Source: a bacterium (lineage in GTDB: Bacteria; Patescibacteriota; Patescibacteriia; JACPHY01). From it: a stretch of DNA of 50,584 bases. A model generated the notes under the pieces. It did no database searches and was not told the origin of the DNA. It saw only the letters and a program-made list of their open reading frames with translations. Positions 1 through 50,584 of this stretch are shown one piece after another. How positions within the stretch are numbered: the stretch's first letter is position 1; every line of letters starts with the position of its first letter. The stretch is taken from positions 1-50,584 of the forward strand of contig JAUSKG010000033.1 of assembly GCA_030647005.1 (NCBI GenBank). Reading direction: 5' to 3'. Made by a program: the position numbers and the translations under genes.

Positions 1-47
1 ATAATGGATCTTCTCTCTCCGCAGCTGGCGCGTGAGCGCCGAGGATT

Positions 48-137
48 GTAGCGGAGGTCTTTAGACCTCCATCCGGGCGTTGGGGTAGGCGGGTTGGTGG
101 CGGGGAGGAAAGATGGAGACCTGAAGGTCTCCGCTAC
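48..137. repeat. Inverted repeat, long imperfect hairpin
   Basis: Arms at 48-73 and 112-137 are near-perfect reverse complements (GTAGCGGAG at one end, CTCCGCTAC at the other). Each arm also contains its own smaller palindrome (AGGTCT/AGACCT). No reading frame of note crosses it. It looks like a dispersed non-coding repeat at the end of the rmlA transcription unit; only this copy is in the window. Confidence 0.7.
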
Positions 138-187
138 GGGGAGGCACCTCTCATGCTTCATGATACCGCATTCTCGTGCTCCAACGT

Positions 188-217
188 GAAACGGCCGAGC
201 GGGTGCTCGGCCGTTTC
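188..217 (-). terminator. Hairpin at the end of the rmlA-like gene
   Basis: A perfect 13-bp stem (188-200 pairing with 205-217) encloses a 4-nt loop. It overlaps the stop codon of the nucleotidyltransferase gene. There is no clear T-run after it on the minus strand, so termination is likely but not typical. Confidence 0.6.
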
Positions 218-1004
218 AGTGCGCGTGGAGGATCGCGGAGATCGGCTCCTGATTGACTGCACCGATCCGCAGGAGTTCGCCGCTGGCACAGAGTGCCGCC
301 ACCTGCTGGTTTGCGCGGAGGAGCTCATCGTGCGACGTGCCTGCATCAATCCAGAGCCCGGGGAGTTCCGGAGCTGAGAGGAGACCCTGCCGGACGTACC
401 ACATGTTGAGGTCGGTCACCTCGAGTTCCCCGCGCCCCGAGGGGGCGAGCGTGCGGATGACATCGAACACCTGGCTGTCGTAGCAGTAGATGCCGGTCTG
501 CGCGAGGTTGGACTTCGGCTGTTGCGGCTTCTCCTCAATCGACACGACGCGCCCGGAAGCGTCGAGCTCCACGACACCGCACTGACGCGGATCCTCCACG
601 CGCGTGACGAACACCATCGCGCCCTGCGGACGCTGGACGAATTGCTGGAGGTAGGGACGGAGGTCTGCAGTGAAGATGTTGTCGCCGAGCAACATCATGA
701 TCTTCTCGCCATCCACGAACCGCTCCGCGAGGCCCATGGCCTGCGCGATCCCGCCCGCCTCCTCTTGGATGTCGTACTGGAGACGCAAGCCAAACCGGGA
801 TCCGGAACGCAGGAGATTGAGAAACCCCCCCGCGTGCTCCGGCCCCGTAATGAGGAGCACCTCCGTGATCCCCGAACGCGCCATGGCTTGGAGCGGGTAG
901 TAGATCATCGGCCGATCGTAAATCGGCAAGAGGTGCTTGTTCGTCACGTACGTGAGCGGCCGGAGCCGCGTCGCCTTCCCACCGGCCAAGATGACGCCTC
1001 GCAT
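216..1004 (-). CDS. rmlA: Glucose-1-phosphate thymidylyltransferase-like nucleotidyltransferase
   Basis: Predicted to join glucose 1-phosphate and dTTP into dTDP-glucose, the first step of the dTDP-rhamnose pathway. The N-terminus has the nucleotide-binding signature GGKATRLRPLT (residues 8-18) followed by the conserved KHLLPIYDRPMIYYP block. LLGDNIF carries the metal-binding Asp, and LWIDAGT is the conserved late motif. At 262 residues it is shorter than classical RmlA (about 290), so another sugar-nucleotide specificity is possible. I chose the ATG at 1004 because MRGVILAGG begins the domain there; an in-frame GTG at 1019 lies inside a dispersed repeat. The rmlB-like gene is 3.2 kb away on the same strand; no rmlC or rmlD homologue is present in the window. 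Confidence 0.85.
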   Translation of the reverse strand: MRGVILAGGKATRLRPLTYVTNKHLLPIYDRPMIYYPLQAMARSGITEVLLITGPEHAGGFLNLLRSGSRFGLRLQYDIQEEAGGIAQAMGLAERFVDGEKIMMLLGDNIFTADLRPYLQQFVQRPQGAMVFVTRVEDPRQCGVVELDASGRVVSIEEKPQQPKSNLAQTGIYCYDSQVFDVIRTLAPSGRGELEVTDLNMWYVRQGLLSAPELPGLWIDAGTSHDELLRANQQVAALCASGELLRIGAVNQEPISAILHAH

Positions 1005-1010
1005 AGAATA

Positions 1011-1478
1011 GGAGATCACTGCGCTGATCGCGCCGATGACGCAGATACCTTATCGATCCTGAGATGAGAGAATGACACGTCTAGCCTTGATCCCATCCTG
1101 CGTGAAGAAGAGGAGTAAGGCAAGCTGTTTCCCTGTAGCACGGAGATATTCGAGAACCTGCTTCTTGTGGATGTGCTATATGAAAGGAACAACTTTTATC
1201 TCGACAACGAGCTCATTGCGGAGCACAAAATCAAGACGATAGTTTCCTATCTGTTCACCCCGATATATCAATGGAACCACCACTTCATGCTGATACGCAA
1301 TGCCTGCATCATCAAACTCTTTGCATAATGCCCGATGGATATACTGCTCACGCACCCCATATCCCAATGCGTTGTACACCCGAAACGCAATACCGATTGT
1401 TTGACGAGTCAACTCCAATTGTGGGAAATCATCCATAGCGTATCAGCGCGTTATCTGTGTGATCTGCGCAGCGATCTC
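1011..1478 (-). mobile_element. Putative repeat-bounded GxxExxY mini-element
   Basis: A GxxExxY-type gene is bracketed by related sequences in opposite orientation. The left end (1011-1046) starts GGAGATCACTGCGC and contains GACGCAGAT; the right end (1452-1478) contains ATCTGTGTGATCTGCGC and finishes GATCTCC. The left end stops 7 nt before the rmlA start codon. The right end is the last codons of the upstream GT2 gene, which it appears to have supplied. Solo copies of the same end sequence lie just upstream of the rmlB and CDP-alcohol phosphatidyltransferase start codons. No transposase is encoded, and target-site duplications are not evident. Calling it mobile is inference. Confidence 0.5.
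1050..1436 (-). pseudogene. GxxExxY family protein, interrupted by an in-frame TAG
   Basis: The first 86 residues match the GxxExxY family (PD-(D/E)XK-like fold): LGYGVREQYIHRAL holds the name motif, and LDFVLRNELVVEIKV holds the strand with D and E-x-K expected of the nuclease-like core. A TAG codon at 1176-1178 then ends translation. The same frame continues for 41 more codons to a TAA at 1050, encoding HKKQVLEYLRATGKQLALLL and then GIKARRVIL, which is the normal C-terminal part of the family. A single nonsense change therefore splits an otherwise intact gene of about 128 codons. The family's biological role is not established. Either this is a recent pseudogene or a sequencing error. Confidence 0.75.
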
Positions 1479-2296
1479 CACCCCCACTTCACCTGGTACC
1501 GCACGAGCGACGTGAGGTGCGAGCGGGTGAGCGGATTGACGACGAGCGACTTGAGGCCCGGGACGCGGGCAGACGACCGCCCGTGGCCGTGCTCCACGAC
1601 GACATCGCCCTTGTAGTAGACCGGCCATCCGCGCGACCAGAACATCCGGCAGAGATCGCAGTCCTCGAAGTACATGAAGTAGCGTTCATCGAACCCACCA
1701 ACCTCGCGCAGCGCACTCCCTCGGATGACCATTGCAGCGGAGACGGCCCAATCAATGGGGCGCGTCTTCGTGTGGTCCACATCCTCCATGTGAATGCGAT
1801 CCACACGGCGCAACGCCCAGCGGTACCGCTGGTGAAGCCCGAGCCGATGGATGGGCTGGTCAAAGAATGAAGGGAAGCGCATGCACGATCGCTGCATGGA
1901 ACCGTTTGGGAGCTGGAGCTGCGGCGCGACCATACCAATCGCCTCGTTCGCCTCGAGGAAATCGTACAATCGCTTCGTCACCTGCGGCTGCTCAGCGAGG
2001 AAGACGACATCGGGATTGATGAGGAAGTAGTAGCGCGCATCGTACTGCCGTAGCGCGATGTTATTCCCACTCCCAAACCCGCCGTTGCCGGACGCGGCAA
2101 TGACGATGGGCGTCGGGTGCATATCGCGGAACTCCCGTGCAATCGTCTCTGCGATACCGTCGCCCGATGCGTTGTCCACCACGACGGGCTGCACGGTGAG
2201 TCCGCTCCCCGCGACATCGCGGTAGAGCGACCGGAGCATGGTGACCACGCTCGCGGCCATGCGGTAGTTCACGGTGATCGTCACAAGGTCATGCAT
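1451..2296 (-). CDS. GT2 family glycosyltransferase (rhamnosyltransferase-like)
   Basis: A 281-residue GT-A fold enzyme expected to transfer a sugar from a nucleotide donor to a growing surface glycan at the cytoplasmic face. Visible motifs are the nucleotide-binding VVVDNASGDG (38-47), GNGGFGSGNN, the NPDV metal-site equivalent of DXD (94-97), and FDERYFMYFEDCDLCRMFW, which holds the ED-D catalytic region. This pattern is typical of WbbL-type rhamnosyltransferases. The start at 2296 is 5 nt after the stop of the preceding GT2 gene, so the two are translationally linked. The last residues (RSLRRSHR) and the stop codon are written by a dispersed repeat, so the original C-terminus may have been replaced. 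Confidence 0.85.
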   Translation of the reverse strand: MHDLVTITVNYRMAASVVTMLRSLYRDVAGSGLTVQPVVVDNASGDGIAETIAREFRDMHPTPIVIAASGNGGFGSGNNIALRQYDARYYFLINPDVVFLAEQPQVTKRLYDFLEANEAIGMVAPQLQLPNGSMQRSCMRFPSFFDQPIHRLGLHQRYRWALRRVDRIHMEDVDHTKTRPIDWAVSAAMVIRGSALREVGGFDERYFMYFEDCDLCRMFWSRGWPVYYKGDVVVEHGHGRSSARVPGLKSLVVNPLTRSHLTSLVRYQVKWGWRSLRRSHR

Positions 2297-2301
2297 ACGC
2301 G

Positions 2302-3291
2302 CTACGCGGTGAACCACCGCCCGATCACCTCCGGTGCCACGCAGTATCGCTCCATGATCTTCCGACGCTTCTCGAGCATCACCGGCACGAGGCGCGGGAG
2401 GTCTCTGAGCGCGCGGAGCGTCCCCCACTCTGTCGCCGCGAGGTAGAACAATTTCTGCGCTTCATGGAGGAGGATGGGTACCACGTCGGCGCGCAGCGTG
2501 GCGCGGTGCTCGTTCTTCACGAGCGTGAGGAGGTGATTCCGATAGGATAGCCGACGCTCGATGGCGCTCCGATGACGGCGCTTCCGGTGTGCAGCCGCGG
2601 TGCGGTCATGCCACGCGCGCGCCGCGGGGATGACGAACGCGCGCCACCCCGCGCTCCGCAGCCGGTACGCGAGGTCCACGTCTTCCTTGTACGAGAAAAA
2701 AGATGCATCGAGCACCTCACCGTCATGCGCCACCGCTTGGAGCGCGGCGCGACGGTACATCGGGAGCGCGCCGGAAACCCCAAAAACCTCGCCGAACGTC
2801 ACGCTGCCGTACTCCTCCCCCGCTCCCAGCTCGACCACCTGACGGCTGCGTCGCACGAGGAGCCCGAGCGAGTCAATCTCATCGGTTCGCGTCTGCGTGG
2901 GGAAATCCCACCGACAAAGCGCGCCCTGTACCGCAGCGGTGTTGGGGTGGGTTTGGAAAAAAGCGAAGCAACGCGCGAGGTAATCCGGTGCAAGGGCGAC
3001 ATCCTGGTTGATGAGCTGCACGAATGCGCTCGTGGAGCATGCGAACGCCTGATGATGCCCCACTGCAAACCCGAGATTCTCCGCGTTGCGGATGTGTTGC
3101 ACCTTTGGTGTGGCGGATGCACGCCAGCGCGCGCACTCGCGCGACAGCGTCGCCACCGTCGCATCGGTGGACCCGTTGTCCACCACGACGAGATCCCAAC
3201 CCTGCATCGTCTGCTCGCGGAGCGACGCGAAGAGGTGCGGCAGGTACGCCGCACCGTTCCAGGTGACGAGTTGGAGTGTCAGCGATGCCAT
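2302..3291 (-). CDS. GT2 family glycosyltransferase
   Basis: A 329-residue GT-A glycosyltransferase. It begins with LQLVTWNGAAYLPHLFASL and has VVVDNGSTDATV (36-47), ENLGFAVGHHQAF, INQDVAL (metal site, 94-100) and FFSYKEDVDLAYRLRSAGW. The order and spacing match rhamnosyltransferase-like GT2 enzymes of O-antigen and exopolysaccharide clusters. Donor and acceptor cannot be read from sequence. A basic C-terminal tail of about 100 residues (RKRRHRSAIERRLSYRNHLL onward) may contact the membrane. Its start overlaps the end of the upstream GT2 gene by 13 nt, and its stop is 5 nt from the next start, so three GT2 genes form one unit. Confidence 0.88.
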   Translation of the reverse strand: MASLTLQLVTWNGAAYLPHLFASLREQTMQGWDLVVVDNGSTDATVATLSRECARWRASATPKVQHIRNAENLGFAVGHHQAFACSTSAFVQLINQDVALAPDYLARCFAFFQTHPNTAAVQGALCRWDFPTQTRTDEIDSLGLLVRRSRQVVELGAGEEYGSVTFGEVFGVSGALPMYRRAALQAVAHDGEVLDASFFSYKEDVDLAYRLRSAGWRAFVIPAARAWHDRTAAAHRKRRHRSAIERRLSYRNHLLTLVKNEHRATLRADVVPILLHEAQKLFYLAATEWGTLRALRDLPRLVPVMLEKRRKIMERYCVAPEVIGRWFTA

Positions 3292-4136
3292 ACGTCATGG
3301 AGTGCGGTGATGCCAACCGCAAGTGGACGAGCACCTCCGAGCACGCGGGACTTCCACGGCGCGTGGTGCTTCCGGAAGTACGTGAGCATGCTCCGCGTGA
3401 ACATGCGCTGCTTTGCCGCAGTGGGCACCTGCGCGAAACTCTGTCCCACGAAGTCCACACATCGAACGCTCGGTGTATAGGAGACCTGCCAACCGGCATC
3501 GGTCGCGCGCTTGCAGTAGTCCACCTCCTCGAACCAGAGGAAGAACTCCTCATCGAGACCCCCGAGCTGCTCGATGATCGCACGACGAATACAGAAGAAC
3601 GACCCGCGGATGGAATCCACATGCGCCTCACGCGCGTAGTTGAAATCGCGCACGAGGTAGCGATCGAGCACACGCGGAACAACATGCGGAAGCTTCGCGA
3701 GGATCGCGAGCTGATCGGAGAGCTGCGGGAACATCCGCACGTGCGGAATCGTTGCACCCTTCTCGGAAACGAGGTGACACCCCGCGATCCCCACGCGCGC
3801 GTTCCGCGGCTCCCGCATGAACGCCACAATCCCCGGCAGCGTCCCCGCGAGCACACGCATATCCGGATTGAGGAGCAGGACGTACTCCGATTCCGACTCG
3901 CTTGCAGCTCCGATGCCCTGATTGCATCCTACGGCGAACCCGCGATTCTCCCCATTCGCAATGACTCGCACCCACGGGAACTCTGCACGCACCATGTCCA
4001 CGGTCCCGTCGGCGGATGCGTTATCCACGACAACCGTATCCAACGCAATACCTCCCGCATGTTCCACAATGGAGCGCAGGCACACCCGCAGCCGCTCGCG
4101 GACGTTCCAGGAGACGATGACAATGCGGAGATCCAT
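3279..4136 (-). CDS. GT2 family glycosyltransferase
   Basis: First of three consecutive GT2 genes, 285 residues. Motifs: IVIVSWNVRERLRVCLRSI at the N-terminus, TVVVDNASADGTVDMV (34-49), ENRGFAVGCNQGI, LLLNPDMRV (metal site around 90-92) and EFFLWFEEVDYCKRATDAGW. This is the same rhamnosyltransferase-like layout as its two neighbours, which suggests successive additions of related sugars to one glycan. A terminator-like hairpin separates it from rmlB upstream. A candidate -10 sequence TAGGAT preceded by CGC lies about 13 nt before the start, so this gene may open its own transcript with little leader. Confidence 0.88.
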   Translation of the reverse strand: MDLRIVIVSWNVRERLRVCLRSIVEHAGGIALDTVVVDNASADGTVDMVRAEFPWVRVIANGENRGFAVGCNQGIGAASESESEYVLLLNPDMRVLAGTLPGIVAFMREPRNARVGIAGCHLVSEKGATIPHVRMFPQLSDQLAILAKLPHVVPRVLDRYLVRDFNYAREAHVDSIRGSFFCIRRAIIEQLGGLDEEFFLWFEEVDYCKRATDAGWQVSYTPSVRCVDFVGQSFAQVPTAAKQRMFTRSMLTYFRKHHAPWKSRVLGGARPLAVGITALHDVWHR

Positions 4137-4169
4137 ACCGCCTCTATCCTAGCGCATCGCCGTGGAATG

Positions 4170-4202
4170 AAAAAGGCGCCGTCCCGCCTTCCGGATGGCG
4201 CC
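4170..4202 (-). terminator. Intrinsic terminator after rmlB
   Basis: GGCGCC-centred 10-bp arms at 4175-4184 and 4193-4202 with one G-T pair, followed on the minus strand by five T residues. It lies 5 nt after the rmlB stop codon and fits an intrinsic terminator. Confidence 0.75.
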
Positions 4203-4206
4203 ACCC

Positions 4207-5232
4207 CTACGCTCCCTGGAGGTGCGCGTTGACCTCGCCTACCCGCGTGCGCAGGCGCTCCACCCAGTCGCGGTGCTCTTGGTACCAACGCACGGTGCGC
4301 TCGAGCCCGTCCGCGAAACGCTCGCGCGTGTACAGCGGTGCCCACCCGAGCTGCTGCATCTTCGTCGCGTCAATCGCGTACCGCCGATCGTGTCCGGGGC
4401 GATCCGCGACAAACTCCATGAGCGAACGCGGCCTGCCGAGGATGTCGAGGATCGCGCCCACGACCTCGAGGTTGCTCCGCTCGTTGTTCGTGCCGATGCC
4501 GTACGTCTCACCCGTGCTCCCCTCGTGGAGCACGCGATGGAGCGCAGAGGCGTGATCGTCCACATGAATCCAATCGCGCACGTTCTTCCCGTCGCCGTAG
4601 ATGGGCACCGGCTGCCCCGCGAGCGCGCGGAAGATGACGAACGGGATGAGCTTCTCCGGAAACTGGTACGGGCCGTAGTTATTCGAGCAGTGTGTGACGA
4701 TGACCGGTGTCCCGTGCGTTCGCGCGTACGCGCGACAGAGGAGATCGCCACCCGCCTTCGCCGCGGCGTACGGAGAGTTCGGTGCGAATGCCGTCTCCTC
4801 GGTAAACGGTGCCGCATCGTCAAGGTCGAGCGCACCAAAGACCTCATCAGTGGAGACCTGGACGAATCGCGCGATATCGAGCTGCCGTACAACATCGAGG
4901 AGCGTGCATGTCCCCAGCACGTTCGTCTCCACGAACGCACGGGCTCCGACGTGGATCGAGCGATCGACGTGCGTCTCCGCCGCAAAGTTCATCACCGCCT
5001 CAATGCGGTGCGTCCGCGCGACATTGAGAAGTCGCACGCTGTCCGTGATATCGCCCCGCTCGAAGGCATACCGCGGTCCAAATCGCTCCGCGACGTCCGC
5101 GAGCGCATCAGGATGCGCGGCGTAGGTGAGCGCGTCGTAGTTCACGATCGTCACATCTGCGTACCGTTCGAGCGTCGCGCGGATGAAGTTCGAGCCGATG
5201 AATCCGGCACCGCCGGTGACGAGGAGTCGCAT
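4207..5232 (-). CDS. rmlB: dTDP-glucose 4,6-dehydratase
   Basis: Converts dTDP-glucose to dTDP-4-keto-6-deoxyglucose using bound NAD, the second step toward rhamnose and other deoxysugars. The 341-residue length is normal for the family. The Rossmann motif TGGAGFIGS is at 6-14. The catalytic set is complete: Thr128-Asp129-Glu130 in STDEVFG and Tyr155-x3-Lys159 in SPYAAAKAGGD. AETHVDRSI and CSNNYGPYQFPEKLIP are characteristic RmlB blocks. The start codon at 5232 follows a solo copy of the GATCTCC-ended dispersed repeat. Product and neighbours fit supply of activated deoxysugar to the adjacent GT2 enzymes. Confidence 0.95.
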   Translation of the reverse strand: MRLLVTGGAGFIGSNFIRATLERYADVTIVNYDALTYAAHPDALADVAERFGPRYAFERGDITDSVRLLNVARTHRIEAVMNFAAETHVDRSIHVGARAFVETNVLGTCTLLDVVRQLDIARFVQVSTDEVFGALDLDDAAPFTEETAFAPNSPYAAAKAGGDLLCRAYARTHGTPVIVTHCSNNYGPYQFPEKLIPFVIFRALAGQPVPIYGDGKNVRDWIHVDDHASALHRVLHEGSTGETYGIGTNNERSNLEVVGAILDILGRPRSLMEFVADRPGHDRRYAIDATKMQQLGWAPLYTRERFADGLERTVRWYQEHRDWVERLRTRVGEVNAHLQGA

Positions 5233-5233
5233 A

Positions 5234-5270
5234 GGAGATCAGTGCGCAGATCGCGCAGATGATGCACAGA
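5234..5270. repeat. Solo end-repeat upstream of rmlB
   Basis: Contains GGAGATCAGTGCGCAGATC and then GCGCAGATGATGCACAGAT, the same sequence family that bounds the GxxExxY element. It fills the whole gap between the rmlB start codon and the stop of the next gene. Confidence 0.65.
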
Positions 5271-5600
5271 TCATACATCTTCACGCAGCGTAGTGAACAC
5301 CGTACCAACCGCAACCGCGGCGAGGAGTGCGACGACCGCGGCGAGCGTTCCGCCGCCCAATGTCCAGAAGGACCACCCTCCCACGACGAGCGCGGCGAGA
5401 AACGCTCCGCCGAGCCACGCCCACGCGCTCGATGGAGCGGCGTGTGTGGCATCCTGTGGAGCGATCATAGCCACTGCGATGAGCGCGAGCAAGAATGCGT
5501 GCGGATTGATAACACTGCGCACGAACCCGGGCTCGAGATCATCGAGCAGGAGGAGGAGCGGGTAGAGTACGAGGAGGACGAGGAGCACTTCCCGCACCAT
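5271..5600 (-). CDS. Small polytopic membrane protein, unknown function
   Basis: About 109 residues, mostly hydrophobic, with three to four predicted membrane spans: VLLVLLVLYPLLLLL, FLLALIAVAMIAP, WLGGAFLAALVVGGWSFW and TLAAVVALLAAVAVGTVF. I recognise no family. I took the ATG at 5600 because the longer frame (to 5714) runs back through a dispersed repeat at 5626-5672 and into the upstream gene. A further start at 5630 would lie in the repeat. It is probably co-transcribed with the membrane-anchored protein upstream and may be an accessory of envelope glycan assembly, but that is only context. Confidence 0.6.
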   Translation of the reverse strand: MVREVLLVLLVLYPLLLLLDDLEPGFVRSVINPHAFLLALIAVAMIAPQDATHAAPSSAWAWLGGAFLAALVVGGWSFWTLGGGTLAAVVALLAAVAVGTVFTTLREDV

Positions 5601-5625
5601 CCACCTCTTGGCATTCCCTCCTTCC

Positions 5626-5672
5626 GTCATTTCGACCGAAGCGCGTCCGCGCGCGGAGTGGAGAAATCTCAC
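5626..5672. repeat. Half copy of the TCATTTCGA dispersed repeat
   Basis: Starts GTCATTTCGACCGAAGCG and ends GGAGAAATCTCAC. It is one arm of the inverted repeat seen complete at 8610-8694 and elsewhere in this window, and lies between two co-oriented genes. Confidence 0.75.
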
Positions 5673-5689
5673 ACGTTCCTTCTTTGTAC

Positions 5690-6280
5690 TCATAGACACA
5701 CACCCATGAAGCACATCGCATCACGTTCCGCCGTCACCGTCAGGTCACGAATCACTATCGGTCGCTCCGCGGAGATGCCCGGCGCAGAGAAAATAAAACG
5801 GTAGACGTTGCGCTCCACCTGCCACGAACGTTCAAGCGTGAAGGGAATCCGTACCGTGCCATCCATCTCGCGCAGGACGTCGGGGTGCACGACGAGTTCC
5901 GCACCATTCACCACGCCACCATCCACCGTCTTCACGTCAAACTGCCACAGCTCCGGATGCGTGCGCACCCCCACGCGGAACGGGACACCGTGGTCGTTAT
6001 CGTACCGAAGGGTGAGCGTGACACGTTCGAACCACCGCGGAAGCCGTACATCCGCATACACGGGTTCGCCGATGAGGAGCACGCCGGATGTTGCAGGCGT
6101 GAGCGCAACACGCGGCGGCGGGCCAAACGAGGTCACAGACGGTGTTGATCGGTTTTCGACACTATCGGCGTGCGCCTCGAACTTCCGATCGAGCTGCACG
6201 TCACGCGCCGCGAGGAGCACGAGGAAGAGCCCCGCGCAGGCCCAGAGAGCGAAACGAATCGTTTGTCGCGAGATCGTCAT
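5690..6280 (-). CDS. Membrane-anchored extracytoplasmic protein, unknown function
   Basis: A 196-residue protein with one N-terminal hydrophobic segment (IRFALWACAGLFLVLLAA, about residues 7-24) and a beta-rich remainder. The segment is best read as an anchor or uncleaved signal. The soluble part reads like one or two beta-sandwich domains (VYADVRLPRWFERVTLTLRY and YRFIFSAPGI). The last residues MCFMGVCL carry two cysteines. I recognise no family. The start at 6280 lies 4 nt after the stop of the GT-C-like gene, so the two are coupled, which suggests a partner role for that membrane enzyme. Codon use matches the neighbours. Confidence 0.65.
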   Translation of the reverse strand: MTISRQTIRFALWACAGLFLVLLAARDVQLDRKFEAHADSVENRSTPSVTSFGPPPRVALTPATSGVLLIGEPVYADVRLPRWFERVTLTLRYDNDHGVPFRVGVRTHPELWQFDVKTVDGGVVNGAELVVHPDVLREMDGTVRIPFTLERSWQVERNVYRFIFSAPGISAERPIVIRDLTVTAERDAMCFMGVCL

Positions 6281-6284
6281 AGGG

Positions 6285-7952
6285 TCAATCTCCCACGCGG
6301 TAAAGGGTCTCACCGAACGGCATTGGTGCAACCGCCGTCAGCGGAAATGGAACCTCGACCACCCCTGGAGCGTACCAGTACACGGGCGCGCTTTCGAGGA
6401 GGAGTCCCACGCGCCGCATGAAATCCGCATCGGGCGCGTCCTGCGCGTGCACGACCGCGCGCTCGGGGAAGAAGACCTTGTCCATACGGTGCGAGAGGAT
6501 GACCGCATCGTCGGGCGTTGCCGCGATGACCGCGCGTGCACGCTCGCGATGCTCTGCGAGTGCCTGACGCTGTCGCACGAGACCCTCGAGTGGATCGGCA
6601 ATGATCTTCCGACCAGACGTACTTGCAATGGCGAGGAACACGAGCGCAGCGATGGGGAGCCGCATGCGGGAAGCGCGCGCGAGGAGCGCGAGGAATCCAC
6701 TAGCGGCGAACGGCGCGAGGAGCACAATGATCGGCAGCCAGTAGCGCGCGTAGGAAATGGTGAGCACATTTGTTGCTCGCACGAGCGGGTCCGCAATCGT
6801 CCAGGACCCGTAGAACAGAATGAGCCAAGCGACGATGACAAGCGTACCCATGACGACGTACGCGCCATTCCCTCGTATCGCTACGCTCCTCTCTCCTCTG
6901 TCATTTCGGATCTCCCCTGTGTCATTTCGAGCGAAGCGAGAAATCTCACCAGCCCCAATCACTGATCGAACAACCCCAACACCCGCGAGTGCCATGAACC
7001 ACCAGTACGGCACCACCATATACTCCCAAAACCGCCGAAACGCGGAGGCGAAATCCCATCCGAACGGCGCGACGAACGCGCGGAGAATACCACCCGACTG
7101 CACGAACTCCGTCGGCAGCGCGCCACTCTCGTGGAGGAGCGCGTAGCCGGTGGTGAACGGCGACCCGTAGAGCTGCGCATTGAGGGCGAGCACAGGAACG
7201 AACGGCAGCACGATCCCGAGTGCCGCCGCTCCCATCTGCCGCCACGACGCGCGCTGTCGCCATGCGAGCACGATTCCAAGTGCAGCTACCCAAACGATCT
7301 CATGCGTCCGCATCGTCAGTGCAATGCCAATAAGCAAACCGCCGAGCAGCCAACCCCCCACCCCCCCTCGCCCCCCCTCAAGATGAGCGGGGGGATTCCT
7401 TACTACCCTCCCCCTCTTCCAGAGGGGGAGTTGGGGGGGGTGCCCGACGAGCACCGCAAATGCCAAAAGCAACAACACCACGAACGGCACGTTCGGCAAA
7501 AACGCCGTCGCCGTGAACATCCAGAGCGTCCCATGAAACGCGAGGAGGAGTGTCGCGATGAGTGCAGTGCGAAAGTCCCACAACACCCTGACGATACGCG
7601 CGAACGCCAGCAACCCCAACCCCGCAAGCAGCGGCGTGAAAAACAGCATCGCGCGCGCACCAAACACGCGACCGAGCAACCCATACCACAGCGGCAACCC
7701 GAGGTACGCACCGGGGACCATCGCTCCGTCCGCACGCACATTCGCCGTCCGCGGATGGATGAGGTTTCCCGCCTTCACATTGCGCGGCTCGTCAACCACG
7801 AGCGACTCCCCCCGCGCCACCCGCTCCGCAACATACGCATTCGTCGTCTCATCCGGCCAGTGAAAGCGCGGTGCGAGGTCTCCGCTTCGGAGGTTGTCCC
7901 ACGAGAGCACGGACGTGCCAAGCGTCACGAGGATCGCAATGGCGATGAGCAT
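6285..7952 (-). CDS. GT-C-like polytopic membrane protein
   Basis: A 555-residue integral membrane protein with about ten hydrophobic spans and a large early external loop (FHWPDETTNAYVAERVARGE), where GT-C glycosyltransferases carry their acidic active-site residues. It plausibly uses a lipid-linked sugar at the outer face, but the family assignment rests on topology, not on a clear signature. Two stretches look like dispersed repeats translated in frame: PPQLPLWKRGRVVRNPP (DNA 7351-7440) and ISRFARNDTGEIRNDRGE (DNA 6900-6949), both in loops between membrane spans. I prefer the ATG at 7952, behind a G-rich AGTGGGGGAG stretch; an ATG at 7988 would overlap the upstream gene by 11 nt. Confidence 0.7.
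   Translation of the reverse strand: MLIAIAILVTLGTSVLSWDNLRSGDLAPRFHWPDETTNAYVAERVARGESLVVDEPRNVKAGNLIHPRTANVRADGAMVPGAYLGLPLWYGLLGRVFGARAMLFFTPLLAGLGLLAFARIVRVLWDFRTALIATLLLAFHGTLWMFTATAFLPNVPFVVLLLLAFAVLVGHPPQLPLWKRGRVVRNPPAHLEGGRGGVGGWLLGGLLIGIALTMRTHEIVWVAALGIVLAWRQRASWRQMGAAALGIVLPFVPVLALNAQLYGSPFTTGYALLHESGALPTEFVQSGGILRAFVAPFGWDFASAFRRFWEYMVVPYWWFMALAGVGVVRSVIGAGEISRFARNDTGEIRNDRGERSVAIRGNGAYVVMGTLVIVAWLILFYGSWTIADPLVRATNVLTISYARYWLPIIVLLAPFAASGFLALLARASRMRLPIAALVFLAIASTSGRKIIADPLEGLVRQRQALAEHRERARAVIAATPDDAVILSHRMDKVFFPERAVVHAQDAPDADFMRRVGLLLESAPVYWYAPGVVEVPFPLTAVAPMPFGETLYRVGD
6900..6949. repeat. TCATTTCGA repeat inside a coding region
   Basis: Two tandem starts of the repeat (GTCATTTCGG, then GTCATTTCGAGCGAAGCG) ending GAGAAATCTCAC, identical in type to the intergenic copies. 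It is read in frame within the GT-C-like gene. Confidence 0.75.
7351..7440. repeat. C/G-rich inverted repeat inside a coding region
   Basis: Runs of C on the left (CCCCCCACCCCCCCTCG) pair with GGGGGAGTTGGGGGGGG on the right, around a centre containing CCTCCCCCTCTTCCAGAGGG. The sequence is low-complexity compared with flanking codons and encodes a Pro/Gly/Arg-rich loop of about 30 residues. Confidence 0.6.
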
Positions 7953-7977
7953 CGCACGACTCCCCCACTCCCCCCCG

Positions 7978-8541
7978 CTAGATTCCATAGGTGATGAGCG
8001 AGATGAGCGCGAAGAGGATCGCGACGACGAACGTCGCTTGGGAGATCGGAATCGTCGCCGGAATGCCGAACGCGAGACCGAGGAGCAGCACGGTGACCCC
8101 GAGCACCTCGAAGCTCATCTTGAGCTTCCCCCAGCGATTCGCGTGCACGGACCGCCCATGCGAGTGACCGTACCACGCGAGGCCGAGGATGACGGCCTCG
8201 ATGAGGACGATGGTCAACCCGAGGATGGGATTGAGCTCGCGCACGACGACACCGAGCACCATGCTCGCGATGAGGAGCTTATCCGCGAGAGGATCGTAAA
8301 TCGCACCCCACTGCGTCACCTGGTTGCGCGTCCGTGCAAGCGCGCCATCCACCGCATCGGAGAACGCGACGATTGCGAACGCAATGAGTCCCCAGCGGTA
8401 CTCACCGATGAGGATAAGGTAGAGCACGAGCGGCGTTGCCGCAAAGCGGAACACCGTCACTTGATTGGGCGTGACCTGACGCGGAATGAACACGAGCACC
8501 GTCCGCGCGAGGAGCCGGTCGAAGAAGGGTTGGAGATTCAT
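7978..8541 (-). CDS. CDP-alcohol phosphatidyltransferase (PgsA-like)
   Basis: An integral membrane enzyme of about 187 residues that replaces CMP of a CDP-linked lipid or alcohol with a second alcohol. The complete signature D-x2-D-G-x2-A-R-x8-G-x3-D-x3-D is present: D62, D65, G66, A69, R70, G79, D83 and D87. Around it are six hydrophobic spans. The family includes phosphatidylglycerophosphate synthase (PgsA), which fits the length and the N-terminal TPNQVTVFRFAATPLVLYL block, but phosphatidylinositol-type products cannot be excluded. The start at 8541 is preceded by a solo dispersed repeat ending GATCTCC. Its stop lies near the start of the GT-C-like gene, so it heads that transcript. Confidence 0.85.
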   Translation of the reverse strand: MNLQPFFDRLLARTVLVFIPRQVTPNQVTVFRFAATPLVLYLILIGEYRWGLIAFAIVAFSDAVDGALARTRNQVTQWGAIYDPLADKLLIASMVLGVVVRELNPILGLTIVLIEAVILGLAWYGHSHGRSVHANRWGKLKMSFEVLGVTVLLLGLAFGIPATIPISQATFVVAILFALISLITYGI

Positions 8542-8542
8542 A

Positions 8543-8574
8543 GGGAGATCACTGCGCAGATGACGCAGATGAAG
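8543..8574. repeat. Solo end-repeat upstream of the CDP-alcohol phosphatidyltransferase
   Basis: Reads GGGAGATCACTGCGCAGATG then ACGCAGATGAAG on the plus strand. It matches the end sequence at 1011-1046 and the copy at 5234, in the same position relative to a start codon. Confidence 0.65.
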
Positions 8575-8609
8575 CCATTGCCAGAACATCTACAAAACCC
8601 CGCCTCCAT

Positions 8610-8694
8610 GTCATTTCGACGAGTCCGCGAGGAGAAATCTCACACGTTTCAAGGTATTGAAGCGGGTGAGATTTCTCCCTACGGTCGAAATGAC
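8610..8694. repeat. Complete TCATTTCGA inverted repeat
   Basis: GTCATTTCGACGAGTCCGCG on the left, then GGAGAAATCTCAC. After a short spacer come GTGAGATTTCTCC and GGTCGAAATGAC on the right. The arms would fold into a long hairpin. It fills the divergent gap between the phosphatidyltransferase and the next plus-strand gene. Confidence 0.85.
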
Positions 8695-8747
8695 ATACAC
8701 GTTCTACAGTCACCCGTTGCGTCGCTGATCAGGTAGGATGGAAGCAG

Positions 8748-10742
8748 ATGCTCGAACGCCTCATCACCATTGTAGCAGGAACGGCCATCCTGTCAGGGAT
8801 CCTCGTACTCCTCGGGTGGTTTGCGATGCCCGTGCGCATCCTCGTGCTCGCGGGAGCTGCCATCATGACTCTCACCCTCATCTTGAGGGGGAGTCCCGAA
8901 GCCAGTTCGGGACTCCGGCTTGCTTCCATCTCGCAACGTCGGAGCTGGAGGGGGTGGATTCGGCATGCACAGACAGACGCTCCGCGACGCTCCATCATCC
9001 TCCTCTTCGGCATAACGATGCTCGCGCTCGCCGCGATCATCGTCCTCGTTGTCTCCGGTACCACGGCACCCATTCGCTCTCCGTGGTCGCAGGTTCCCGA
9101 TGCCTTCTTCGTCCTCTATGCGATCCTCGTTGGAGCGGCACTTTTCGCGGGATGGACGCATCCGCGCATTGGTGCTATCGGCGTCGCGCTCGCGCTTGGC
9201 ATCACCGCACTCGTCGCCATCCTCGTGTACCCACTCGGCTTTGGGTTTGATCACTTCCTCCACGTCGCGGCACAGCGCATCATTCTCGACACCGGCGCGC
9301 TCGCGCCGCCTCCGTTCTTCTACAGTGCCCACTACGGCCTCGCGACGCTCATCGCGACGCTGGGTATCCCGCTCGCGCTCGCGGATCGCCTCCTCGTTCC
9401 GCTCCTCACGGTGGTCATCCTCGTTCCGCTCGCGCACCGCACATTGCCCCGCGGTGGCGTCCTCGCGCTCCTCGTCGTCCCATTCCTCCCGCTCGCCGTG
9501 AGTACCCCGCAGGCACTGAGCTTTGTCTTTGGCCTCGCGGCAGTGCTGTCATTGCGAGGAGCGAGGCCTCGAGCGACGCGGCAATCTCGGCCATTCCCGG
9601 GATTGCTTCGCCCCAACCAAAGCGTCGGGACTCGCAATGACACTGCCATTTCCCTCATCGCTGCGCTCGCCTCCTTCCTTGCCAACCCTCTGAGTGGGAT
9701 CCCAATCATCGCGAGCGTTATCGCGCTCATCCTCTTTCGACATCGCCAGCGCATCCTTGGCACGCTCGCTGCACTCGGCGGCATTTTCGCACTCCCCATC
9801 GCGTTCGCACTCACCACGCGCATCGTCCCGCAACTTGATCTCCACGTCGCCTTCTCGCTGGACCCGCTCCGCAATCTTGTACCTGCAATCCACAACACCC
9901 TCACCTTCCACGCCGCGGACTTCGCCACCGCCGACGCGCTCGCAATCGCTCGCATCGCGCTCCCCCTCCTCTGGATCGCCCTCGCGATCATCGGGTGGCG
10001 GCTTGCCCCACGTTCACGCGTCTCCATGATTCTCCCGCCGTGCGTCGCCCTCGGCGCAGCACTCGCCGTCTTCCTCACCGTCTCCATCCCCACGCAGCTC
10101 GCAGAAGAGCAGACGGACTTCCCGCTCCGCCTCCTCCAGCTCGCCGCGCTCCTCGCGGTCCCGCTCGCGGGCACTGTCCTGCACACCATTGTTGTTCGCT
10201 CGCGCACGCTGTCGCTGCGCGCGGCGTGGACCGTGGGGCTCGCAACGCTCGCCACGCTCACCCTCCTCCTCGCCTACCCACGCAATGATGCACAAGCGCG
10301 CTCCGGCCTCTGGAGCGTCTCTGCCGATGATATCGCCGCCGTCCACGCGATCGCGAACGACGCCGGCAATGAACCCTACGTCGTCCTCGCCAACCAAATG
10401 CTCGGTGCTGCCGCAATCCGCGAACTCGGCTTCCGCCCCGCGCACATCCTGGACGATGGTCGCGAAGTCCTCGCCTTCCCCCTCCCCGCAGGCGGCCCCA
10501 TCGCCCGCGAGTTCTGGAACTACGTCACCGCCGTGACACCAGACCCTGCACCCATTCACGCCGCGATGTCCCTCGTCAACGCCACCCGCGCCTACATCGT
10601 CCTCCACGACTACTGGACGAACTACACGAACCTCGTCGAGGCAACGGTTGCGATTGCCGACGGAGAGATCAACCCCCAAACGCCTAACCGCGCACCAGCA
10701 TTCTTCCACCTCCGCGTGTTCCGCTTCGATGCGAACCCATAA
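8748..10742 (+). CDS. Large polytopic membrane protein, GT-C-like
   Basis: A 664-residue protein with 12 or more hydrophobic spans and a C-terminal soluble domain of about 150 residues (from SADDIAAVHAIANDAGNEP). The profile, many spans followed by an extracytoplasmic tail, resembles GT-C glycosyltransferases and O-antigen-processing proteins. I see no decisive motif; GFGFDHFLHVAAQRI is the most distinctive loop. Two stretches look like repeats translated in frame: GSPEASSGLRLAS (DNA near 8891-8915, a perfect 10-bp palindrome) and RGARPRATRQSRP through GTRNDT (DNA 9548-9641). Both fall in loops. The start ATG at 8748 is the first possible after the repeat. A hairpin terminator follows the stop directly. 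Confidence 0.65.
   Translation: MLERLITIVAGTAILSGILVLLGWFAMPVRILVLAGAAIMTLTLILRGSPEASSGLRLASISQRRSWRGWIRHAQTDAPRRSIILLFGITMLALAAIIVLVVSGTTAPIRSPWSQVPDAFFVLYAILVGAALFAGWTHPRIGAIGVALALGITALVAILVYPLGFGFDHFLHVAAQRIILDTGALAPPPFFYSAHYGLATLIATLGIPLALADRLLVPLLTVVILVPLAHRTLPRGGVLALLVVPFLPLAVSTPQALSFVFGLAAVLSLRGARPRATRQSRPFPGLLRPNQSVGTRNDTAISLIAALASFLANPLSGIPIIASVIALILFRHRQRILGTLAALGGIFALPIAFALTTRIVPQLDLHVAFSLDPLRNLVPAIHNTLTFHAADFATADALAIARIALPLLWIALAIIGWRLAPRSRVSMILPPCVALGAALAVFLTVSIPTQLAEEQTDFPLRLLQLAALLAVPLAGTVLHTIVVRSRTLSLRAAWTVGLATLATLTLLLAYPRNDAQARSGLWSVSADDIAAVHAIANDAGNEPYVVLANQMLGAAAIRELGFRPAHILDDGREVLAFPLPAGGPIAREFWNYVTAVTPDPAPIHAAMSLVNATRAYIVLHDYWTNYTNLVEATVAIADGEINPQTPNRAPAFFHLRVFRFDANP
8891..8915. 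repeat. Palindromic repeat inside a coding region
   Basis: GAGTCCCGAA and TTCGGGACTC form a perfect 10-bp inverted repeat around GCCAG. It encodes a polar loop between predicted membrane spans and is unlike the surrounding hydrophobic codons. Confidence 0.55.
9548..9641. repeat. TCATTGCGAGG repeat inside a coding region
   Basis: Begins GTCATTGCGAGGAGCGAG, contains GACGCGGCAATCTCGG and ends ACTCGCAATGAC. It has the same design as the intergenic inverted repeats at 12869, 23841 and 44680, but is translated in frame here. Confidence 0.75.
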
Positions 10743-10750
10743 CCAAATGA

Positions 10751-10783
10751 AAGACCCCCATCCGTTCTCACGGTGGGGGTCTT
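10751..10783. terminator. Bidirectional terminator between convergent genes
   Basis: AAGACCCCCA pairs with TGGGGGTCTT, with CCG/CGG extending the stem past a single bulged T. The hairpin carries A-rich and T-rich flanks suitable for both strands and lies 8 nt after one stop codon and 8 nt before the convergent one. Confidence 0.85.
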
Positions 10784-10791
10784 CTACGGCC

Positions 10792-11919
10792 TCAGTACAG
10801 GTACCCCATCGCGGGCGTACATTCTTCCGCTTGGCTGATGCCAATCTCGGAGATCCAGAGCACCTGCAACGCCTCATCTTGATTTGCGTCTACCGAAAGG
10901 AACCCTCGATGATGACGGGTGCCTGCGAGCGAACGCTCAACAACCTCCATCTCGGTGCCACGATGCTTGAGGTCCGCATACAGTGCATTGAGCTCGGGGG
11001 CTTGCAAACGCACAGGGGAGTCAGACCAGTGGGTCAGCTCAGTCGCCATGGCTACCGCAACGCGATACACCGCATCGTGCCCGAAACGAGCCGGCACATC
11101 ATCGGGCATCCGCAATGTGCTCCCGCGCTTCACGCACAGCCGGTACAACGTAAGGCCCATGGACTGTAAATACTGCTCGTTGAGAATGGCCACAACCCCA
11201 GCAATGAACTCCCGATCAGGCAACCAGGGAAGATCGGAATGTCCTCGTCGCACCACATGATCGTGCGATAGAAAACGGGCGAGGGCAGACCGTACCGCAT
11301 CTGCAACACTCTGCGGATCAACGTTGCCTACGCGTTTGGCCTTCACACATGCGTCACTGAATGCCGACTGGAAACGCTCCAACCACGCCCGCGCGTCAAA
11401 GTGCACCTGCAGTGCAACTTCAACGATTCGTTCTTCCCGAACGCGCTCCCCGCCGCTTCCACCCGCAAAGGAGAGCGTCAGCGCAAGCGATGTCTCCCGC
11501 GGCACCGCGTTGCCGATGTGCGAGAGTTGCAGCATACACGCCTCTCCGACCGCAAGGTCAACGTATGCTGCATCTTCCCGTCCGGCGAACGTCACCAGCC
11601 ATTCGGGTGGCTCTCGAACGATACGACAGCGTACGGATCCGTCGTAGAGATTGAAAACGGGCACTGTTCCATCGAGCTTTCGACCGTCCGTACACAACCG
11701 GACTTCCGTGCGGATAGGCGCACCCGTCGAGGCACGAGGTACTTCATCGTCACTCACCGCGAGCCCTTGGCCCGTGCCGAGCCGTTCGTTGAGCACCGCG
11801 ATCCACCACTCCATCAACGTATCGTCCCCGAGGAGACGACGAAACGCGCCGGGAGTAAATCCCACACGCCGCGACCGACGAAAGAACTCCGCTACTTGAT
11901 CAGGATCGGGACCAGCCAT
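10792..11919 (-). CDS. Hypothetical soluble protein with helical N-terminal module
   Basis: A 375-residue protein of unknown function with no signal peptide or membrane span, so probably cytoplasmic. The first 50 residues form a compact helical segment (DPDQVAEFFRRSRRVGFTPG then FRRLLGDDTLMEWWIAVLNE). The middle is beta-rich (RTEVRLCTDGRKLDGTVPVF), and the last third alternates helices and loops. It may have come together from separate modules. The start at 11919 follows a good ribosome site, GGAAGGAGG, about 9 nt away, rather than an ATG at 11970. It stands alone between a promoter at 12091-12119 and the shared terminator, so it is a single-gene transcript with a leader of roughly 165 nt. 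Confidence 0.7.
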   Translation of the reverse strand: MAGPDPDQVAEFFRRSRRVGFTPGAFRRLLGDDTLMEWWIAVLNERLGTGQGLAVSDDEVPRASTGAPIRTEVRLCTDGRKLDGTVPVFNLYDGSVRCRIVREPPEWLVTFAGREDAAYVDLAVGEACMLQLSHIGNAVPRETSLALTLSFAGGSGGERVREERIVEVALQVHFDARAWLERFQSAFSDACVKAKRVGNVDPQSVADAVRSALARFLSHDHVVRRGHSDLPWLPDREFIAGVVAILNEQYLQSMGLTLYRLCVKRGSTLRMPDDVPARFGHDAVYRVAVAMATELTHWSDSPVRLQAPELNALYADLKHRGTEMEVVERSLAGTRHHRGFLSVDANQDEALQVLWISEIGISQAEECTPAMGYLY

Positions 11920-12090
11920 GTGACCTGCCTCCTTCCTTCTGCTGTTCCGACCGGCCCGTTGGCACCGCATACGTCCAACAGACCTGCCGCTTCATTGTAA
12001 GAACAGCGCGTCAGGACCGATCGTCATCCGTCCGCGCCGCGCTGCCCTCAAAACCGTTGGGAAAAACAAGCAAATCCCCAAGTTGCTCTC

Positions 12091-12119
12091 AACCTAGCAC
12101 ACGGACATCATACGGTCAA
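12091..12119 (-). promoter_or_regulatory. Promoter of the hypothetical gene at 10792
   Basis: On the minus strand: TTGACC, 14 nt, TGC, TAGGTT. The spacing is 17 bp and the TGC gives an extended -10. Exactly the same geometry recurs at 16498, 29701, 38346, 47292 and 47327. Confidence 0.6.
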
Positions 12120-12159
12120 GATAGGTACTTCTCTTTTGGAGTATGTCACCTCGTCCCAC

Positions 12160-12834
12160 TCACCGCGTGACGACGAACGCATGGAGTGCCGTTCCCGGAT
12201 CGCGCTCCTCGATGATGCGGAAGCCGTAGCGCCGGAAGATCGCGCGGATGGCGTGGGGGTCGCGGCGGTGACGGCGGATACCCCGACGCTGCGTCCGTGG
12301 GAGGAACACATCCGGCACTGCGCGACGCGCTGCGACGAACATGTTGCGCGGTCGCGTATCAAACTGCAAAAACGCAACGCCGGAGAGGCATTGCGCGATC
12401 TTCCGGATGTACTCCTCCACGTCATCGAACCGCTCGAGGTGCTGGAGCATGAGCGCGGAGTAGATGAAATCCGCGGGTTCCTCGTACCATACGGTAGTCG
12501 AGAGATGGCACGACATATTCCCCACCCCAAACTGCTGGCAACGCTGCTGGAGCTTCTCGAGCATGTACGGCGAAACGTCCACCACCTTCAGGCGGATGAA
12601 CTTCTTGGACATCGGGACGGCGAGCCGCCCAATCCCGCACCCGAGCTCAATCGCGAGCCGATTCCCGCGCACGTGCGGTGCCACCGCGTCCCAGATGAAC
12701 GCGGTCGTCTGTTCGCCCGATGCCCAGAACGCATCCTCCTCCCGCCACTGCGCCTTCCGGCGCGTAGCGATGTAGAACATTGGGTCCTCTTTCGCGAATC
12801 GGTCCCAGGGATTGAGCCCAATGACTGGACGCAT
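12160..12834 (-). CDS. SAM-dependent methyltransferase (class I)
   Basis: A 224-residue class I methyltransferase. The SAM-binding motif I is AIELGCGIGR (61-70), followed by LKVVDVSPYMLEKL, where the Asp holds the SAM ribose. FIYSALMLQHLERFDDVEEY is the motif-IV/post-region typical of methyltransferase domain families 11 and 25. The substrate is unknown. Its place among glycosyltransferases suggests methylation of a sugar or a glycan cap, which is inference from context. The C-terminal part after residue 175 is Arg-rich (RTQRRGIRRHRRD). A dispersed inverted repeat separates it from the GT4 genes upstream, so it may be the last gene of that run. Confidence 0.85.
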   Translation of the reverse strand: MRPVIGLNPWDRFAKEDPMFYIATRRKAQWREEDAFWASGEQTTAFIWDAVAPHVRGNRLAIELGCGIGRLAVPMSKKFIRLKVVDVSPYMLEKLQQRCQQFGVGNMSCHLSTTVWYEEPADFIYSALMLQHLERFDDVEEYIRKIAQCLSGVAFLQFDTRPRNMFVAARRAVPDVFLPRTQRRGIRRHRRDPHAIRAIFRRYGFRIIEERDPGTALHAFVVTR

Positions 12835-12868
12835 AGCGCGTAAGAATTTCTGAAAAAATCATAACCCT

Positions 12869-12998
12869 GTCATTGCGAGGAACGAGTCCGCGAGTGACGC
12901 GGCAATCCCGGTCATCATAGGGCGGATACGCAAACTGTTGTTGTCGGATCGGTGCGCTGATGACCGGGATTGCCACGTCGAGGACTCCTCGCAATGAC
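12869..12998. repeat. Complete TCATTGCGAGG inverted repeat
   Basis: The left arm starts GTCATTGCGAGGAACGAGTC and reaches GGCAATCCCGGTCATC. The right arm mirrors it, GATGACCGGGATTGCC through CCTCGCAATGAC. The loop is about 42 nt and no protein is encoded. It resembles a miniature inverted-repeat element. Confidence 0.85.
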
Positions 12999-13063
12999 AA
13001 CAATGCATGGTTTGGCAGAGGTCCCTGTACAGAATTCCGCCGTATTCCGCATACGGATGGACG

Positions 13064-14227
13064 TCAGCGATAGCGCGATGGCATATCGTTGCCTTCTGCA
13101 TGAGTATACACCGCATCGAACATTTGTGCAATGACTGCAATGCGGTGCTCCCCTGCCCGCTCCACGCACGCCTCGCGCATCGCGCGAACTGCTTGTGGTG
13201 CCTCGATGCAGTGGCGCAGTGCCCGTATGAGCTCATCCACGCTCCCGGGGTCAATGAGCCACCCATGGACACCATCCTCGACGAGCTCCGAAATGCCGCC
13301 GACATTGCTCGCGACGACCGGAATACCTGTGGCGAATGCCTCGAGGATGACACCCGGCTGGTTCTCCGCGCAGACCGATGGCACAACGACGACATCAACG
13401 TGCGCGATGGCACGCCGCACCGCCGCGGCATCAAGCCGTCCGCGGAGGACGACGTTCCGCATGGATCGGCTCGCGTGCTTGAGGAGCGGGAGTACCGATC
13501 CATCCCCAACCACGTGGAGTGCAACGTCGGGAAACAGTGCGACGAGCTGCCGGAATGCCTCGAGGAGCAGCACGACCCCCTTGTGCCCCTCCACCTGCCC
13601 CACGAAAAGGAGCGTGCGTACCGCGCGATCGCGCGCGTGCGCCACCAGCGGCTCCGAGCTGTCAGAGACCGGATTCCCAATGACGGTGCTCTGGCTCTCC
13701 GGAAAAAATCCGAGATCACGGTGGAGCGCGAGCAGCCACTGCGTCGGCGATGTCACGACATCGGGACTCCCGAAGCGCCTCCGTCGCAACGCACGGAACC
13801 ACCGTCCCGCGCGCGATCGCTCGATCGCGGTGTACGGCTGCCCATGGCGATCGAGGAGGCCGGACGGCGTGATGAGCTGCACGTCGTGGAGTGTGTGCAC
13901 CCACCGCACGCCGCTGCGCCGAATGACACGCGGTGTGAACCCGCCGCACCCCACGAGGTTGTGCGTGTGGATGACGTCGGGTGCGATCCTCCGGATCGCT
14001 CGCGCGAGCGACCACGCCGCCGCGATGTTCCATACGTCCATCGCGTGCCAGAGTACGCGGACGACTGTCGGCATGCGGTGGAGCGATGCGAAGCCGGACG
14101 TGGTTCGCGCGCGCACCGTCACCGTGTGACCGCGCTCTTCGAGCGCCACTGCCAACTGCGCGACGATGCGCTCCGCACCGCCGCGTGCATCCGCACCGGC
14201 GCGATTCGTGAGCATGAGTACATTCAT
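13064..14227 (-). CDS. GT4 family glycosyltransferase
   Basis: A 387-residue GT-B retaining glycosyltransferase expected to transfer a sugar from a nucleotide donor to a lipid- or glycan-bound acceptor. The N-terminal Rossmann half begins MNVLMLTNRAGADARGGAER with the family's Gly-rich loop. The C-terminal half has LLFVGQVEGHKGVVLLLEAF and the E-x7-E donor-site region in ENQPGVILEAFATGIPVVAS. The start at 14227 overlaps the stop of the preceding GT4 gene by 4 nt (ATGA), indicating coupled translation. Substrates cannot be deduced. Confidence 0.9.
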   Translation of the reverse strand: MNVLMLTNRAGADARGGAERIVAQLAVALEERGHTVTVRARTTSGFASLHRMPTVVRVLWHAMDVWNIAAAWSLARAIRRIAPDVIHTHNLVGCGGFTPRVIRRSGVRWVHTLHDVQLITPSGLLDRHGQPYTAIERSRAGRWFRALRRRRFGSPDVVTSPTQWLLALHRDLGFFPESQSTVIGNPVSDSSEPLVAHARDRAVRTLLFVGQVEGHKGVVLLLEAFRQLVALFPDVALHVVGDGSVLPLLKHASRSMRNVVLRGRLDAAAVRRAIAHVDVVVVPSVCAENQPGVILEAFATGIPVVASNVGGISELVEDGVHGWLIDPGSVDELIRALRHCIEAPQAVRAMREACVERAGEHRIAVIAQMFDAVYTHAEGNDMPSRYR

Positions 14228-15297
14228 AGGGCAAGCTGCTTGTACAGTACCATCCACTCCGCCACGACGCGCGCCCACGCGTAGTGCTCCTCCACCGCCC
14301 GCCGACCCGCTGCGCCCCATACGATACGGTGATCCGGATGGTCGCGCAACCAACCGATGGCTTGCGCGAGCGCTGCAATATCGTTCGATGGAACGATGCG
14401 GCCGGTCTCTCCATCACGAACGACCGTGCGGACGCCCGGGAGATTTGATGCGATGACGGGCTTCCCGCACGCCATGGCCTCGAGGGCGACGAGCCCGAAC
14501 GCCTCGGACTGCGACGTGGAGGGGAAGACGAGCGCATCCGCACGTCGGTAGACCTCGGGGAGTTCCTCATCCGAAACCGCACCAAGGAATACTACCCGAT
14601 CTGCAACGCCGAGTGCGCGCGCCTGCGCTTCGTACTGCGTACGGAGATTACCATCGCCAACGATGCGGAGCGACACATTGTCCGTCTGCGCGATTGCCTG
14701 CAGGAGCACATGCACACCCTTGAACGCGTGTGCCGTATCGAGACCACCGACGAAAAGCGTTTCGAGTGTCGAGTGGCGCACCGCGAGTGACACGCTCGGC
14801 GCAAACCGTTCCGCGTCCACCCCAAGCGGAATCACCGCACCGCGATCGGCAATCGTGTTCCACAAAGGTCCGAGCGTGCCGTACCACGCGTAATCATCAG
14901 ATGAGCAAACAATGCGATCGGCGTGCGCGAAGAGGCGCATCAACGCCACGCACTCGTACACGCTGAAGAGCACGCCGCGCCGCCCGCGACCGATGAGATC
15001 CATATGATACTGCACCACGAGCCGCCTCTTGGGATCGCGCAGCTTCCACCGGAGCACCGGCGCGAGCCCACCGATGAACGGCCAGTGGAAGTGCACGATG
15101 TCAGTGTCCGCGAGCTGTCGCCCCATCGCGGGGCACCACGCGGCGTTCCCGAGACGCACCTTCCACGAGACGGACGCGGGAGTGATGACGTGGACATCAA
15201 CGCCACGCGCCGCCGTGCGCGAGACGAGCTCGTGCGCAACATTCCCCATTCCGCCACGGTACGGCGGGTAGGTTGAGACGACGTGCGTGATGCGCAT
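14224..15297 (-). CDS. GT4 family glycosyltransferase
   Basis: A 357-residue GT-B enzyme. It opens MRITHVVSTYPPYRGGMGNV, the acceptor-side Gly loop common in WcaI/PimA-like GT4 proteins. It continues with VIPLGVDAERFAP, LFVGGLDTAHAFKGVHVLL, and the donor-binding block SEAFGLVALEAMACGKPVIA (E-x7-E). The ATG at 15297 was chosen because the longer frame adds an unrelated, Ala/Arg-rich leader. It sits 17 nt after the stop of a GT2 gene and overlaps the next GT4 gene by 4 nt, so a GT2-GT4-GT4 transcript is likely. Confidence 0.9.
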   Translation of the reverse strand: MRITHVVSTYPPYRGGMGNVAHELVSRTAARGVDVHVITPASVSWKVRLGNAAWCPAMGRQLADTDIVHFHWPFIGGLAPVLRWKLRDPKRRLVVQYHMDLIGRGRRGVLFSVYECVALMRLFAHADRIVCSSDDYAWYGTLGPLWNTIADRGAVIPLGVDAERFAPSVSLAVRHSTLETLFVGGLDTAHAFKGVHVLLQAIAQTDNVSLRIVGDGNLRTQYEAQARALGVADRVVFLGAVSDEELPEVYRRADALVFPSTSQSEAFGLVALEAMACGKPVIASNLPGVRTVVRDGETGRIVPSNDIAALAQAIGWLRDHPDHRIVWGAAGRRAVEEHYAWARVVAEWMVLYKQLAL

Positions 15298-15314
15298 AGG
15301 CGAACTCCAAGCCG

Positions 15315-16445
15315 CTACCAGACGATGAGCGGGCGCACCGCGCGCCACCAGCATGCGACGATCGGGTCAATGGCCCGTTCGACGAGCGCGTTGCGTACTT
15401 CGGGATTTGCGAACCGCGCGATGAACCGCCTCGTCACCACGCGATCGGGCATACGACGTGCCGCCTGCTTCGCAGCGCGGTGGCGCAGCACCGATCGCCA
15501 CGTTGCCGGTCGCAGGAGATCACGCCACGCGCGCACCTTCTCCGCACCCCACCCGCCGCGCCACGCGAACACAAAGAGCGCAACCTCGCTCGCACAGAGT
15601 GCCGGCGCAAGAACAAGGAGCGTGAGGACGCGGAAATTCTCGAGCAAAAAACGAATACGATTGCGCTCCATGTAGAACATCTTCGCGGTGCTCCGCCCGA
15701 AATCGTAGTGATGCACGACGACGCTCTGCGGCGCGAGCACACACCGAAAACCGCAGAGCCACAGACGCACGCCGAGATCGGTATCCTCGTGGTAGAGGAA
15801 ATACGCCTCATCGAAGAACTGCACATCTCCCGCATCGTCCTGTGCAAACCCCACGCGGGAGAGCGCGGTCATGCGGTACATCACCGCAGCACCGGAAGGG
15901 TACGTCACCTCGGGACAAGGATACCCGCGCAGCGTGCGACGCACGTCGCTCCAGCACGCGCGCTGCGCACCCACCGCGAACCCGAACGACCCAAACCCAA
16001 GTGGATGGATAGCATTGCCCACGCTCTGCACGAGCCCCGCATCGGTCTGCCAGCGCTTCCGTTCATCCACCGGCTCGCCATACATGATGCGCGCCTGCAC
16101 CGCGCCGATCGCGGGATCGGACTCCATGGCCATGACGAGGTGCCGGAGCCAATTCGGATCAACCTCGGTATCCTGGTTGAGCACCGTCACGAACTTCGCG
16201 CCGAGGTCGCGCGCGTGGCGAATGCCGATGTTCATGCCGCCGGCGTACCCGGTGTTCGCTCGCTGCGGGAGCACGTCTATCCTCCCGACGTACTCCTGGA
16301 GCACCGCCGCCGTCTCCGCCGTCGCGGCATTGTCCACGACGACAATGCGAAACCGCTCCGACGGAAACTCCGTTCGGAGGACGCTCTCGAGGCACCGACG
16401 AAGGTCTGCCGGCGCGTGGTAGGAGAGAATAATGACGGCAATCAT
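15315..16445 (-). CDS. GT2 family glycosyltransferase with C-terminal membrane segment
   Basis: A 376-residue GT-A glycosyltransferase. MIAVIILSYHAPADLRRCL opens the fold; RIVVVDNAATAET (33-45) binds nucleotide; NTGYAGGMNIGI and LNQDTEV (metal site, 89-95) follow; and FFDEAYFLYHEDTDLGVRLW holds the acidic catalytic region. A hydrophobic stretch near residues 285-305 (LTLLVLAPALCASEVALFVF) suggests membrane association, and the tail is basic. It is the first gene of the GT2-GT4-GT4 run. Upstream, on the minus strand, TTGTCA lies 17 bp from GATGAT, a weak promoter candidate overlapping the divergent one at 16498. Confidence 0.88.
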   Translation of the reverse strand: MIAVIILSYHAPADLRRCLESVLRTEFPSERFRIVVVDNAATAETAAVLQEYVGRIDVLPQRANTGYAGGMNIGIRHARDLGAKFVTVLNQDTEVDPNWLRHLVMAMESDPAIGAVQARIMYGEPVDERKRWQTDAGLVQSVGNAIHPLGFGSFGFAVGAQRACWSDVRRTLRGYPCPEVTYPSGAAVMYRMTALSRVGFAQDDAGDVQFFDEAYFLYHEDTDLGVRLWLCGFRCVLAPQSVVVHHYDFGRSTAKMFYMERNRIRFLLENFRVLTLLVLAPALCASEVALFVFAWRGGWGAEKVRAWRDLLRPATWRSVLRHRAAKQAARRMPDRVVTRRFIARFANPEVRNALVERAIDPIVACWWRAVRPLIVW

Positions 16446-16497
16446 GCAGGTGCATTCCACCTATTCATGCTGCCTATCATCGCATGGAAACAGCGGC

Positions 16498-16526
16498 TTG
16501 ACAAACCGGAGATCGCATGCGACGGT
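16498..16526 (+). promoter_or_regulatory. Promoter of the secreted protein gene at 16573
   Basis: TTGACA, 14 nt, TGC, GACGGT. The -35 is perfect. The -10 keeps the conserved A and final T and is helped by the TGC extension. The same geometry occurs at five other sites in this window. Confidence 0.5.
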
Positions 16527-16572
16527 ACCAGAGCAGTGCCCGCGAAATACTCTTTCACAACAAGGGAGAACC

Positions 16573-17676
16573 ATGCAGCGATCCGTCGCCATCATGTTGG
16601 CATCACTCATCACGAACACGGCGCACGCGCAGCACCATGCCGCACCCGATCCTCGCGTGGTGCGCTCTTACGACAAGAACGGCGAGCTCATCTGCGAGCG
16701 ACCATACGAACAGTTCGGTGAGCAGCCAAGCCGCGGCACCTGTGCCGCTGCTCCCGGTGCCGTCGTCACCATCATCCACAACCCCCTCGTCGTTGACGTT
16801 TCCAACGAACGCATGACCGAATCCGAACGCACGCTCGCTATCGAGCGCATCCGCAATGTAAACGAACGGCTCGCCGCACTCGAACACGCATTCGTCACCG
16901 AGGCGGTACGGCAACGGCGCGCGGCGCACCACATTATCGAACATGCGCCCAAACCGTACATCGCACCCGTCGAACGCACGGACTGGTGGGGCATCGTTGA
17001 TACCAGCAACTCCAACCGCCTCCAAGAAATCGTCGCGGAACGCGAGCGTCTCCTCGGTGCCCTTTTCTCATGGGGGATGCGTTTCGCAGAGGGAGTAGTT
17101 TCCACCGGTGAGTATGAAGATCGGTGGACCATGCAGCGCGGCACGCTCGACACGTACATGCCGACTCCGATCCAGGAGGAGCGATTCGGTCCGTATTCCG
17201 CGCGCACGCAACGCGCGCTCGACGATCTCACGCAGCGATTCGTGAGCGAGTGCATCCGTCAGCGTGTGAGCGGCAACATCGAGCTTGGCACACAACTCCT
17301 CGAGATCACGCTCTGGGCATCGTACCGCATGTTCACCGCCACCGCGCCGCAGGATCGCGCCGCGCTGTACCATGCGTGGGACGAGCACTGCCACACGGAA
17401 GGCGAGGATCCCATAATCGCCTCGGTGCGCTTCCTCCTCTCGAAGGATGTCCGCGATGCGTGGCACGTGAGCCGGCACCAGAGCACCTACGCCGTCGGCT
17501 TCGAGGAGGACGGCAAGAACGGCGCATGGACGTGCAATACATTCAATGTGCACCACGTGACGGCGTGCGGCAACGTCGAGTTCTGGCATTCGGAAGAAGG
17601 CGAACGGCCGGACGTCACCTCCAGCTTCCGCGACAGCATCCAGACACTCCCCGAAGCACTGCGTACCGATGGCTGA
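16573..17676 (+). CDS. Secreted protein of unknown function
   Basis: A 367-residue exported protein. The first 20 residues form a signal peptide (MQRSVAIMLASLITNTAHAQ, A-x-A cleavage). The mature part is largely helical and charged, with a long helix (ESERTLAIERIRNVNERLAA), a WWGIVDTSNSNRLQEIVAE stretch and several cysteines toward the C-terminus (CHTEGED, CNTF, TACG). I recognise no family. AAGGGAGAACC before the ATG is a good ribosome site and decides the start over in-frame ATGs upstream, which lie inside the divergent gene's promoter region. It is a single-gene unit with its own promoter and a strong terminator. Confidence 0.75.
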   Translation: MQRSVAIMLASLITNTAHAQHHAAPDPRVVRSYDKNGELICERPYEQFGEQPSRGTCAAAPGAVVTIIHNPLVVDVSNERMTESERTLAIERIRNVNERLAALEHAFVTEAVRQRRAAHHIIEHAPKPYIAPVERTDWWGIVDTSNSNRLQEIVAERERLLGALFSWGMRFAEGVVSTGEYEDRWTMQRGTLDTYMPTPIQEERFGPYSARTQRALDDLTQRFVSECIRQRVSGNIELGTQLLEITLWASYRMFTATAPQDRAALYHAWDEHCHTEGEDPIIASVRFLLSKDVRDAWHVSRHQSTYAVGFEEDGKNGAWTCNTFNVHHVTACGNVEFWHSEEGERPDVTSSFRDSIQTLPEALRTDG

Positions 17677-17694
17677 TCCGCCTCGTACACCACA

Positions 17695-17721
17695 GCCCCC
17701 GCTCCATCACGGAGCGGGGGC
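17695..17721. terminator. Bidirectional terminator
   Basis: GCCCCCGCTCC and GGAGCGGGGGC form a perfect 11-bp stem around a 5-nt loop between two convergent genes. Confidence 0.85.
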
Positions 17722-17735
17722 CTTCACGTCTGCGG

Positions 17736-18083
17736 TCATGATTCCTCTCTGGGATCGCTTTTTTTCGTTTGCGACAACGCGACCTCTCGCGTCACCTTCG
17801 TGATCGCCCGATCGAGCTGCTCCATGCGCACGCTCATGCGGAACAGGAGTGCTGCGAGTGCCACGATCGCACCATACACGACAACATCCGCGCCGCGTCC
17901 GATGCCGAGGATATCCGCGAGGCGATTCGTCCCCTCCGGCACCACCGCGACGAGTGCCACGAGCACCCAGATTGCCGCCCAGAGTAACAACTCCGGCAAC
18001 CGAATGTCACGTTTCTGAAACCGCACCGCCGCACGGAGGATTCCCGCACATGCAACCGCGATGAGGAGGATGCGCATGAGCAT
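17736..18083 (-). CDS. DUF2304 family membrane protein
   Basis: A 115-residue protein with three hydrophobic spans (residues about 3-19, 32-50 and 66-82). PELLLWAAIWVLVALVAVVP followed by ADVVVYGAIVALAALLF is the pattern of DUF2304. A short charged tail (VRMEQLDRAITKVTREVAL) follows the last span. In many bacteria this small protein is encoded directly after a DPM1-like GT2 enzyme, as here (4-nt gap), and is thought to help that enzyme at the membrane; a flippase or anchor role is not proven. The ATG at 18083 is chosen; another at 18077 would work. Confidence 0.85.
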   Translation of the reverse strand: MLMRILLIAVACAGILRAAVRFQKRDIRLPELLLWAAIWVLVALVAVVPEGTNRLADILGIGRGADVVVYGAIVALAALLFRMSVRMEQLDRAITKVTREVALSQTKKSDPREES

Positions 18084-18087
18084 AGTG

Positions 18088-18753
18088 TTAGAACATCCGT
18101 CGGAGCATCAATCCCCATGCGGTCTTCGCGCCGGTGACGAGTCCCTGGCCCTTGGAGAGCGAGTACGCGGTGTAGATCGTTTGGATGGGAACCTCGGCGA
18201 TGCGCAGACGGAGCCGCGCGGCCTCAGCGAGAATCTCACTGGAGACCTCCATGCGATTCGTGCGCAGGTCGAGACGCTCCGCGGCCGCACGTGCGATCGC
18301 GCGGAATCCCGACTGCGTATCCGAGCACCGCACGCCGAAGAGGACTCGCGTGACGAGGTTCGCGGTGCGGTTGGCGAGCTGACGCGCGAGCGGGGCTGTC
18401 GCCGCATGATGCCAGCGCGTCCCAATGACGAGGTCTGCACCGCCGCGTTCGATCGGCGCGATGAGCTCCGCGATGTCCGTCGGGTCGTGCTGACCATCGG
18501 CGTCCATCGTGACGATGCACGTCGCCCCGCGCGCGAGCGCCGCCGCGATGCCGGTACCGAGTGCCGCACCAAGCCCGCGATTCACCGCATGACGCACCAC
18601 TTCGGCGCCCGCGCCGCGTGCGAGCTCGCCCGTCCCATCGCGGGACCCATCGTCAACCACGATCACGCGCGCGCATCGCTCCCGCACGCGCCGTACCACC
18701 TCGGCAACCGTCTGCGCCTCGTTGTATGCAGGAATAATGACGACGGTGCGCAT
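18088..18753 (-). CDS. Dolichol-phosphate-mannose-synthase-like GT2 glycosyltransferase
   Basis: A 221-residue GT-A enzyme expected to move a sugar from a nucleotide donor to polyprenyl phosphate on the inner face of the membrane, giving a lipid-linked sugar for GT-C enzymes outside. Key motifs are VIIPAYNEAQTVAEVV at the N-terminus, VVDDGSRDGTGELA, the DADGQHDP metal site, DLVIGTRWH and SDTQSGFRAI. The short length without a C-terminal membrane domain is normal for this subgroup. The start codon follows a hairpin-forming repeat. It is coupled to the DUF2304 gene, and two GT-C-like proteins elsewhere in the window could use its product. Confidence 0.9.
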   Translation of the reverse strand: MRTVVIIPAYNEAQTVAEVVRRVRERCARVIVVDDGSRDGTGELARGAGAEVVRHAVNRGLGAALGTGIAAALARGATCIVTMDADGQHDPTDIAELIAPIERGGADLVIGTRWHHAATAPLARQLANRTANLVTRVLFGVRCSDTQSGFRAIARAAAERLDLRTNRMEVSSEILAEAARLRLRIAEVPIQTIYTAYSLSKGQGLVTGAKTAWGLMLRRMF

Positions 18754-18819
18754 AAACGCAAAATGATGAACGCAGAACGCAGAACTTTTACATTCTCACT
18801 TTTGCGTTCTGCGTTTATG
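18754..18819. repeat. AACGCAGAACGCAGAA inverted repeat
   Basis: AACGCAGAACGCAGAAC is answered by GCGTTCTGCGTTTATG on the other side of a short loop, forming a hairpin. It exactly fills the gap between the epimerase stop and the GT2 start, and may form a leader or attenuator structure. Confidence 0.7.
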
Positions 18820-19827
18820 CTAGTATCCCAACAGCTCACGGTGCGCCTGCGCGAAGTCAATGGTCTTCTGGAGGCCGTCCTCGAGGCGCGTGATCGGTGT
18901 CCAACCCAAGAGATTCCTCGCCTTGCTGATATCCGGAACGCCCTGCGGGGTCATGAAGAGGAGCGGCTCGACGAAACGCACCGAGGATGCCGACCCCGTC
19001 ATCTCGATGACCATGCGCGCGACATCTGCGATCCGGTGCATCTCCGTTGATCCGAGGTTCATCGGCCCTCCCTCCTCGGATTCCATGAGCGCGATGAGGC
19101 CGGCGACGACATCGTCCACGAACGTCAGCGAGGTCGTAAAGGTCTCATCGCCATAGATCGTGAGGTCCTTCCCCTCGAGCGCGTTGACGACGAAATCCGG
19201 GATCATCTCGCCGATGCGGAGGCGCTGGCGCGGGCCGTACGTGCGAAAAATACGTGCGATCTTCGTGTCGATGCTGTACTGCTGGCGGTACGTCGCCACG
19301 ACGGTCTCTGCGAACCGCTTCCCCTCGTCGTAGCACGCGCGCGGCCCGAGGTGGTCTACGACACCGTAGTCATCCTCGGCTTGGTAACGCTCGCGATCGC
19401 GCGCCCCGTACACGACGGAGGACGACCCGAGGAGGAACTTCGCACGGAACTGCGACGCGAGGTGGAGCGCATTCACCGTCCCGTAACTGTTCGCGAGGAG
19501 CGTCTCCACGCGGAGGTCCTCAAAATCCTTCGGCGAGGTCGGGCACGCGAGGTGGTAGATCTCCTGCACGCCCTGGAACTCCACCTTGAAGCGCACGAGC
19601 TCGGGGAACGCGTTGAGGTCAATGGGTGCCGTCACATCGTGCTTGATGAAAACGAAATCCGGTCGCTGCAGCAGGTGTTCGATGTTCTGCTGCGTACCGG
19701 AAACAAAGTTATCGAGGCAGATGACCTTTGCTCGATCGAGAAGACGCTCGCAGAGGTGCGACCCGATGAACCCCGCGCCACCGGTGACGAGGATATTCGG
19801 CTTGTCAAAAATGGGCTGCTCGAACAT
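18820..19827 (-). CDS. UDP-glucuronate decarboxylase-like NAD-dependent epimerase/dehydratase
   Basis: A 335-residue extended short-chain dehydrogenase. The Rossmann motif TGGAGFIGS is at 15-23 and the catalytic pair Tyr166-x3-Lys170 lies in GPRACYDEGKR. HLACPTSPKDFE and the CYDEGKR block are distinctive of UDP-glucuronate decarboxylase (UXS/ArnA-like), which makes UDP-xylose. GSSSVVYG supplies the third catalytic position. Compared with typical UXS the ARIFRTYGPR block reads normally, but the 69-89 loop is longer, so a related UDP-sugar epimerase activity is possible. It would supply a pentose donor for neighbouring glycosyltransferases. Confidence 0.8.
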   Translation of the reverse strand: MFEQPIFDKPNILVTGGAGFIGSHLCERLLDRAKVICLDNFVSGTQQNIEHLLQRPDFVFIKHDVTAPIDLNAFPELVRFKVEFQGVQEIYHLACPTSPKDFEDLRVETLLANSYGTVNALHLASQFRAKFLLGSSSVVYGARDRERYQAEDDYGVVDHLGPRACYDEGKRFAETVVATYRQQYSIDTKIARIFRTYGPRQRLRIGEMIPDFVVNALEGKDLTIYGDETFTTSLTFVDDVVAGLIALMESEEGGPMNLGSTEMHRIADVARMVIEMTGSASSVRFVEPLLFMTPQGVPDISKARNLLGWTPITRLEDGLQKTIDFAQAHRELLGY

Positions 19828-19879
19828 AGAATTGAGACCGTAGAAAAATGCTTTCGTCGGATCACTGCTCTCCCCCTAC

Positions 19880-20030
19880 GTCATTTCGAGCGGAGCGAAA
19901 GCGAAGTCGAGAAATCTCGTCCTGTAGTACCACTACCCATTATACCGCGAAACGAGATTTCTCCACTCGCTCGATGACTCACTCAGTCGAAATGACGGAA
20001 GGGGGTACGAACTCACTCGGTCGAAATGAC
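19880..20030. repeat. TCATTTCGA inverted repeat with an extra tandem arm
   Basis: The left arm is GTCATTTCGAGCGGAGCG through GAGAAATCTCG. The right arm is CGAGATTTCTCC through CAGTCGAAATGACGG, followed by a second copy, CACTCGGTCGAAATGACGG. It lies downstream of the subtilase gene and could also act as its terminator. Confidence 0.8.
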
Positions 20031-20063
20031 GGAAAGGACCTAGCAACTTTTTCTCCGGTCTCA

Positions 20064-22109
20064 TCATGGAATCGGAATAGCGAGCGTCTGCTCGCGGCCA
20101 AGGATGGGATTCCCGAACGGGAGTTCCACGACGAGGTGACGGAAGACATCGCGCTCCTGCAAACCATTCTGCGCGAACAGCTCTCGCGTACCAAACGCAC
20201 GGAGCGTTCCGTTCTCGACCATCGCACGCGTGCCAGTGGCAGGATGCTCCCAGAGGTAGCCCGACGGGAACTCACCCGGACCCACCTGCGTGCCAGAGGT
20301 ATAGGTGGCAAAAAATGCATCCGGCACATCAACGACACGCGATGCCCACGCGGTACCGTAGCGTGCGATAGCCATCTCCTCCGTCGGCACCCACCGGAGC
20401 ACACCGCCCCGCTCCACCGTGTACACTTTGGGGTCGGTCTGAATCTTCACGAGGAACGTCCCGGGTCGAATCGTCACCAGCCCGCCGAGCGGGAAGGCCG
20501 CGAGGACGCTGTCGTCCACGCGCAGGACACTACTGGTGTCCGCGTACCACGAGTCAAATGTCTGGCGATCCGGGAACGCGTACCGTTTCCCGCGTGCGTC
20601 CACGACGTACACCGAACTCGTGGAACCCTTGAGGAGCGACCCGATACCGATCCCCGCAGCGCCGCCACTGGCTACCACGACACGCCCCGTCGCAACCGTG
20701 AGGTCACCGATGAGCGCGTGGAGCTCCGCAATGCCCTCCTGCTGCGCCCGGATGGAGAACGATGCGATGCCGGTTGCGTCCGTGAGCGCAGTGGTGGGCG
20801 CGATGAGATCGTCAATGCGATCTGAGAGGAGGCGCACGCTACGACCACCGAGTACCTGGCCGCTGTCGTTCTGCACCACCACGCGCACGATGACATCCTC
20901 GAGCACACCGACGATGGGCCTGCTGAACTCGATCGAGGAGTGCGTCATGCTCGGTGCCGCAGTTGCGCGTGCGAGCGCTTCGCGCACCGCGCGCGAGAGT
21001 TGGAGTCGTCCGGCACCCAACTTGCCCGTGAGCGCGCCGGGGACATTCGCAATCGGATCAGCGGCCTGCCGGAGGAGCGCGATGATGTCGAGCGGTGCGA
21101 GTGACGGAAGGAGGCCGCGCACGAGGGACGCAGCACCCGCGACAATTGGTGCGGCGTACGAGGTGCCGTTGAAGAAACCACCGTAGGGCTCTGAGAATGT
21201 TGTCTGCCCAATCCGATCACCCACCGCAATGGCGGTATGATCGGGATCGTGGAACCTCGTCCCGACGATGTGCGAACCCGGTGCGCTCAGATCAACGCAA
21301 TCGCCGTAGCTCGAGAACGTCGCCTTCTCATCCTGTTCGTTCGTCGCGGCGACGCCGAGCACGTACCCCTCACCATTGCCGGAGCAGATGGGGTAGGCAG
21401 GAAAGTCATCGAGGTTCCCGCGACCGCGCTGATCCTCGTTCCCACCCGCCGCAACGACGAGCACGCCATCGCGCGCAAGCTCGATGATGAGCGCGTCGAG
21501 TTCCACGGAACGCTCGGTGCCAACGAAACTCAAGTTGACGATCGATGCGCCCTGCTCGTGCGCGTACCGGAGCGCAGCGAGGACATCGTTCAGATCGCCC
21601 ACGCCATCCGAGCGGAGTACGCGCAACGGCATGATCTTCGCGAGCCAATCAATCCCCGCGATCCCCTGCCCGTTATTCCCGCGCGCGGCGATGATGCCCG
21701 CGACGACCGTCCCGTGGTGGAGATCATTCGGGTTTGATCCCGCGACATCGTACGCGGGCGTGGGATCGTTATCGTTGCCGACGAAATCCCAACCGTTCAC
21801 ATCATCCACATACCCGTTGCGATCATCGTCCACGCCGTTGCCTGGAATCTCGCCGAGATTCTGCCACATCGCGCTCGCGAGATCCGGATGATCGAGGTCA
21901 ACCCCCACATCGAGTACCGCGATGATGGACGCGGGGTTCCCAATCGTCACCTCCCACGCGTCCTTCGCCGCAATGGCGTCAAGGTACCACTGCTCGCCCA
22001 AGAGCGAATCGGATGGCGAAAGCGCATATGCGGGAAACGCGAACGCGAACACGACCAACGCCACCAACGCATGGAATATGCACCGCGTATTGGTGCTGCA
22101 GTACGTCAT
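20064..22109 (-). CDS. Exported S8 subtilase with C-terminal surface repeat domain
   Basis: A 681-residue secreted serine protease. A signal peptide (about residues 1-30, ending PAYA) is followed by the S8 domain with a full active site: Asp67 in AVLDVGVD, His132 in HHGTVVAGI, Asn224 in AAGGNED and Ser317 in GTSYAAP. DDDRNGYVDDVNGWD resembles a Ca-binding insert. A beta domain (about 400-480) precedes the C-terminal module (491-660), which has three repeat units and is shared with the two giant proteins: VYVVDARGKRYAFPD, KVYTVERGGVLRWV and a weaker third unit. It may mature or trim surface proteins that share the module. ATG 22109 is preferred over a TTG at 22139. It is the last gene of a three-gene exported unit. 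Confidence 0.92.
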   Translation of the reverse strand: MTYCSTNTRCIFHALVALVVFAFAFPAYALSPSDSLLGEQWYLDAIAAKDAWEVTIGNPASIIAVLDVGVDLDHPDLASAMWQNLGEIPGNGVDDDRNGYVDDVNGWDFVGNDNDPTPAYDVAGSNPNDLHHGTVVAGIIAARGNNGQGIAGIDWLAKIMPLRVLRSDGVGDLNDVLAALRYAHEQGASIVNLSFVGTERSVELDALIIELARDGVLVVAAGGNEDQRGRGNLDDFPAYPICSGNGEGYVLGVAATNEQDEKATFSSYGDCVDLSAPGSHIVGTRFHDPDHTAIAVGDRIGQTTFSEPYGGFFNGTSYAAPIVAGAASLVRGLLPSLAPLDIIALLRQAADPIANVPGALTGKLGAGRLQLSRAVREALARATAAPSMTHSSIEFSRPIVGVLEDVIVRVVVQNDSGQVLGGRSVRLLSDRIDDLIAPTTALTDATGIASFSIRAQQEGIAELHALIGDLTVATGRVVVASGGAAGIGIGSLLKGSTSSVYVVDARGKRYAFPDRQTFDSWYADTSSVLRVDDSVLAAFPLGGLVTIRPGTFLVKIQTDPKVYTVERGGVLRWVPTEEMAIARYGTAWASRVVDVPDAFFATYTSGTQVGPGEFPSGYLWEHPATGTRAMVENGTLRAFGTRELFAQNGLQERDVFRHLVVELPFGNPILGREQTLAIPIP

Positions 22110-22124
22110 GAGACAGTGCTCGAA

Positions 22125-22150
22125 AATCTCCAATCTCAAATCTCAAATCT
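22125..22150. repeat. Heptad tandem repeat AATCTCA
   Basis: About 3.7 head-to-tail copies of a 7-nt unit (AATCTCC, AATCTCA, AATCTCA, AATCT) lie between the TPR gene stop and the subtilase start. The length of this gap could vary by slippage. Confidence 0.7.
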
Positions 22151-22845
22151 TATATCCCTCTGAGCTGCTCGCGGAGCTCTCGTACCTCATCAATGGCAGT
22201 CCTGTTTTCCTGATCGTAGACGAGGAGAAACTCGTACCAGTGAATCGCATCCTCGATGGTGCCGAAATCACGGTGGTACACGGCCATGAGCGAGAGGATG
22301 TCCACGGAGTTCGGCATGATCGCGAGCCCGTCCTGGAGCACCACGGGAATATCGTGGACATACTCCGGACAATCGTAGGTGTAGAGATTGACGATGTTCC
22401 GGTAGTGATGTGCAATGCGCGGCGCATTGGCGATCGCGCGGAGGAACTGCTCGGAGGCGAGCTCGCACTTCTTGTCCTCCTGGTAGAGTATTCCGAGATT
22501 CTGGAACGATAGATAGTTGCCGGCGTACCGCTCATTCATGTCGCGGTAGATGGCCGCCGCGCCTTCACGGTCGCCGAGGTCTTCCTTCGCGAGCGCGATC
22601 TTCACGTACGCGTTGAAATCGTTCTTGTCGTCATCATCGGCGAGCTCCACATACGCCGCAGCGATGTCCGCATCGAGCGCACTGCGCTCGACATCGGTGA
22701 GTGTGACGTCCCCCGGCGTGAGCGTACGCGCCACCGCCTGTGACGCCCGCTCGTGCGCCGCCAGCAAAACGATCCCCACGAACACCACTGCGCCGATCGC
22801 GAGGATGGCGCGGGGTTTGTTCAAACGCTGCACGATGTTCTCCAT
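22150..22845 (-). CDS. Membrane-anchored TPR-like protein
   Basis: A 231-residue protein with one N-terminal membrane span (ILAIGAVVFVGIVLLAA, about 13-29) and a helical remainder outside the membrane. The helical part contains TPR-like pairs: AYVKIALAKEDLGDREGAAA then IYRDMNERYAGNYLSFQNLG, and LSLMAVYHRDFGTIEDAIHW. The repeats are degenerate, so the TPR call is moderate. TPR modules bind other proteins, so it may organise the exported protease and Ig-like protein encoded beside it. The ATG at 22845 is 5 nt after the stop of the upstream gene, giving tight coupling; a longer frame to 22908 has no support. Confidence 0.75.
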   Translation of the reverse strand: MENIVQRLNKPRAILAIGAVVFVGIVLLAAHERASQAVARTLTPGDVTLTDVERSALDADIAAAYVELADDDDKNDFNAYVKIALAKEDLGDREGAAAIYRDMNERYAGNYLSFQNLGILYQEDKKCELASEQFLRAIANAPRIAHHYRNIVNLYTYDCPEYVHDIPVVLQDGLAIMPNSVDILSLMAVYHRDFGTIEDAIHWYEFLLVYDQENRTAIDEVRELREQLRGI

Positions 22846-22850
22846 GGAAG

Positions 22851-23750
22851 TTATTCCGTAAGGGTGATCAGGACCGGCGCTCCAAGTGTGCTGCGATTCC
22901 CGTTCCAATCCTCTCCGCGCACGCGGAGTTCAATGGTGTTGCCCCGCGGCAGGCCAAAGAGCCGTACTTCCCACGTGCCAAAGCCGGGGATTTCCGGCAC
23001 CGCGTCAATCCACGTCTGTGCCTTCCCAACGCGGTTCACCGCGAGCTGTACCTTCGCAACCGCCGATCCGCCGTGGTCCTGCGCAACGCCGCGGACGAAA
23101 ATCCAATCCCGCGCGAACGTACTCCCGTCCACCGGTTCCGTGATGCGCACCGTTGGTGCAAGCGTGTCGGCTTGAATCTGCTGGATCGTCAACGTCGCGC
23201 TCGTCATCACCGCGACTGGCGCAGGCCGAGCGGTCCGCAGGAAGATGCCGTGGTCACCCGCATCATACTCCATCGCCTTGAACCGATCAAGATGCGTCTG
23301 GAGCGTCAGCCGTGTCGTCGCATGGTTCGTCGGAAGAGGAAGGACATCAACGGTGATGAAGAAGCGTCTGCCCGCTGCGGGAACGTCCGCGTTGATCCGA
23401 CGGAACGCCCAGCCGTTTTCACTTCCGAGCCACGTCCCCGCACCGAGCAGCGTATCAACACCAATCCCCTGAAACCCAATCGCGCCCGCATCTGCCCAGA
23501 GTTCGGCCGCAACGATGTCACGCTCCCACTCCGCGGTACCATCCTGCTTGACGAAGAGCACGTCGAGCACGTCATCCTTTCCAGGGATCACCGTCATATC
23601 AAGCCCCAGAACATCCAACTGACCGCCGAACACGGTCGCGTTGGTAAGCGGGGCGAGCTCCACGCGCACCTCCGGCGGCGCGAGCGCACGGGCAACCGCA
23701 ACGGACACGAACAGGAGGGCGAGCACCGCGGGAATAATGATGCGTTTCAT
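22851..23750 (-). CDS. Exported beta-domain/Ig-like protein
   Basis: A 299-residue exported protein. The signal peptide MKRIIIPAVLALLFVSVAVA is followed by a beta-rich domain (about 25-190; VELAPLTNATVFGGQLDVLG, then RFFITVDVLPLPTNHATTRL). An Ig-like domain of the bacterial surface type begins TLAPTVRITEPVDGSTFA and ends near LITLTE. No catalytic motif is visible. It is the first gene of the Ig-like/TPR/subtilase unit. A TATACT box preceded by GTGCGC lies about 30 nt upstream of the ATG, and GGAGG follows it. It probably acts in the envelope as a binding or structural part; the partner is unknown. Confidence 0.75.
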   Translation of the reverse strand: MKRIIIPAVLALLFVSVAVARALAPPEVRVELAPLTNATVFGGQLDVLGLDMTVIPGKDDVLDVLFVKQDGTAEWERDIVAAELWADAGAIGFQGIGVDTLLGAGTWLGSENGWAFRRINADVPAAGRRFFITVDVLPLPTNHATTRLTLQTHLDRFKAMEYDAGDHGIFLRTARPAPVAVMTSATLTIQQIQADTLAPTVRITEPVDGSTFARDWIFVRGVAQDHGGSAVAKVQLAVNRVGKAQTWIDAVPEIPGFGTWEVRLFGLPRGNTIELRVRGEDWNGNRSTLGAPVLITLTE

Positions 23751-23840
23751 AGCATTGATGCCGTACAAGAACAGCACCTCCAGTATAGCGCACTATGGAG
23801 AGAAAGCACACAGCAAAACGTCTCCCGTTTGCTTTACCCT

Positions 23841-23979
23841 GTCATTGCGAGGAGTCCGCGACGCGGCAATCCCGGTCATACCGGCAGAAGGTGAAAGCCG
23901 GGTACACTGCATGGCCGGGATTGCCACGCCTCGGGGACTCGGCTCGCAATGACAATAATGGGTGGCTCCTCGCAATGAC
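23841..23979. repeat. TCATTGCGAGG inverted repeat with an extra arm
   Basis: GTCATTGCGAGGAGTCCGCG and GGCAATCCCGGTCAT on the left mirror GGCCGGGATTGCC and GGCTCGCAATGAC on the right. A further CTCCTCGCAATGAC follows at 23966-23979. No gene is encoded. Confidence 0.85.
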
Positions 23980-23990
23980 AAACACGCAAC

Positions 23991-24024
23991 GCAAACACCC
24001 CGCCGTTTCCGGAGGGGTGTTTGC
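23991..24024 (-). terminator. Probable terminator downstream of the S-layer-like gene
   Basis: GCAAACACCCC pairs perfectly with GGGGTGTTTGC (11 bp, 12-nt loop). It lies about 305 nt beyond the stop of the S-layer-like gene, which would give that transcript a long 3' untranslated region. Confidence 0.6.
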
Positions 24025-24328
24025 AGCGGCATCGCGCCGCGCCTGCTGCTCGCGTGGTGTTCCTGAAAGGAGATGCATCGCCGGTCGCGAGCGTGTGAGC
24101 CCTGTGCGGGGCGGGTCGAGCCATTGATTGCGGCTCGATGGTTCCCGAATCACCCGCGACTCCACGGTCACGTCGTCGTGCGAATCCTCCCTGGTCTTCC
24201 GCAGAGGAGTATGCGAGCGGCGGTCAGCCGAGTGGCACAACTATCCGTAGGTTCCGCGTGGGGCCGATCGCACCTGCAGCGCGATGTGCGAAGCGAGGAG
24301 GAGCAGCCCCCGTTGCGGAACGTTCGTG
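24025..24328. other. Gene-free stretch between terminator and S-layer-like gene
   Basis: I see no convincing protein, tRNA or other RNA gene. A small hairpin (CGAGCC/GGCTCG around 24115-24137) and GC-rich text are present. It would be the 3' untranslated region of the S-layer-like transcript. Confidence 0.4.
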
Positions 24329-27300
24329 CTAGTTGTAGGTCAGGCCGTTGCCGTTGACCGGCAAGGTCTTCGTGTACGTCGCCGAGTCCACAACACACTC
24401 GTTCGCCGTTGCGAGGTCGGTGGTTGCGGCCGTGCAGCTCGTGCCGTTGAGGCCGGAGAGCTGGACGTCCATCCATTGGACACCGGACGCCGTCGCCGTA
24501 CCGTCGTTGATGCTCGTCTGGAGCGACTTGCTCGAGGAAGCGCCACCTGCGCCCGTCGTATCACCGACGAGGAGGAGCACGCGTGTCTCGCCCGCGCCAA
24601 TGATGAGCGCCGTGTCCCAACCATCCGAGCTGCCGCCATCAAGACCCGCATCGTCCGTCGTGCTCTCCAAGCCGTTGACGTGGATACCGCCGGTTCCCGC
24701 GTCCATCGGCTGGGTGACGTTCGCCGTCAGCCAGTCCGCGTACGTCACCGAGCGGTCGGTGTTGTAGAGGAACGCAGAACCGGTACCGGTCACCTGATTC
24801 GTGTCGCCGCCCTGTGCCGAACCGGAGTTGATGAACTCGAGGTCGAAGACCGTGATTTCATCGCCGGTTGCGGTCGCCCACATGCGGAAGACCTCCTTAC
24901 CAGTGCCGGGCGTGTGCACGCCGCTCGGCGAGTTCGCGTCGAGGCCGACCGCGAGCACGCCGTCGAACACACCCATCTCGTAGCCACCATCAATCGTGCC
25001 GGCGGTGTTGCCATCAACGCCACTCGAGTCAATGTCATTCTGGTCAATCGTCGCGCCGGAGTCCTTGCCGGTGGCCACGATGTTGTAGCCGACCGTTGCG
25101 GACGCGGCTGCGGCCCACGAGCTTGCATCACCGTCATCGTCGCCGATGCCGAAATGCAGCACGCTGCCAGAAGTCACCTGCTCCTTCGCGTTGAAGCTCG
25201 CCTTGATCTCCAGGTACATCGGGCTGTCCTTGACCACGCGGAGTACACCGGAGTCAAGCACGACATTCTTCTCGCCGTCCGAGCCGAACGTGTAGCCCGC
25301 CTGGTTCCCGATGAGGGTCCCATTGAGGTACAGCTTGAAGGTATCAACGTTCGCGAGGTTGCCCGCTGCCTCCGCCTGGTTGGCGATGAACACCGGGAGC
25401 TGCGTGACATCAACATCTTCATCCGCTGCGGTGAGCTTGTACTTCGTCATCGAGACACCCTTGGAACCGGCAACGATCGGGCCGGAGACCGCGCGGTCTG
25501 CTGCAAGCTCAACCTTGAGCGTGCCGCTCGCCGCAACCGTCTGTGCCTGACCAGCACCGGTGATCTGCGTGCCATCCGTCATCGTGATGGCGGAGCTCGT
25601 GGTGTAACCCGTTGCCGTCACCGCCGCCACGTCTACGACGTGCGTCGCGGTCGCGCCAGTCGCCGCCGTCGCAAGGATGTCCGCGCGTACCTCGTACGTC
25701 GCGCTCTTCGTCTTGCTGAGGCGGAGCGGGCTCTGGAAGGTGAACGTCAACGTGCTGTCAATACCGGCGGTATTCGCCGTGTACGTCGCAGCCGCCGTGG
25801 AGTTCGTGGTCGAGATACGGACCATCGTGTCGGTGCTGTCCGACGTATCCGCGTCGCCCCAGAGCTCGAAGTTGACGAGGTCACCCGGGAGTGCCGCTGC
25901 GCCAGTCGCATCTGCGACCTGGATCGAAGCGATGCGCGCGTCCTCGCCACCAGCCGATGCGTCGAGCGTGAACTTCGCGAATCCGTAGTCCTGCACGCCC
26001 GCAATCACGTTACCCGCAATCGGCGTCGCGAGCGTCGTCGCTGCGAGCGCGGCGGCATTGACCGTGAGCGTATTGCCCGCCACGTCCGTGGTCGTCTGCA
26101 CCGTGCTGACCTTGCCGGACTGCACGCCCTTCGCCGTGAACTCGCTCACGTCGAGGGTCGCGACAACCGTGTCCGCCGTCCCATCACCGTCATTGCCGGC
26201 GGTGGAAGCGACGTTCGCCTTGAGCGTGTACGCGTTCGTGCCAACCGGAACCGTCATCGTGTCCGTGAAGGTGATCGTGTTCGTTGCACAGTCCTTGGGA
26301 CCGGCTGCAACCGCGCCCTTGCTGTCGTAGAGCGTGACGGAAGTGAGCTCCGTGCAGACGAAGTCATCCGCGAACGTGAAGTCCCAGTTCTGCGACGTGA
26401 TGCGTACCTCCTCACCCGTCACGGTGAAACTCACCACGAGGAGCGGGACACCGGTCGAACCCTGCGCGACGTTGCCCGTTGCCGGGCTGGACGATGCGCG
26501 GTCAAGCCGGAGCGTGCCCTGCGCAACGGTCTGCGCCTGACACGCACCACCCGTCACGCCTGCCGTGGCACAGAAGTCATTGCGGGTCGGCGTGATGCCG
26601 AAACCGTACTTCGCACCAACGACACGGATCGTGTACGCGTTGCCGTCGTGGAGATCAAAGCCAACCGTGCGGTTGGACGCGGACCCGCCCGTGATGGAGG
26701 CCTTCACGGAGAAGTTCCGGCTCTCACCCTTCGGAATGGTCATGCTCAATCCGTCGAACACCACGCGGCCATTGGCCGGGAGCGTTGCGGACTCCGCGAG
26801 CGTTGCACCTGTCTCCTCAAGCACGAGCTTGATGTCCTTCACATCGGACGTCGAAACCGTGCCGGACTGGATCGCAACGATCTGCTTCACCACGAGATCC
26901 TCGGCAGAACCCGCCTCCACGCGAACCTGCGTGAAACGGAAGCCCTGCTCATCGGGATCAATGTTCTGATCCGAGGTCGGCATGTTCGCACCGCGGTAGA
27001 GTACTGCGGTACCAACTGCTGCGTGGTTTGCATCTGCCGTCATCGTTCCGCCCTTGAGCGGGAACGTGCCGCCGACGCTGCCGGACGAGAGCGTGATGTC
27101 CGCCGCCTTATTCACCTCGAAGGTGAACGAGCTGCCGGCGTTCGCGCCGATGTCTGCCGCAATCGTGATGGTCTTCTCGCCGCTCACCGCAATGGAAATG
27201 CCGGTGAAAGACGCCTGCGCGCTCGCGTTGAGCGTCTGCGTCGTGCCGAGCTGCGTCGTACCATCGTAGAGCTTCACGCCCGTGATGTTCGCGTCCGCCT

Positions 27301-28036
27301 CACCGCCGGTCTTGAGAACCTTGAGGCCCGTCACCGTGCCGGTACCAACGAGCTTCAGCTTGAGCACCGGCGCGTCAGCCGCGCGCGGCGCAAGCGTGCC
27401 GCCACCCGCTTCCGCGAGAGACGCGGAGAGGACGGTCGGGCCAACCACCACCGGCGGTGTCACCGCCGTGGAACCGGCGATGCCCTTGTCCACACCGATG
27501 CTCGTTGCCGCCGCCATCTGCGCCGCCTTGTCGAAGTCCGATGCCGCATTGACCGCCGCACCAATCGTGTAGTTCACGAAGAATGCGTCCGGAACGTCAT
27601 GGACCATGGAGGCCCAGGATGCGCCGTAGATCGCGACTGCAACGGCTTCCGTTGCAACGTGACGGAGCGTTCCGCCTGCTGCCACCGCGTACACCTTGGG
27701 GTCCGTGGTGATCTTCACCATCTGGACACCTGGCTTGTACGTTGCGTTTCCACCGATCGAGATCGCTGCGAGTTCAGCATCGGTGACCGACTGGACACCG
27801 GAGAAGCTCGCGTACCAGGTCTTGTACGTTGGCTCATTCGGGAACACGTAACGCTTCCCATCAGCCGCGTAGTAGTACACGGCCGGGAGAGAACCCTTGA
27901 TGAGCGTTCCCGCTGCTGGCGCCGCGCTCGCGACGAGCGGAGCGATGAGGAGCGAGAGGCCCATGGACCACGCGATCGTCGTGATAACGACGGACCACGT
28001 GAGCGTGCGCTTCCCGAGTGCGATTGCACTGTGCAT
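24329..28036 (-). CDS. Large S-layer-like surface protein with N-terminal repeat domain
   Basis: A 1,235-residue exported protein. The signal peptide spans about 1-38 (RTLTWSVVITTIAWSMGLSL, cleavage near ASA). The mature N-terminus (43-160) holds two units of the module shared with the subtilase and giant adhesin: VYYYAADGKRYVFPNEPTY and KVYAVAAGGTLRHVATE. After it come tandem beta domains; three near residues 500, 660 and 830 restart in the same style (for example GTLKVELAADRAVSGPIVAG). The composition is rich in Ala, Thr, Gly and Val and poor in Cys and Lys, as in S-layer proteins. The ATG at 28036 is chosen for the signal peptide; the nearest GGAG is 17 nt upstream, unusually far. It may be the main lattice protein, which is inference. 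Confidence 0.8.
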   Translation of the reverse strand: MHSAIALGKRTLTWSVVITTIAWSMGLSLLIAPLVASAAPAAGTLIKGSLPAVYYYAADGKRYVFPNEPTYKTWYASFSGVQSVTDAELAAISIGGNATYKPGVQMVKITTDPKVYAVAAGGTLRHVATEAVAVAIYGASWASMVHDVPDAFFVNYTIGAAVNAASDFDKAAQMAAATSIGVDKGIAGSTAVTPPVVVGPTVLSASLAEAGGGTLAPRAADAPVLKLKLVGTGTVTGLKVLKTGGEADANITGVKLYDGTTQLGTTQTLNASAQASFTGISIAVSGEKTITIAADIGANAGSSFTFEVNKAADITLSSGSVGGTFPLKGGTMTADANHAAVGTAVLYRGANMPTSDQNIDPDEQGFRFTQVRVEAGSAEDLVVKQIVAIQSGTVSTSDVKDIKLVLEETGATLAESATLPANGRVVFDGLSMTIPKGESRNFSVKASITGGSASNRTVGFDLHDGNAYTIRVVGAKYGFGITPTRNDFCATAGVTGGACQAQTVAQGTLRLDRASSSPATGNVAQGSTGVPLLVVSFTVTGEEVRITSQNWDFTFADDFVCTELTSVTLYDSKGAVAAGPKDCATNTITFTDTMTVPVGTNAYTLKANVASTAGNDGDGTADTVVATLDVSEFTAKGVQSGKVSTVQTTTDVAGNTLTVNAAALAATTLATPIAGNVIAGVQDYGFAKFTLDASAGGEDARIASIQVADATGAAALPGDLVNFELWGDADTSDSTDTMVRISTTNSTAAATYTANTAGIDSTLTFTFQSPLRLSKTKSATYEVRADILATAATGATATHVVDVAAVTATGYTTSSAITMTDGTQITGAGQAQTVAASGTLKVELAADRAVSGPIVAGSKGVSMTKYKLTAADEDVDVTQLPVFIANQAEAAGNLANVDTFKLYLNGTLIGNQAGYTFGSDGEKNVVLDSGVLRVVKDSPMYLEIKASFNAKEQVTSGSVLHFGIGDDDGDASSWAAAASATVGYNIVATGKDSGATIDQNDIDSSGVDGNTAGTIDGGYEMGVFDGVLAVGLDANSPSGVHTPGTGKEVFRMWATATGDEITVFDLEFINSGSAQGGDTNQVTGTGSAFLYNTDRSVTYADWLTANVTQPMDAGTGGIHVNGLESTTDDAGLDGGSSDGWDTALIIGAGETRVLLLVGDTTGAGGASSSKSLQTSINDGTATASGVQWMDVQLSGLNGTSCTAATTDLATANECVVDSATYTKTLPVNGNGLTYN

Positions 28037-28079
28037 AGAGATAATCCGACTGACTCCTTTAGTGAGGAGATTGGTGTGC

Positions 28080-28107
28080 GGTCCTCCGACTTGCATCGGA
28101 GACGACC
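28080..28107 (-). other. Hairpin in the leader of the S-layer-like gene
   Basis: On the minus strand GGTC-gt-CTCCGA pairs with TCGGAG-GACC around a short loop, 44 nt before the start codon. A second small pair (CTCC/GGAG) nearer the start includes the only Shine-Dalgarno-like sequence. The leader may influence mRNA stability or translation. Confidence 0.4.
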
Positions 28108-28121
28108 TTTGCTGACCGACA

Positions 28122-28135
28122 CCTATTTATATATA
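28122..28135 (-). promoter_or_regulatory. A/T-rich candidate -10 region of the S-layer-like gene
   Basis: TATATATAAATAGG on the minus strand is the only A/T-rich block in a GC-rich leader and could hold the -10 (TATATA or TATAAA). I see no good -35 at 17 bp, so the call is weak. Confidence 0.35.
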
Positions 28136-28319
28136 CCCGCGCGAGAGACATCCTGCGGGATGAACTTCGCAGGCCGAGCGTTGCCGCTCTCCCTGCAAAG
28201 ACATCCCACGATGGCTCCGCACCGGCCCTCGATACGCGAGGGGAGCGATGGAGAGACGCGAGATATCTCCATTGCTCCAGCCGTGTATTCCTTTCTCACA
28301 AGCTCCAATATTGTACCGT

Positions 28320-28451
28320 GTGAGATTTCTCTCTCCGCTACGCTCTGTTCGAAATGACATCGGTGAGAAAAGACGAACCCCTTCCGTCATTTCGAGCATT
28401 TCTGTCATTTCGAGTATTTCTGTCATTTCGAGCGCGAGCGAGAAATCTCAT
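28320..28451. repeat. TCATTTCGA repeat cluster with a 14-nt tandem
   Basis: A right arm (GTGAGATTTCTCTCTCC to TTCGAAATGAC, 28320-28358) is followed by three closely spaced TCATTTCGA starts from 28387, separated by GCATTTCT/GTATTTCT, ending GAGAAATCTCA. This arrangement suggests repeated slippage or re-insertion at one site. Confidence 0.75.
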
Positions 28452-28468
28452 ACTGGCGAAGGAGAACC

Positions 28469-29092
28469 TCACCCGCCGAAGAAGATGCTGCGGTTGCGGT
28501 AGAACTGATCGCGCTCTTCATCAACAAAGAGGTTCTTGCCGCGACGGTACTGCGTCGCGATTTCTTCGTCAGAAAAAACGCTCTTCACGCGGTGGACATC
28601 CGTCGCTGCCGGCCGCACCGTGCGCGCCTGCGTCGGAGCGGTCTGCGGCGCAACTGCAACTGCGGTCTCAAAGATACTCTTGGGAAGCGCGTTGACTCCT
28701 TCCTGCTGCGCGACCGTCGCCGAACCACTGGACGCAACCGCGCTGGATGTCTGCGGCGGGAGCGTGGCACCCGCGAGCGTTGCATCATCGCCCATGCGCC
28801 CCGCGACGTTCATGACAGAAAATGCAAGCGCGGCAATCGCGGCGATCCCAAACGCGGGACGCATGAAGAGCGCCCGCAGGAGAGTAAGCATACCCTGCGG
28901 TGCATCCGTCACACTGTGGACGGCGCGCATTGACTGAACCGATCGCTCGAGCACCCCCGTTCCAAAACGCATCTCTGCGACACGACAAACGTGCGCCTCC
29001 AGATCCCGGAGGCGATCATCGGACGGTGCAAGCGCCTGCCCATAGCTGCGCAGCGCGACGTCCATCTCATGTGTGGTCCACGTGCTCTTCAT
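28469..29092 (-). CDS. Single-span membrane protein, likely anti-sigma partner
   Basis: A 207-residue protein with a cytoplasmic N-terminal part (1-78), one membrane span (AFGIAAIAALAFSVMNVAG, about 80-98) and an extracytoplasmic tail rich in Ala, Thr and Val. The tail ends in a charged block with DEEIATQYRRGKNLFVDEER. It overlaps the end of the ECF sigma gene by 26 nt. This position and topology are those of anti-sigma factors, which hold the sigma factor at the membrane until an envelope signal arrives. I see no zinc-binding anti-sigma motif (H-x3-C-x2-C), so function is inferred from context. ATG 29065 is an alternative start. Confidence 0.65.
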   Translation of the reverse strand: MKSTWTTHEMDVALRSYGQALAPSDDRLRDLEAHVCRVAEMRFGTGVLERSVQSMRAVHSVTDAPQGMLTLLRALFMRPAFGIAAIAALAFSVMNVAGRMGDDATLAGATLPPQTSSAVASSGSATVAQQEGVNALPKSIFETAVAVAPQTAPTQARTVRPAATDVHRVKSVFSDEEIATQYRRGKNLFVDEERDQFYRNRSIFFGG

Positions 29093-29639
29093 GTGGTGTG
29101 CGTGCTTCGTTCTCCCGCAAACGCTTCTTGAGCTTCTTCCTGGCGGCGTGGAGCCGGACGCGGACGGCCCCCGGTGACGTCTCGAGCATTTCCGCGATCT
29201 CCGCGATCGTCAGTCCGAGCATCGCGGTGAGCGTGATGAGTTCCCGATCCTCCTCCCGCATCTCCGCAAGCGCGGCGTGTACCTGCTCCAACTGCTCCCT
29301 CGCCTCCACCCGCCGTTCGAGCGATCCTGCCGCCGGAAGTTCCGGTGCGTCCTCGATGGTAATGTCACCGGCGCGGTTCGACTTCGTCTCGTAGTACGCG
29401 ACGAGCCGCATGCGTGCGATCCGGAACAGGAGGCCGCGCGGGTGCGCGATCACGCGATCGGTTCGCTGGCAGTACTCGATGAACTGACACACCGTCTCCG
29501 CGAGGACATCCTTCGCGTCATCCTGGTCCGACACCCGGTAGGCAACAAATCGCGTGAGGGTCGGAAGGTGGACGACCACAGCATCCTGAACGGACGGATC
29601 AGCCATTCCTTGGTGTGGATATCGTTCTTGCTCGTTCAT
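29067..29639 (-). CDS. ECF-type RNA polymerase sigma factor
   Basis: A 190-residue group-4 (ECF) sigma factor. Region 2 covers about 24-85 (DQDDAKDVLAETVCQFIEYC, then PRGLLFRIARMRLVAYY) and binds core polymerase and the -10. Region 4 covers about 120-172 with the helix-turn-helix LTIAEIAEMLETSPGAVRVR, which reads the -35. The linker is short, as expected for ECF sigmas. Its promoter (29701-29729) has the vegetative-like window consensus. It is divergent from the giant adhesin and overlaps a membrane protein likely to be its anti-sigma, so control of envelope genes is plausible. The start at 29639 lacks a clear ribosome site; ATG 29606 follows AAGGA too closely. Confidence 0.9.
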   Translation of the reverse strand: MNEQERYPHQGMADPSVQDAVVVHLPTLTRFVAYRVSDQDDAKDVLAETVCQFIEYCQRTDRVIAHPRGLLFRIARMRLVAYYETKSNRAGDITIEDAPELPAAGSLERRVEAREQLEQVHAALAEMREEDRELITLTAMLGLTIAEIAEMLETSPGAVRVRLHAARKKLKKRLRENEARTPHEEHVDHT

Positions 29640-29700
29640 GAACTGAAGTAAGAAAAATGGCCTGACATTAGGGCAACATCAAGGCCACTTCATTGGAAGC

Positions 29701-29729
29701 ACTGTAGCAGATATCAATAGAATGATCAA
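29701..29729 (-). promoter_or_regulatory. Promoter of the ECF sigma gene
   Basis: On the minus strand: TTGATC, 14 nt, TGC, TACAGT. Same 17-bp spacing and TGC extension as the other five sites. The transcription start would lie near 29695, about 55 nt before the sigma start codon. Confidence 0.6.
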
Positions 29730-29753
29730 GTGTCAGTATCATGCGTACAATAC

Positions 29754-29779
29754 TTTTTAGCACTCTAGCGTGCTAAAAA
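29754..29779. promoter_or_regulatory. Operator-like inverted repeat 1
   Basis: TTTTTAGCAC and GTGCTAAAAA are perfect 10-nt arms around TCTAGC. It lies 25 nt upstream of the sigma -35 on the minus strand. The half-site TTAGCACTC is like that of CIRCE, but the spacing is 6 instead of 9 nt. Likely a binding site for a dimeric regulator; which one is unknown. Confidence 0.55.
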
Positions 29780-29842
29780 ACATCACTTTATCAATAAAAA
29801 AATGGCTCTACTGTGCCACGCTGCGATACATAACTCTATTTT

Positions 29843-29860
29843 ATAACACTATCGTGCTAT
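29843..29860. promoter_or_regulatory. Operator-like inverted repeat 2
   Basis: ATAACAC and GTGCTAT (one mismatch) around TATC repeat the core of the site 80 nt away. GTGCTATTTT inside it also fits the TGC-TAnnnT -10 pattern toward the adhesin, so binding could block that promoter. No -35 match was seen. Confidence 0.45.
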
Positions 29861-30038
29861 TTTTTAGCTATTGAAAACTCCATCTGTCACAGCTCTCATC
29901 ACATAAAAACCATGTAATCTCCATGACAGGAACCACGAAGATATACACATCAAAACCAAAAACACGAGCAGGGTACAATAGAACCAGGTCAACTTTTTTC
30001 GCACTCAGCACTCTCCGGATTCACGGGGAGGCAATACC

Positions 30039-33000
30039 ATGTTTGGACTGAAATGTATGTCTAACGCATTCATCACGCAGCTCGCCTCGCGCGCAGGTCG
30101 GCGCGCCAGGACGACCGCCCGAAGAGGTCTCTCGTTGACCCTCGCGGCAACGACGATCATCTGGGCGCTCGGCATCCCGCTCGGCGTCCTCATCCCGCAG
30201 CCGGCGAACGCTGCGGCACTCACGGTCGCAACCGTCATGCCGTCAACTCCGGCGACGGCCGCAACCGGCGTCACGTACACCGTGAAGCTCACGACACCTT
30301 CGGGCGCATCGAGCAACATACGCTCCGTCGGCGTTAATTTTTTGGATGCGGTACCGACGTTCCCGGGAGTCGGAAACTACACCACCTGCTCACTGACCGT
30401 TGGTGGCACCGCCGTACCGGGTGTTGGCTGTTTGAATACGGGTAGCCTGGCGTATGTCGCGCTGACGGCCGATGACAACGCTCCTACTGTCACCATCGCG
30501 GCGAGTACTCCCATGGTCTGGACGTTTGGCCCCGTCACAAACCCGGCAGGCGCCGGTCCGGCGACAGCGACGGTCTTCACGGATGACACCGGGAACAGCC
30601 AAAATATCGGGGGATCAATCATTGATGAAAAGGCCCTCACGCTCCGCTACGGCACCGCGCCAACGCTCACCGGTGGCGGCCCGGGAAATGGGCAGAGCTT
30701 CGTCCCGCTCGAAGCAACGATTGACATCAACATCGCATCGGGGTCGCTCCTCACGAGCGGCGATGCGTCGCCCTCCACGGCCACCGTCACAGTCAACAAG
30801 TGCACCGGAGCGACGGATGCGCTCACATGCGCAAGTCCGGAGACGAACGTCAACCGCTGCTCCACGGTCACGGTGGGCAACGGCCTCGGAACAAACGACC
30901 GCATCACCTGCGCCGCATCACTCGAGACCTCCACCACCTACAAGCTCACCGTGGACGGGACGGTACAGGGCTCCACGAACATTCCACTCGGCGCGAGCGT
31001 CTCACGCATCTTCCGCACCGGCTCCGTGGACTCCGGCACGAACACCACCTCCCCGCGCGTTCTCACCACCGTCCCGGGCCCTGGGACACAAAGTGTGCCG
31101 CTCAACACGGCGATCGCGTTCGTCTTCCCCACAGGACCGGAGGGAGATATGCTCGCGAACGGAACAGCGAACGCCGTGGACAACGTGGACAACATTCGTC
31201 TGCGACCAACCACGAATGGCGTACTTGGCACGGATGTCTGCACCACGGCGAATAGCTGTACCGGGACATGGGATGGCGCGAGCAGGACGCTCCGCGTGAA
31301 TGGCGTCACACTCATCGCGTCCACCACCTACGACTTCTGCCTCGCAGCAAATGTCCTGAACGCGCAGAGCCGCAGCATGACCGCGGATGCATGCTACTCC
31401 TTCACGACTGGGACAACCTCGGACACCACCGCGCCAACGCTCGCAACTGCGGATCCCCTCAAACCCGCCAACGGTGCGACGGGCGTTGATCCGGCGGTGA
31501 CGGGATCACTCCGCATCAGCTTCAGCGAGAATATCCGACCGGACACCGTGACGACGACGACGTTTGGCCTCTGCAACGACACGGATGGGAACGGCGACAG
31601 CAACTGCGATACCTTGGAGAAAATCGCAACAACGGCGTACAACGTGAGCACGGACCCAAGCGGTCGGGATTTGAACGTGAGCTTGAACGCTGCGCTCACG
31701 GCATCCAAACGGTACTGCTACTTCATCGGCACCGGCATACGCGACCTCGCGGGCAATGCCATCGCCGCAGACATCACGAACAAGTGCTTCACGACCGGCT
31801 CCGCAACGGCGGTGAGCGCGCCGACGCTCCAATACTGCGATGCGGACTCCTTCGGTTTCGTCTGTGGATTTGACCAGCCGATGGCGGTCTCCGGCCTCAT
31901 CTCGTCGAACAACGTGAACACCTCGAACGTCGCACTTCAGTGTCCCACCGGAGTTCCCATCTCCCTCGCGAGCAAGGCGGCAACGTGGGATGCGGAATTC
32001 CGCGAGTTGCGCGTGATGGGAGTTGGGCTCCAGCCCGGCCAGGACTGCAGAGTGACCGTGACGAACGCAGCCGGATTCACCGGCACCGCCATCTCGACGA
32101 CGAACAGCGCGAACGTGGCAAACTTCACGGTGCTCGATGCCACGACCACGGGTGGCACGCTCGGCTTCTCCGGGTCTGCGGACACGAACTTCTACTCCGA
32201 TACGGACTTCGGCTCGTACTGGGTCAATCCGCAACGCTGCGAGCCGCGCGTACGCATCACCGGCAAGAACACAATACTCGAATGTGAGTTCCCTGCTCCG
32301 GCCTCGCTGCCGGCCAGCTCGACGTTCACGCTCACCTTCCCAAGCGGTTTCACCTACACGGACTCCAGCAGCAACGCCATCCGTGCGGTGCCAGCCGCAA
32401 CGTCGTTCGTGAACGCGGACATCAACGGCCCTGCCGCCGCGGGCGCGCCAACGATCGCGAGCGTCACCTGCAACACGGTTGCAAACACCTGCACTGTCAC
32501 CACCGGCACGGCGACCATCGCATCCGGCGATCGCATCTTCTTTGAGCTCGACCGACTCCAGACCCCGACAACCGCGGTGACGGATAAGAAGATCTCGGTC
32601 ATCGTGAAGGACAACAGCGGTATCAAGAAGGGAGAGACCATCAACCCGTCGCCGTTCTCCATCCAGAGCGCAGGTGCGTACGCCATCTCCGGCACCGCGT
32701 GCAAGAGTAGCGTCGGCGGTGGCACATGCAACATCCCCGGAGGCGATACGGCGATTGCGAGCGCGAAGGTCTTCTGCCAGCAGCAGGGAGGATACCTCGA
32801 GGGGAGCACCGCGGGTGTCTTCGCCGGATCACAGGAAACCACGACGGACGCAAACGGCGATTGGACCGTCTCCGGTCTCTCCAACGGCCAGTACGGCTGT
32901 GGTATGCCGCCAGACCCCACAACCACCGCAGACGTCGGCAGCGGTGAAAGCTTCAAGCAGTTGACGATCAACGGCGCGAGCAGTTCCGATGTGGACTTCA

Positions 33001-36000
33001 AGTTCGAGAACCTCGCGGTGACTGGACAAACCCTGAGTGTGACGATTGCGTCCGGCGCAACGCTCAACGGCGAGGTCGTTGATCTCTTCTGCCATGCCGG
33101 CACCTTCGATAGCGAATTCTCGCGCCCCGTCATGAAGACCGTCACACTCGACTCTGCGGGAGCAGGTACCACAACGCTCAAGCTCAAGGGCGGCAAGACG
33201 TACGAGTGCGGCATTGGTCCGCACATTGACTTCAGCAACTTCACGAGCGGCCCTCCGCCGGTTCCGGACTTCGCGTTCATGCCGCCACCGCCCACCCGAG
33301 TCGTCGTCCCGACGAGCAGTGACCCCTCCGCGATCACCTTCACGCTCGATGTCGCATCGAACACCATCAGCGGGACGGTACAGGATGGATCGGCAACCGG
33401 CATTGCGAACGTGTACGTCAATGCGTTCCCGCTCGGCTGCTTCGACAGCAACGGCGCATTCAAGCAGTGCAACGGCGGATTCGCACAGAGTAAATCCGAC
33501 GGAACGTTCACGCTCAATGTCTCCGGTGGAACGTACGAGGTGCGCGCGTTCTCACCGGGTATGCCGGAGTCCGAGCCACAGATTCTCACGGTGACTACTG
33601 CGAGCCTCACCGGCGTCATCATCAAACTCCAGAAGTCCGCGACGACGATCGCGGGGCAGGTGCTCGATGAGTCCGGCAACGAGATCCAGTACGCAGGCGT
33701 GGATGCGGAGCGCATCACCGCTGGCGGATCATGCTCGTCCTTCACCCCGAACGGCGGACACTCGTTCAGCCCGACCAACTCGAGCGGCAACTACACGCTC
33801 TACGTGAGCAACGGCACTTGGAACGTCCGGGCACACGCACCGTCCTACGGCCAAGTGGGCTGTACGACCGTCGTCGTCTCCGGAACATCGCTCACCGGCA
33901 AGAACCTCCAGGCAACCGCGGGCGACTTCAAGACCGTCAGCGGAACCTGCCCATCGGGCGCGTTCATCGGCGCGTTCGGCACGAACGGCGGGAACCATGG
34001 TGCGTGCTCGGAGGGCGCGTACTCGATCAAGGTGCCCGCCGGAACCGGCTACACCGTCGAGTGCTTCGCGAACGGCAAGGGTCACTGCGGGAGGAGCACG
34101 AGCGTGGACACCTCGAGCGCAAACCAGACCGTGAACTTTGGGACATCGGTGACCACCGGTACGCTCCAGATCACGATCACCGGCATCACCGATGCGTTCG
34201 TGGATGTACGCGACTCGAGCGGACTGGGGAACGGCACCGGCCAGAACAGTGCCGGCGTGTACACGCTCACCATCCCGCCGGGGACGTACACCGTGCGCGG
34301 TGGCTCACCAAAGTACGGCGACCTCTGCAGCGATCAGTCCGCGATCGTCACCGCGAATACCACGACCGCGATCACGTGTACGCCACCGGCAAACCTCCGG
34401 ACGGTCGCTGGTCGCGTGACGGATGGTTCAACGAACCTCGCCGGCGCGTCCATCACTGTCACCTCCACGACGAGCGGCAAGATGTTCAACACGCGGACGG
34501 GATCGCAGACCAGCACGAACAGCAACCTCTCGCTCACGAATGTTCCAGATGGCAGCTACACGATCCGCGCATCAAAGAGCGGATACGGATCCGCAAGCGC
34601 GAACGCGATCGTGAGCGGCGGAAACCTCACGCTCAGTGAAAATATCGCGCTCACGCAGGCGACCGGTTCGGCCGGTGACACCGTCATCGTCAGCGTCCGC
34701 GATGACAGCGACGTGGACTACAACGGCAACGCGCGCGTGACGGCGACGAACGCGAGCGGCAATGTCATCGTCGCGGAGATGGATAAAACGACGAGCGATG
34801 CTTCGCTCTCGCTCACGAACGGGACATGGACCGTCACCACGATCGGCGACAACGGGAAGAAGACGACTTCGTCAACGACCGTCACCGTGACGAACGGAAC
34901 GGCAAGCACCGCGGCGTTCAATGCAGACCTCGACACCGCCGTGAGCGGCTTCACGCCGGTGAGCAACAACGTGAACTTCACGCCAACGGCTGGAGGACTC
35001 ATGAAGTCCGAGGACATCATCGGACTCTCGATCAACGCACCGATGAACGCGTTCTCCACGACCGACAGCTCCACGGCGACGATGCAGATATCGAAGGACC
35101 CGACGGTCGCGGGCATCGACCCGGGCGGCACGTCGAACTTCGTCGGGAGCAGTGGATTCACTATCAGCCCGACGGACGCGAATGGAAAGGAGCTCTCCGA
35201 CCTCAGCAGCAACGTGACGATCACGATCCCATTCAGCGCGAGCGACCTCTCGGCAGCGAGCGTCAGCGACGAAGGCACGCTCCTCCTCGCGGCGATTGAC
35301 GCGAACGGAGAGTGGGAGACGTTCTCGACAACGGTGGATGAGGTGAACAATCTCCTGACGGCAGAGATCTCACACTTCTCCACGTTCGGCATCGTTGGCT
35401 CCACGAGTGGTGGCGGATCGCCGACCTCGAGCGATGTGCAAGCACCCGGCGCCGTGATGAACGTCACCTCGAGCGCGAGTGCGAACAGCGTGACGCTCTC
35501 ATGGACTGATCCCGCAGACACCGATCTCGCGGAGATCGAGATTCTGCGCAACACACCACCGTCAACCGCGGTTGCCGCAACGGCAATCGCACGCGTTGCC
35601 AAGGGCGTCAAGACATTCGTGGACACCGCGCTCACCTCGGCGACCAAGTACTTCTACATCCTGCGATCGAAGGATACGAGTGGGAACACGCGAAACTCGG
35701 ATACGATCAGCATCACGACCGCGGCGACGAGTACCGCCGCGCCGACAACGGGAACGACGACACCTGCGCCAACGACCGATGGTGGGGGGAGTGGGACCGC
35801 CGCGACAACGACCGCACCATCCGCAACGCCTGGCGCAACGAGCATCGGTCTCAACGCCGGCGACATCGTGAAGGCGACATCCTCAAACGCGGTGTACCTC
35901 GTTGGCGCGAACGGGAAACGCTATGTATACCCGAACGAGCTCACGTTCAAGTCCTGGCACAAGGACTTCAGCAAGGTGAAGCACATCTCCAATGCGGACA

Positions 36001-36431
36001 TGGCGACACTCCAGCTCGGAGGATTCGTCACCGTGCGCCCGGGAACGTGGCTCGTGAAGATTGAGTCCGATCCCAAGGTCTACGCCGTGGAGCCCGGGAG
36101 CGCGCTCCGCTGGGTGGAGACCGAGCAGCGCGCACAGACGCTGTACGGAACGAGCTGGAACAAGAAGATCGTTGACGTGCCGGTCTCGTTCTGGGTGGGC
36201 TATACGCAGGGCAACCCGCTGGGTGCGGACGTCCATCCGACCGGAACGATCGTATCCTCCGCAGGGGCACGGTACTACATTGATGGCGGGGTGAAGCGAC
36301 TCGTCACAAACGATGTCTTCAGCGCCCTCGGCTACCAGGACCATTTCGTCCACGCCCTCGATGCGACGGTCGTCTACGGCGACGGATCGGCTCTCACGTC
36401 CACGGCAACGGTCACCTTCGCACGTGAGTAA
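30039..36431 (+). CDS. Giant adhesin/S-layer-like multidomain surface protein
   Basis: A 2,130-residue exported protein. The signal peptide (to about 60; SLTLAATTIIWALGIPLGVL, then ANAAA) resembles that of the S-layer-like protein. It has SbsA-type Ig-like domains (from about 340 and 470: SVPLNTAIAFVF, GATGVDPAVTGSLRISFSEN) and carboxypeptidase-regulatory-like beta domains (near 880, 1108, 1201, 1451: ISGTVQDGSATGIANVYVN). A long beta region leads to a fibronectin type III-like domain (about 1801-1898), a Thr/Pro/Gly linker, and a C-terminal three-unit repeat module (1941-2127; VYLVGANGKRYVYPNE, KVYAVEPGSALRWVETE, ARYYIDGGVKRLVTND). The module is shared with the subtilase and the S-layer-like protein. 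GGGGAGG 8 nt upstream supports the start. A terminator follows. Confidence 0.85.
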   Translation: MFGLKCMSNAFITQLASRAGRRARTTARRGLSLTLAATTIIWALGIPLGVLIPQPANAAALTVATVMPSTPATAATGVTYTVKLTTPSGASSNIRSVGVNFLDAVPTFPGVGNYTTCSLTVGGTAVPGVGCLNTGSLAYVALTADDNAPTVTIAASTPMVWTFGPVTNPAGAGPATATVFTDDTGNSQNIGGSIIDEKALTLRYGTAPTLTGGGPGNGQSFVPLEATIDINIASGSLLTSGDASPSTATVTVNKCTGATDALTCASPETNVNRCSTVTVGNGLGTNDRITCAASLETSTTYKLTVDGTVQGSTNIPLGASVSRIFRTGSVDSGTNTTSPRVLTTVPGPGTQSVPLNTAIAFVFPTGPEGDMLANGTANAVDNVDNIRLRPTTNGVLGTDVCTTANSCTGTWDGASRTLRVNGVTLIASTTYDFCLAANVLNAQSRSMTADACYSFTTGTTSDTTAPTLATADPLKPANGATGVDPAVTGSLRISFSENIRPDTVTTTTFGLCNDTDGNGDSNCDTLEKIATTAYNVSTDPSGRDLNVSLNAALTASKRYCYFIGTGIRDLAGNAIAADITNKCFTTGSATAVSAPTLQYCDADSFGFVCGFDQPMAVSGLISSNNVNTSNVALQCPTGVPISLASKAATWDAEFRELRVMGVGLQPGQDCRVTVTNAAGFTGTAISTTNSANVANFTVLDATTTGGTLGFSGSADTNFYSDTDFGSYWVNPQRCEPRVRITGKNTILECEFPAPASLPASSTFTLTFPSGFTYTDSSSNAIRAVPAATSFVNADINGPAAAGAPTIASVTCNTVANTCTVTTGTATIASGDRIFFELDRLQTPTTAVTDKKISVIVKDNSGIKKGETINPSPFSIQSAGAYAISGTACKSSVGGGTCNIPGGDTAIASAKVFCQQQGGYLEGSTAGVFAGSQETTTDANGDWTVSGLSNGQYGCGMPPDPTTTADVGSGESFKQLTINGASSSDVDFKFENLAVTGQTLSVTIASGATLNGEVVDLFCHAGTFDSEFSRPVMKTVTLDSAGAGTTTLKLKGGKTYECGIGPHIDFSNFTSGPPPVPDFAFMPPPPTRVVVPTSSDPSAITFTLDVASNTISGTVQDGSATGIANVYVNAFPLGCFDSNGAFKQCNGGFAQSKSDGTFTLNVSGGTYEVRAFSPGMPESEPQILTVTTASLTGVIIKLQKSATTIAGQVLDESGNEIQYAGVDAERITAGGSCSSFTPNGGHSFSPTNSSGNYTLYVSNGTWNVRAHAPSYGQVGCTTVVVSGTSLTGKNLQATAGDFKTVSGTCPSGAFIGAFGTNGGNHGACSEGAYSIKVPAGTGYTVECFANGKGHCGRSTSVDTSSANQTVNFGTSVTTGTLQITITGITDAFVDVRDSSGLGNGTGQNSAGVYTLTIPPGTYTVRGGSPKYGDLCSDQSAIVTANTTTAITCTPPANLRTVAGRVTDGSTNLAGASITVTSTTSGKMFNTRTGSQTSTNSNLSLTNVPDGSYTIRASKSGYGSASANAIVSGGNLTLSENIALTQATGSAGDTVIVSVRDDSDVDYNGNARVTATNASGNVIVAEMDKTTSDASLSLTNGTWTVTTIGDNGKKTTSSTTVTVTNGTASTAAFNADLDTAVSGFTPVSNNVNFTPTAGGLMKSEDIIGLSINAPMNAFSTTDSSTATMQISKDPTVAGIDPGGTSNFVGSSGFTISPTDANGKELSDLSSNVTITIPFSASDLSAASVSDEGTLLLAAIDANGEWETFSTTVDEVNNLLTAEISHFSTFGIVGSTSGGGSPTSSDVQAPGAVMNVTSSASANSVTLSWTDPADTDLAEIEILRNTPPSTAVAATAIARVAKGVKTFVDTALTSATKYFYILRSKDTSGNTRNSDTISITTAATSTAAPTTGTTTPAPTTDGGGSGTAATTTAPSATPGATSIGLNAGDIVKATSSNAVYLVGANGKRYVYPNELTFKSWHKDFSKVKHISNADMATLQLGGFVTVRPGTWLVKIESDPKVYAVEPGSALRWVETEQRAQTLYGTSWNKKIVDVPVSFWVGYTQGNPLGADVHPTGTIVSSAGARYYIDGGVKRLVTNDVFSALGYQDHFVHALDATVVYGDGSALTSTATVTFARE

Positions 36432-36451
36432 TACACCGACGAACTGACCAC

Positions 36452-36484
36452 GCATCCCTCCCTCCACACGGGAGGGAGGGATGC
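36452..36484 (+). terminator. Intrinsic terminator of the giant adhesin gene
   Basis: GCATCCCTCCCTCC and GGAGGGAGGGATGC form a perfect 14-bp stem around a 5-nt loop, 20 nt after the stop codon. An ATG at 36481 lies in its right arm and is therefore an unlikely start for the next gene. Confidence 0.85.
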
Positions 36485-36498
36485 GACGAGGATCTCGC

Positions 36499-36807
36499 AT
36501 GGCGAAACGATCAGCACCGAACAACAAGCAGGACGGGACCATGGTACGCGTCTCGGTCTCCGAAGCCGCGCGGCTGTTTGGGCTCTCCGCACAGACCATT
36601 CGCCGTGCTATCAAGGACGGCGAGATTCGCTACGTCGTCGTGCGCGGAAGGTACCGCATCTCCTTCGAGTCGCTCCTCGAGTGGTCGCAGAAAAAAATGA
36701 CCACGAAGAACAAGCTCCAGAAACAGGGCATCGGTCAGTACGTGGGACAGTGGCGGATCCGCAACAAGCTCTACTCCCCCAATCCGGGCATGGTTGATCA
36801 ACCCTAG
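36499..36807 (+). CDS. Small helix-turn-helix DNA-binding protein (excisionase-like)
   Basis: A 102-residue protein with a winged-helix MerR/excisionase-like domain: VSVSEAARLFGLSAQTIRRA (18-37) is the helix-turn-helix, and EIRYVVVRGRYRISFESLLE forms the wing and following helix. This matches the HTH_17 type found in excisionases and small regulators. The basic tail (KKMTTKNKLQKQGIGQYVGQ) may extend DNA contact. No integrase or other mobile-element gene is adjacent, so a local regulator is more likely than an excisionase. It follows the adhesin gene after a terminator; read-through would couple the two. I preferred ATG 36499 (AGGA upstream) over 36481 and 36541. Confidence 0.75.
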   Translation: MAKRSAPNNKQDGTMVRVSVSEAARLFGLSAQTIRRAIKDGEIRYVVVRGRYRISFESLLEWSQKKMTTKNKLQKQGIGQYVGQWRIRNKLYSPNPGMVDQP

Positions 36808-36845
36808 GGACATCTGCAAAGACGAGACTATTCCCATCCCCCTCC

Positions 36846-37024
36846 GTCATTTCGACCGAGTGAGTCCGCGAACGCTCCTCTCCGTCATTTCGACCGAGTG
36901 AGTCCTCGAACGCTCCTCTCCGTCATTTCGACCGAGTGAGTCCTCGAACGAGTGGAGAAATCTCATCCCATGGCACAATGGCAACGAGATTTCTCGACTC
37001 CGCTACCGCTCCGCTCGAAATGAC
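36846..37024. repeat. TCATTTCGA inverted repeat with three tandem left arms
   Basis: Three copies at about 42-nt intervals begin GTCATTTCGACCGAGTGAG and continue TCC(G/T)CGAACG. The last runs on to GGAGAAATCTCATCC. A single right arm follows: CGAGATTTCTCGACTCC to GCTCGAAATGAC. The copies are almost identical, so the expansion is recent. Confidence 0.85.
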
Positions 37025-37059
37025 GGGGTGGAGGGGTTAGCTGTGTACTATTGGGAATG

Positions 37060-37098
37060 AAACATGCTCCCCCTGCGTATCGCAGGGGGAGCATGTTT
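37060..37098. terminator. Strong bidirectional terminator
   Basis: AAACATGCTCCCCCTGCG and CGCAGGGGGAGCATGTTT form a perfect 18-bp stem around TAT, with T-rich flank on the plus strand. It ends the minus-strand GT4 gene and any transcript from the HTH gene. Confidence 0.9.
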
Positions 37099-37121
37099 TG
37101 CGCGACTACCACCAAACGTGC

Positions 37122-38336
37122 TCACACCGCGGAGCGGACGAGACGCGGGGAGAGCGCGTGTACGCGAGCGTACCGATTGACAGTATGCGCGCGGTACCGT
37201 TCCGCTGTACACACGGCAATGCGATCCCAGTGGTAGTGTCGGAGCACCGCGCGCTGCGCATCTCCACCGATGCGGGCGAGGTGCGCAGCACCCGAGAGCG
37301 CAACTTCGAGTTTGCAGAGGAGATCCCACATGTTGCCGGTCTCAAAGAGCATCCCGCCGATCCGCGCAATAACCTCGCGGTGCTCAGGGATATCCGAGAC
37401 GATTGGCATCGTTCCGGCCGCAGCCGCCTCGAGCACGGCGAGCGGGAGACCCTCGGAACGCGATGCGTGCACAAATGCGAGCGCGTTCGCGAAGAGTGCT
37501 TCCAGCATGAGACCGGACCGCTGCCCGAGGAACAGCACCGCGGGGTCACCCGACGCTGCAACGCGGAGCTCCTCCTCGTACTGCTCGGTGAACGTCGGCG
37601 ATCCGGCAATGACGAGCTGGATGCCACCGAGGTCTGGCCGCTCGCGACGGAGCTGCCGGAATGCACGAATCACGGTGTGGATCTCCTTGTGTGCAACGAG
37701 CCGCGACGCGACAAAGAGGTAGCGCTTCGGGGTAATCCCATGCGACCGCAGCATATCCTGCGCCGCACGGGATCGCGCAGCGGGAGATGGCTCCGCGACG
37801 CCATTGGCAATGCACACCGGATGCGCACCGTAGCGCGCCGTGCAGTACGCCGTGAGTACCTCACCGACCGCGATGGTCTCGTGTGGGAAGGTGCACGCCG
37901 CCCACTCACCAATCGTGAGCATGGCGCGCGCGACGATGCCCCACTTCGCGTGCAGACGATCCACAGAATGGAACGTGACAAACACCGTGCTCCGCGGACG
38001 AAACACCCGCGGCATCCACGCAAGGAGTGCCGGACCAACGCCATGGAAATGGTAGACATCCGCCCGCTCGCGCATCGCATGGAGCGTGGCGAGGAACGTG
38101 TGTGAGATGGCATCGAGGTGCTTTGTGCGAACCGATTGGAGTACCACAACGCGAACACCGCGGTAGGTCCGCTCGGTCCCCGGATGCCGATCGAGGTACC
38201 ACGACCGGCCGTACACGGTCACGGAAAACCCACCCGCGACGAGGCGCTGGCTCAGTGCTTCGACGTGCCGCTCCACACCACCAATGGTGGCCGGCATGCC
38301 CTTTGTTCCGATCATAGCGACACGGATCCGTTCCAT
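37122..38336 (-). CDS. GT4 family glycosyltransferase (DUF1972-like N-terminus)
   Basis: A 404-residue GT-B glycosyltransferase. The start MERIRVAMIGTKGMPATIGG then VERHVEALS is the N-terminal pattern of the DUF1972/rhamnosyltransferase group of GT4 enzymes. YHFHGVGPALLAW and FVTFHSVDRLHAKWG follow, then the donor half with LFVASRLVAHKEIHTVIRAF and SEGLPLAVLEAAAAGTMPIV (E-x7-E). The ATG at 38336 is set by homology and by a promoter whose -10 ends 10 nt before it, which predicts an almost leaderless mRNA. The longer frame to 38639 is antisense text of the neighbouring gene. Confidence 0.9.
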   Translation of the reverse strand: MERIRVAMIGTKGMPATIGGVERHVEALSQRLVAGGFSVTVYGRSWYLDRHPGTERTYRGVRVVVLQSVRTKHLDAISHTFLATLHAMRERADVYHFHGVGPALLAWMPRVFRPRSTVFVTFHSVDRLHAKWGIVARAMLTIGEWAACTFPHETIAVGEVLTAYCTARYGAHPVCIANGVAEPSPAARSRAAQDMLRSHGITPKRYLFVASRLVAHKEIHTVIRAFRQLRRERPDLGGIQLVIAGSPTFTEQYEEELRVAASGDPAVLFLGQRSGLMLEALFANALAFVHASRSEGLPLAVLEAAAAGTMPIVSDIPEHREVIARIGGMLFETGNMWDLLCKLEVALSGAAHLARIGGDAQRAVLRHYHWDRIAVCTAERYRAHTVNRYARVHALSPRLVRSAV

Positions 38337-38345
38337 AGTGCCCGT

Positions 38346-38374
38346 ACCGTAGCACAGAAACGGATTCGTGTCAA
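38346..38374 (-). promoter_or_regulatory. Promoter of the GT4 gene at 37122
   Basis: On the minus strand: TTGACA, 14 nt, TGC, TACGGT. A perfect -35 with 17-bp spacing and an extended -10. The predicted transcription start is about 3 nt before the ATG. Confidence 0.7.
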
Positions 38375-38424
38375 TGGTGCATCTTTGGCGCTCCCGCGCC
38401 AGCTTCAGAGGGAATTCGGAGAGT

Positions 38425-40245
38425 TCACGGCAGCACCACTCCCCCACTCTCCCGTCCGCGCTGATCGAGCGTGAGGGCGGTGGTGACAGCATCGGCGGTG
38501 ACCGTCGTCTCGTTTCCCGCAACATCGCGAGAAGTCGCGCGGGTCTCCTCGAGGAGCCGCGGCGTGGTGCCCGCCATGGGTGCAGTCGGTGTGAGTGCGA
38601 CCTCGAATGACGCAGAAGATGATGGGAACTGCGTGCCAACGGTCTGCGCGAGTGCGGTGACGACCCACGTCACCTCGCGCGTGACGGGATCGAACGCAAC
38701 GTGGTCACCCGCTGTCGCGGCGACGCGCCCCGTCCACTCCACCCCATCGGCGAGTGCTGCGCGCACGACGACGCGCTCCGCATCCACCAGGAGCGAACGG
38801 ATGTCCCACGTCACCCAGTACCGCGTGGTCGCGCCCACGCGCGGTGGCAACGGCCCGCGCCCGATCTGATCACCCTCCGGCGTGTAGTACCGCGCGAACG
38901 CTGCGAGCCGGAGATTGCCCGCAACGCGAATGACGAGCGGTTCACCAAGAACAGACGCACGGGGCGATCCAATGGCAGCGGGGGTCAAATCCAGAACTGG
39001 CGTCACCGTGTAGGAGAAATCCGTCCCATCCGCGAAGGATGACGGGTCTATGCGATCGGGTGCCGTGAGCGTGAAGCGACAGGTGGCGAGATCAGACCGC
39101 AACGGACAGTACGCGGCGACACGACCTTCCACGTCACCACCGGTGAGCATGGAAAACTTTGCAAGCGGCCCAGAGACCTCGAGGCCAAACCGTTCACCCG
39201 ACACGTCGCCCTCGGGGTTGTGGTGGGAGACGGAGAGCTGTAGGGTATCACCGAGCGCGATGGTTCCAGGTCCCTCGATCAACGTGAGTGAGAGCGTCGC
39301 GGGCACGTGGACGACGCGGATGGAGCGATCCACCGTCGCCAGTCGGACACCGTTCCGCTCCACATGGATTCGCAGGGGGAATGTCCCAGCGCTCCCCGTC
39401 GCGACGACAACTTCCGCGCGCCCCGCACTCGAGGGCGTCGCATGGAGGATCGTCACACCGGTGACGACTTCCGGAACAACCGTCAGGATACCGAGATCAT
39501 GGGTACCATGCGATGTCGCGTGGATGACGAGCTGTGCTCGCCCATGGGTGGGGATTGTGGGCGGGGCGTTGAGCATCACCTCCGCAGCAATGCCGCGGAC
39601 GACGAGCCGCGTCGCGGAGGCGCGCCGCTCGGCTTGCCCAACGCCGCTCCCGTGGAACGTCACCTGGAGATCGAGCTCTGTCCCCTCCGGTGCATCGGTG
39701 TACGCCGTCAGTGCCACCTGCTGCGCCGCTCCCGGAGCGACACGGTGGTCGAGGCGCACGGTGCTCGTCACGGGATCGAACACCCCCGGCGTCACCGCGA
39801 CGAGATGAACGGCATCCGGAACCACGAACGCGAACGATGTTTCCGTGAGCTCCACATCGCCGTCGTAGGTCGCCGTCAGAGTCACCGTGAACTCCTCCCC
39901 CACGCGCACGCTCGATGGAACCTCCCACGCGAGGTCAATGTTGGAGAAAATATTCGGCCGAGCGATGAGCAACCACGCATTCACGGCGATGAGCGCGACG
40001 ATGCCCACCGCGAGTCCGATGTCGGCCACGAGGTGCCTGCGCCCGTGCTTGAGGCGCGGGTGGTAGTGTCGCTCGTACCGTCGCTCGGCGGGACGTTTCA
40101 CCGCGCGGCCGGCCCCCTGGACGCAGTTGATGCAGAGGTTCACCGTCTTCGCCATGATCGGCGGGAGACGGGTGGGACGCTTTGGCGGCTCGATCGGCTT
40201 CGGGCGAACCTCAATGATGTCGCGAGGGTCTGGCATAGGAATCAT
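38425..40245 (-). CDS. Membrane-anchored protein with long extracytoplasmic Ig-like region
   Basis: A 606-residue protein. A cytoplasmic segment of about 70 residues is Pro- and Arg-rich, with a C-x2-C pair in VNLCINCVQGAGRAVKRP. One membrane span (ADIGLAVGIVALIAVNAWLLI) follows. The remaining 500 residues are beta-rich, with at least four Ig-like stretches, among them SSVRVGEEFTVTLTATYDGD, GTIALGDTLQLSVSHHNPEG and GATTRYWVTWDIRSLLVDAE. It resembles conserved-repeat (DUF11-like) adhesin stalks. The start overlaps the stop of the hydrolase gene by 4 nt, so the two proteins are probably made in step and may interact at the surface. No catalytic motif seen. Confidence 0.75.
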   Translation of the reverse strand: MIPMPDPRDIIEVRPKPIEPPKRPTRLPPIMAKTVNLCINCVQGAGRAVKRPAERRYERHYHPRLKHGRRHLVADIGLAVGIVALIAVNAWLLIARPNIFSNIDLAWEVPSSVRVGEEFTVTLTATYDGDVELTETSFAFVVPDAVHLVAVTPGVFDPVTSTVRLDHRVAPGAAQQVALTAYTDAPEGTELDLQVTFHGSGVGQAERRASATRLVVRGIAAEVMLNAPPTIPTHGRAQLVIHATSHGTHDLGILTVVPEVVTGVTILHATPSSAGRAEVVVATGSAGTFPLRIHVERNGVRLATVDRSIRVVHVPATLSLTLIEGPGTIALGDTLQLSVSHHNPEGDVSGERFGLEVSGPLAKFSMLTGGDVEGRVAAYCPLRSDLATCRFTLTAPDRIDPSSFADGTDFSYTVTPVLDLTPAAIGSPRASVLGEPLVIRVAGNLRLAAFARYYTPEGDQIGRGPLPPRVGATTRYWVTWDIRSLLVDAERVVVRAALADGVEWTGRVAATAGDHVAFDPVTREVTWVVTALAQTVGTQFPSSSASFEVALTPTAPMAGTTPRLLEETRATSRDVAGNETTVTADAVTTALTLDQRGRESGGVVLP

Positions 40246-42341
40246 GGTTGCTGTGCAACGGTGAAGACGTGTGTTGACATACCGAGGATCTCATCTCGTC
40301 CATCGCCATCGAGATCGGCCGCAGCAACATCAACACCGCCGCGGCGATCTGCGTCGAAAGCGAAGAACTGAACCTGGAGTACTCCGGAGAGCGCGTCGAA
40401 CACGCGCACGTGCGGCCCGCCACCCGGACCCGCACCGGTAATGATCTCATCGTCTCCATCGCGGTCCACGTCACCGGCAGCCACGCGCACGCCGCCACGG
40501 AACCCTGCGGTGTACGCGAGGAACGACGCACCGGTCGGACGGCCGGACCAATCGAGGATGCGCACCTCTGGACGGATACCCGCACCCGCACCAACGACGA
40601 TGATGGGCCGTGAGAGCCGATCGCGACGCGCTGTCGCGACGGTCATACCGCTCCGTGCCTGCGCGCCGAACGGTGCAAGGTACGGCGTGAGGAGTCGCCC
40701 CTCGAGGAGATTGAAGATACCAACACGCGCTCCACGATCGCGCTCTGTAACGACGATCTCCCACGTGCGGTTGTCATCGAGGTCATCGATCGCAAAATCG
40801 AGTCCATCGGTGTACACCTCGCCGAACGGTGCGAACTCCCGCACCGTGCGTCCCTGAGAGGCGATGCGGATCCGCCCGCCCTCCGCGGTAATGGTCTCGC
40901 GCGCGCCATCGCCATCGAGGTCGCGGTGCTCCACCGTGGCACTCCCCGCCGCGGTGGCATCGTAGGCGAAGAAACCGTTGCGCACCACCCGCCCCGCGTG
41001 ATCGAAGACGCGCGCGAACGCGCCGTTGGCGAACGGCGCACCGGTGATGCCGATAATCGGCCGGAGGAGCACCGTGCCATCGTGCGGCGCGAGCGTGAGC
41101 GATTGAATGATCTCACCGGAGTTCACCGCGGGATCCTGTTCGCCCCGCAGCCGCTCGAATTCTTCATCGAACGCAACGGTGAACGGCTCCGCAGTCGCAT
41201 TCACGAGCACGATGCCATGGGCGTACTCGCGCCGGTACACGCCTGTCGGGAACGCTGGATCGAATGCACCGCCCGCATCAATGCGGAACGGCTTTCCCAC
41301 GGGATCACCGAGGAACGCTTCGTACTCATCGTACCACCATCGCTGCGCGTGATCCTGGTCGCCGAAGTCGAAGCTCGCGTACCCGCCGCCGAGGAGGGCG
41401 GATGTAAGACCGAAACGCATGAGGCGAAAGTTCTGCCAGACGCCGGTGTTGCCGGTGTTCGTGTTCACCATCGCGAAAACCGGCGCGGTGCCGCGCTCGA
41501 CGATCGCGAAAAGCGCGCGCATGGACGCGGACCAGTCGCCCTCGTTCGTGTTGGGAAAGTGCTCGAGGAGGAGCCCATTCACGAGGTCGGCGTAGGTAGA
41601 GCTCCCGTTCCCCGTGATGAGAAAATCCTCGGGGACGCGCGCGCGCGTCGCGGTGAGGAGCCGACGGGTACCATCCACCCACGCGCGATCGCGCTGCGCC
41701 GCAGTCGCGCCGCTGCCAGCACCGGCGAGCGCCAACTCCCCGCGATCGAGCCAGCTGATGGACCCCCAGAGGTTGTCGTAGTACACACCGTCCCACCGCG
41801 CGTCCGTGGCGATCTCCTCGGCGACGAACGTCGCGAGCGCATCGGTCCATGCGGGATCCGTGATGTCGAGGAGCCACGTCTGCGGCCACCAGGAGATGCG
41901 GTCGCCCACGGCGGAAGTGAGGTACCACGCGTCCGCAATGCGCGCGGCGAGATCGCGCCGGAGTGCCGCTTGCGGATGTGCCGCAGCGTCGCGTCGAATC
42001 TCCTGCGCCGTCACATACGCGAAGAGTTTCGCCTCGGGATTCGTGCGACGGAGGAGGTCAAACGCCACCGGCGTGTTCCGTGCAACCTCCATGTCGAGCA
42101 CGATGACATCCCACCGTGCGAGGTCCCGTGCCTCCTCCTCCGAGAGGTGCCACGCGAGGAAGAGGTTCGCGAGCCGCGGGTACTGGTGCGGCTTGCGCTG
42201 AGCACCAACCGGTAGCGAGAGCAATCCCACGGCGAGGAGAAGGACAGCAAACCACGACGCGATGGTGCGTCGCGAGCTGCGCTCACCGTGCGAGGTCGCG
42301 GTAGAGCGCGGAGAGTCGTTCGTAGTGCCGTGTTGGTCCAT
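40242..42341 (-). CDS. Exported glycoside-hydrolase-like protein (GHL15-like) with FG-GAP repeats
   Basis: A protein of about 699 residues. After a signal peptide (TIASWFAVLLLAVGLLSLPV then GAQ) comes a TIM-barrel-like domain resembling the putative glycosyl hydrolase GHL15: YPRLANLFLAWHLSEEEARD, WDVIVLDMEVARNTPVAFDL and WDGVYYDNLWGS, whose acidic residues are candidate catalytic sites. From about residue 480 there are FG-GAP/VCBS repeats with Ca-binding loops (DLDGDGARE, DVDRDGDDE, DLDGDGRDE) typical of beta-propeller surface proteins. It may trim or bind extracellular glycan. The 5' end overlaps the GT4 gene by about 59 nt; an ATG at 42350 is also possible. The stop is coupled to the Ig-like anchor gene. 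Confidence 0.8.
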   Translation of the reverse strand: MDQHGTTNDSPRSTATSHGERSSRRTIASWFAVLLLAVGLLSLPVGAQRKPHQYPRLANLFLAWHLSEEEARDLARWDVIVLDMEVARNTPVAFDLLRRTNPEAKLFAYVTAQEIRRDAAAHPQAALRRDLAARIADAWYLTSAVGDRISWWPQTWLLDITDPAWTDALATFVAEEIATDARWDGVYYDNLWGSISWLDRGELALAGAGSGATAAQRDRAWVDGTRRLLTATRARVPEDFLITGNGSSTYADLVNGLLLEHFPNTNEGDWSASMRALFAIVERGTAPVFAMVNTNTGNTGVWQNFRLMRFGLTSALLGGGYASFDFGDQDHAQRWWYDEYEAFLGDPVGKPFRIDAGGAFDPAFPTGVYRREYAHGIVLVNATAEPFTVAFDEEFERLRGEQDPAVNSGEIIQSLTLAPHDGTVLLRPIIGITGAPFANGAFARVFDHAGRVVRNGFFAYDATAAGSATVEHRDLDGDGARETITAEGGRIRIASQGRTVREFAPFGEVYTDGLDFAIDDLDDNRTWEIVVTERDRGARVGIFNLLEGRLLTPYLAPFGAQARSGMTVATARRDRLSRPIIVVGAGAGIRPEVRILDWSGRPTGASFLAYTAGFRGGVRVAAGDVDRDGDDEIITGAGPGGGPHVRVFDALSGVLQVQFFAFDADRRGGVDVAAADLDGDGRDEILGMSTHVFTVAQQP

Positions 42342-43512
42342 AGTCCTCACTGATCACACGGAGCGCCGCGGTGCGGTACGCCGCTCGCGTCATCGGATCA
42401 CCGTACACCTTCGCGATCGTCTTGGCAAGCGTCGCGGGATCGCGGGGCGGCACGAGTACTCCCGTCTCACCGTCGCGCACGAGCTCGGGCAAACCTCCGA
42501 TGTTCGCGGCAATCACGGGAACACCGGCTGCCATGGCCTCGAGGATGCTGTAGGGTGCGTTCTCGTACCACCGCGACGGCACGCAGAGCAGCGTCGCGCG
42601 CGCGAGCTCCGTGGCCACCTCGTGTCGCTCGAGCTGACCCAACCACCGGAGATTCTGAATCTGTGCCGCTCGTGTTTTTACCGATGTACCGAGCGGTCCG
42701 TCCCCGATCACCACAAAGGGGACACCCGGGAGACGCGCCGCCGCATCAATGAAATCCTCAATCCCCTTCTCCTCCGTCAGCCGCCCGAGGAAGAGTACCG
42801 CTCCGCGGTCGCCCGGGCTCCACCCTTCGCTGTCGGTCTCTGGGATCACGAAGTTGGGAATCACCTCCGCTCGCCCCTCCCACCCCCATGCGTCAAGCTG
42901 CTCCGCCATGAACCGACTTGGTGCGACCACCGCGGAGAGGTGCTTGCCGTACACGTCGAGCACGGTGTGGTGGAGCGTCATTTCGAGTGCGACCGCAGCC
43001 GACGCGCCAAGCGAACCCATGCAGTTGAACCGCACCGCGTTCCAATACTTTCCGCCCTGACATCGCTCACACGGTGATCCTTTCGTGTACATGCGATAGT
43101 TCGGACACATCGCCTTGTAGTCGTGGAGCGTCCACACCGTAGGAATCCCGCGCTTCGTGCACTCTGGCAAAATGGACGGCGAAATCTGATGCGCGAAATT
43201 CTGGAGATGCACGATGTCCGGCTTGGCTGCATCGAGGAGCGCGCCAAAGCGTTTCGCGGCATCCTTACTCCAGAGCACGCGCGAGAGCTTCTCGAGTGCG
43301 CCGGTTTGATTGGGCAGCGCATCCTCCGCCTCCCAGAAGTCCACGTGGGGCATGAAGTGCTCCGACCACGCAGTAGGCCAGTTGCGCTCATCCTCCATCG
43401 CGAACGGGATGACCTCATGCCCGTTCCGCTCGAGGAGGTCCTTGAGGAGAAACGTGTACCGTTCGCTCCCGCCTTTCGGGAACCAGAACTTATTGACGAG
43501 GACGATCCGCAT
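42283..43512 (-). CDS. GT4 family glycosyltransferase with Cys cluster
   Basis: A 409-residue GT-B glycosyltransferase. The opening MRIVLVNKFWFPKGGSERYT is the acceptor-side Gly loop; FLGRLTEEKGIEDFIDAA and ENAPYSILEAMAAGVPVIAA (E-x7-E) mark the donor half. A cluster of cysteines, MCPNYRMYTKGSPCERCQGG then FNCMGS, is characteristic of a GT4 subgroup and might bind metal or be structural. A TATACT box preceded by GCGC lies about 9 nt upstream of the ATG, so the transcript may be leaderless. The sugar is unknown. Confidence 0.9.
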   Translation of the reverse strand: MRIVLVNKFWFPKGGSERYTFLLKDLLERNGHEVIPFAMEDERNWPTAWSEHFMPHVDFWEAEDALPNQTGALEKLSRVLWSKDAAKRFGALLDAAKPDIVHLQNFAHQISPSILPECTKRGIPTVWTLHDYKAMCPNYRMYTKGSPCERCQGGKYWNAVRFNCMGSLGASAAVALEMTLHHTVLDVYGKHLSAVVAPSRFMAEQLDAWGWEGRAEVIPNFVIPETDSEGWSPGDRGAVLFLGRLTEEKGIEDFIDAAARLPGVPFVVIGDGPLGTSVKTRAAQIQNLRWLGQLERHEVATELARATLLCVPSRWYENAPYSILEAMAAGVPVIAANIGGLPELVRDGETGVLVPPRDPATLAKTIAKVYGDPMTRAAYRTAALRVISEDYGPTRHYERLSALYRDLAR

Positions 43513-43571
43513 ACATCATTAGTATAGCGCACGCCGCCCCATGCGTCGTTCGCAATGCAGGAGGTGAGACC

Positions 43572-44654
43572 TCACCGCTCGCGCAGGAGCGATGCGTAGA
43601 GTTCCTCATACCGTTCCACGACCCGCTCGATGGTGAACGTGCGTTCGACGTGGCGACGGCCAGCGTGGCCGAGGAACATGCGACGCGGCCGGTCGTCCGC
43701 GAGATCGCGAATGGCATCGGCGAGTGCTTTGGGGTCTTCGGGAGGAACGAGGATGCCCGTCTCCCCATCCACGATCGCTTCGCGGAGGCCACCGACGCCG
43801 GATGCGATGACGGGGATGCCGCACGCGGATGCCTCGATCGCCGCAATGCCAAACCCCTCCCATCGCGATGGCAGGACGAGGATATCTGCGCGCTGGTAGT
43901 GGACGGGGAGGTCGCGCTGCATGCCGAGGAAGCGCACGCGATCGGTGATGCGGAACGTGCGAGCAAGTGCTTCGAGCTCATGACGTTGCGAGCCGTCACC
44001 GACAATTGTGAGGTGCATGCGCGGGGAAGCATCGCGGAGGAGCACGAACGCCTCGAGGAGCACGTCATGCCCCTTCTGCGGCACGAGCCGCCCGACGCTC
44101 AGGAGTCGCGCGCCATCGCGCGGTCGCTCGGCGACGGGATGGAACCGCTTCGTGTCAACGCCGTTCGGGATGATGACGAACCGCTCGAGCGGAATGCGAT
44201 CCACGCGGACGCTGTGCGCGCGTACCGCATCGGAGACCGCGATGATGCGATCGGTCCGCTGCGCGAGCCGACGCTTCACCATGCGCTTCACCGGCCCCTC
44301 ATCGAGATTGACGTTATGCTCCGTGGACACCACATGCGGAACGCCCGCGCGGAATGCCGCGATGCGCCCCCACGTGTCGCCACCAAAGAGGTGCGTGTGC
44401 ACGATGTGTGGTGTAGGGGTCCGGAGGTCGGCGGTGAGGTGGCGGATCGCCTCGAGACCGATCGTCGTCCGCTTGCCCACGACATCCGTCGGGATGCCCG
44501 CCTCATGGAACTCCGCACGGAGCGGCCCACCGCGCACGACCGCGATCACCCGCACATCGAACCGCTTCCGATCCAAACGACGCACGATGTCGAGCACGAG
44601 CTGCTCGGCACCACCGATGTCGAACGACGTGAGGATGTGGACGAGGCGGATCAT
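43572..44654 (-). CDS. GT4 family glycosyltransferase
   Basis: A 360-residue GT-B glycosyltransferase. MIRLVHILTSFDIGGAEQLV gives the N-terminal Gly loop, HTHLFGGDTWGRIAAF the middle, and LLSVGRLVPQKGHDVLLEAF and WEGFGIAAIEASACGIPVIA (E-x7-E) the donor-binding half. These match the lipopolysaccharide/capsule GT4 group. The ATG at 44654 begins the domain; the frame can be extended 10 codons into a repeat. A TCATTGCGAGG inverted repeat separates it from the ligase-like gene upstream, so the two may be separate transcripts. Confidence 0.9.
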   Translation of the reverse strand: MIRLVHILTSFDIGGAEQLVLDIVRRLDRKRFDVRVIAVVRGGPLRAEFHEAGIPTDVVGKRTTIGLEAIRHLTADLRTPTPHIVHTHLFGGDTWGRIAAFRAGVPHVVSTEHNVNLDEGPVKRMVKRRLAQRTDRIIAVSDAVRAHSVRVDRIPLERFVIIPNGVDTKRFHPVAERPRDGARLLSVGRLVPQKGHDVLLEAFVLLRDASPRMHLTIVGDGSQRHELEALARTFRITDRVRFLGMQRDLPVHYQRADILVLPSRWEGFGIAAIEASACGIPVIASGVGGLREAIVDGETGILVPPEDPKALADAIRDLADDRPRRMFLGHAGRRHVERTFTIERVVERYEELYASLLRER

Positions 44655-44679
44655 AGCGGTAAACTGCAAGCCGAGAAGT

Positions 44680-44800
44680 GTCATTGCGAGCCGAGTCCAC
44701 GAGGCGTGGCAATCCCGGTCATCCAGGGTACCCAGCTCTCACCTTGTGCCGATATGGCCGGGATTGCCACGTCACTCGCGGACTCACTCCTCGCAATGAC
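44680..44800. repeat. Complete TCATTGCGAGG inverted repeat
   Basis: GTCATTGCGAGCCGAGTCC and GGCAATCCCGGTCATC on the left, GGCCGGGATTGCC and CTCCTCGCAATGAC on the right, about 120 nt in all. It has the same arms as the copies at 12869 and 23841. Confidence 0.85.
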
Positions 44801-44820
44801 ACGCTTTTACAGAAACCACG

Positions 44821-46191
44821 CTACGCACGGAGCGCACTCCGCTGCTGCGCGAGACGAGCGGCGACGACGGCGATGCCGATGGGGAGCCAGAGCTTGGAGA
44901 CAAAGTAGCTCGTATTGAAGAGCTGGAAGACGATGGACCCGCCCGCGCTCGCGAGGAGCGCGAGGAGGATGAGCCGCCACTGCGGCGCGACGGTCGCGGC
45001 GCGGTACGCGCGGAGGACGTACGCGAGGAGCGCGACGAGGAGCCAGATAAAGGTGACGAGTCCCAGGATTCCGGTCTCCGCGAGGAGCTTCTGCACCAAC
45101 CCATGGGCCTCCTGCGGCTCACCAAAATCCGCGATGTACCACCGGTCGCGGGAGACGACCTCCTGGAACGTTCCAACCCCTCCCCCCACGATCGGGTGCT
45201 CCGCGAACTGCGCGAGCGCGATGCGCGTGAGCTGGATGCGGTTCGTGTTTGAGCTCTGCGCGACCGTCGTGAGCGAGAAGAGCCCGATGGCGAGCATCGC
45301 GGCTGCGAGGACGGGCACCGCATACCCCGCGATCCGCTTCCAGTACATGCCGCGCGCGCGAGCGAACGCAACGAGGAGCACGACACCCTCGACGGTGAGC
45401 GTGAGCCAGCCGTTGCGCGAGAACGTGAGGAGCGTGACGAGCGCGAGGAGCACCGTCCCCACGACGTACCACCGCTGCACCATGCCGCGCGCGAACACCG
45501 CGAGAAGCACGCCGATGGGTACAACGCTCACGAGGACCTCCGCGATGAGGTTGTGGTTCGTCCCGAGCGGTGTCATCCCGTAGATGATGATCGGCACCGC
45601 ACGCCGGAACACGCCGGGCGTAGGTGGGAAGACGAGTGACCACACCCCCATCGCCGCAGCGAGGAGTCCCACGACGAACATCACGCGCAGCGTGGTGAAG
45701 AGGCGGTGCGGACGGTCAATAATGACGAGCGGCAGCACGATGAACATGAGGTAGAAGAACGACACGGGACGCACGAGGAACTTGACGCCGAGCAGGATGT
45801 CCTCCGTATTCGTGAGCGAGAGTGCCGCAGCACCGAGGAAGCAGAGGAACGGCACGATACCGGGCAGTGCACCGATGCTCGGACGCTCGCCGTTTTGCAC
45901 AAACCGCACGAGGAATCGCACGATGATTGCGATGGTGACAAGCAGCGCGAACGCATCCACGTATGGAATGTTTACGGTGCGACCGACGAAGAGCTGGAGG
46001 TAGATGAACGGGTAGCTGAGGACGACGAGGCACCACCCGAACATCGGTCGCACGGCGAAGAGCGCGATGGCCGCAACGAGCACGAATGCGCCCGCGACGA
46101 GCGGCGACGCGCCGATTACCACCGCAGCAACCCCCGCGAGGAATGCGGGGGTTGCGAGCTGCTTCCATGTGCTAGGTGTGTGCAGTGCCAT
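44821..46191 (-). CDS. O-antigen ligase/polymerase-like membrane protein (Wzy_C)
   Basis: A 456-residue polytopic protein with about 12 spans. The large periplasmic loop holds the Wzy_C-type block IVGGGVGTFQEVV, then AHGLVQKLLAETGILGLVTF, in the expected order and spacing before the last spans. FVLLSYPFIYLQ-like and TFSRNGWLTL segments also fit. Proteins of this family join a finished glycan to its carrier or polymerise units outside the membrane. It overlaps the end of the radical SAM gene by 20 nt. An internal promoter candidate (TTGGGT, 18 bp, TATACT) lies in the radical SAM gene near 46218. Confidence 0.85.
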   Translation of the reverse strand: MALHTPSTWKQLATPAFLAGVAAVVIGASPLVAGAFVLVAAIALFAVRPMFGWCLVVLSYPFIYLQLFVGRTVNIPYVDAFALLVTIAIIVRFLVRFVQNGERPSIGALPGIVPFLCFLGAAALSLTNTEDILLGVKFLVRPVSFFYLMFIVLPLVIIDRPHRLFTTLRVMFVVGLLAAAMGVWSLVFPPTPGVFRRAVPIIIYGMTPLGTNHNLIAEVLVSVVPIGVLLAVFARGMVQRWYVVGTVLLALVTLLTFSRNGWLTLTVEGVVLLVAFARARGMYWKRIAGYAVPVLAAAMLAIGLFSLTTVAQSSNTNRIQLTRIALAQFAEHPIVGGGVGTFQEVVSRDRWYIADFGEPQEAHGLVQKLLAETGILGLVTFIWLLVALLAYVLRAYRAATVAPQWRLILLALLASAGGSIVFQLFNTSYFVSKLWLPIGIAVVAARLAQQRSALRA

Positions 46192-47272
46192 GTGACGCCT
46201 TGAGGAACCCTGGAGTCAGTATAGCAAACTTCCGACGGAGGACCCAAGCGATGAGGCGCACGGGATGCCGCTTGATTGCGGTACGTGCCGTGCAGATGAG
46301 CCAGGAGGGCTGGGGGTGCTTCCGCACGGTGTCACGCGCACGCTGCGCCTGCTCACTCTTCCACAGCGATGCGAACGTCGCGTGCGCCCCGATAGTCCCG
46401 AGGACATTGGGGTGCATGACGGACGGGACAACGGTGCCCCACGGATCGAGGAAGAAGAAATCCTCGCCTGCGCGCGTTGGCAGGAGCTGACGACCCTCCG
46501 CGGCAAGCACCGCGAGGCCGTGCGCGAAGTACGCGCGCGCCCAGCGCTTGGGGCTCCACGTCGCAAGCTCGCGATCGGCGAGCGTCGTGAACGCGCGGGC
46601 AATCGCATCAACGCGGCTGCGCTCGCGGACGTTCGCCTTACCGCCGAAGTAGAACTCCGAGGAGTGCATGAGCGCGCAGGTGAACTGGACACCCTCCGCG
46701 CGCGCGACGTCGTAGAGCCGGTGGAGGTGGTCCACGTTCTCGTTCGTCATCGTGTACGCGATGCCGAGGTTCATGACACCAATCTCCTTGAGCGCGCGGA
46801 GCGTCGCGATGCACTTGTCGTAGCCCTGCGGGATGCGACGAATCTCCTCGTGCATGTCCCCCACCCCGTCAATCGAGATGCGCACCGCGATGGCCGGATA
46901 GAACGCCATGATCTCCGACACGCGCTTGACGATGTGCTTCGTCATGAAGCCGTTCGTCGAGATGGTCATCTGCGCCTTCGGACACGCAGTACGGAGCGTC
47001 CGCACGATCTCCACGAGCTGCGGATGGAGTGTTGGCTCGCCACCCGAGATGTTGATGTCGCGCAGCGACGACGGGAGCTTCGCGTAGTCGGCGAGCGTCA
47101 CCGTCGGCTGGCGCGTCTCCTTCCAGAAGTCGCACATCGTACACCGCGAATTGCAAAGGTACGTCACGGCGATGACCGCATCCTTCGGCAACGCCGGGGA
47201 ACCAAACGCCCGCCCGCGGGAAACGCGTGCGTACAATGCCTTGATTTTTGTGGTCAATGGTGCTGAAAACAT
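46172..47272 (-). CDS. Radical SAM enzyme
   Basis: A 366-residue radical SAM protein. The iron-sulfur cluster motif C-x3-C-x2-C is intact at C40, C44 and C47 (CNSRCTMCDFW), and INISGGEPTL is the SAM-binding GGE motif. The C-terminal third has WLICTARTAIKRHP, with only one Cys, so a full SPASM or twitch auxiliary cluster is unlikely. Many such enzymes act in surface-glycan or lipid modification, as suggested here by the neighbours; the substrate is unknown. The start at 47272 is supported by a promoter 20 nt upstream with an almost leaderless predicted transcript, and overlaps no upstream gene. Confidence 0.85.
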   Translation of the reverse strand: MFSAPLTTKIKALYARVSRGRAFGSPALPKDAVIAVTYLCNSRCTMCDFWKETRQPTVTLADYAKLPSSLRDINISGGEPTLHPQLVEIVRTLRTACPKAQMTISTNGFMTKHIVKRVSEIMAFYPAIAVRISIDGVGDMHEEIRRIPQGYDKCIATLRALKEIGVMNLGIAYTMTNENVDHLHRLYDVARAEGVQFTCALMHSSEFYFGGKANVRERSRVDAIARAFTTLADRELATWSPKRWARAYFAHGLAVLAAEGRQLLPTRAGEDFFFLDPWGTVVPSVMHPNVLGTIGAHATFASLWKSEQAQRARDTVRKHPQPSWLICTARTAIKRHPVRLIAWVLRRKFAILTPGFLKASHGTAHT

Positions 47273-47291
47273 AGAGGTCTCATTACGCCAT

Positions 47292-47320
47292 ACCATAGCA
47301 AAAAACCATCAAACTGTCAA
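47292..47320 (-). promoter_or_regulatory. Promoter of the radical SAM gene
   Basis: On the minus strand: TTGACA, 14 nt, TGC, TATGGT, 17-bp spacing. It is the best -10 of the six matching sites. Its -35 is one half of the palindrome 47315-47332. Confidence 0.75.
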
Positions 47321-47326
47321 GTGGCC

Positions 47327-47355
47327 TTGACACAGCACGAACATAGTGCAAAAGT
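47327..47355 (+). promoter_or_regulatory. Promoter of the M48 protease gene, overlapping the divergent one
   Basis: TTGACA, 14 nt, TGC, AAAAGT. Perfect -35 and same geometry, weaker -10. TGTCAAG and CTTGACA (47315-47332) form a 7-bp palindrome joining both -35 boxes, so one protein could block both promoters. Confidence 0.55.
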
Positions 47356-47390
47356 TCGAGCAGACCTTTTGTACCACAAGGAGACGGAAC

Positions 47391-48095
47391 ATGCAGCGAC
47401 GCTTGTTGGGGCTCGAAGGACTTGTACTCGCCATCATCGGAACCGGCTGCGGCGCGACGATGTCGCAAAGCATTCCGCGTGCAAGCCATGACTACGCGCT
47501 CCAGGAGCGCGTCGCACAAGTAGGTGCACGGCTCCTCGCCGCGGCCGGACATGCGGACTCCGCGACGTGGCACTTCTCCGTCTACGATGACCCTCAGCTC
47601 GGCGCGGTCGTCTCGGAGTCCGGCTCCATCGCCGTGGAGGCGGGCCTCGCACGACGGTTGTTCAACGACGAGCTCGCGGCGGTCATCGCGCACGAGGCCT
47701 CGCATGTACTCCTCGCGCATGCGAATCGTCGGTTCATGGCGTGGTTCTTGACCCAGCTCGCAGTGAGCGGGACAACGGTCGGCCTGAGTGTTGCCACGGA
47801 TATGCCAGTGTGGGCTGGCATCCTCACCTTCTTCGGCCTCGAAATCGCCTCGATCTACCCGAACGCCGGATACGCGCGGTCGCTCGAGAGCGACGCGGAC
47901 GAGTACGGCCTCCGACTCCTCTGCGGCGCAGGGTTCCCGAGCGATGCGATGACACGAATGCTCGAGAAAGTACAGGCCTACTTCGCCGACGTGCCCGGCA
48001 TGGGCGAAGGGACGAGCGCGCTCGCGTCGCATCCGGAAACCGCGCTCCGCATCGCGCGCATCCAATCACTCGCACCGCAGTACTGCACGCGGTGA
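47391..48095 (+). CDS. M48 family metalloprotease, putative lipoprotein
   Basis: A 234-residue Zn protease. HEASH (101-105) is the H-E-x2-H zinc site, and ESDADEYG (E166) supplies the third ligand. The N-terminus is a signal-like segment with a Cys at position 20 (LAIIGTGC), a weak match to a lipobox, so it may be a lipoprotein. The size and the short domain without extra spans resemble Oma1/BepA-type quality-control proteases, which degrade or fold envelope proteins. AAGGAGA before the ATG decides the start at 47391 over one at 47346, which lies inside the promoter region. It is a single-gene transcript with a good terminator. Confidence 0.85.
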   Translation: MQRRLLGLEGLVLAIIGTGCGATMSQSIPRASHDYALQERVAQVGARLLAAAGHADSATWHFSVYDDPQLGAVVSESGSIAVEAGLARRLFNDELAAVIAHEASHVLLAHANRRFMAWFLTQLAVSGTTVGLSVATDMPVWAGILTFFGLEIASIYPNAGYARSLESDADEYGLRLLCGAGFPSDAMTRMLEKVQAYFADVPGMGEGTSALASHPETALRIARIQSLAPQYCTR

Positions 48096-48102
48096 CAAGA
48101 AA

Positions 48103-48131
48103 AGGCCCCCTCCAGATGATGGAGGGGGCCT
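48103..48131. terminator. Bidirectional terminator
   Basis: AGGCCCCCTCC and GGAGGGGGCCT form a perfect 11-bp stem around a 7-nt loop between two convergent genes. Confidence 0.85.
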
Positions 48132-48150
48132 CGTACTGCTTGCGGGCGGC

Positions 48151-50584
48151 CTACGGCACGACGAAGGTCGTGAATCCGTTGCCGCCTTGGTTGCTGTTCG
48201 GGACGAGCGTGTAGCCCACTCCCGAACCGTCGAAGGTCACCAACGACGGTGCTGCCTCGTCGAGCGCGCCATTCCCATCACGAATGATGAGGTAGGTCGC
48301 GATCGTCGGTGTTGCGCAGTCCGTGAGGCACACGTTGAACACGTGGTACCCCGTCACTGCGGTGCCGCTCGCGGTGAGCGTCACGCCGTCCGCTTCGAGC
48401 GTGAGCGGGTAGTCGCCGCACGAGTAGGACAGATCGTCCCACGTCGCGCAGAGCTCCGCAGACGCATCCACGAGCGATGCCGACGGCAGTGTCACACGGA
48501 ACGTGAACGCAGCCGTTGCCGGCGGAGGCGGTGCGCAGGTGGGATCCTCATCCACCATGCCATCGCAATCGTTGTCAATGCCATCGCAGTTCTCCGTTCC
48601 ACCGACCGTGACGAAGCAGCCGTACTCGCACCCGGTCTCCGCATCGCCGTCAATGTCACGGTAGCCCAGGTAGCAGAACATGTTCGTGAACGCACCATCC
48701 ACGCATTCCGCTCCCGTGACGTGCAACAGGTTCCAGAACCCGTGGTAGCAGGCACCACAGTGGAACTCGCTCGTGAGGAAGTCGAAATCCTCGTCCGTCT
48801 CACCGTCGCAGTCGTTGTCGATCGCGTCGCAGTTCTCCGGCTTCGGTGCTTGTGCACCGATGCAGTCGCCCCACGTCCCATCCGGCTGACACGACGCGTA
48901 CCCAACGCGACAGGGGCCAATGAGGTGGAGTGCGGGGTCAACGCCGCACGCGATCGGCGCATCCGTTGCGGGATCGCACGCGGTGTTGTTCTCGTCCACG
49001 AGGCCGTCGCAGTCGTCGTCTACGAGATTGTACGCCTCTTCGACGGTGCTACCGTCCGAGGAGGCACCGGGATTCGTCGAGCAGGTGAAGGCGAGGTCGC
49101 CATCACACTCGTAGAACCCCCACCCGCACCCGCCGAGACCGTCGCATGGAACGCCGATGAAGAAGTCCTCATCTGCCGTCCCATCACAGTCGTCGTCGAA
49201 CCCATTGCAGAGCTCGCCGGCACCCGGAAAGACGAAGGAATCGCTGTCGTCGCAGTCGCCTGCACAGACGCGATAGCCATCGCCATCGCTGTCGGCTTCG
49301 TCCGCAGGGACATCGCCGTCGCACATATCGTCGAGGCCATTGCACGCCTCGTCGGCGAGCGGACCCACGGCACCTTCGCAGCTCGCCCACGCTCCGGCAT
49401 CGCACCGCTGGATTCCGGCGATGCACCTGCCGACGCGGTGGAGCGCGGGATCAATGCCACAGGGCTGCCGCGCGCCGTCCACGCAGTCACACCCTTCGTT
49501 CCGCATCCCGTTGCAGTCCTCATCCACGAACGCTGCGTCGCAGACCTCTGTCGCCGTCGGCCACACCTCACACGAGAGGCAGAAGCCGTCAACGAGTTGA
49601 TACCCCGCGTCGCAGCTCTCGATGCGGCAGAATCCGTCCACGCACGCTATCGAGGCGTTGAGTGTCTCTATGGCGCAGTTGTTCCCGCACACCCCGCAAT
49701 TCGTGGCATCCGACGCCACGAGCGCAGGGACGACGTTATCAACCGTGCCATCGCAATTGTCATCCACGTCGTTGCAGGTCTCGACGTTCGATGCGTCATC
49801 ACTGCCGCCGGAGTCCGTCGAGCACTGCGCACCATCCGGACCGGCGCACTCGATGAACCCGGGACCGCACGCGCCGATGCCCATGCACGGCACACCGACG
49901 AAGAACTCCGCGTCCGTCGTGCCGTCACAGTCGTTATCGGTGCCATCGCACGTCTCGAGCGCATTCGGAGAGATGTCCGGATCGCTGTCGTCGCAGTCGC
50001 CGTCGCATCCGAGCACTCCGTCTCCGTCGCTGTCGCGCTCGGCATTCGGGATGCCGCCGGAGCAGTCGTCGTCGAGACCATTGCAGGACTCGGACGAATC
50101 GGGGAACTGCGCACCGTTGCACGCACCCCACACTCCGTTGACGCAACGCTGCACGCCGAATGCACACTCGCCACGGCATACGCCGCTGTTGAGATTGCAC
50201 ACGGGTGCTTCGGGTCCGCACGTTCGGTACGCCCCATCCGCGCACGCGCACCCCGCATCCACCGTACCGTCGCAATCGTTGTCCACGCCGTCGCACTGGA
50301 CGGTGGGGCCATCGGTCGGGTCAGCGGTCGAGGTACAGGGATACTCACACCCAGTGAGCTCGTCGCCATCCGCGTCTGCGAACCCCGCGTCGCACGCAGC
50401 GATGGTGCACGCACCATCTACGCACACCGAGGTTGCATTCGCGATGTCGCAGTCGTTCCCGCATGCCCCGCAGTTCGCCGTATCCGATGCCACGAGTGCC
50501 ACGGGGACGTTGTCCACCAGGCCATCGCAGTTGTCGTCCACGGTGTTGCAGGTCTCTGCGGTTCCGACGTATGCCATTCCACCG
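48151..50584 (-). CDS. Partial MopE-type Cys/Asp-rich repeat protein
   Basis: At least 810 residues; the 5' end lies beyond the window, as no stop or plausible start precedes the internal Met at 50577. About ten repeats of the type CDGVDNDCDGTVDAGC and CNGFDDDCDGTADEDF, the putative metal-binding motif of MopE-like proteins (PF11617), make up the main part. They are linked by segments such as DSDGDGVLGCDGDCDDSDPD, which resemble Ca-binding loops. The last 120 residues form a different, beta-rich domain (AAFTFRVTLPSASLVDASAE). Proteins with this repeat are typically secreted or on the surface and bind calcium or copper. It faces the M48 protease across a terminator. Confidence 0.85.
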   Translation of the reverse strand, partial: GGMAYVGTAETCNTVDDNCDGLVDNVPVALVASDTANCGACGNDCDIANATSVCVDGACTIAACDAGFADADGDELTGCEYPCTSTADPTDGPTVQCDGVDNDCDGTVDAGCACADGAYRTCGPEAPVCNLNSGVCRGECAFGVQRCVNGVWGACNGAQFPDSSESCNGLDDDCSGGIPNAERDSDGDGVLGCDGDCDDSDPDISPNALETCDGTDNDCDGTTDAEFFVGVPCMGIGACGPGFIECAGPDGAQCSTDSGGSDDASNVETCNDVDDNCDGTVDNVVPALVASDATNCGVCGNNCAIETLNASIACVDGFCRIESCDAGYQLVDGFCLSCEVWPTATEVCDAAFVDEDCNGMRNEGCDCVDGARQPCGIDPALHRVGRCIAGIQRCDAGAWASCEGAVGPLADEACNGLDDMCDGDVPADEADSDGDGYRVCAGDCDDSDSFVFPGAGELCNGFDDDCDGTADEDFFIGVPCDGLGGCGWGFYECDGDLAFTCSTNPGASSDGSTVEEAYNLVDDDCDGLVDENNTACDPATDAPIACGVDPALHLIGPCRVGYASCQPDGTWGDCIGAQAPKPENCDAIDNDCDGETDEDFDFLTSEFHCGACYHGFWNLLHVTGAECVDGAFTNMFCYLGYRDIDGDAETGCEYGCFVTVGGTENCDGIDNDCDGMVDEDPTCAPPPPATAAFTFRVTLPSASLVDASAELCATWDDLSYSCGDYPLTLEADGVTLTASGTAVTGYHVFNVCLTDCATPTIATYLIIRDGNGALDEAAPSLVTFDGSGVGYTLVPNSNQGGNGFTTFVVP

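Follow-up and report, generated by a model that had tools for sequence, protein, structure and literature searches.

A probably decayed GxxExxY gene between inverted repeat arms at a GT2-rmlA junction, and arm-flanked relatives in bacteria and archaea

The window, i.e. the whole stretch of DNA that was analysed (50,584 nucleotides of a patescibacterial contig), contains three consecutive minus-strand genes that were identified by profile matches. They encode a GT2 glycosyltransferase of 281 residues (1451–2296), a GxxExxY protein (TIGR04256/PF13366; 1050–1436) and the glucose-1-phosphate thymidylyltransferase RmlA (216–1004). The GxxExxY frame is enclosed by two copies of a 39-nt repeat. The left arm (1011–1049) lies on the plus strand within the rmlA leader, and the right arm (1441–1479) is its inverted copy on the minus strand. 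By sequence search, GGAGATCACTGCGC begins at 1011 on the plus strand and GGAGATCGCTGCGC at 1479 on the minus strand. The consensus of the left arm, built from nine copies of this genome, is GGAGATCACTGCGCAGATnGCGCAGATGATGCGCTGATnA. Model R1, which covers 40 positions of the repeat, matches the left arm at 1011–1047 (E 8e-10) and the right arm with E 3e-12. Aligned to each other, the arms give a score of 17 over 32 nt, and the best of seven control positions in the same locus reaches 11. The right arm encodes the final eight codons and the stop codon of GT2 (RSLRRSHR-stop; 1451–1477, minus strand), which follow the sequence KWGW and are missing from the orthologues. An unrelated inverted repeat of 26 nt (81% complementary, copies 38 nt apart) is located at 48–137 near the left end of the contig.

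The GxxExxY frame scores 67 bits (cut-off 35) and 73 bits (cut-off 22) with the TIGR04256 and PF13366 profiles, respectively. An in-frame TAG at 1176–1178 truncates the protein to 86 residues. Beyond this codon the frame runs on as HIHKKQVLEYLRATGKQ and the remainder of the conserved end of the family, and reading through the stop raises the score to 105 bits. Across 26 diverse GxxExxY sequences, G, E, D, ExK, Q and F do not vary; E, D, ExK and Q are the active-site residues. The window copy lacks the complete set because Q and F are located beyond the TAG, and the protein is therefore probably inactive. As far as can be inferred from sequence alone, this copy of the element is likely dead.

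An AlphaFold model of the Stieleria homologue, calculated with 37 sequences, has a pLDDT of 93.5. The nearest solved fold is 4ic1 (Foldseek E 2.4e-3, probability 1.00; VIA Z 10.0, rmsd 4.3, 100 aligned residues), the Cas4 protein SSO0001. Further near folds are LHK-Exo, lambda exonuclease, RecE and Hjc-type resolvases, and the domain of the homing nuclease I-Bth0305I is a weak match (E 0.2). A sequence search of the PDB with GxxExxY found no relative. Foldseek gave no match at or below 0.001; thus RecB/Cas4-like is a fold assignment and not proof of activity. The model predicts that GxxExxY has the fold of a small RecB/Cas4-like PD-(D/E)XK nuclease, and nuclease activity is inferred from this fold. 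The E...D...ExK...Q motif is a mark of the RecB/Cas4/lambda-exonuclease branch. GxxExxY shares fold and motif with this branch but differs in its size of only ~120 residues, in standing alone and in being attached to inverted arms.

The GT2-rmlA junction was compared with those of two relatives, G002 (same genus, the sole other genome of the genus examined) and G001 (same family). In G002 the GT2 gene (75% identical) is directly adjacent to rmlA without an element in between. Window positions 278–1008 and 1483–4156 align to consecutive stretches of G002, where the 474 nt of the window in between (1009–1482) are replaced by 47 nt. The GT2 proteins of G002 and G001 end in KWALRR and KWRGSRVGCS, respectively, and the tail WRSLRRSHR is present in neither. 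The C-terminus of GT2 in the window was therefore rewritten. Within the 47 nt, one part (gene strand: CACTGCGGCGATGAT) slightly resembles the repeat, and it cannot be excluded that a worn solo arm was present at this junction before the insertion.

A first-pass annotation had described a GxxExxY gene between inverted repeat copies, the right one of which encodes RSLRRSHR and the stop codon of GT2, and had suggested insertion into the end of the GT2 gene. Both descriptions held, with arms of ~39 nt. The insertion is supported by the G002 junction without the element, which the annotation had proposed to look for, and by the missing tail in G002 and G001. A GT2 homologue with the same C-terminus but without the element would have contradicted it and was not seen. 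Repeats that are common away from the gene, combined with a lack of empty sites, would also have spoken against it. Only the former applies: solo arms outnumber the GxxExxY gene of the window, yet all three empty sites sought were found. Two corrections are necessary. The GxxExxY frame is broken by the in-frame TAG, and the repeat also occurs outside the element, with most strong copies away from the gene.

GGAGATCNCTGCGC occurs 22 times in the 1.06-Mb genome with at most one mismatch, versus two occurrences of the reversed pattern. Model R1, run on this genome, G002 and G001, found ten strong copies here (E ≤ 1.9e-8), eight of them away from the only GxxExxY gene found. On these two grounds a chance repeat was rejected. 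Four of the strong copies are in the window and the others are at C4:19348, C5:10742, C8:6802, C21:67386, C25:30149 and C25:142 of the same assembly. Away from the gene the repeat was found in singlets only; no doublets were detected in this genome. One solo arm (5234–5272, plus strand) is located directly upstream of rmlB, and a shortened one (8544–8574, plus strand) directly upstream of a minus-strand gene that starts near 8542. Both were compared with G002 and are missing at the orthologous places. Judged by eye and without a statistic, the solos are mostly near start or stop codons. G002 contains one weak copy (E 7e-4) and no GxxExxY match, and R1 found nothing better than E 0.07 in G001. 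Accordingly, the spread is largely private to the lineage of the window genome, although the weak arm-like sequence in G002 leaves the possibility that the repeat predates the insertion.

Coding or contig-end matches to the 14-mer were dropped as chance because the rest of the repeat was missing. Likewise, the 21-nt matches at the contig ends C9:13058 and C26:11776 (E 0.006) were discarded, as they represent one coding sequence found twice; the identical stretches (C9:13058–13078 and C26:11776–11796) are probably an assembly overlap. A second dispersed repeat, GTCATTTCGAnnRA, has 17 matches in the window with at most one mismatch (0.63 expected), at 5626, 6921, 8610, 8681, 19880–20030, 28345–28435, 36846–37024 and 42977. 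Three direct copies of it, 38 nt apart, are found at 36846–36935.

PF13366 is present in 60 of the 379 genomes in a sample of the window's phylum, with up to 11 matches per genome. From these matches 29 loci (L015–L043) and 80 further regions were taken, some with two or more genes; the weakest and unlisted matches were left out. A scan of named genomes added the 80 best of 585 confirmed candidates, and the loci outside the phylum are therefore biased towards one protein subgroup. Hosts of a GxxExxY gene include the culturable Anabaena, Litoribacter and Mucilaginibacter, and intact proteins are encoded by, for instance, Stieleria tagensis (L193) and the L118 element of G155. In total, 201 profile matches were obtained, 193 of which have at least 120 nt on both sides and represent 191 distinct genes. 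For each gene the left flank was aligned to the reverse complement of the right flank, with other positions of the same locus as controls. The first-pass annotation had proposed a search for further GxxExxY genes with such ends. Element-specific inverted ends were indeed found elsewhere: the arm score is at least 15 for 127 of the 191 distinct genes, versus 66 of 6,670 control positions (1.0%), and at least 18 for 95 of the 191 versus 35 of the 6,670. In 140 of 183 cases the real score is higher than those of all controls from the locus concerned.

At the cut-off of 15, arms are present around 75 of 116 genes of the phylum sample and 52 of 75 genes of other phyla. The latter belong to 19 groups by NCBI ranks (one being "no phylum named"), 16 of which have at least one arm-bearing gene. 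Arms are found for 13 of 15 genes of Pseudomonadota, nine of ten of Planctomycetota and only three of ten of Bacteroidota, as well as for one of two archaeal loci. Inverted arms thus surround GxxExxY genes in at least 16 phylum-level groups including Archaea. No convincing arms were detected at this cut-off for 64 of the 191 genes. Some of these genes may be old or degraded and others domesticated. In L217 (a Methanophagales archaeon), L219, L164 and L171 the GxxExxY frame has an in-frame stop, so decayed copies also exist outside the window's phylum. At L037/L068, L074, L087, L105, L112 and L113 two GxxExxY elements are located within a few kb of each other (up to ~13 kb), and the arm types of such close pairs in one genome often differ.

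The arms are arrays of 6-nt units, R-C-N-R-A-[T/G/A], mostly three or four per arm and reading inward. Units point to the gene in 118 of 123 scored elements. The units are spaced by 7–12 nt, and in arms with a score of at least 15 mostly by 7–10 nt. The most frequent ones are ACAGAG, ACGAAT, ACTAAT, ACAAAT and ACGGAG. Arms above this cut-off contain 777 RCNRA+1 units versus 246 in shuffles; this count is descriptive and not a test, as the 6-mers were defined after looking at the arms. The median length of the elements is 472 nt (n = 97). Mismatches between left and right arm are rare at the C (2.4%) and A (0.5%) of the unit, at R1 (8%), R4 (7%) and the sixth base (5%), and reach 31% at the free third base and 13–34% in the spacers. 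The unit filter of this comparison was applied to the left arm only. Among 632 mismatches, 148 would form a wobble pair in coding-strand RNA, 143 only in that of the opposite strand and 341 are transversions. Position and type of the mismatches indicate that the arms are kept as motif arrays and not as a stem. No hairpin folding beyond chance was observed for six single arms (z +0.19 to -1.17); gene-less doublets, described below, fold better than shuffles (z -2.5 to -4.2).

Arm types were assigned to 134 of the 191 genes (score ≥13, at least three units). On the tree of these 134 proteins, unit position 4 requires 21 changes versus 44.9 with shuffled labels and position 6 requires 15 versus 59.0, and none of 1,000 shuffles was as low in either case. 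Elements of one genome can differ in arm type, as in G155, G289, G325 and G297. Labels were also swapped only among the copies of one genome (21 genomes, 61 copies). In this shuffle position 4 requires 12 changes versus 20.7 (0 of 1,000 as low), position 6 requires 15 versus 21.7 (0 of 1,000) and position 1 requires 13 versus 17.2 (11 of 1,000). For the 48 proteins from outside the phylum the signal at position 4 is weaker (30 of 1,000), and position 6 is always G. The unit type is linked to the protein lineage, also where several copies share a genome, and gene and arms travel together. Physical linkage alone could yield this covariation without any recognition of the arms by the protein.

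The elements at L117 and L118 occupy two sites of G155 with unrelated flanks and share 79% identity over the 459 nt between the outer ends of their arms. Likewise, those at L184 and L200, from two cyanobacteria, are 78% identical over 459 nt up to the arms, with unrelated flanks. Gene and arms are one unit with sharp edges that was inserted where relatives have none. No target-site duplication was detected; the flank matches of 94 elements equal those of shuffled partners, and a DDE-type insertion with target duplication was rejected on this basis.

The arms have also spread on their own, either in inverted pairs of ~90 nt or as solos of ~40 nt. Outside elements, same-type arrays of at least four units occur 17 times in 319 kb of the phylum and 14 times in 304 kb of other phyla, with 0.2 expected in each case. 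Gene-less inverted doublets were found eight times in 623 kb of flanks (e.g. L093 542–640 and L112 2576–2659) versus 0.0 in shuffles. Elsewhere in G155, arms of the L118 element form doublets of 85–95 nt that share the outer tag AGTGTnTAGCCACA. A G155 arm model found 31 arms in this genome, 22 of them at E ≤ 2e-6, including two gene-bearing pairs and nine gene-less +/- pairs (C20:53378/53424, C17:909/958, C3:21106/21154, C4:4352/4399, C13:12574/12619, C3:12030/12086, C9:16084/16130, C3:118285/118331 and C1:33661/33698). A few of the gene-less pairs include one weak arm (down to E 6e-4). Because the model derives from G155 arms, it matches them by construction; its 11 source arms are among the 31. 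At E ≤ 0.01 it found no arm in G177 (same genus) or in G334 and G394 (same family). G177 and G334 have no GxxExxY match in the phylum sample of 379 genomes.

Elements can also reside in-frame inside housekeeping proteins. Six are located in LepA or RecG, and empty orthologues are known. Within one family, three genomes have the element in LepA, where it lies between KLQPVRMEW (or RMLY) and YVLNLIDTPGH. The filled proteins have 741–749 residues and two empty relatives 599 and 638; a third relative, in broken frames, is also empty at this site (three genomes filled, three empty). This common site in three genera may reflect inheritance. In RecG the element is found in three genomes of two families within one loop, between DEQHRFGV.QR and VPHLLS (844, 866 and 904 residues, versus 683–721 in 11 empty relatives). 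The frame stays open through both arms, whose translation yields peptides such as QTNADKTQTDAD and RKSAL. G212 and G356 have no good RecG match other than the filled one, so the fusion presumably works.

Further in-frame sequences were noticed at these loci. RecG of G356 (L028) contains, besides the full element, a second arm-like peptide further on, PQTNADFTRTNAD, i.e. a solo arm within a protein. In L241 (RecG of G289, contig C9) the insert-taking loop holds an in-frame VIPSEAEG stretch (GTCATCCCGAGCGAAGCCGAGGGA) that resembles another dispersed repeat. GxxExxY frames fused at one end were seen with prepilin-like (L083, L100), RuvC-like (L133) and formyltransferase-like (L112) partners, which were named by eye.

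On balance, we favor, with moderate confidence, the interpretation that the copy in the window is the decayed form of a minimal mobile element (~470 bp) with a REPIN/RAYT-like organisation, in which a nuclease takes the place of the transposase. In this view the nuclease would bind the unit arrays of both arms, perhaps as a dimer or multimer, pair the two inverted arms and cut at the ends. Host repair would then insert the segment, whether liberated or copied, at a break or replication gap. Such repair would fit the lack of target duplications and the replacement of some target sequence. Having both arms would be enough for gene-less pairs to be moved in trans, and solos may be remnants or products of gap repair. 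In the window, the element would have entered between GT2 and rmlA and swapped the final codons of GT2 for arm sequence, and the gene would later have been lost to a nonsense mutation. With the gene broken, the eight solos of this genome must either be older or have arisen in trans. Neither transposition nor cleavage has been observed, and mobilisation of the arms by the nuclease is inferred and not shown. To our knowledge, no RecB/Cas4-like nuclease acts alone as a transposase.

Known systems share parts of this organisation. REP/REPIN sequences with their RAYT (TnpA-REP) transposases likewise consist of a single gene and its cognate short repeats, with inverted doublets that lack the gene and with scattered singlets, and the repeat type is tied to the protein lineage (PMC3116915, PMC8266576). 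In the elements described here, however, the protein is a PD-(D/E)XK nuclease (PF13366) instead of an HUH/Y1 transposase, and single arms are unit arrays and not hairpins. The REPtron criterion of doublets plus singlets is met in G155; the window genome has singlets only. Rickettsia palindromic elements, given as ~150-bp elements, are also found in-frame in unrelated housekeeping genes (PMC10969869), but the insert described here contains an entire nuclease domain, and non-coding relatives of it exist. Insertion sequences and MITEs resemble the elements in having one gene between terminal inverted repeats (here 127 of 191) and gene-less miniature forms. They differ in that here no target-site duplication and no known transposase domain are found and the arms are degenerate unit arrays that vary between lineages.

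The strongest rival is that GxxExxY is cargo and that the arms are mobilised by another enzyme, e.g. a Y1/RAYT transposase. Y1_Tnp matches exist in the window genome (three), G002, G155 and G177 (one each), and the gene-less doublets and solos resemble REPIN/REP populations. However, none of the three Y1-bearing contigs of the window genome (C10, C20, C27) has a strong R1 arm, the closest arm in G155 is ~3.7 kb from its Y1 gene, and G177 has the best Y1 match but no arms. Furthermore, the unit type tracks the GxxExxY tree within genomes, and single arms lack hairpins beyond chance. Y1 genes are thus present but unlinked to the arms, which makes RAYT-driven spread, and with it the cargo explanation, unlikely without excluding it. 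The first-pass annotation had left open whether GxxExxY genes are cargo or agents; this remains undecided, with the agent favoured.

Three other explanations appear even less probable, each of them very unlikely. A free-standing homing-like nuclease could cut element-less alleles and be copied in by repair, mainly at fixed sites and with the arms as recombination tracts. Such homing would fit the LepA inserts at one site in three genera, the RecG inserts in one loop in two families and the weak match to I-Bth0305I. Homing endonucleases of this type are small selfish nucleases, but the elements occupy many unrelated sites, including two in G155, their solos and doublets are scattered, no intron or intein is shown and the common LepA site may be plain inheritance. 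Alternatively, the arms could pair as a stem in the transcript and the insert be processed out, as in rRNA intervening sequences. The inverted arms around one small gene and the folding of the doublets are compatible with this, whereas the mismatch types give no support to an RNA stem: there is no coding-strand G-U bias (148 versus 143), and more than half are transversions. Moreover, the LepA and RecG inserts keep the frame through both arms, which removal from RNA would not require. Finally, the gene could be a stationary one that serves in regulation or defence, with the arms as its operators or origins and the empty sites as deletions. Inverted arrays at both ends could bind a protein, which is an inference only. 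Precise empty sites in LepA, RecG and at the GT2-rmlA junction, copies at unrelated sites and gene-less doublets in only one of four related genomes argue against it.

Beyond the element in the window, we put forward a bolder reading which, taken as a whole, we regard as slightly more likely to fail than to hold. GxxExxY proteins would be the mobility enzymes of a separate element class in bacteria and archaea. A lone PD-(D/E)XK nuclease of 120 residues would read a modular code written in the RCNRAK units of inverted arms, mobilise complete elements, doublets that lack the gene and in-frame inserts in proteins, all without target duplication, and sustain REPIN-like repeat populations across a wide range of phyla. 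The element would be new as a class because each known element class with which it was compared has a defining test that it fails. The open-access literature searched mentions GxxExxY only in passing and PF13366, TIGR04256 and PDDEXK_3 only in listings, and links none of them to repeats or mobility. Closed journals and preprints were not covered. As such, the organisation resembles that of REPINs, and it cannot be excluded that one of these sources contains an earlier description.

The GxxExxY family is common and has been named by its motif alone; a role in a mobile element would give it a function to test. Such a role would explain many short repeats of the CGCAGAT, ACACAGAG or TACGAAT kind and add a mobile element without a recognisable transposase. 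The matched variants of protein and DNA unit are a natural set for reading the recognition code, and the frame-keeping inserts in LepA and RecG represent a route by which a domain may enter a housekeeping protein.

Follow-up and report, generated by a model that had tools for sequence, protein, structure and literature searches.

A terminal repeat module of exported Patescibacteria proteins: a probable non-covalent cell-wall anchor made of EccB-type units

Background

Three genes for exported proteins in a 50,584 nt stretch of patescibacterial DNA (contig JAUSKG010000033.1 of assembly GCA_030647005.1, the whole of which is referred to here as the window) carry the same repeat module, raising the question of what this module is and whether it fixes its proteins to the cell surface. 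The original prediction, made from the sequence alone, placed copies in a giant adhesin, a subtilase and an S-layer-like protein, and suggested that they represent an undescribed surface-attachment module. We followed up this prediction using profile searches, structure prediction and genome surveys.

Results and discussion

Module copies in the window and genome

Single-unit HMMs, which were built in part from the very window copies on which they were tested, matched all three copies at the predicted places: the C-terminus of the adhesin, the C-terminus of the subtilase and, based on translation, just behind the signal peptide of the S-layer-like protein (Table 1). Both C-terminal versions contain three units, as had been claimed, with a length of ~60 residues (predicted: ~55-60). 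These HMMs found no match in shuffled proteins. No third unit was detected by unit HMM search in the S-layer-like protein copy. This two-unit form is an exception among N-terminal copies: of 70 related ones, 68 have three units, as do 10/10 C-terminal copies. Five module copies were identified in the whole genome (1.06 Mb, 35 contigs), not three as first counted; the two additional copies belong to exported proteins of 519 aa (C-terminal copy) and 601 aa (N-terminal copy) encoded on other contigs. The adhesin copy shows 42% and 47% identity to the other two window copies and 42-54% across the other copies of the genome.

Table 1. Features of the window. E-values are for unit HMMs that were partly built from the same window copies, unless a Pfam domain is named.
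Feature	Position	Strand	Description or basis
Giant exported adhesin, 2130 aa	30039..36431	+	Signal peptide, Big_5 Ig-like and CarboxypepD_reg domains, C-terminal module (translation, Pfam)
Adhesin module	35853-36428	+	Three homologous ~60-residue units
Adhesin unit 1, residues 1939-1999	35853..36035	+	E 1.2e-28; AF2
Adhesin unit 2, residues 1998-2063	36030..36227	+	E 5.8e-33; AF2
Adhesin unit 3, residues 2066-2130	36234..36428	+	Flush with C-terminus; E 8.8e-21; AF2
Exported subtilase	20064..22139	-	Peptidase_S8 (E 6.3e-42), Big_1-like domain, C-terminal module (Pfam)
Subtilase module	20073-20648	-	Three homologous ~60-residue units
Subtilase unit 1, residues 498-557	20469..20648	-	E 2.4e-24
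Subtilase unit 2, residues 556-621	20277..20474	-	E 3.9e-34
Subtilase unit 3, residues 624-689	20073..20270	-	C-terminus; E 1.2e-9
S-layer-like exported protein, 1255 aa	24329..28096	-	Module directly behind signal peptide (translation); without Pfam domain
S-layer-like protein module	27545-27916	-	Two units, N-terminal
S-layer-like protein unit 1, residues 61-120	27737..27916	-	E 1.9e-30
S-layer-like protein unit 2, residues 119-184	27545..27742	-	E 3.3e-33
Glycosyltransferases	2302-3291, 13064-16460, 37122-38639, 42283-44684		
Sugar-nucleotide epimerase/dehydratase	18820-19827		
Wzy_C polymerase or ligase	44821-46191		

Homology and predicted fold of the units

The three unit profiles are homologous in register over almost their full length (hhalign; unit 1 vs. 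unit 3: 95%, E-value: 2.7e-8; unit 2 vs. unit 3: 82%, E-value: 1e-5; unit 1 vs. unit 2: 47%, E-value: 2e-4). The structure prediction proposed as a check, carried out for the module with AlphaFold2 and 71 sequences, returned three equivalent units (mean pLDDT: 93.8), the third slightly reduced, with the order strand-strand-strand-helix-strand-helix-strand; one unit by itself is also predicted to fold (pLDDT: 92.3). Each unit has a basic residue where its third strand begins, at an equivalent place in all three. Numbered within the adhesin module and scored over 71 copies, these residues are R27 (71/71), R/H90 (62/71) and R153 (63/71).

Search for known families

Neither Pfam nor NCBIfam contains a family covering the module, whether searched with the window copies or with 71 related copies, in agreement with the suggestion that it may be undescribed. 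With an E-value limit of 10, none of the window copies matched SLH (PF00395), which is also absent among the 25 families listed for the 71 copies and does not occur among the Foldseek fold matches listed for the whole module or the single unit. CWB2 (PF04122) was likewise without a Pfam match in the window copies and the 71 related copies. Several weak matches were rejected: phmmer matches to designed Pizza propellers (E-value: 1.9) point to a beta-propeller repeat that the predicted fold does not support, PDB profile matches to antibodies reflect chance similarity around "AVYY", and the Pfam matches to AstE_AspA_hybrid, NdhS and Lactococcin (best E-value around 1e-3) gain no support from the fold. 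The module is real, conserved and terminal, and unnamed in the databases and open-licence full texts searched; an earlier description elsewhere is possible.

Kinship with EccB repeats of type VII secretion

When the whole predicted module was compared with the PDB using Foldseek, the best ten matches were EccB proteins of ESX-1, -3 and -5 (probability up to 0.96, E-value: 1.4e-3). The whole-module TM scores are low (0.24-0.26) because the units pack differently. With a single unit as query, the best ten matches were again EccB (probability up to 1.00, TM up to 0.71, rmsd 2.2 A, 24% identity); the poor E-values of this search are due to the short query. Compared directly by hhalign with EccB repeats of soil actinobacterial plasmids, the module units alone gave marginal results (best P: 5e-4), and bridging proteins were therefore sought.

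One bridge is an exported protein of ~470 aa with about four sister units, encoded by about 51 of the 57 class genomes. Its units align with module units 1 and 3 (95-98.7%), with the unit of a phage protein described below (up to 99.0%, 4.5e-18) and with EccB R1 (89-95%, E-value: 5.5e-8 to 2.1e-6). The EccB family PF05108 matches 6 of 19 sister proteins directly (best: 1e-5), and the locus L154 matches it over the R1 region at 1.1e-4, short of Pfam's cut-off. When module and phage units were merged into one profile, this aligned with EccB R1/R2/R4 at 93.4% (E-value: 2.5e-7, score: 34.3) for hand-chosen sets, other merges that include module units giving 3e-6 to 2.7e-3; in 40 column shuffles of this comparison the score was at most 11.8. 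PF05108 had no match in the window genome, a weak negative as control genomes were likewise without a match. Remote homology of the units to the periplasmic repeats of EccB is well supported, by predicted fold and, via the sister proteins, by profile. The likeness to EccB R1-R4 extends over the unit fold, the full-length profile alignment through sister proteins and a position on the outer side of the membrane. In contrast to EccB, where four repeats are arranged around a core, the module places three units in tandem at one end of a protein, packs them differently and lacks the EccB transmembrane helix and core domain. EccB repeats have been likened to the wall-binding protein PlyCB (PMC4769845); PlyCB was absent from the fold matches that we obtained.

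Phage relatives and a wall-binding endolysin

The top viral fold match of the module was PHROG 9616, a two-unit protein of ~115-148 aa from Streptomyces and Rhodococcus phages whose gene follows directly on that for the minor tail protein (or on a large gene without a name). With a limit of E<=0.1, its profile is matched by 53 of the 71 module copies (best E-value: 1.9e-7; window adhesin copy: 5.2e-4), and the second phage unit aligns with module unit 3 (96.5%, 7.4e-10). Judged from these profile comparisons, the module units are homologous to this protein, which differs in being free-standing, in having two units and in having no described function.

The endolysin LysIME-EF1 (6IST) was the rank-11 single-unit fold match, and a weak one (probability: 0.33, TM: 0.43). 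Its R190 lies in a WFVIGG-x-R-IYLP stretch, and the R190E substitution nearly abolished wall binding (PMC7098653). This stretch resembles VYLVGANGKR27YVYP of the module, in a motif comparison that uses the residues quoted in that paper and not a structural superposition. By analogy, the conserved basic residue of each unit may match the wall-binding arginine of the endolysin. The likeness is one of weak fold similarity and a strand-turn-Arg-strand motif; LysIME-EF1, at most a possible homologue of the module, differs in that its binding domain is a separate phage lysin domain forming a tetramer of single units.

Placement and partner domains

All 80 sampled proteins carry the module at one end, 70 of them at the N-terminus and 10 at the C-terminus. 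A strongly hydrophobic segment was found near the start of 64 of 69 N-terminal copies, compared with 220 of 1360 (16%) random internal stretches. The predicted position at the ends of exported proteins is therefore borne out by both terminal placement and hydrophobic export signals. Across six genomes and 80 contigs, the partners of C-terminal copies included Peptidase_M23, subtilase, trypsin-like, SH3_3 and Ig-like adhesin domains. Partner domains also include Big_1/Invasin_D3. Among the partners of N-terminal copies are a beta-helix and the S-layer-like proteins of 1150-1400 aa, and the S-layer-like protein carries the majority of the copies found.

Sister units occur in other settings. In the locus L149, whose protein likewise has about four of them, they are internal, beside a Peptidase_S11 D-Ala-D-Ala carboxypeptidase domain. 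The first domain of the ~470 aa sister protein, which Pfam does not name, has an invariant Glu in a QREQSL-like motif and may be lysozyme-like.

Distribution

The profile search proposed for Patescibacteria-type genomes found the module in 31 of 32 other sampled class genomes, with up to 14 matches per genome and strong sequence conservation across the class. Outside the class, about 50 of 347 patescibacterial genomes had matches, most of them weak. The nearest named relatives of the window genome belong to the Patescibacteria, with many from the Uhrbacteria, and all but one of 80 named loci read as Patescibacteria or unclassified MAGs. Among 199 genomes of another phylum, we found only one Halanaerobium MAG contig and one two-unit protein with its units directly behind the signal peptide; the Halanaerobium contig, 4.7 kb long with a single module copy, is likely a stray from Patescibacteria. 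Scans of viral_contigs and of plasmid records with the module gave no match.

Two other means of surface attachment were also surveyed. SLH was found in 0 of 57 class genomes, with positive controls matching, and sortase was found neither in the window genome nor in 40 of the 57 class genomes. SLH proteins do occur in the Absconditicoccaceae, another patescibacterial family (PMC13059738).

A probable cell-wall anchor

We consider it probable that the module anchors its proteins to the cell wall non-covalently, resembling SLH and CWB2 in action but made of EccB-type repeats, although wall binding is something that we infer. Three tandem EccB-type units at one end of a protein would act as a tether outside the membrane, holding as cargo the S-layer-like protein, adhesins and enzymes that cut the wall or proteins. 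The target would be peptidoglycan or a wall glycan, and the likely ligand contact would be the one basic residue per unit (R27, R/H90, R153).

Both known anchors consist of three tandem repeats carried by S-layer proteins, adhesins and enzymes, and in each case conserved arginines have been linked to anionic polymers of the wall (PMC6081394, PMC4973711). Like the module, SLH domains come as three tandem units of ~55-60 residues, with a conserved basic residue, and are placed at either terminus of exoenzymes and S-layer proteins. SLH has a three-helix-core fold, whereas the module unit is beta-rich (E-E-E-H-E-H-E), and SLH is missing from the class genomes, whereas the module is near-universal among those sampled. 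The original description of SLH logic without SLH sequence is therefore apt: the units are three, terminal, ~60 residues long and on exported proteins, in a class whose 57 searched genomes lack SLH. CWB2 shares three tandem copies at either end of S-layer, adhesin and protease proteins and an adjoining wall-polymer locus (PMC4973711), but its units are ~100 residues, compared with ~60 in the module. In C. difficile, CWB2 proteins adjoin the locus from which their wall ligand is proposed to derive (PMC4973711). The three window module genes sit among glycan-synthesis genes (Table 1), and by analogy, purely as a hypothesis, the product of this flanking cluster would be the candidate ligand.

Of the claim that this is an undescribed surface-attachment module, the absence of a curated family and the terminal position on exported proteins stand; attachment is deduced, and the module is not an orphan, having EccB and phage relatives.

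Three other explanations were weighed. The module might dock proteins onto the S-layer lattice or onto each other instead of onto wall glycan. EccB repeats pack on each other and on the core of EccB (PMC4769845), LysIME-EF1 binding domains assemble as tetramers (PMC7098653) and the S-layer-like protein bears most of the copies found, all of which would suit such docking. Sister units also accompany a carboxypeptidase of peptidoglycan, and they occur in a protein of the phage tail region; an S-layer partner seems improbable in both settings. Furthermore, because the putative lattice protein itself bears the module, an anchor beneath the lattice would still be needed, and we regard docking between proteins as unlikely.

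A role in binding host or prey cells, with the module directed outward as might be expected of an episymbiont, seems more improbable still. The adhesin-like partners would fit, as would the fact that the phage relatives adjoin tail genes, a setting in which recognition of the host wall is to be expected. However, a host-binding domain would not be expected to follow directly on the signal peptide in the most widespread protein, or to be carried by a trypsin-like, SH3 or M23 protein, nor would its sequence be expected to be so strongly conserved across the class. We give very little credence to a secretion or sorting signal comparable to the C-terminal domain of type IX substrates: the strictly terminal position is suggestive, but the module is used at both ends and along with a normal N-terminal export signal, it is confidently predicted to be a folded three-unit domain, and the sister units of L149 are internal. 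With respect to cargo of the proposed wall anchor, partner proteins of the subtilase kind might just as well act as free exoenzymes.

Conclusions

The picture that emerges for the wall anchor is that of a "Velcro tag", in which a repeat module at one end would stick exported proteins to the cell wall. As the module is present in nearly all sampled class members, it may be how a large uncultured group keeps its surface coat. A broader proposal, which we advance tentatively and think somewhat less likely to hold than to fail, is that the EccB-type three-repeat module is the main surface-protein anchor of the class (putative S-layer protein included), that it replaces SLH and sortase and binds glycan from clusters like that of the window, and that it forms one wall-binding superfamily with EccB repeats and the actinophage tail-region protein. 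Under this proposal, EccB repeats, for which peptidoglycan binding has so far just been suggested, are predicted to belong to a wall-binding superfamily. With 2-14 exported proteins per genome sharing one conserved module, the attachment of surface layers and adhesins in Patescibacteria becomes testable, and the module provides a handle for listing the surface proteome of these uncultured symbionts.

Occurrence of the repeat units and genes near the module

Because an exported protein from a genome outside Patescibacteria (L160) carries two units directly behind its signal peptide, this same architecture is present elsewhere too. A contig of a Halanaerobium MAG (L054) has one copy of the full three-unit module; this contig was probably misbinned and belongs to Patescibacteria. 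PHROG 9616, a two-unit protein annotated as hypothetical, is encoded after the tail genes in 134 records of phages of Streptomyces and Rhodococcus, and may recognise the actinobacterial wall.

Features identified in the window and at other loci
Feature	Location	Strand	Match
Surface-glycan gene cluster	window 2302-3291, 13064-16460, 18820-19827, 37122-38639, 42283-46191		
GHL15-type glycoside hydrolase, FG-GAP-like end	window 40242-42350	-	
808 aa protein, MopE-type metal-binding motifs	window 48151-50577	-	PF11617, E 4e-45
Own-genome protein, C-terminal module	L006:511-2070		
~470 aa exported protein, four EccB-type units	L161-L180; own genome C25:21650-22435		
PHROG 9616, two-unit protein	L110:2483-2836; L123-L129		
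Exported 519 aa protein, two module-type units	L160:1255-2814		

Besides its module, the L006 protein has four further repeats around 'W[SG]ENVGW' close to the N-terminus. The ~470 aa protein is almost class-wide, has no Pfam name and possibly also carries a lysozyme-like domain; it could be a peptidoglycan enzyme restricted to its bacterial group.

The module genes in the window are surrounded by the surface-glycan cluster, and the glycoside hydrolase gene adjoins glycosyltransferase genes. The cluster encodes GT2 and GT4 glycosyltransferases, an NDP-sugar epimerase/dehydratase and a Wzy_C polymerase or ligase, and is a possible source of the module's putative ligand.
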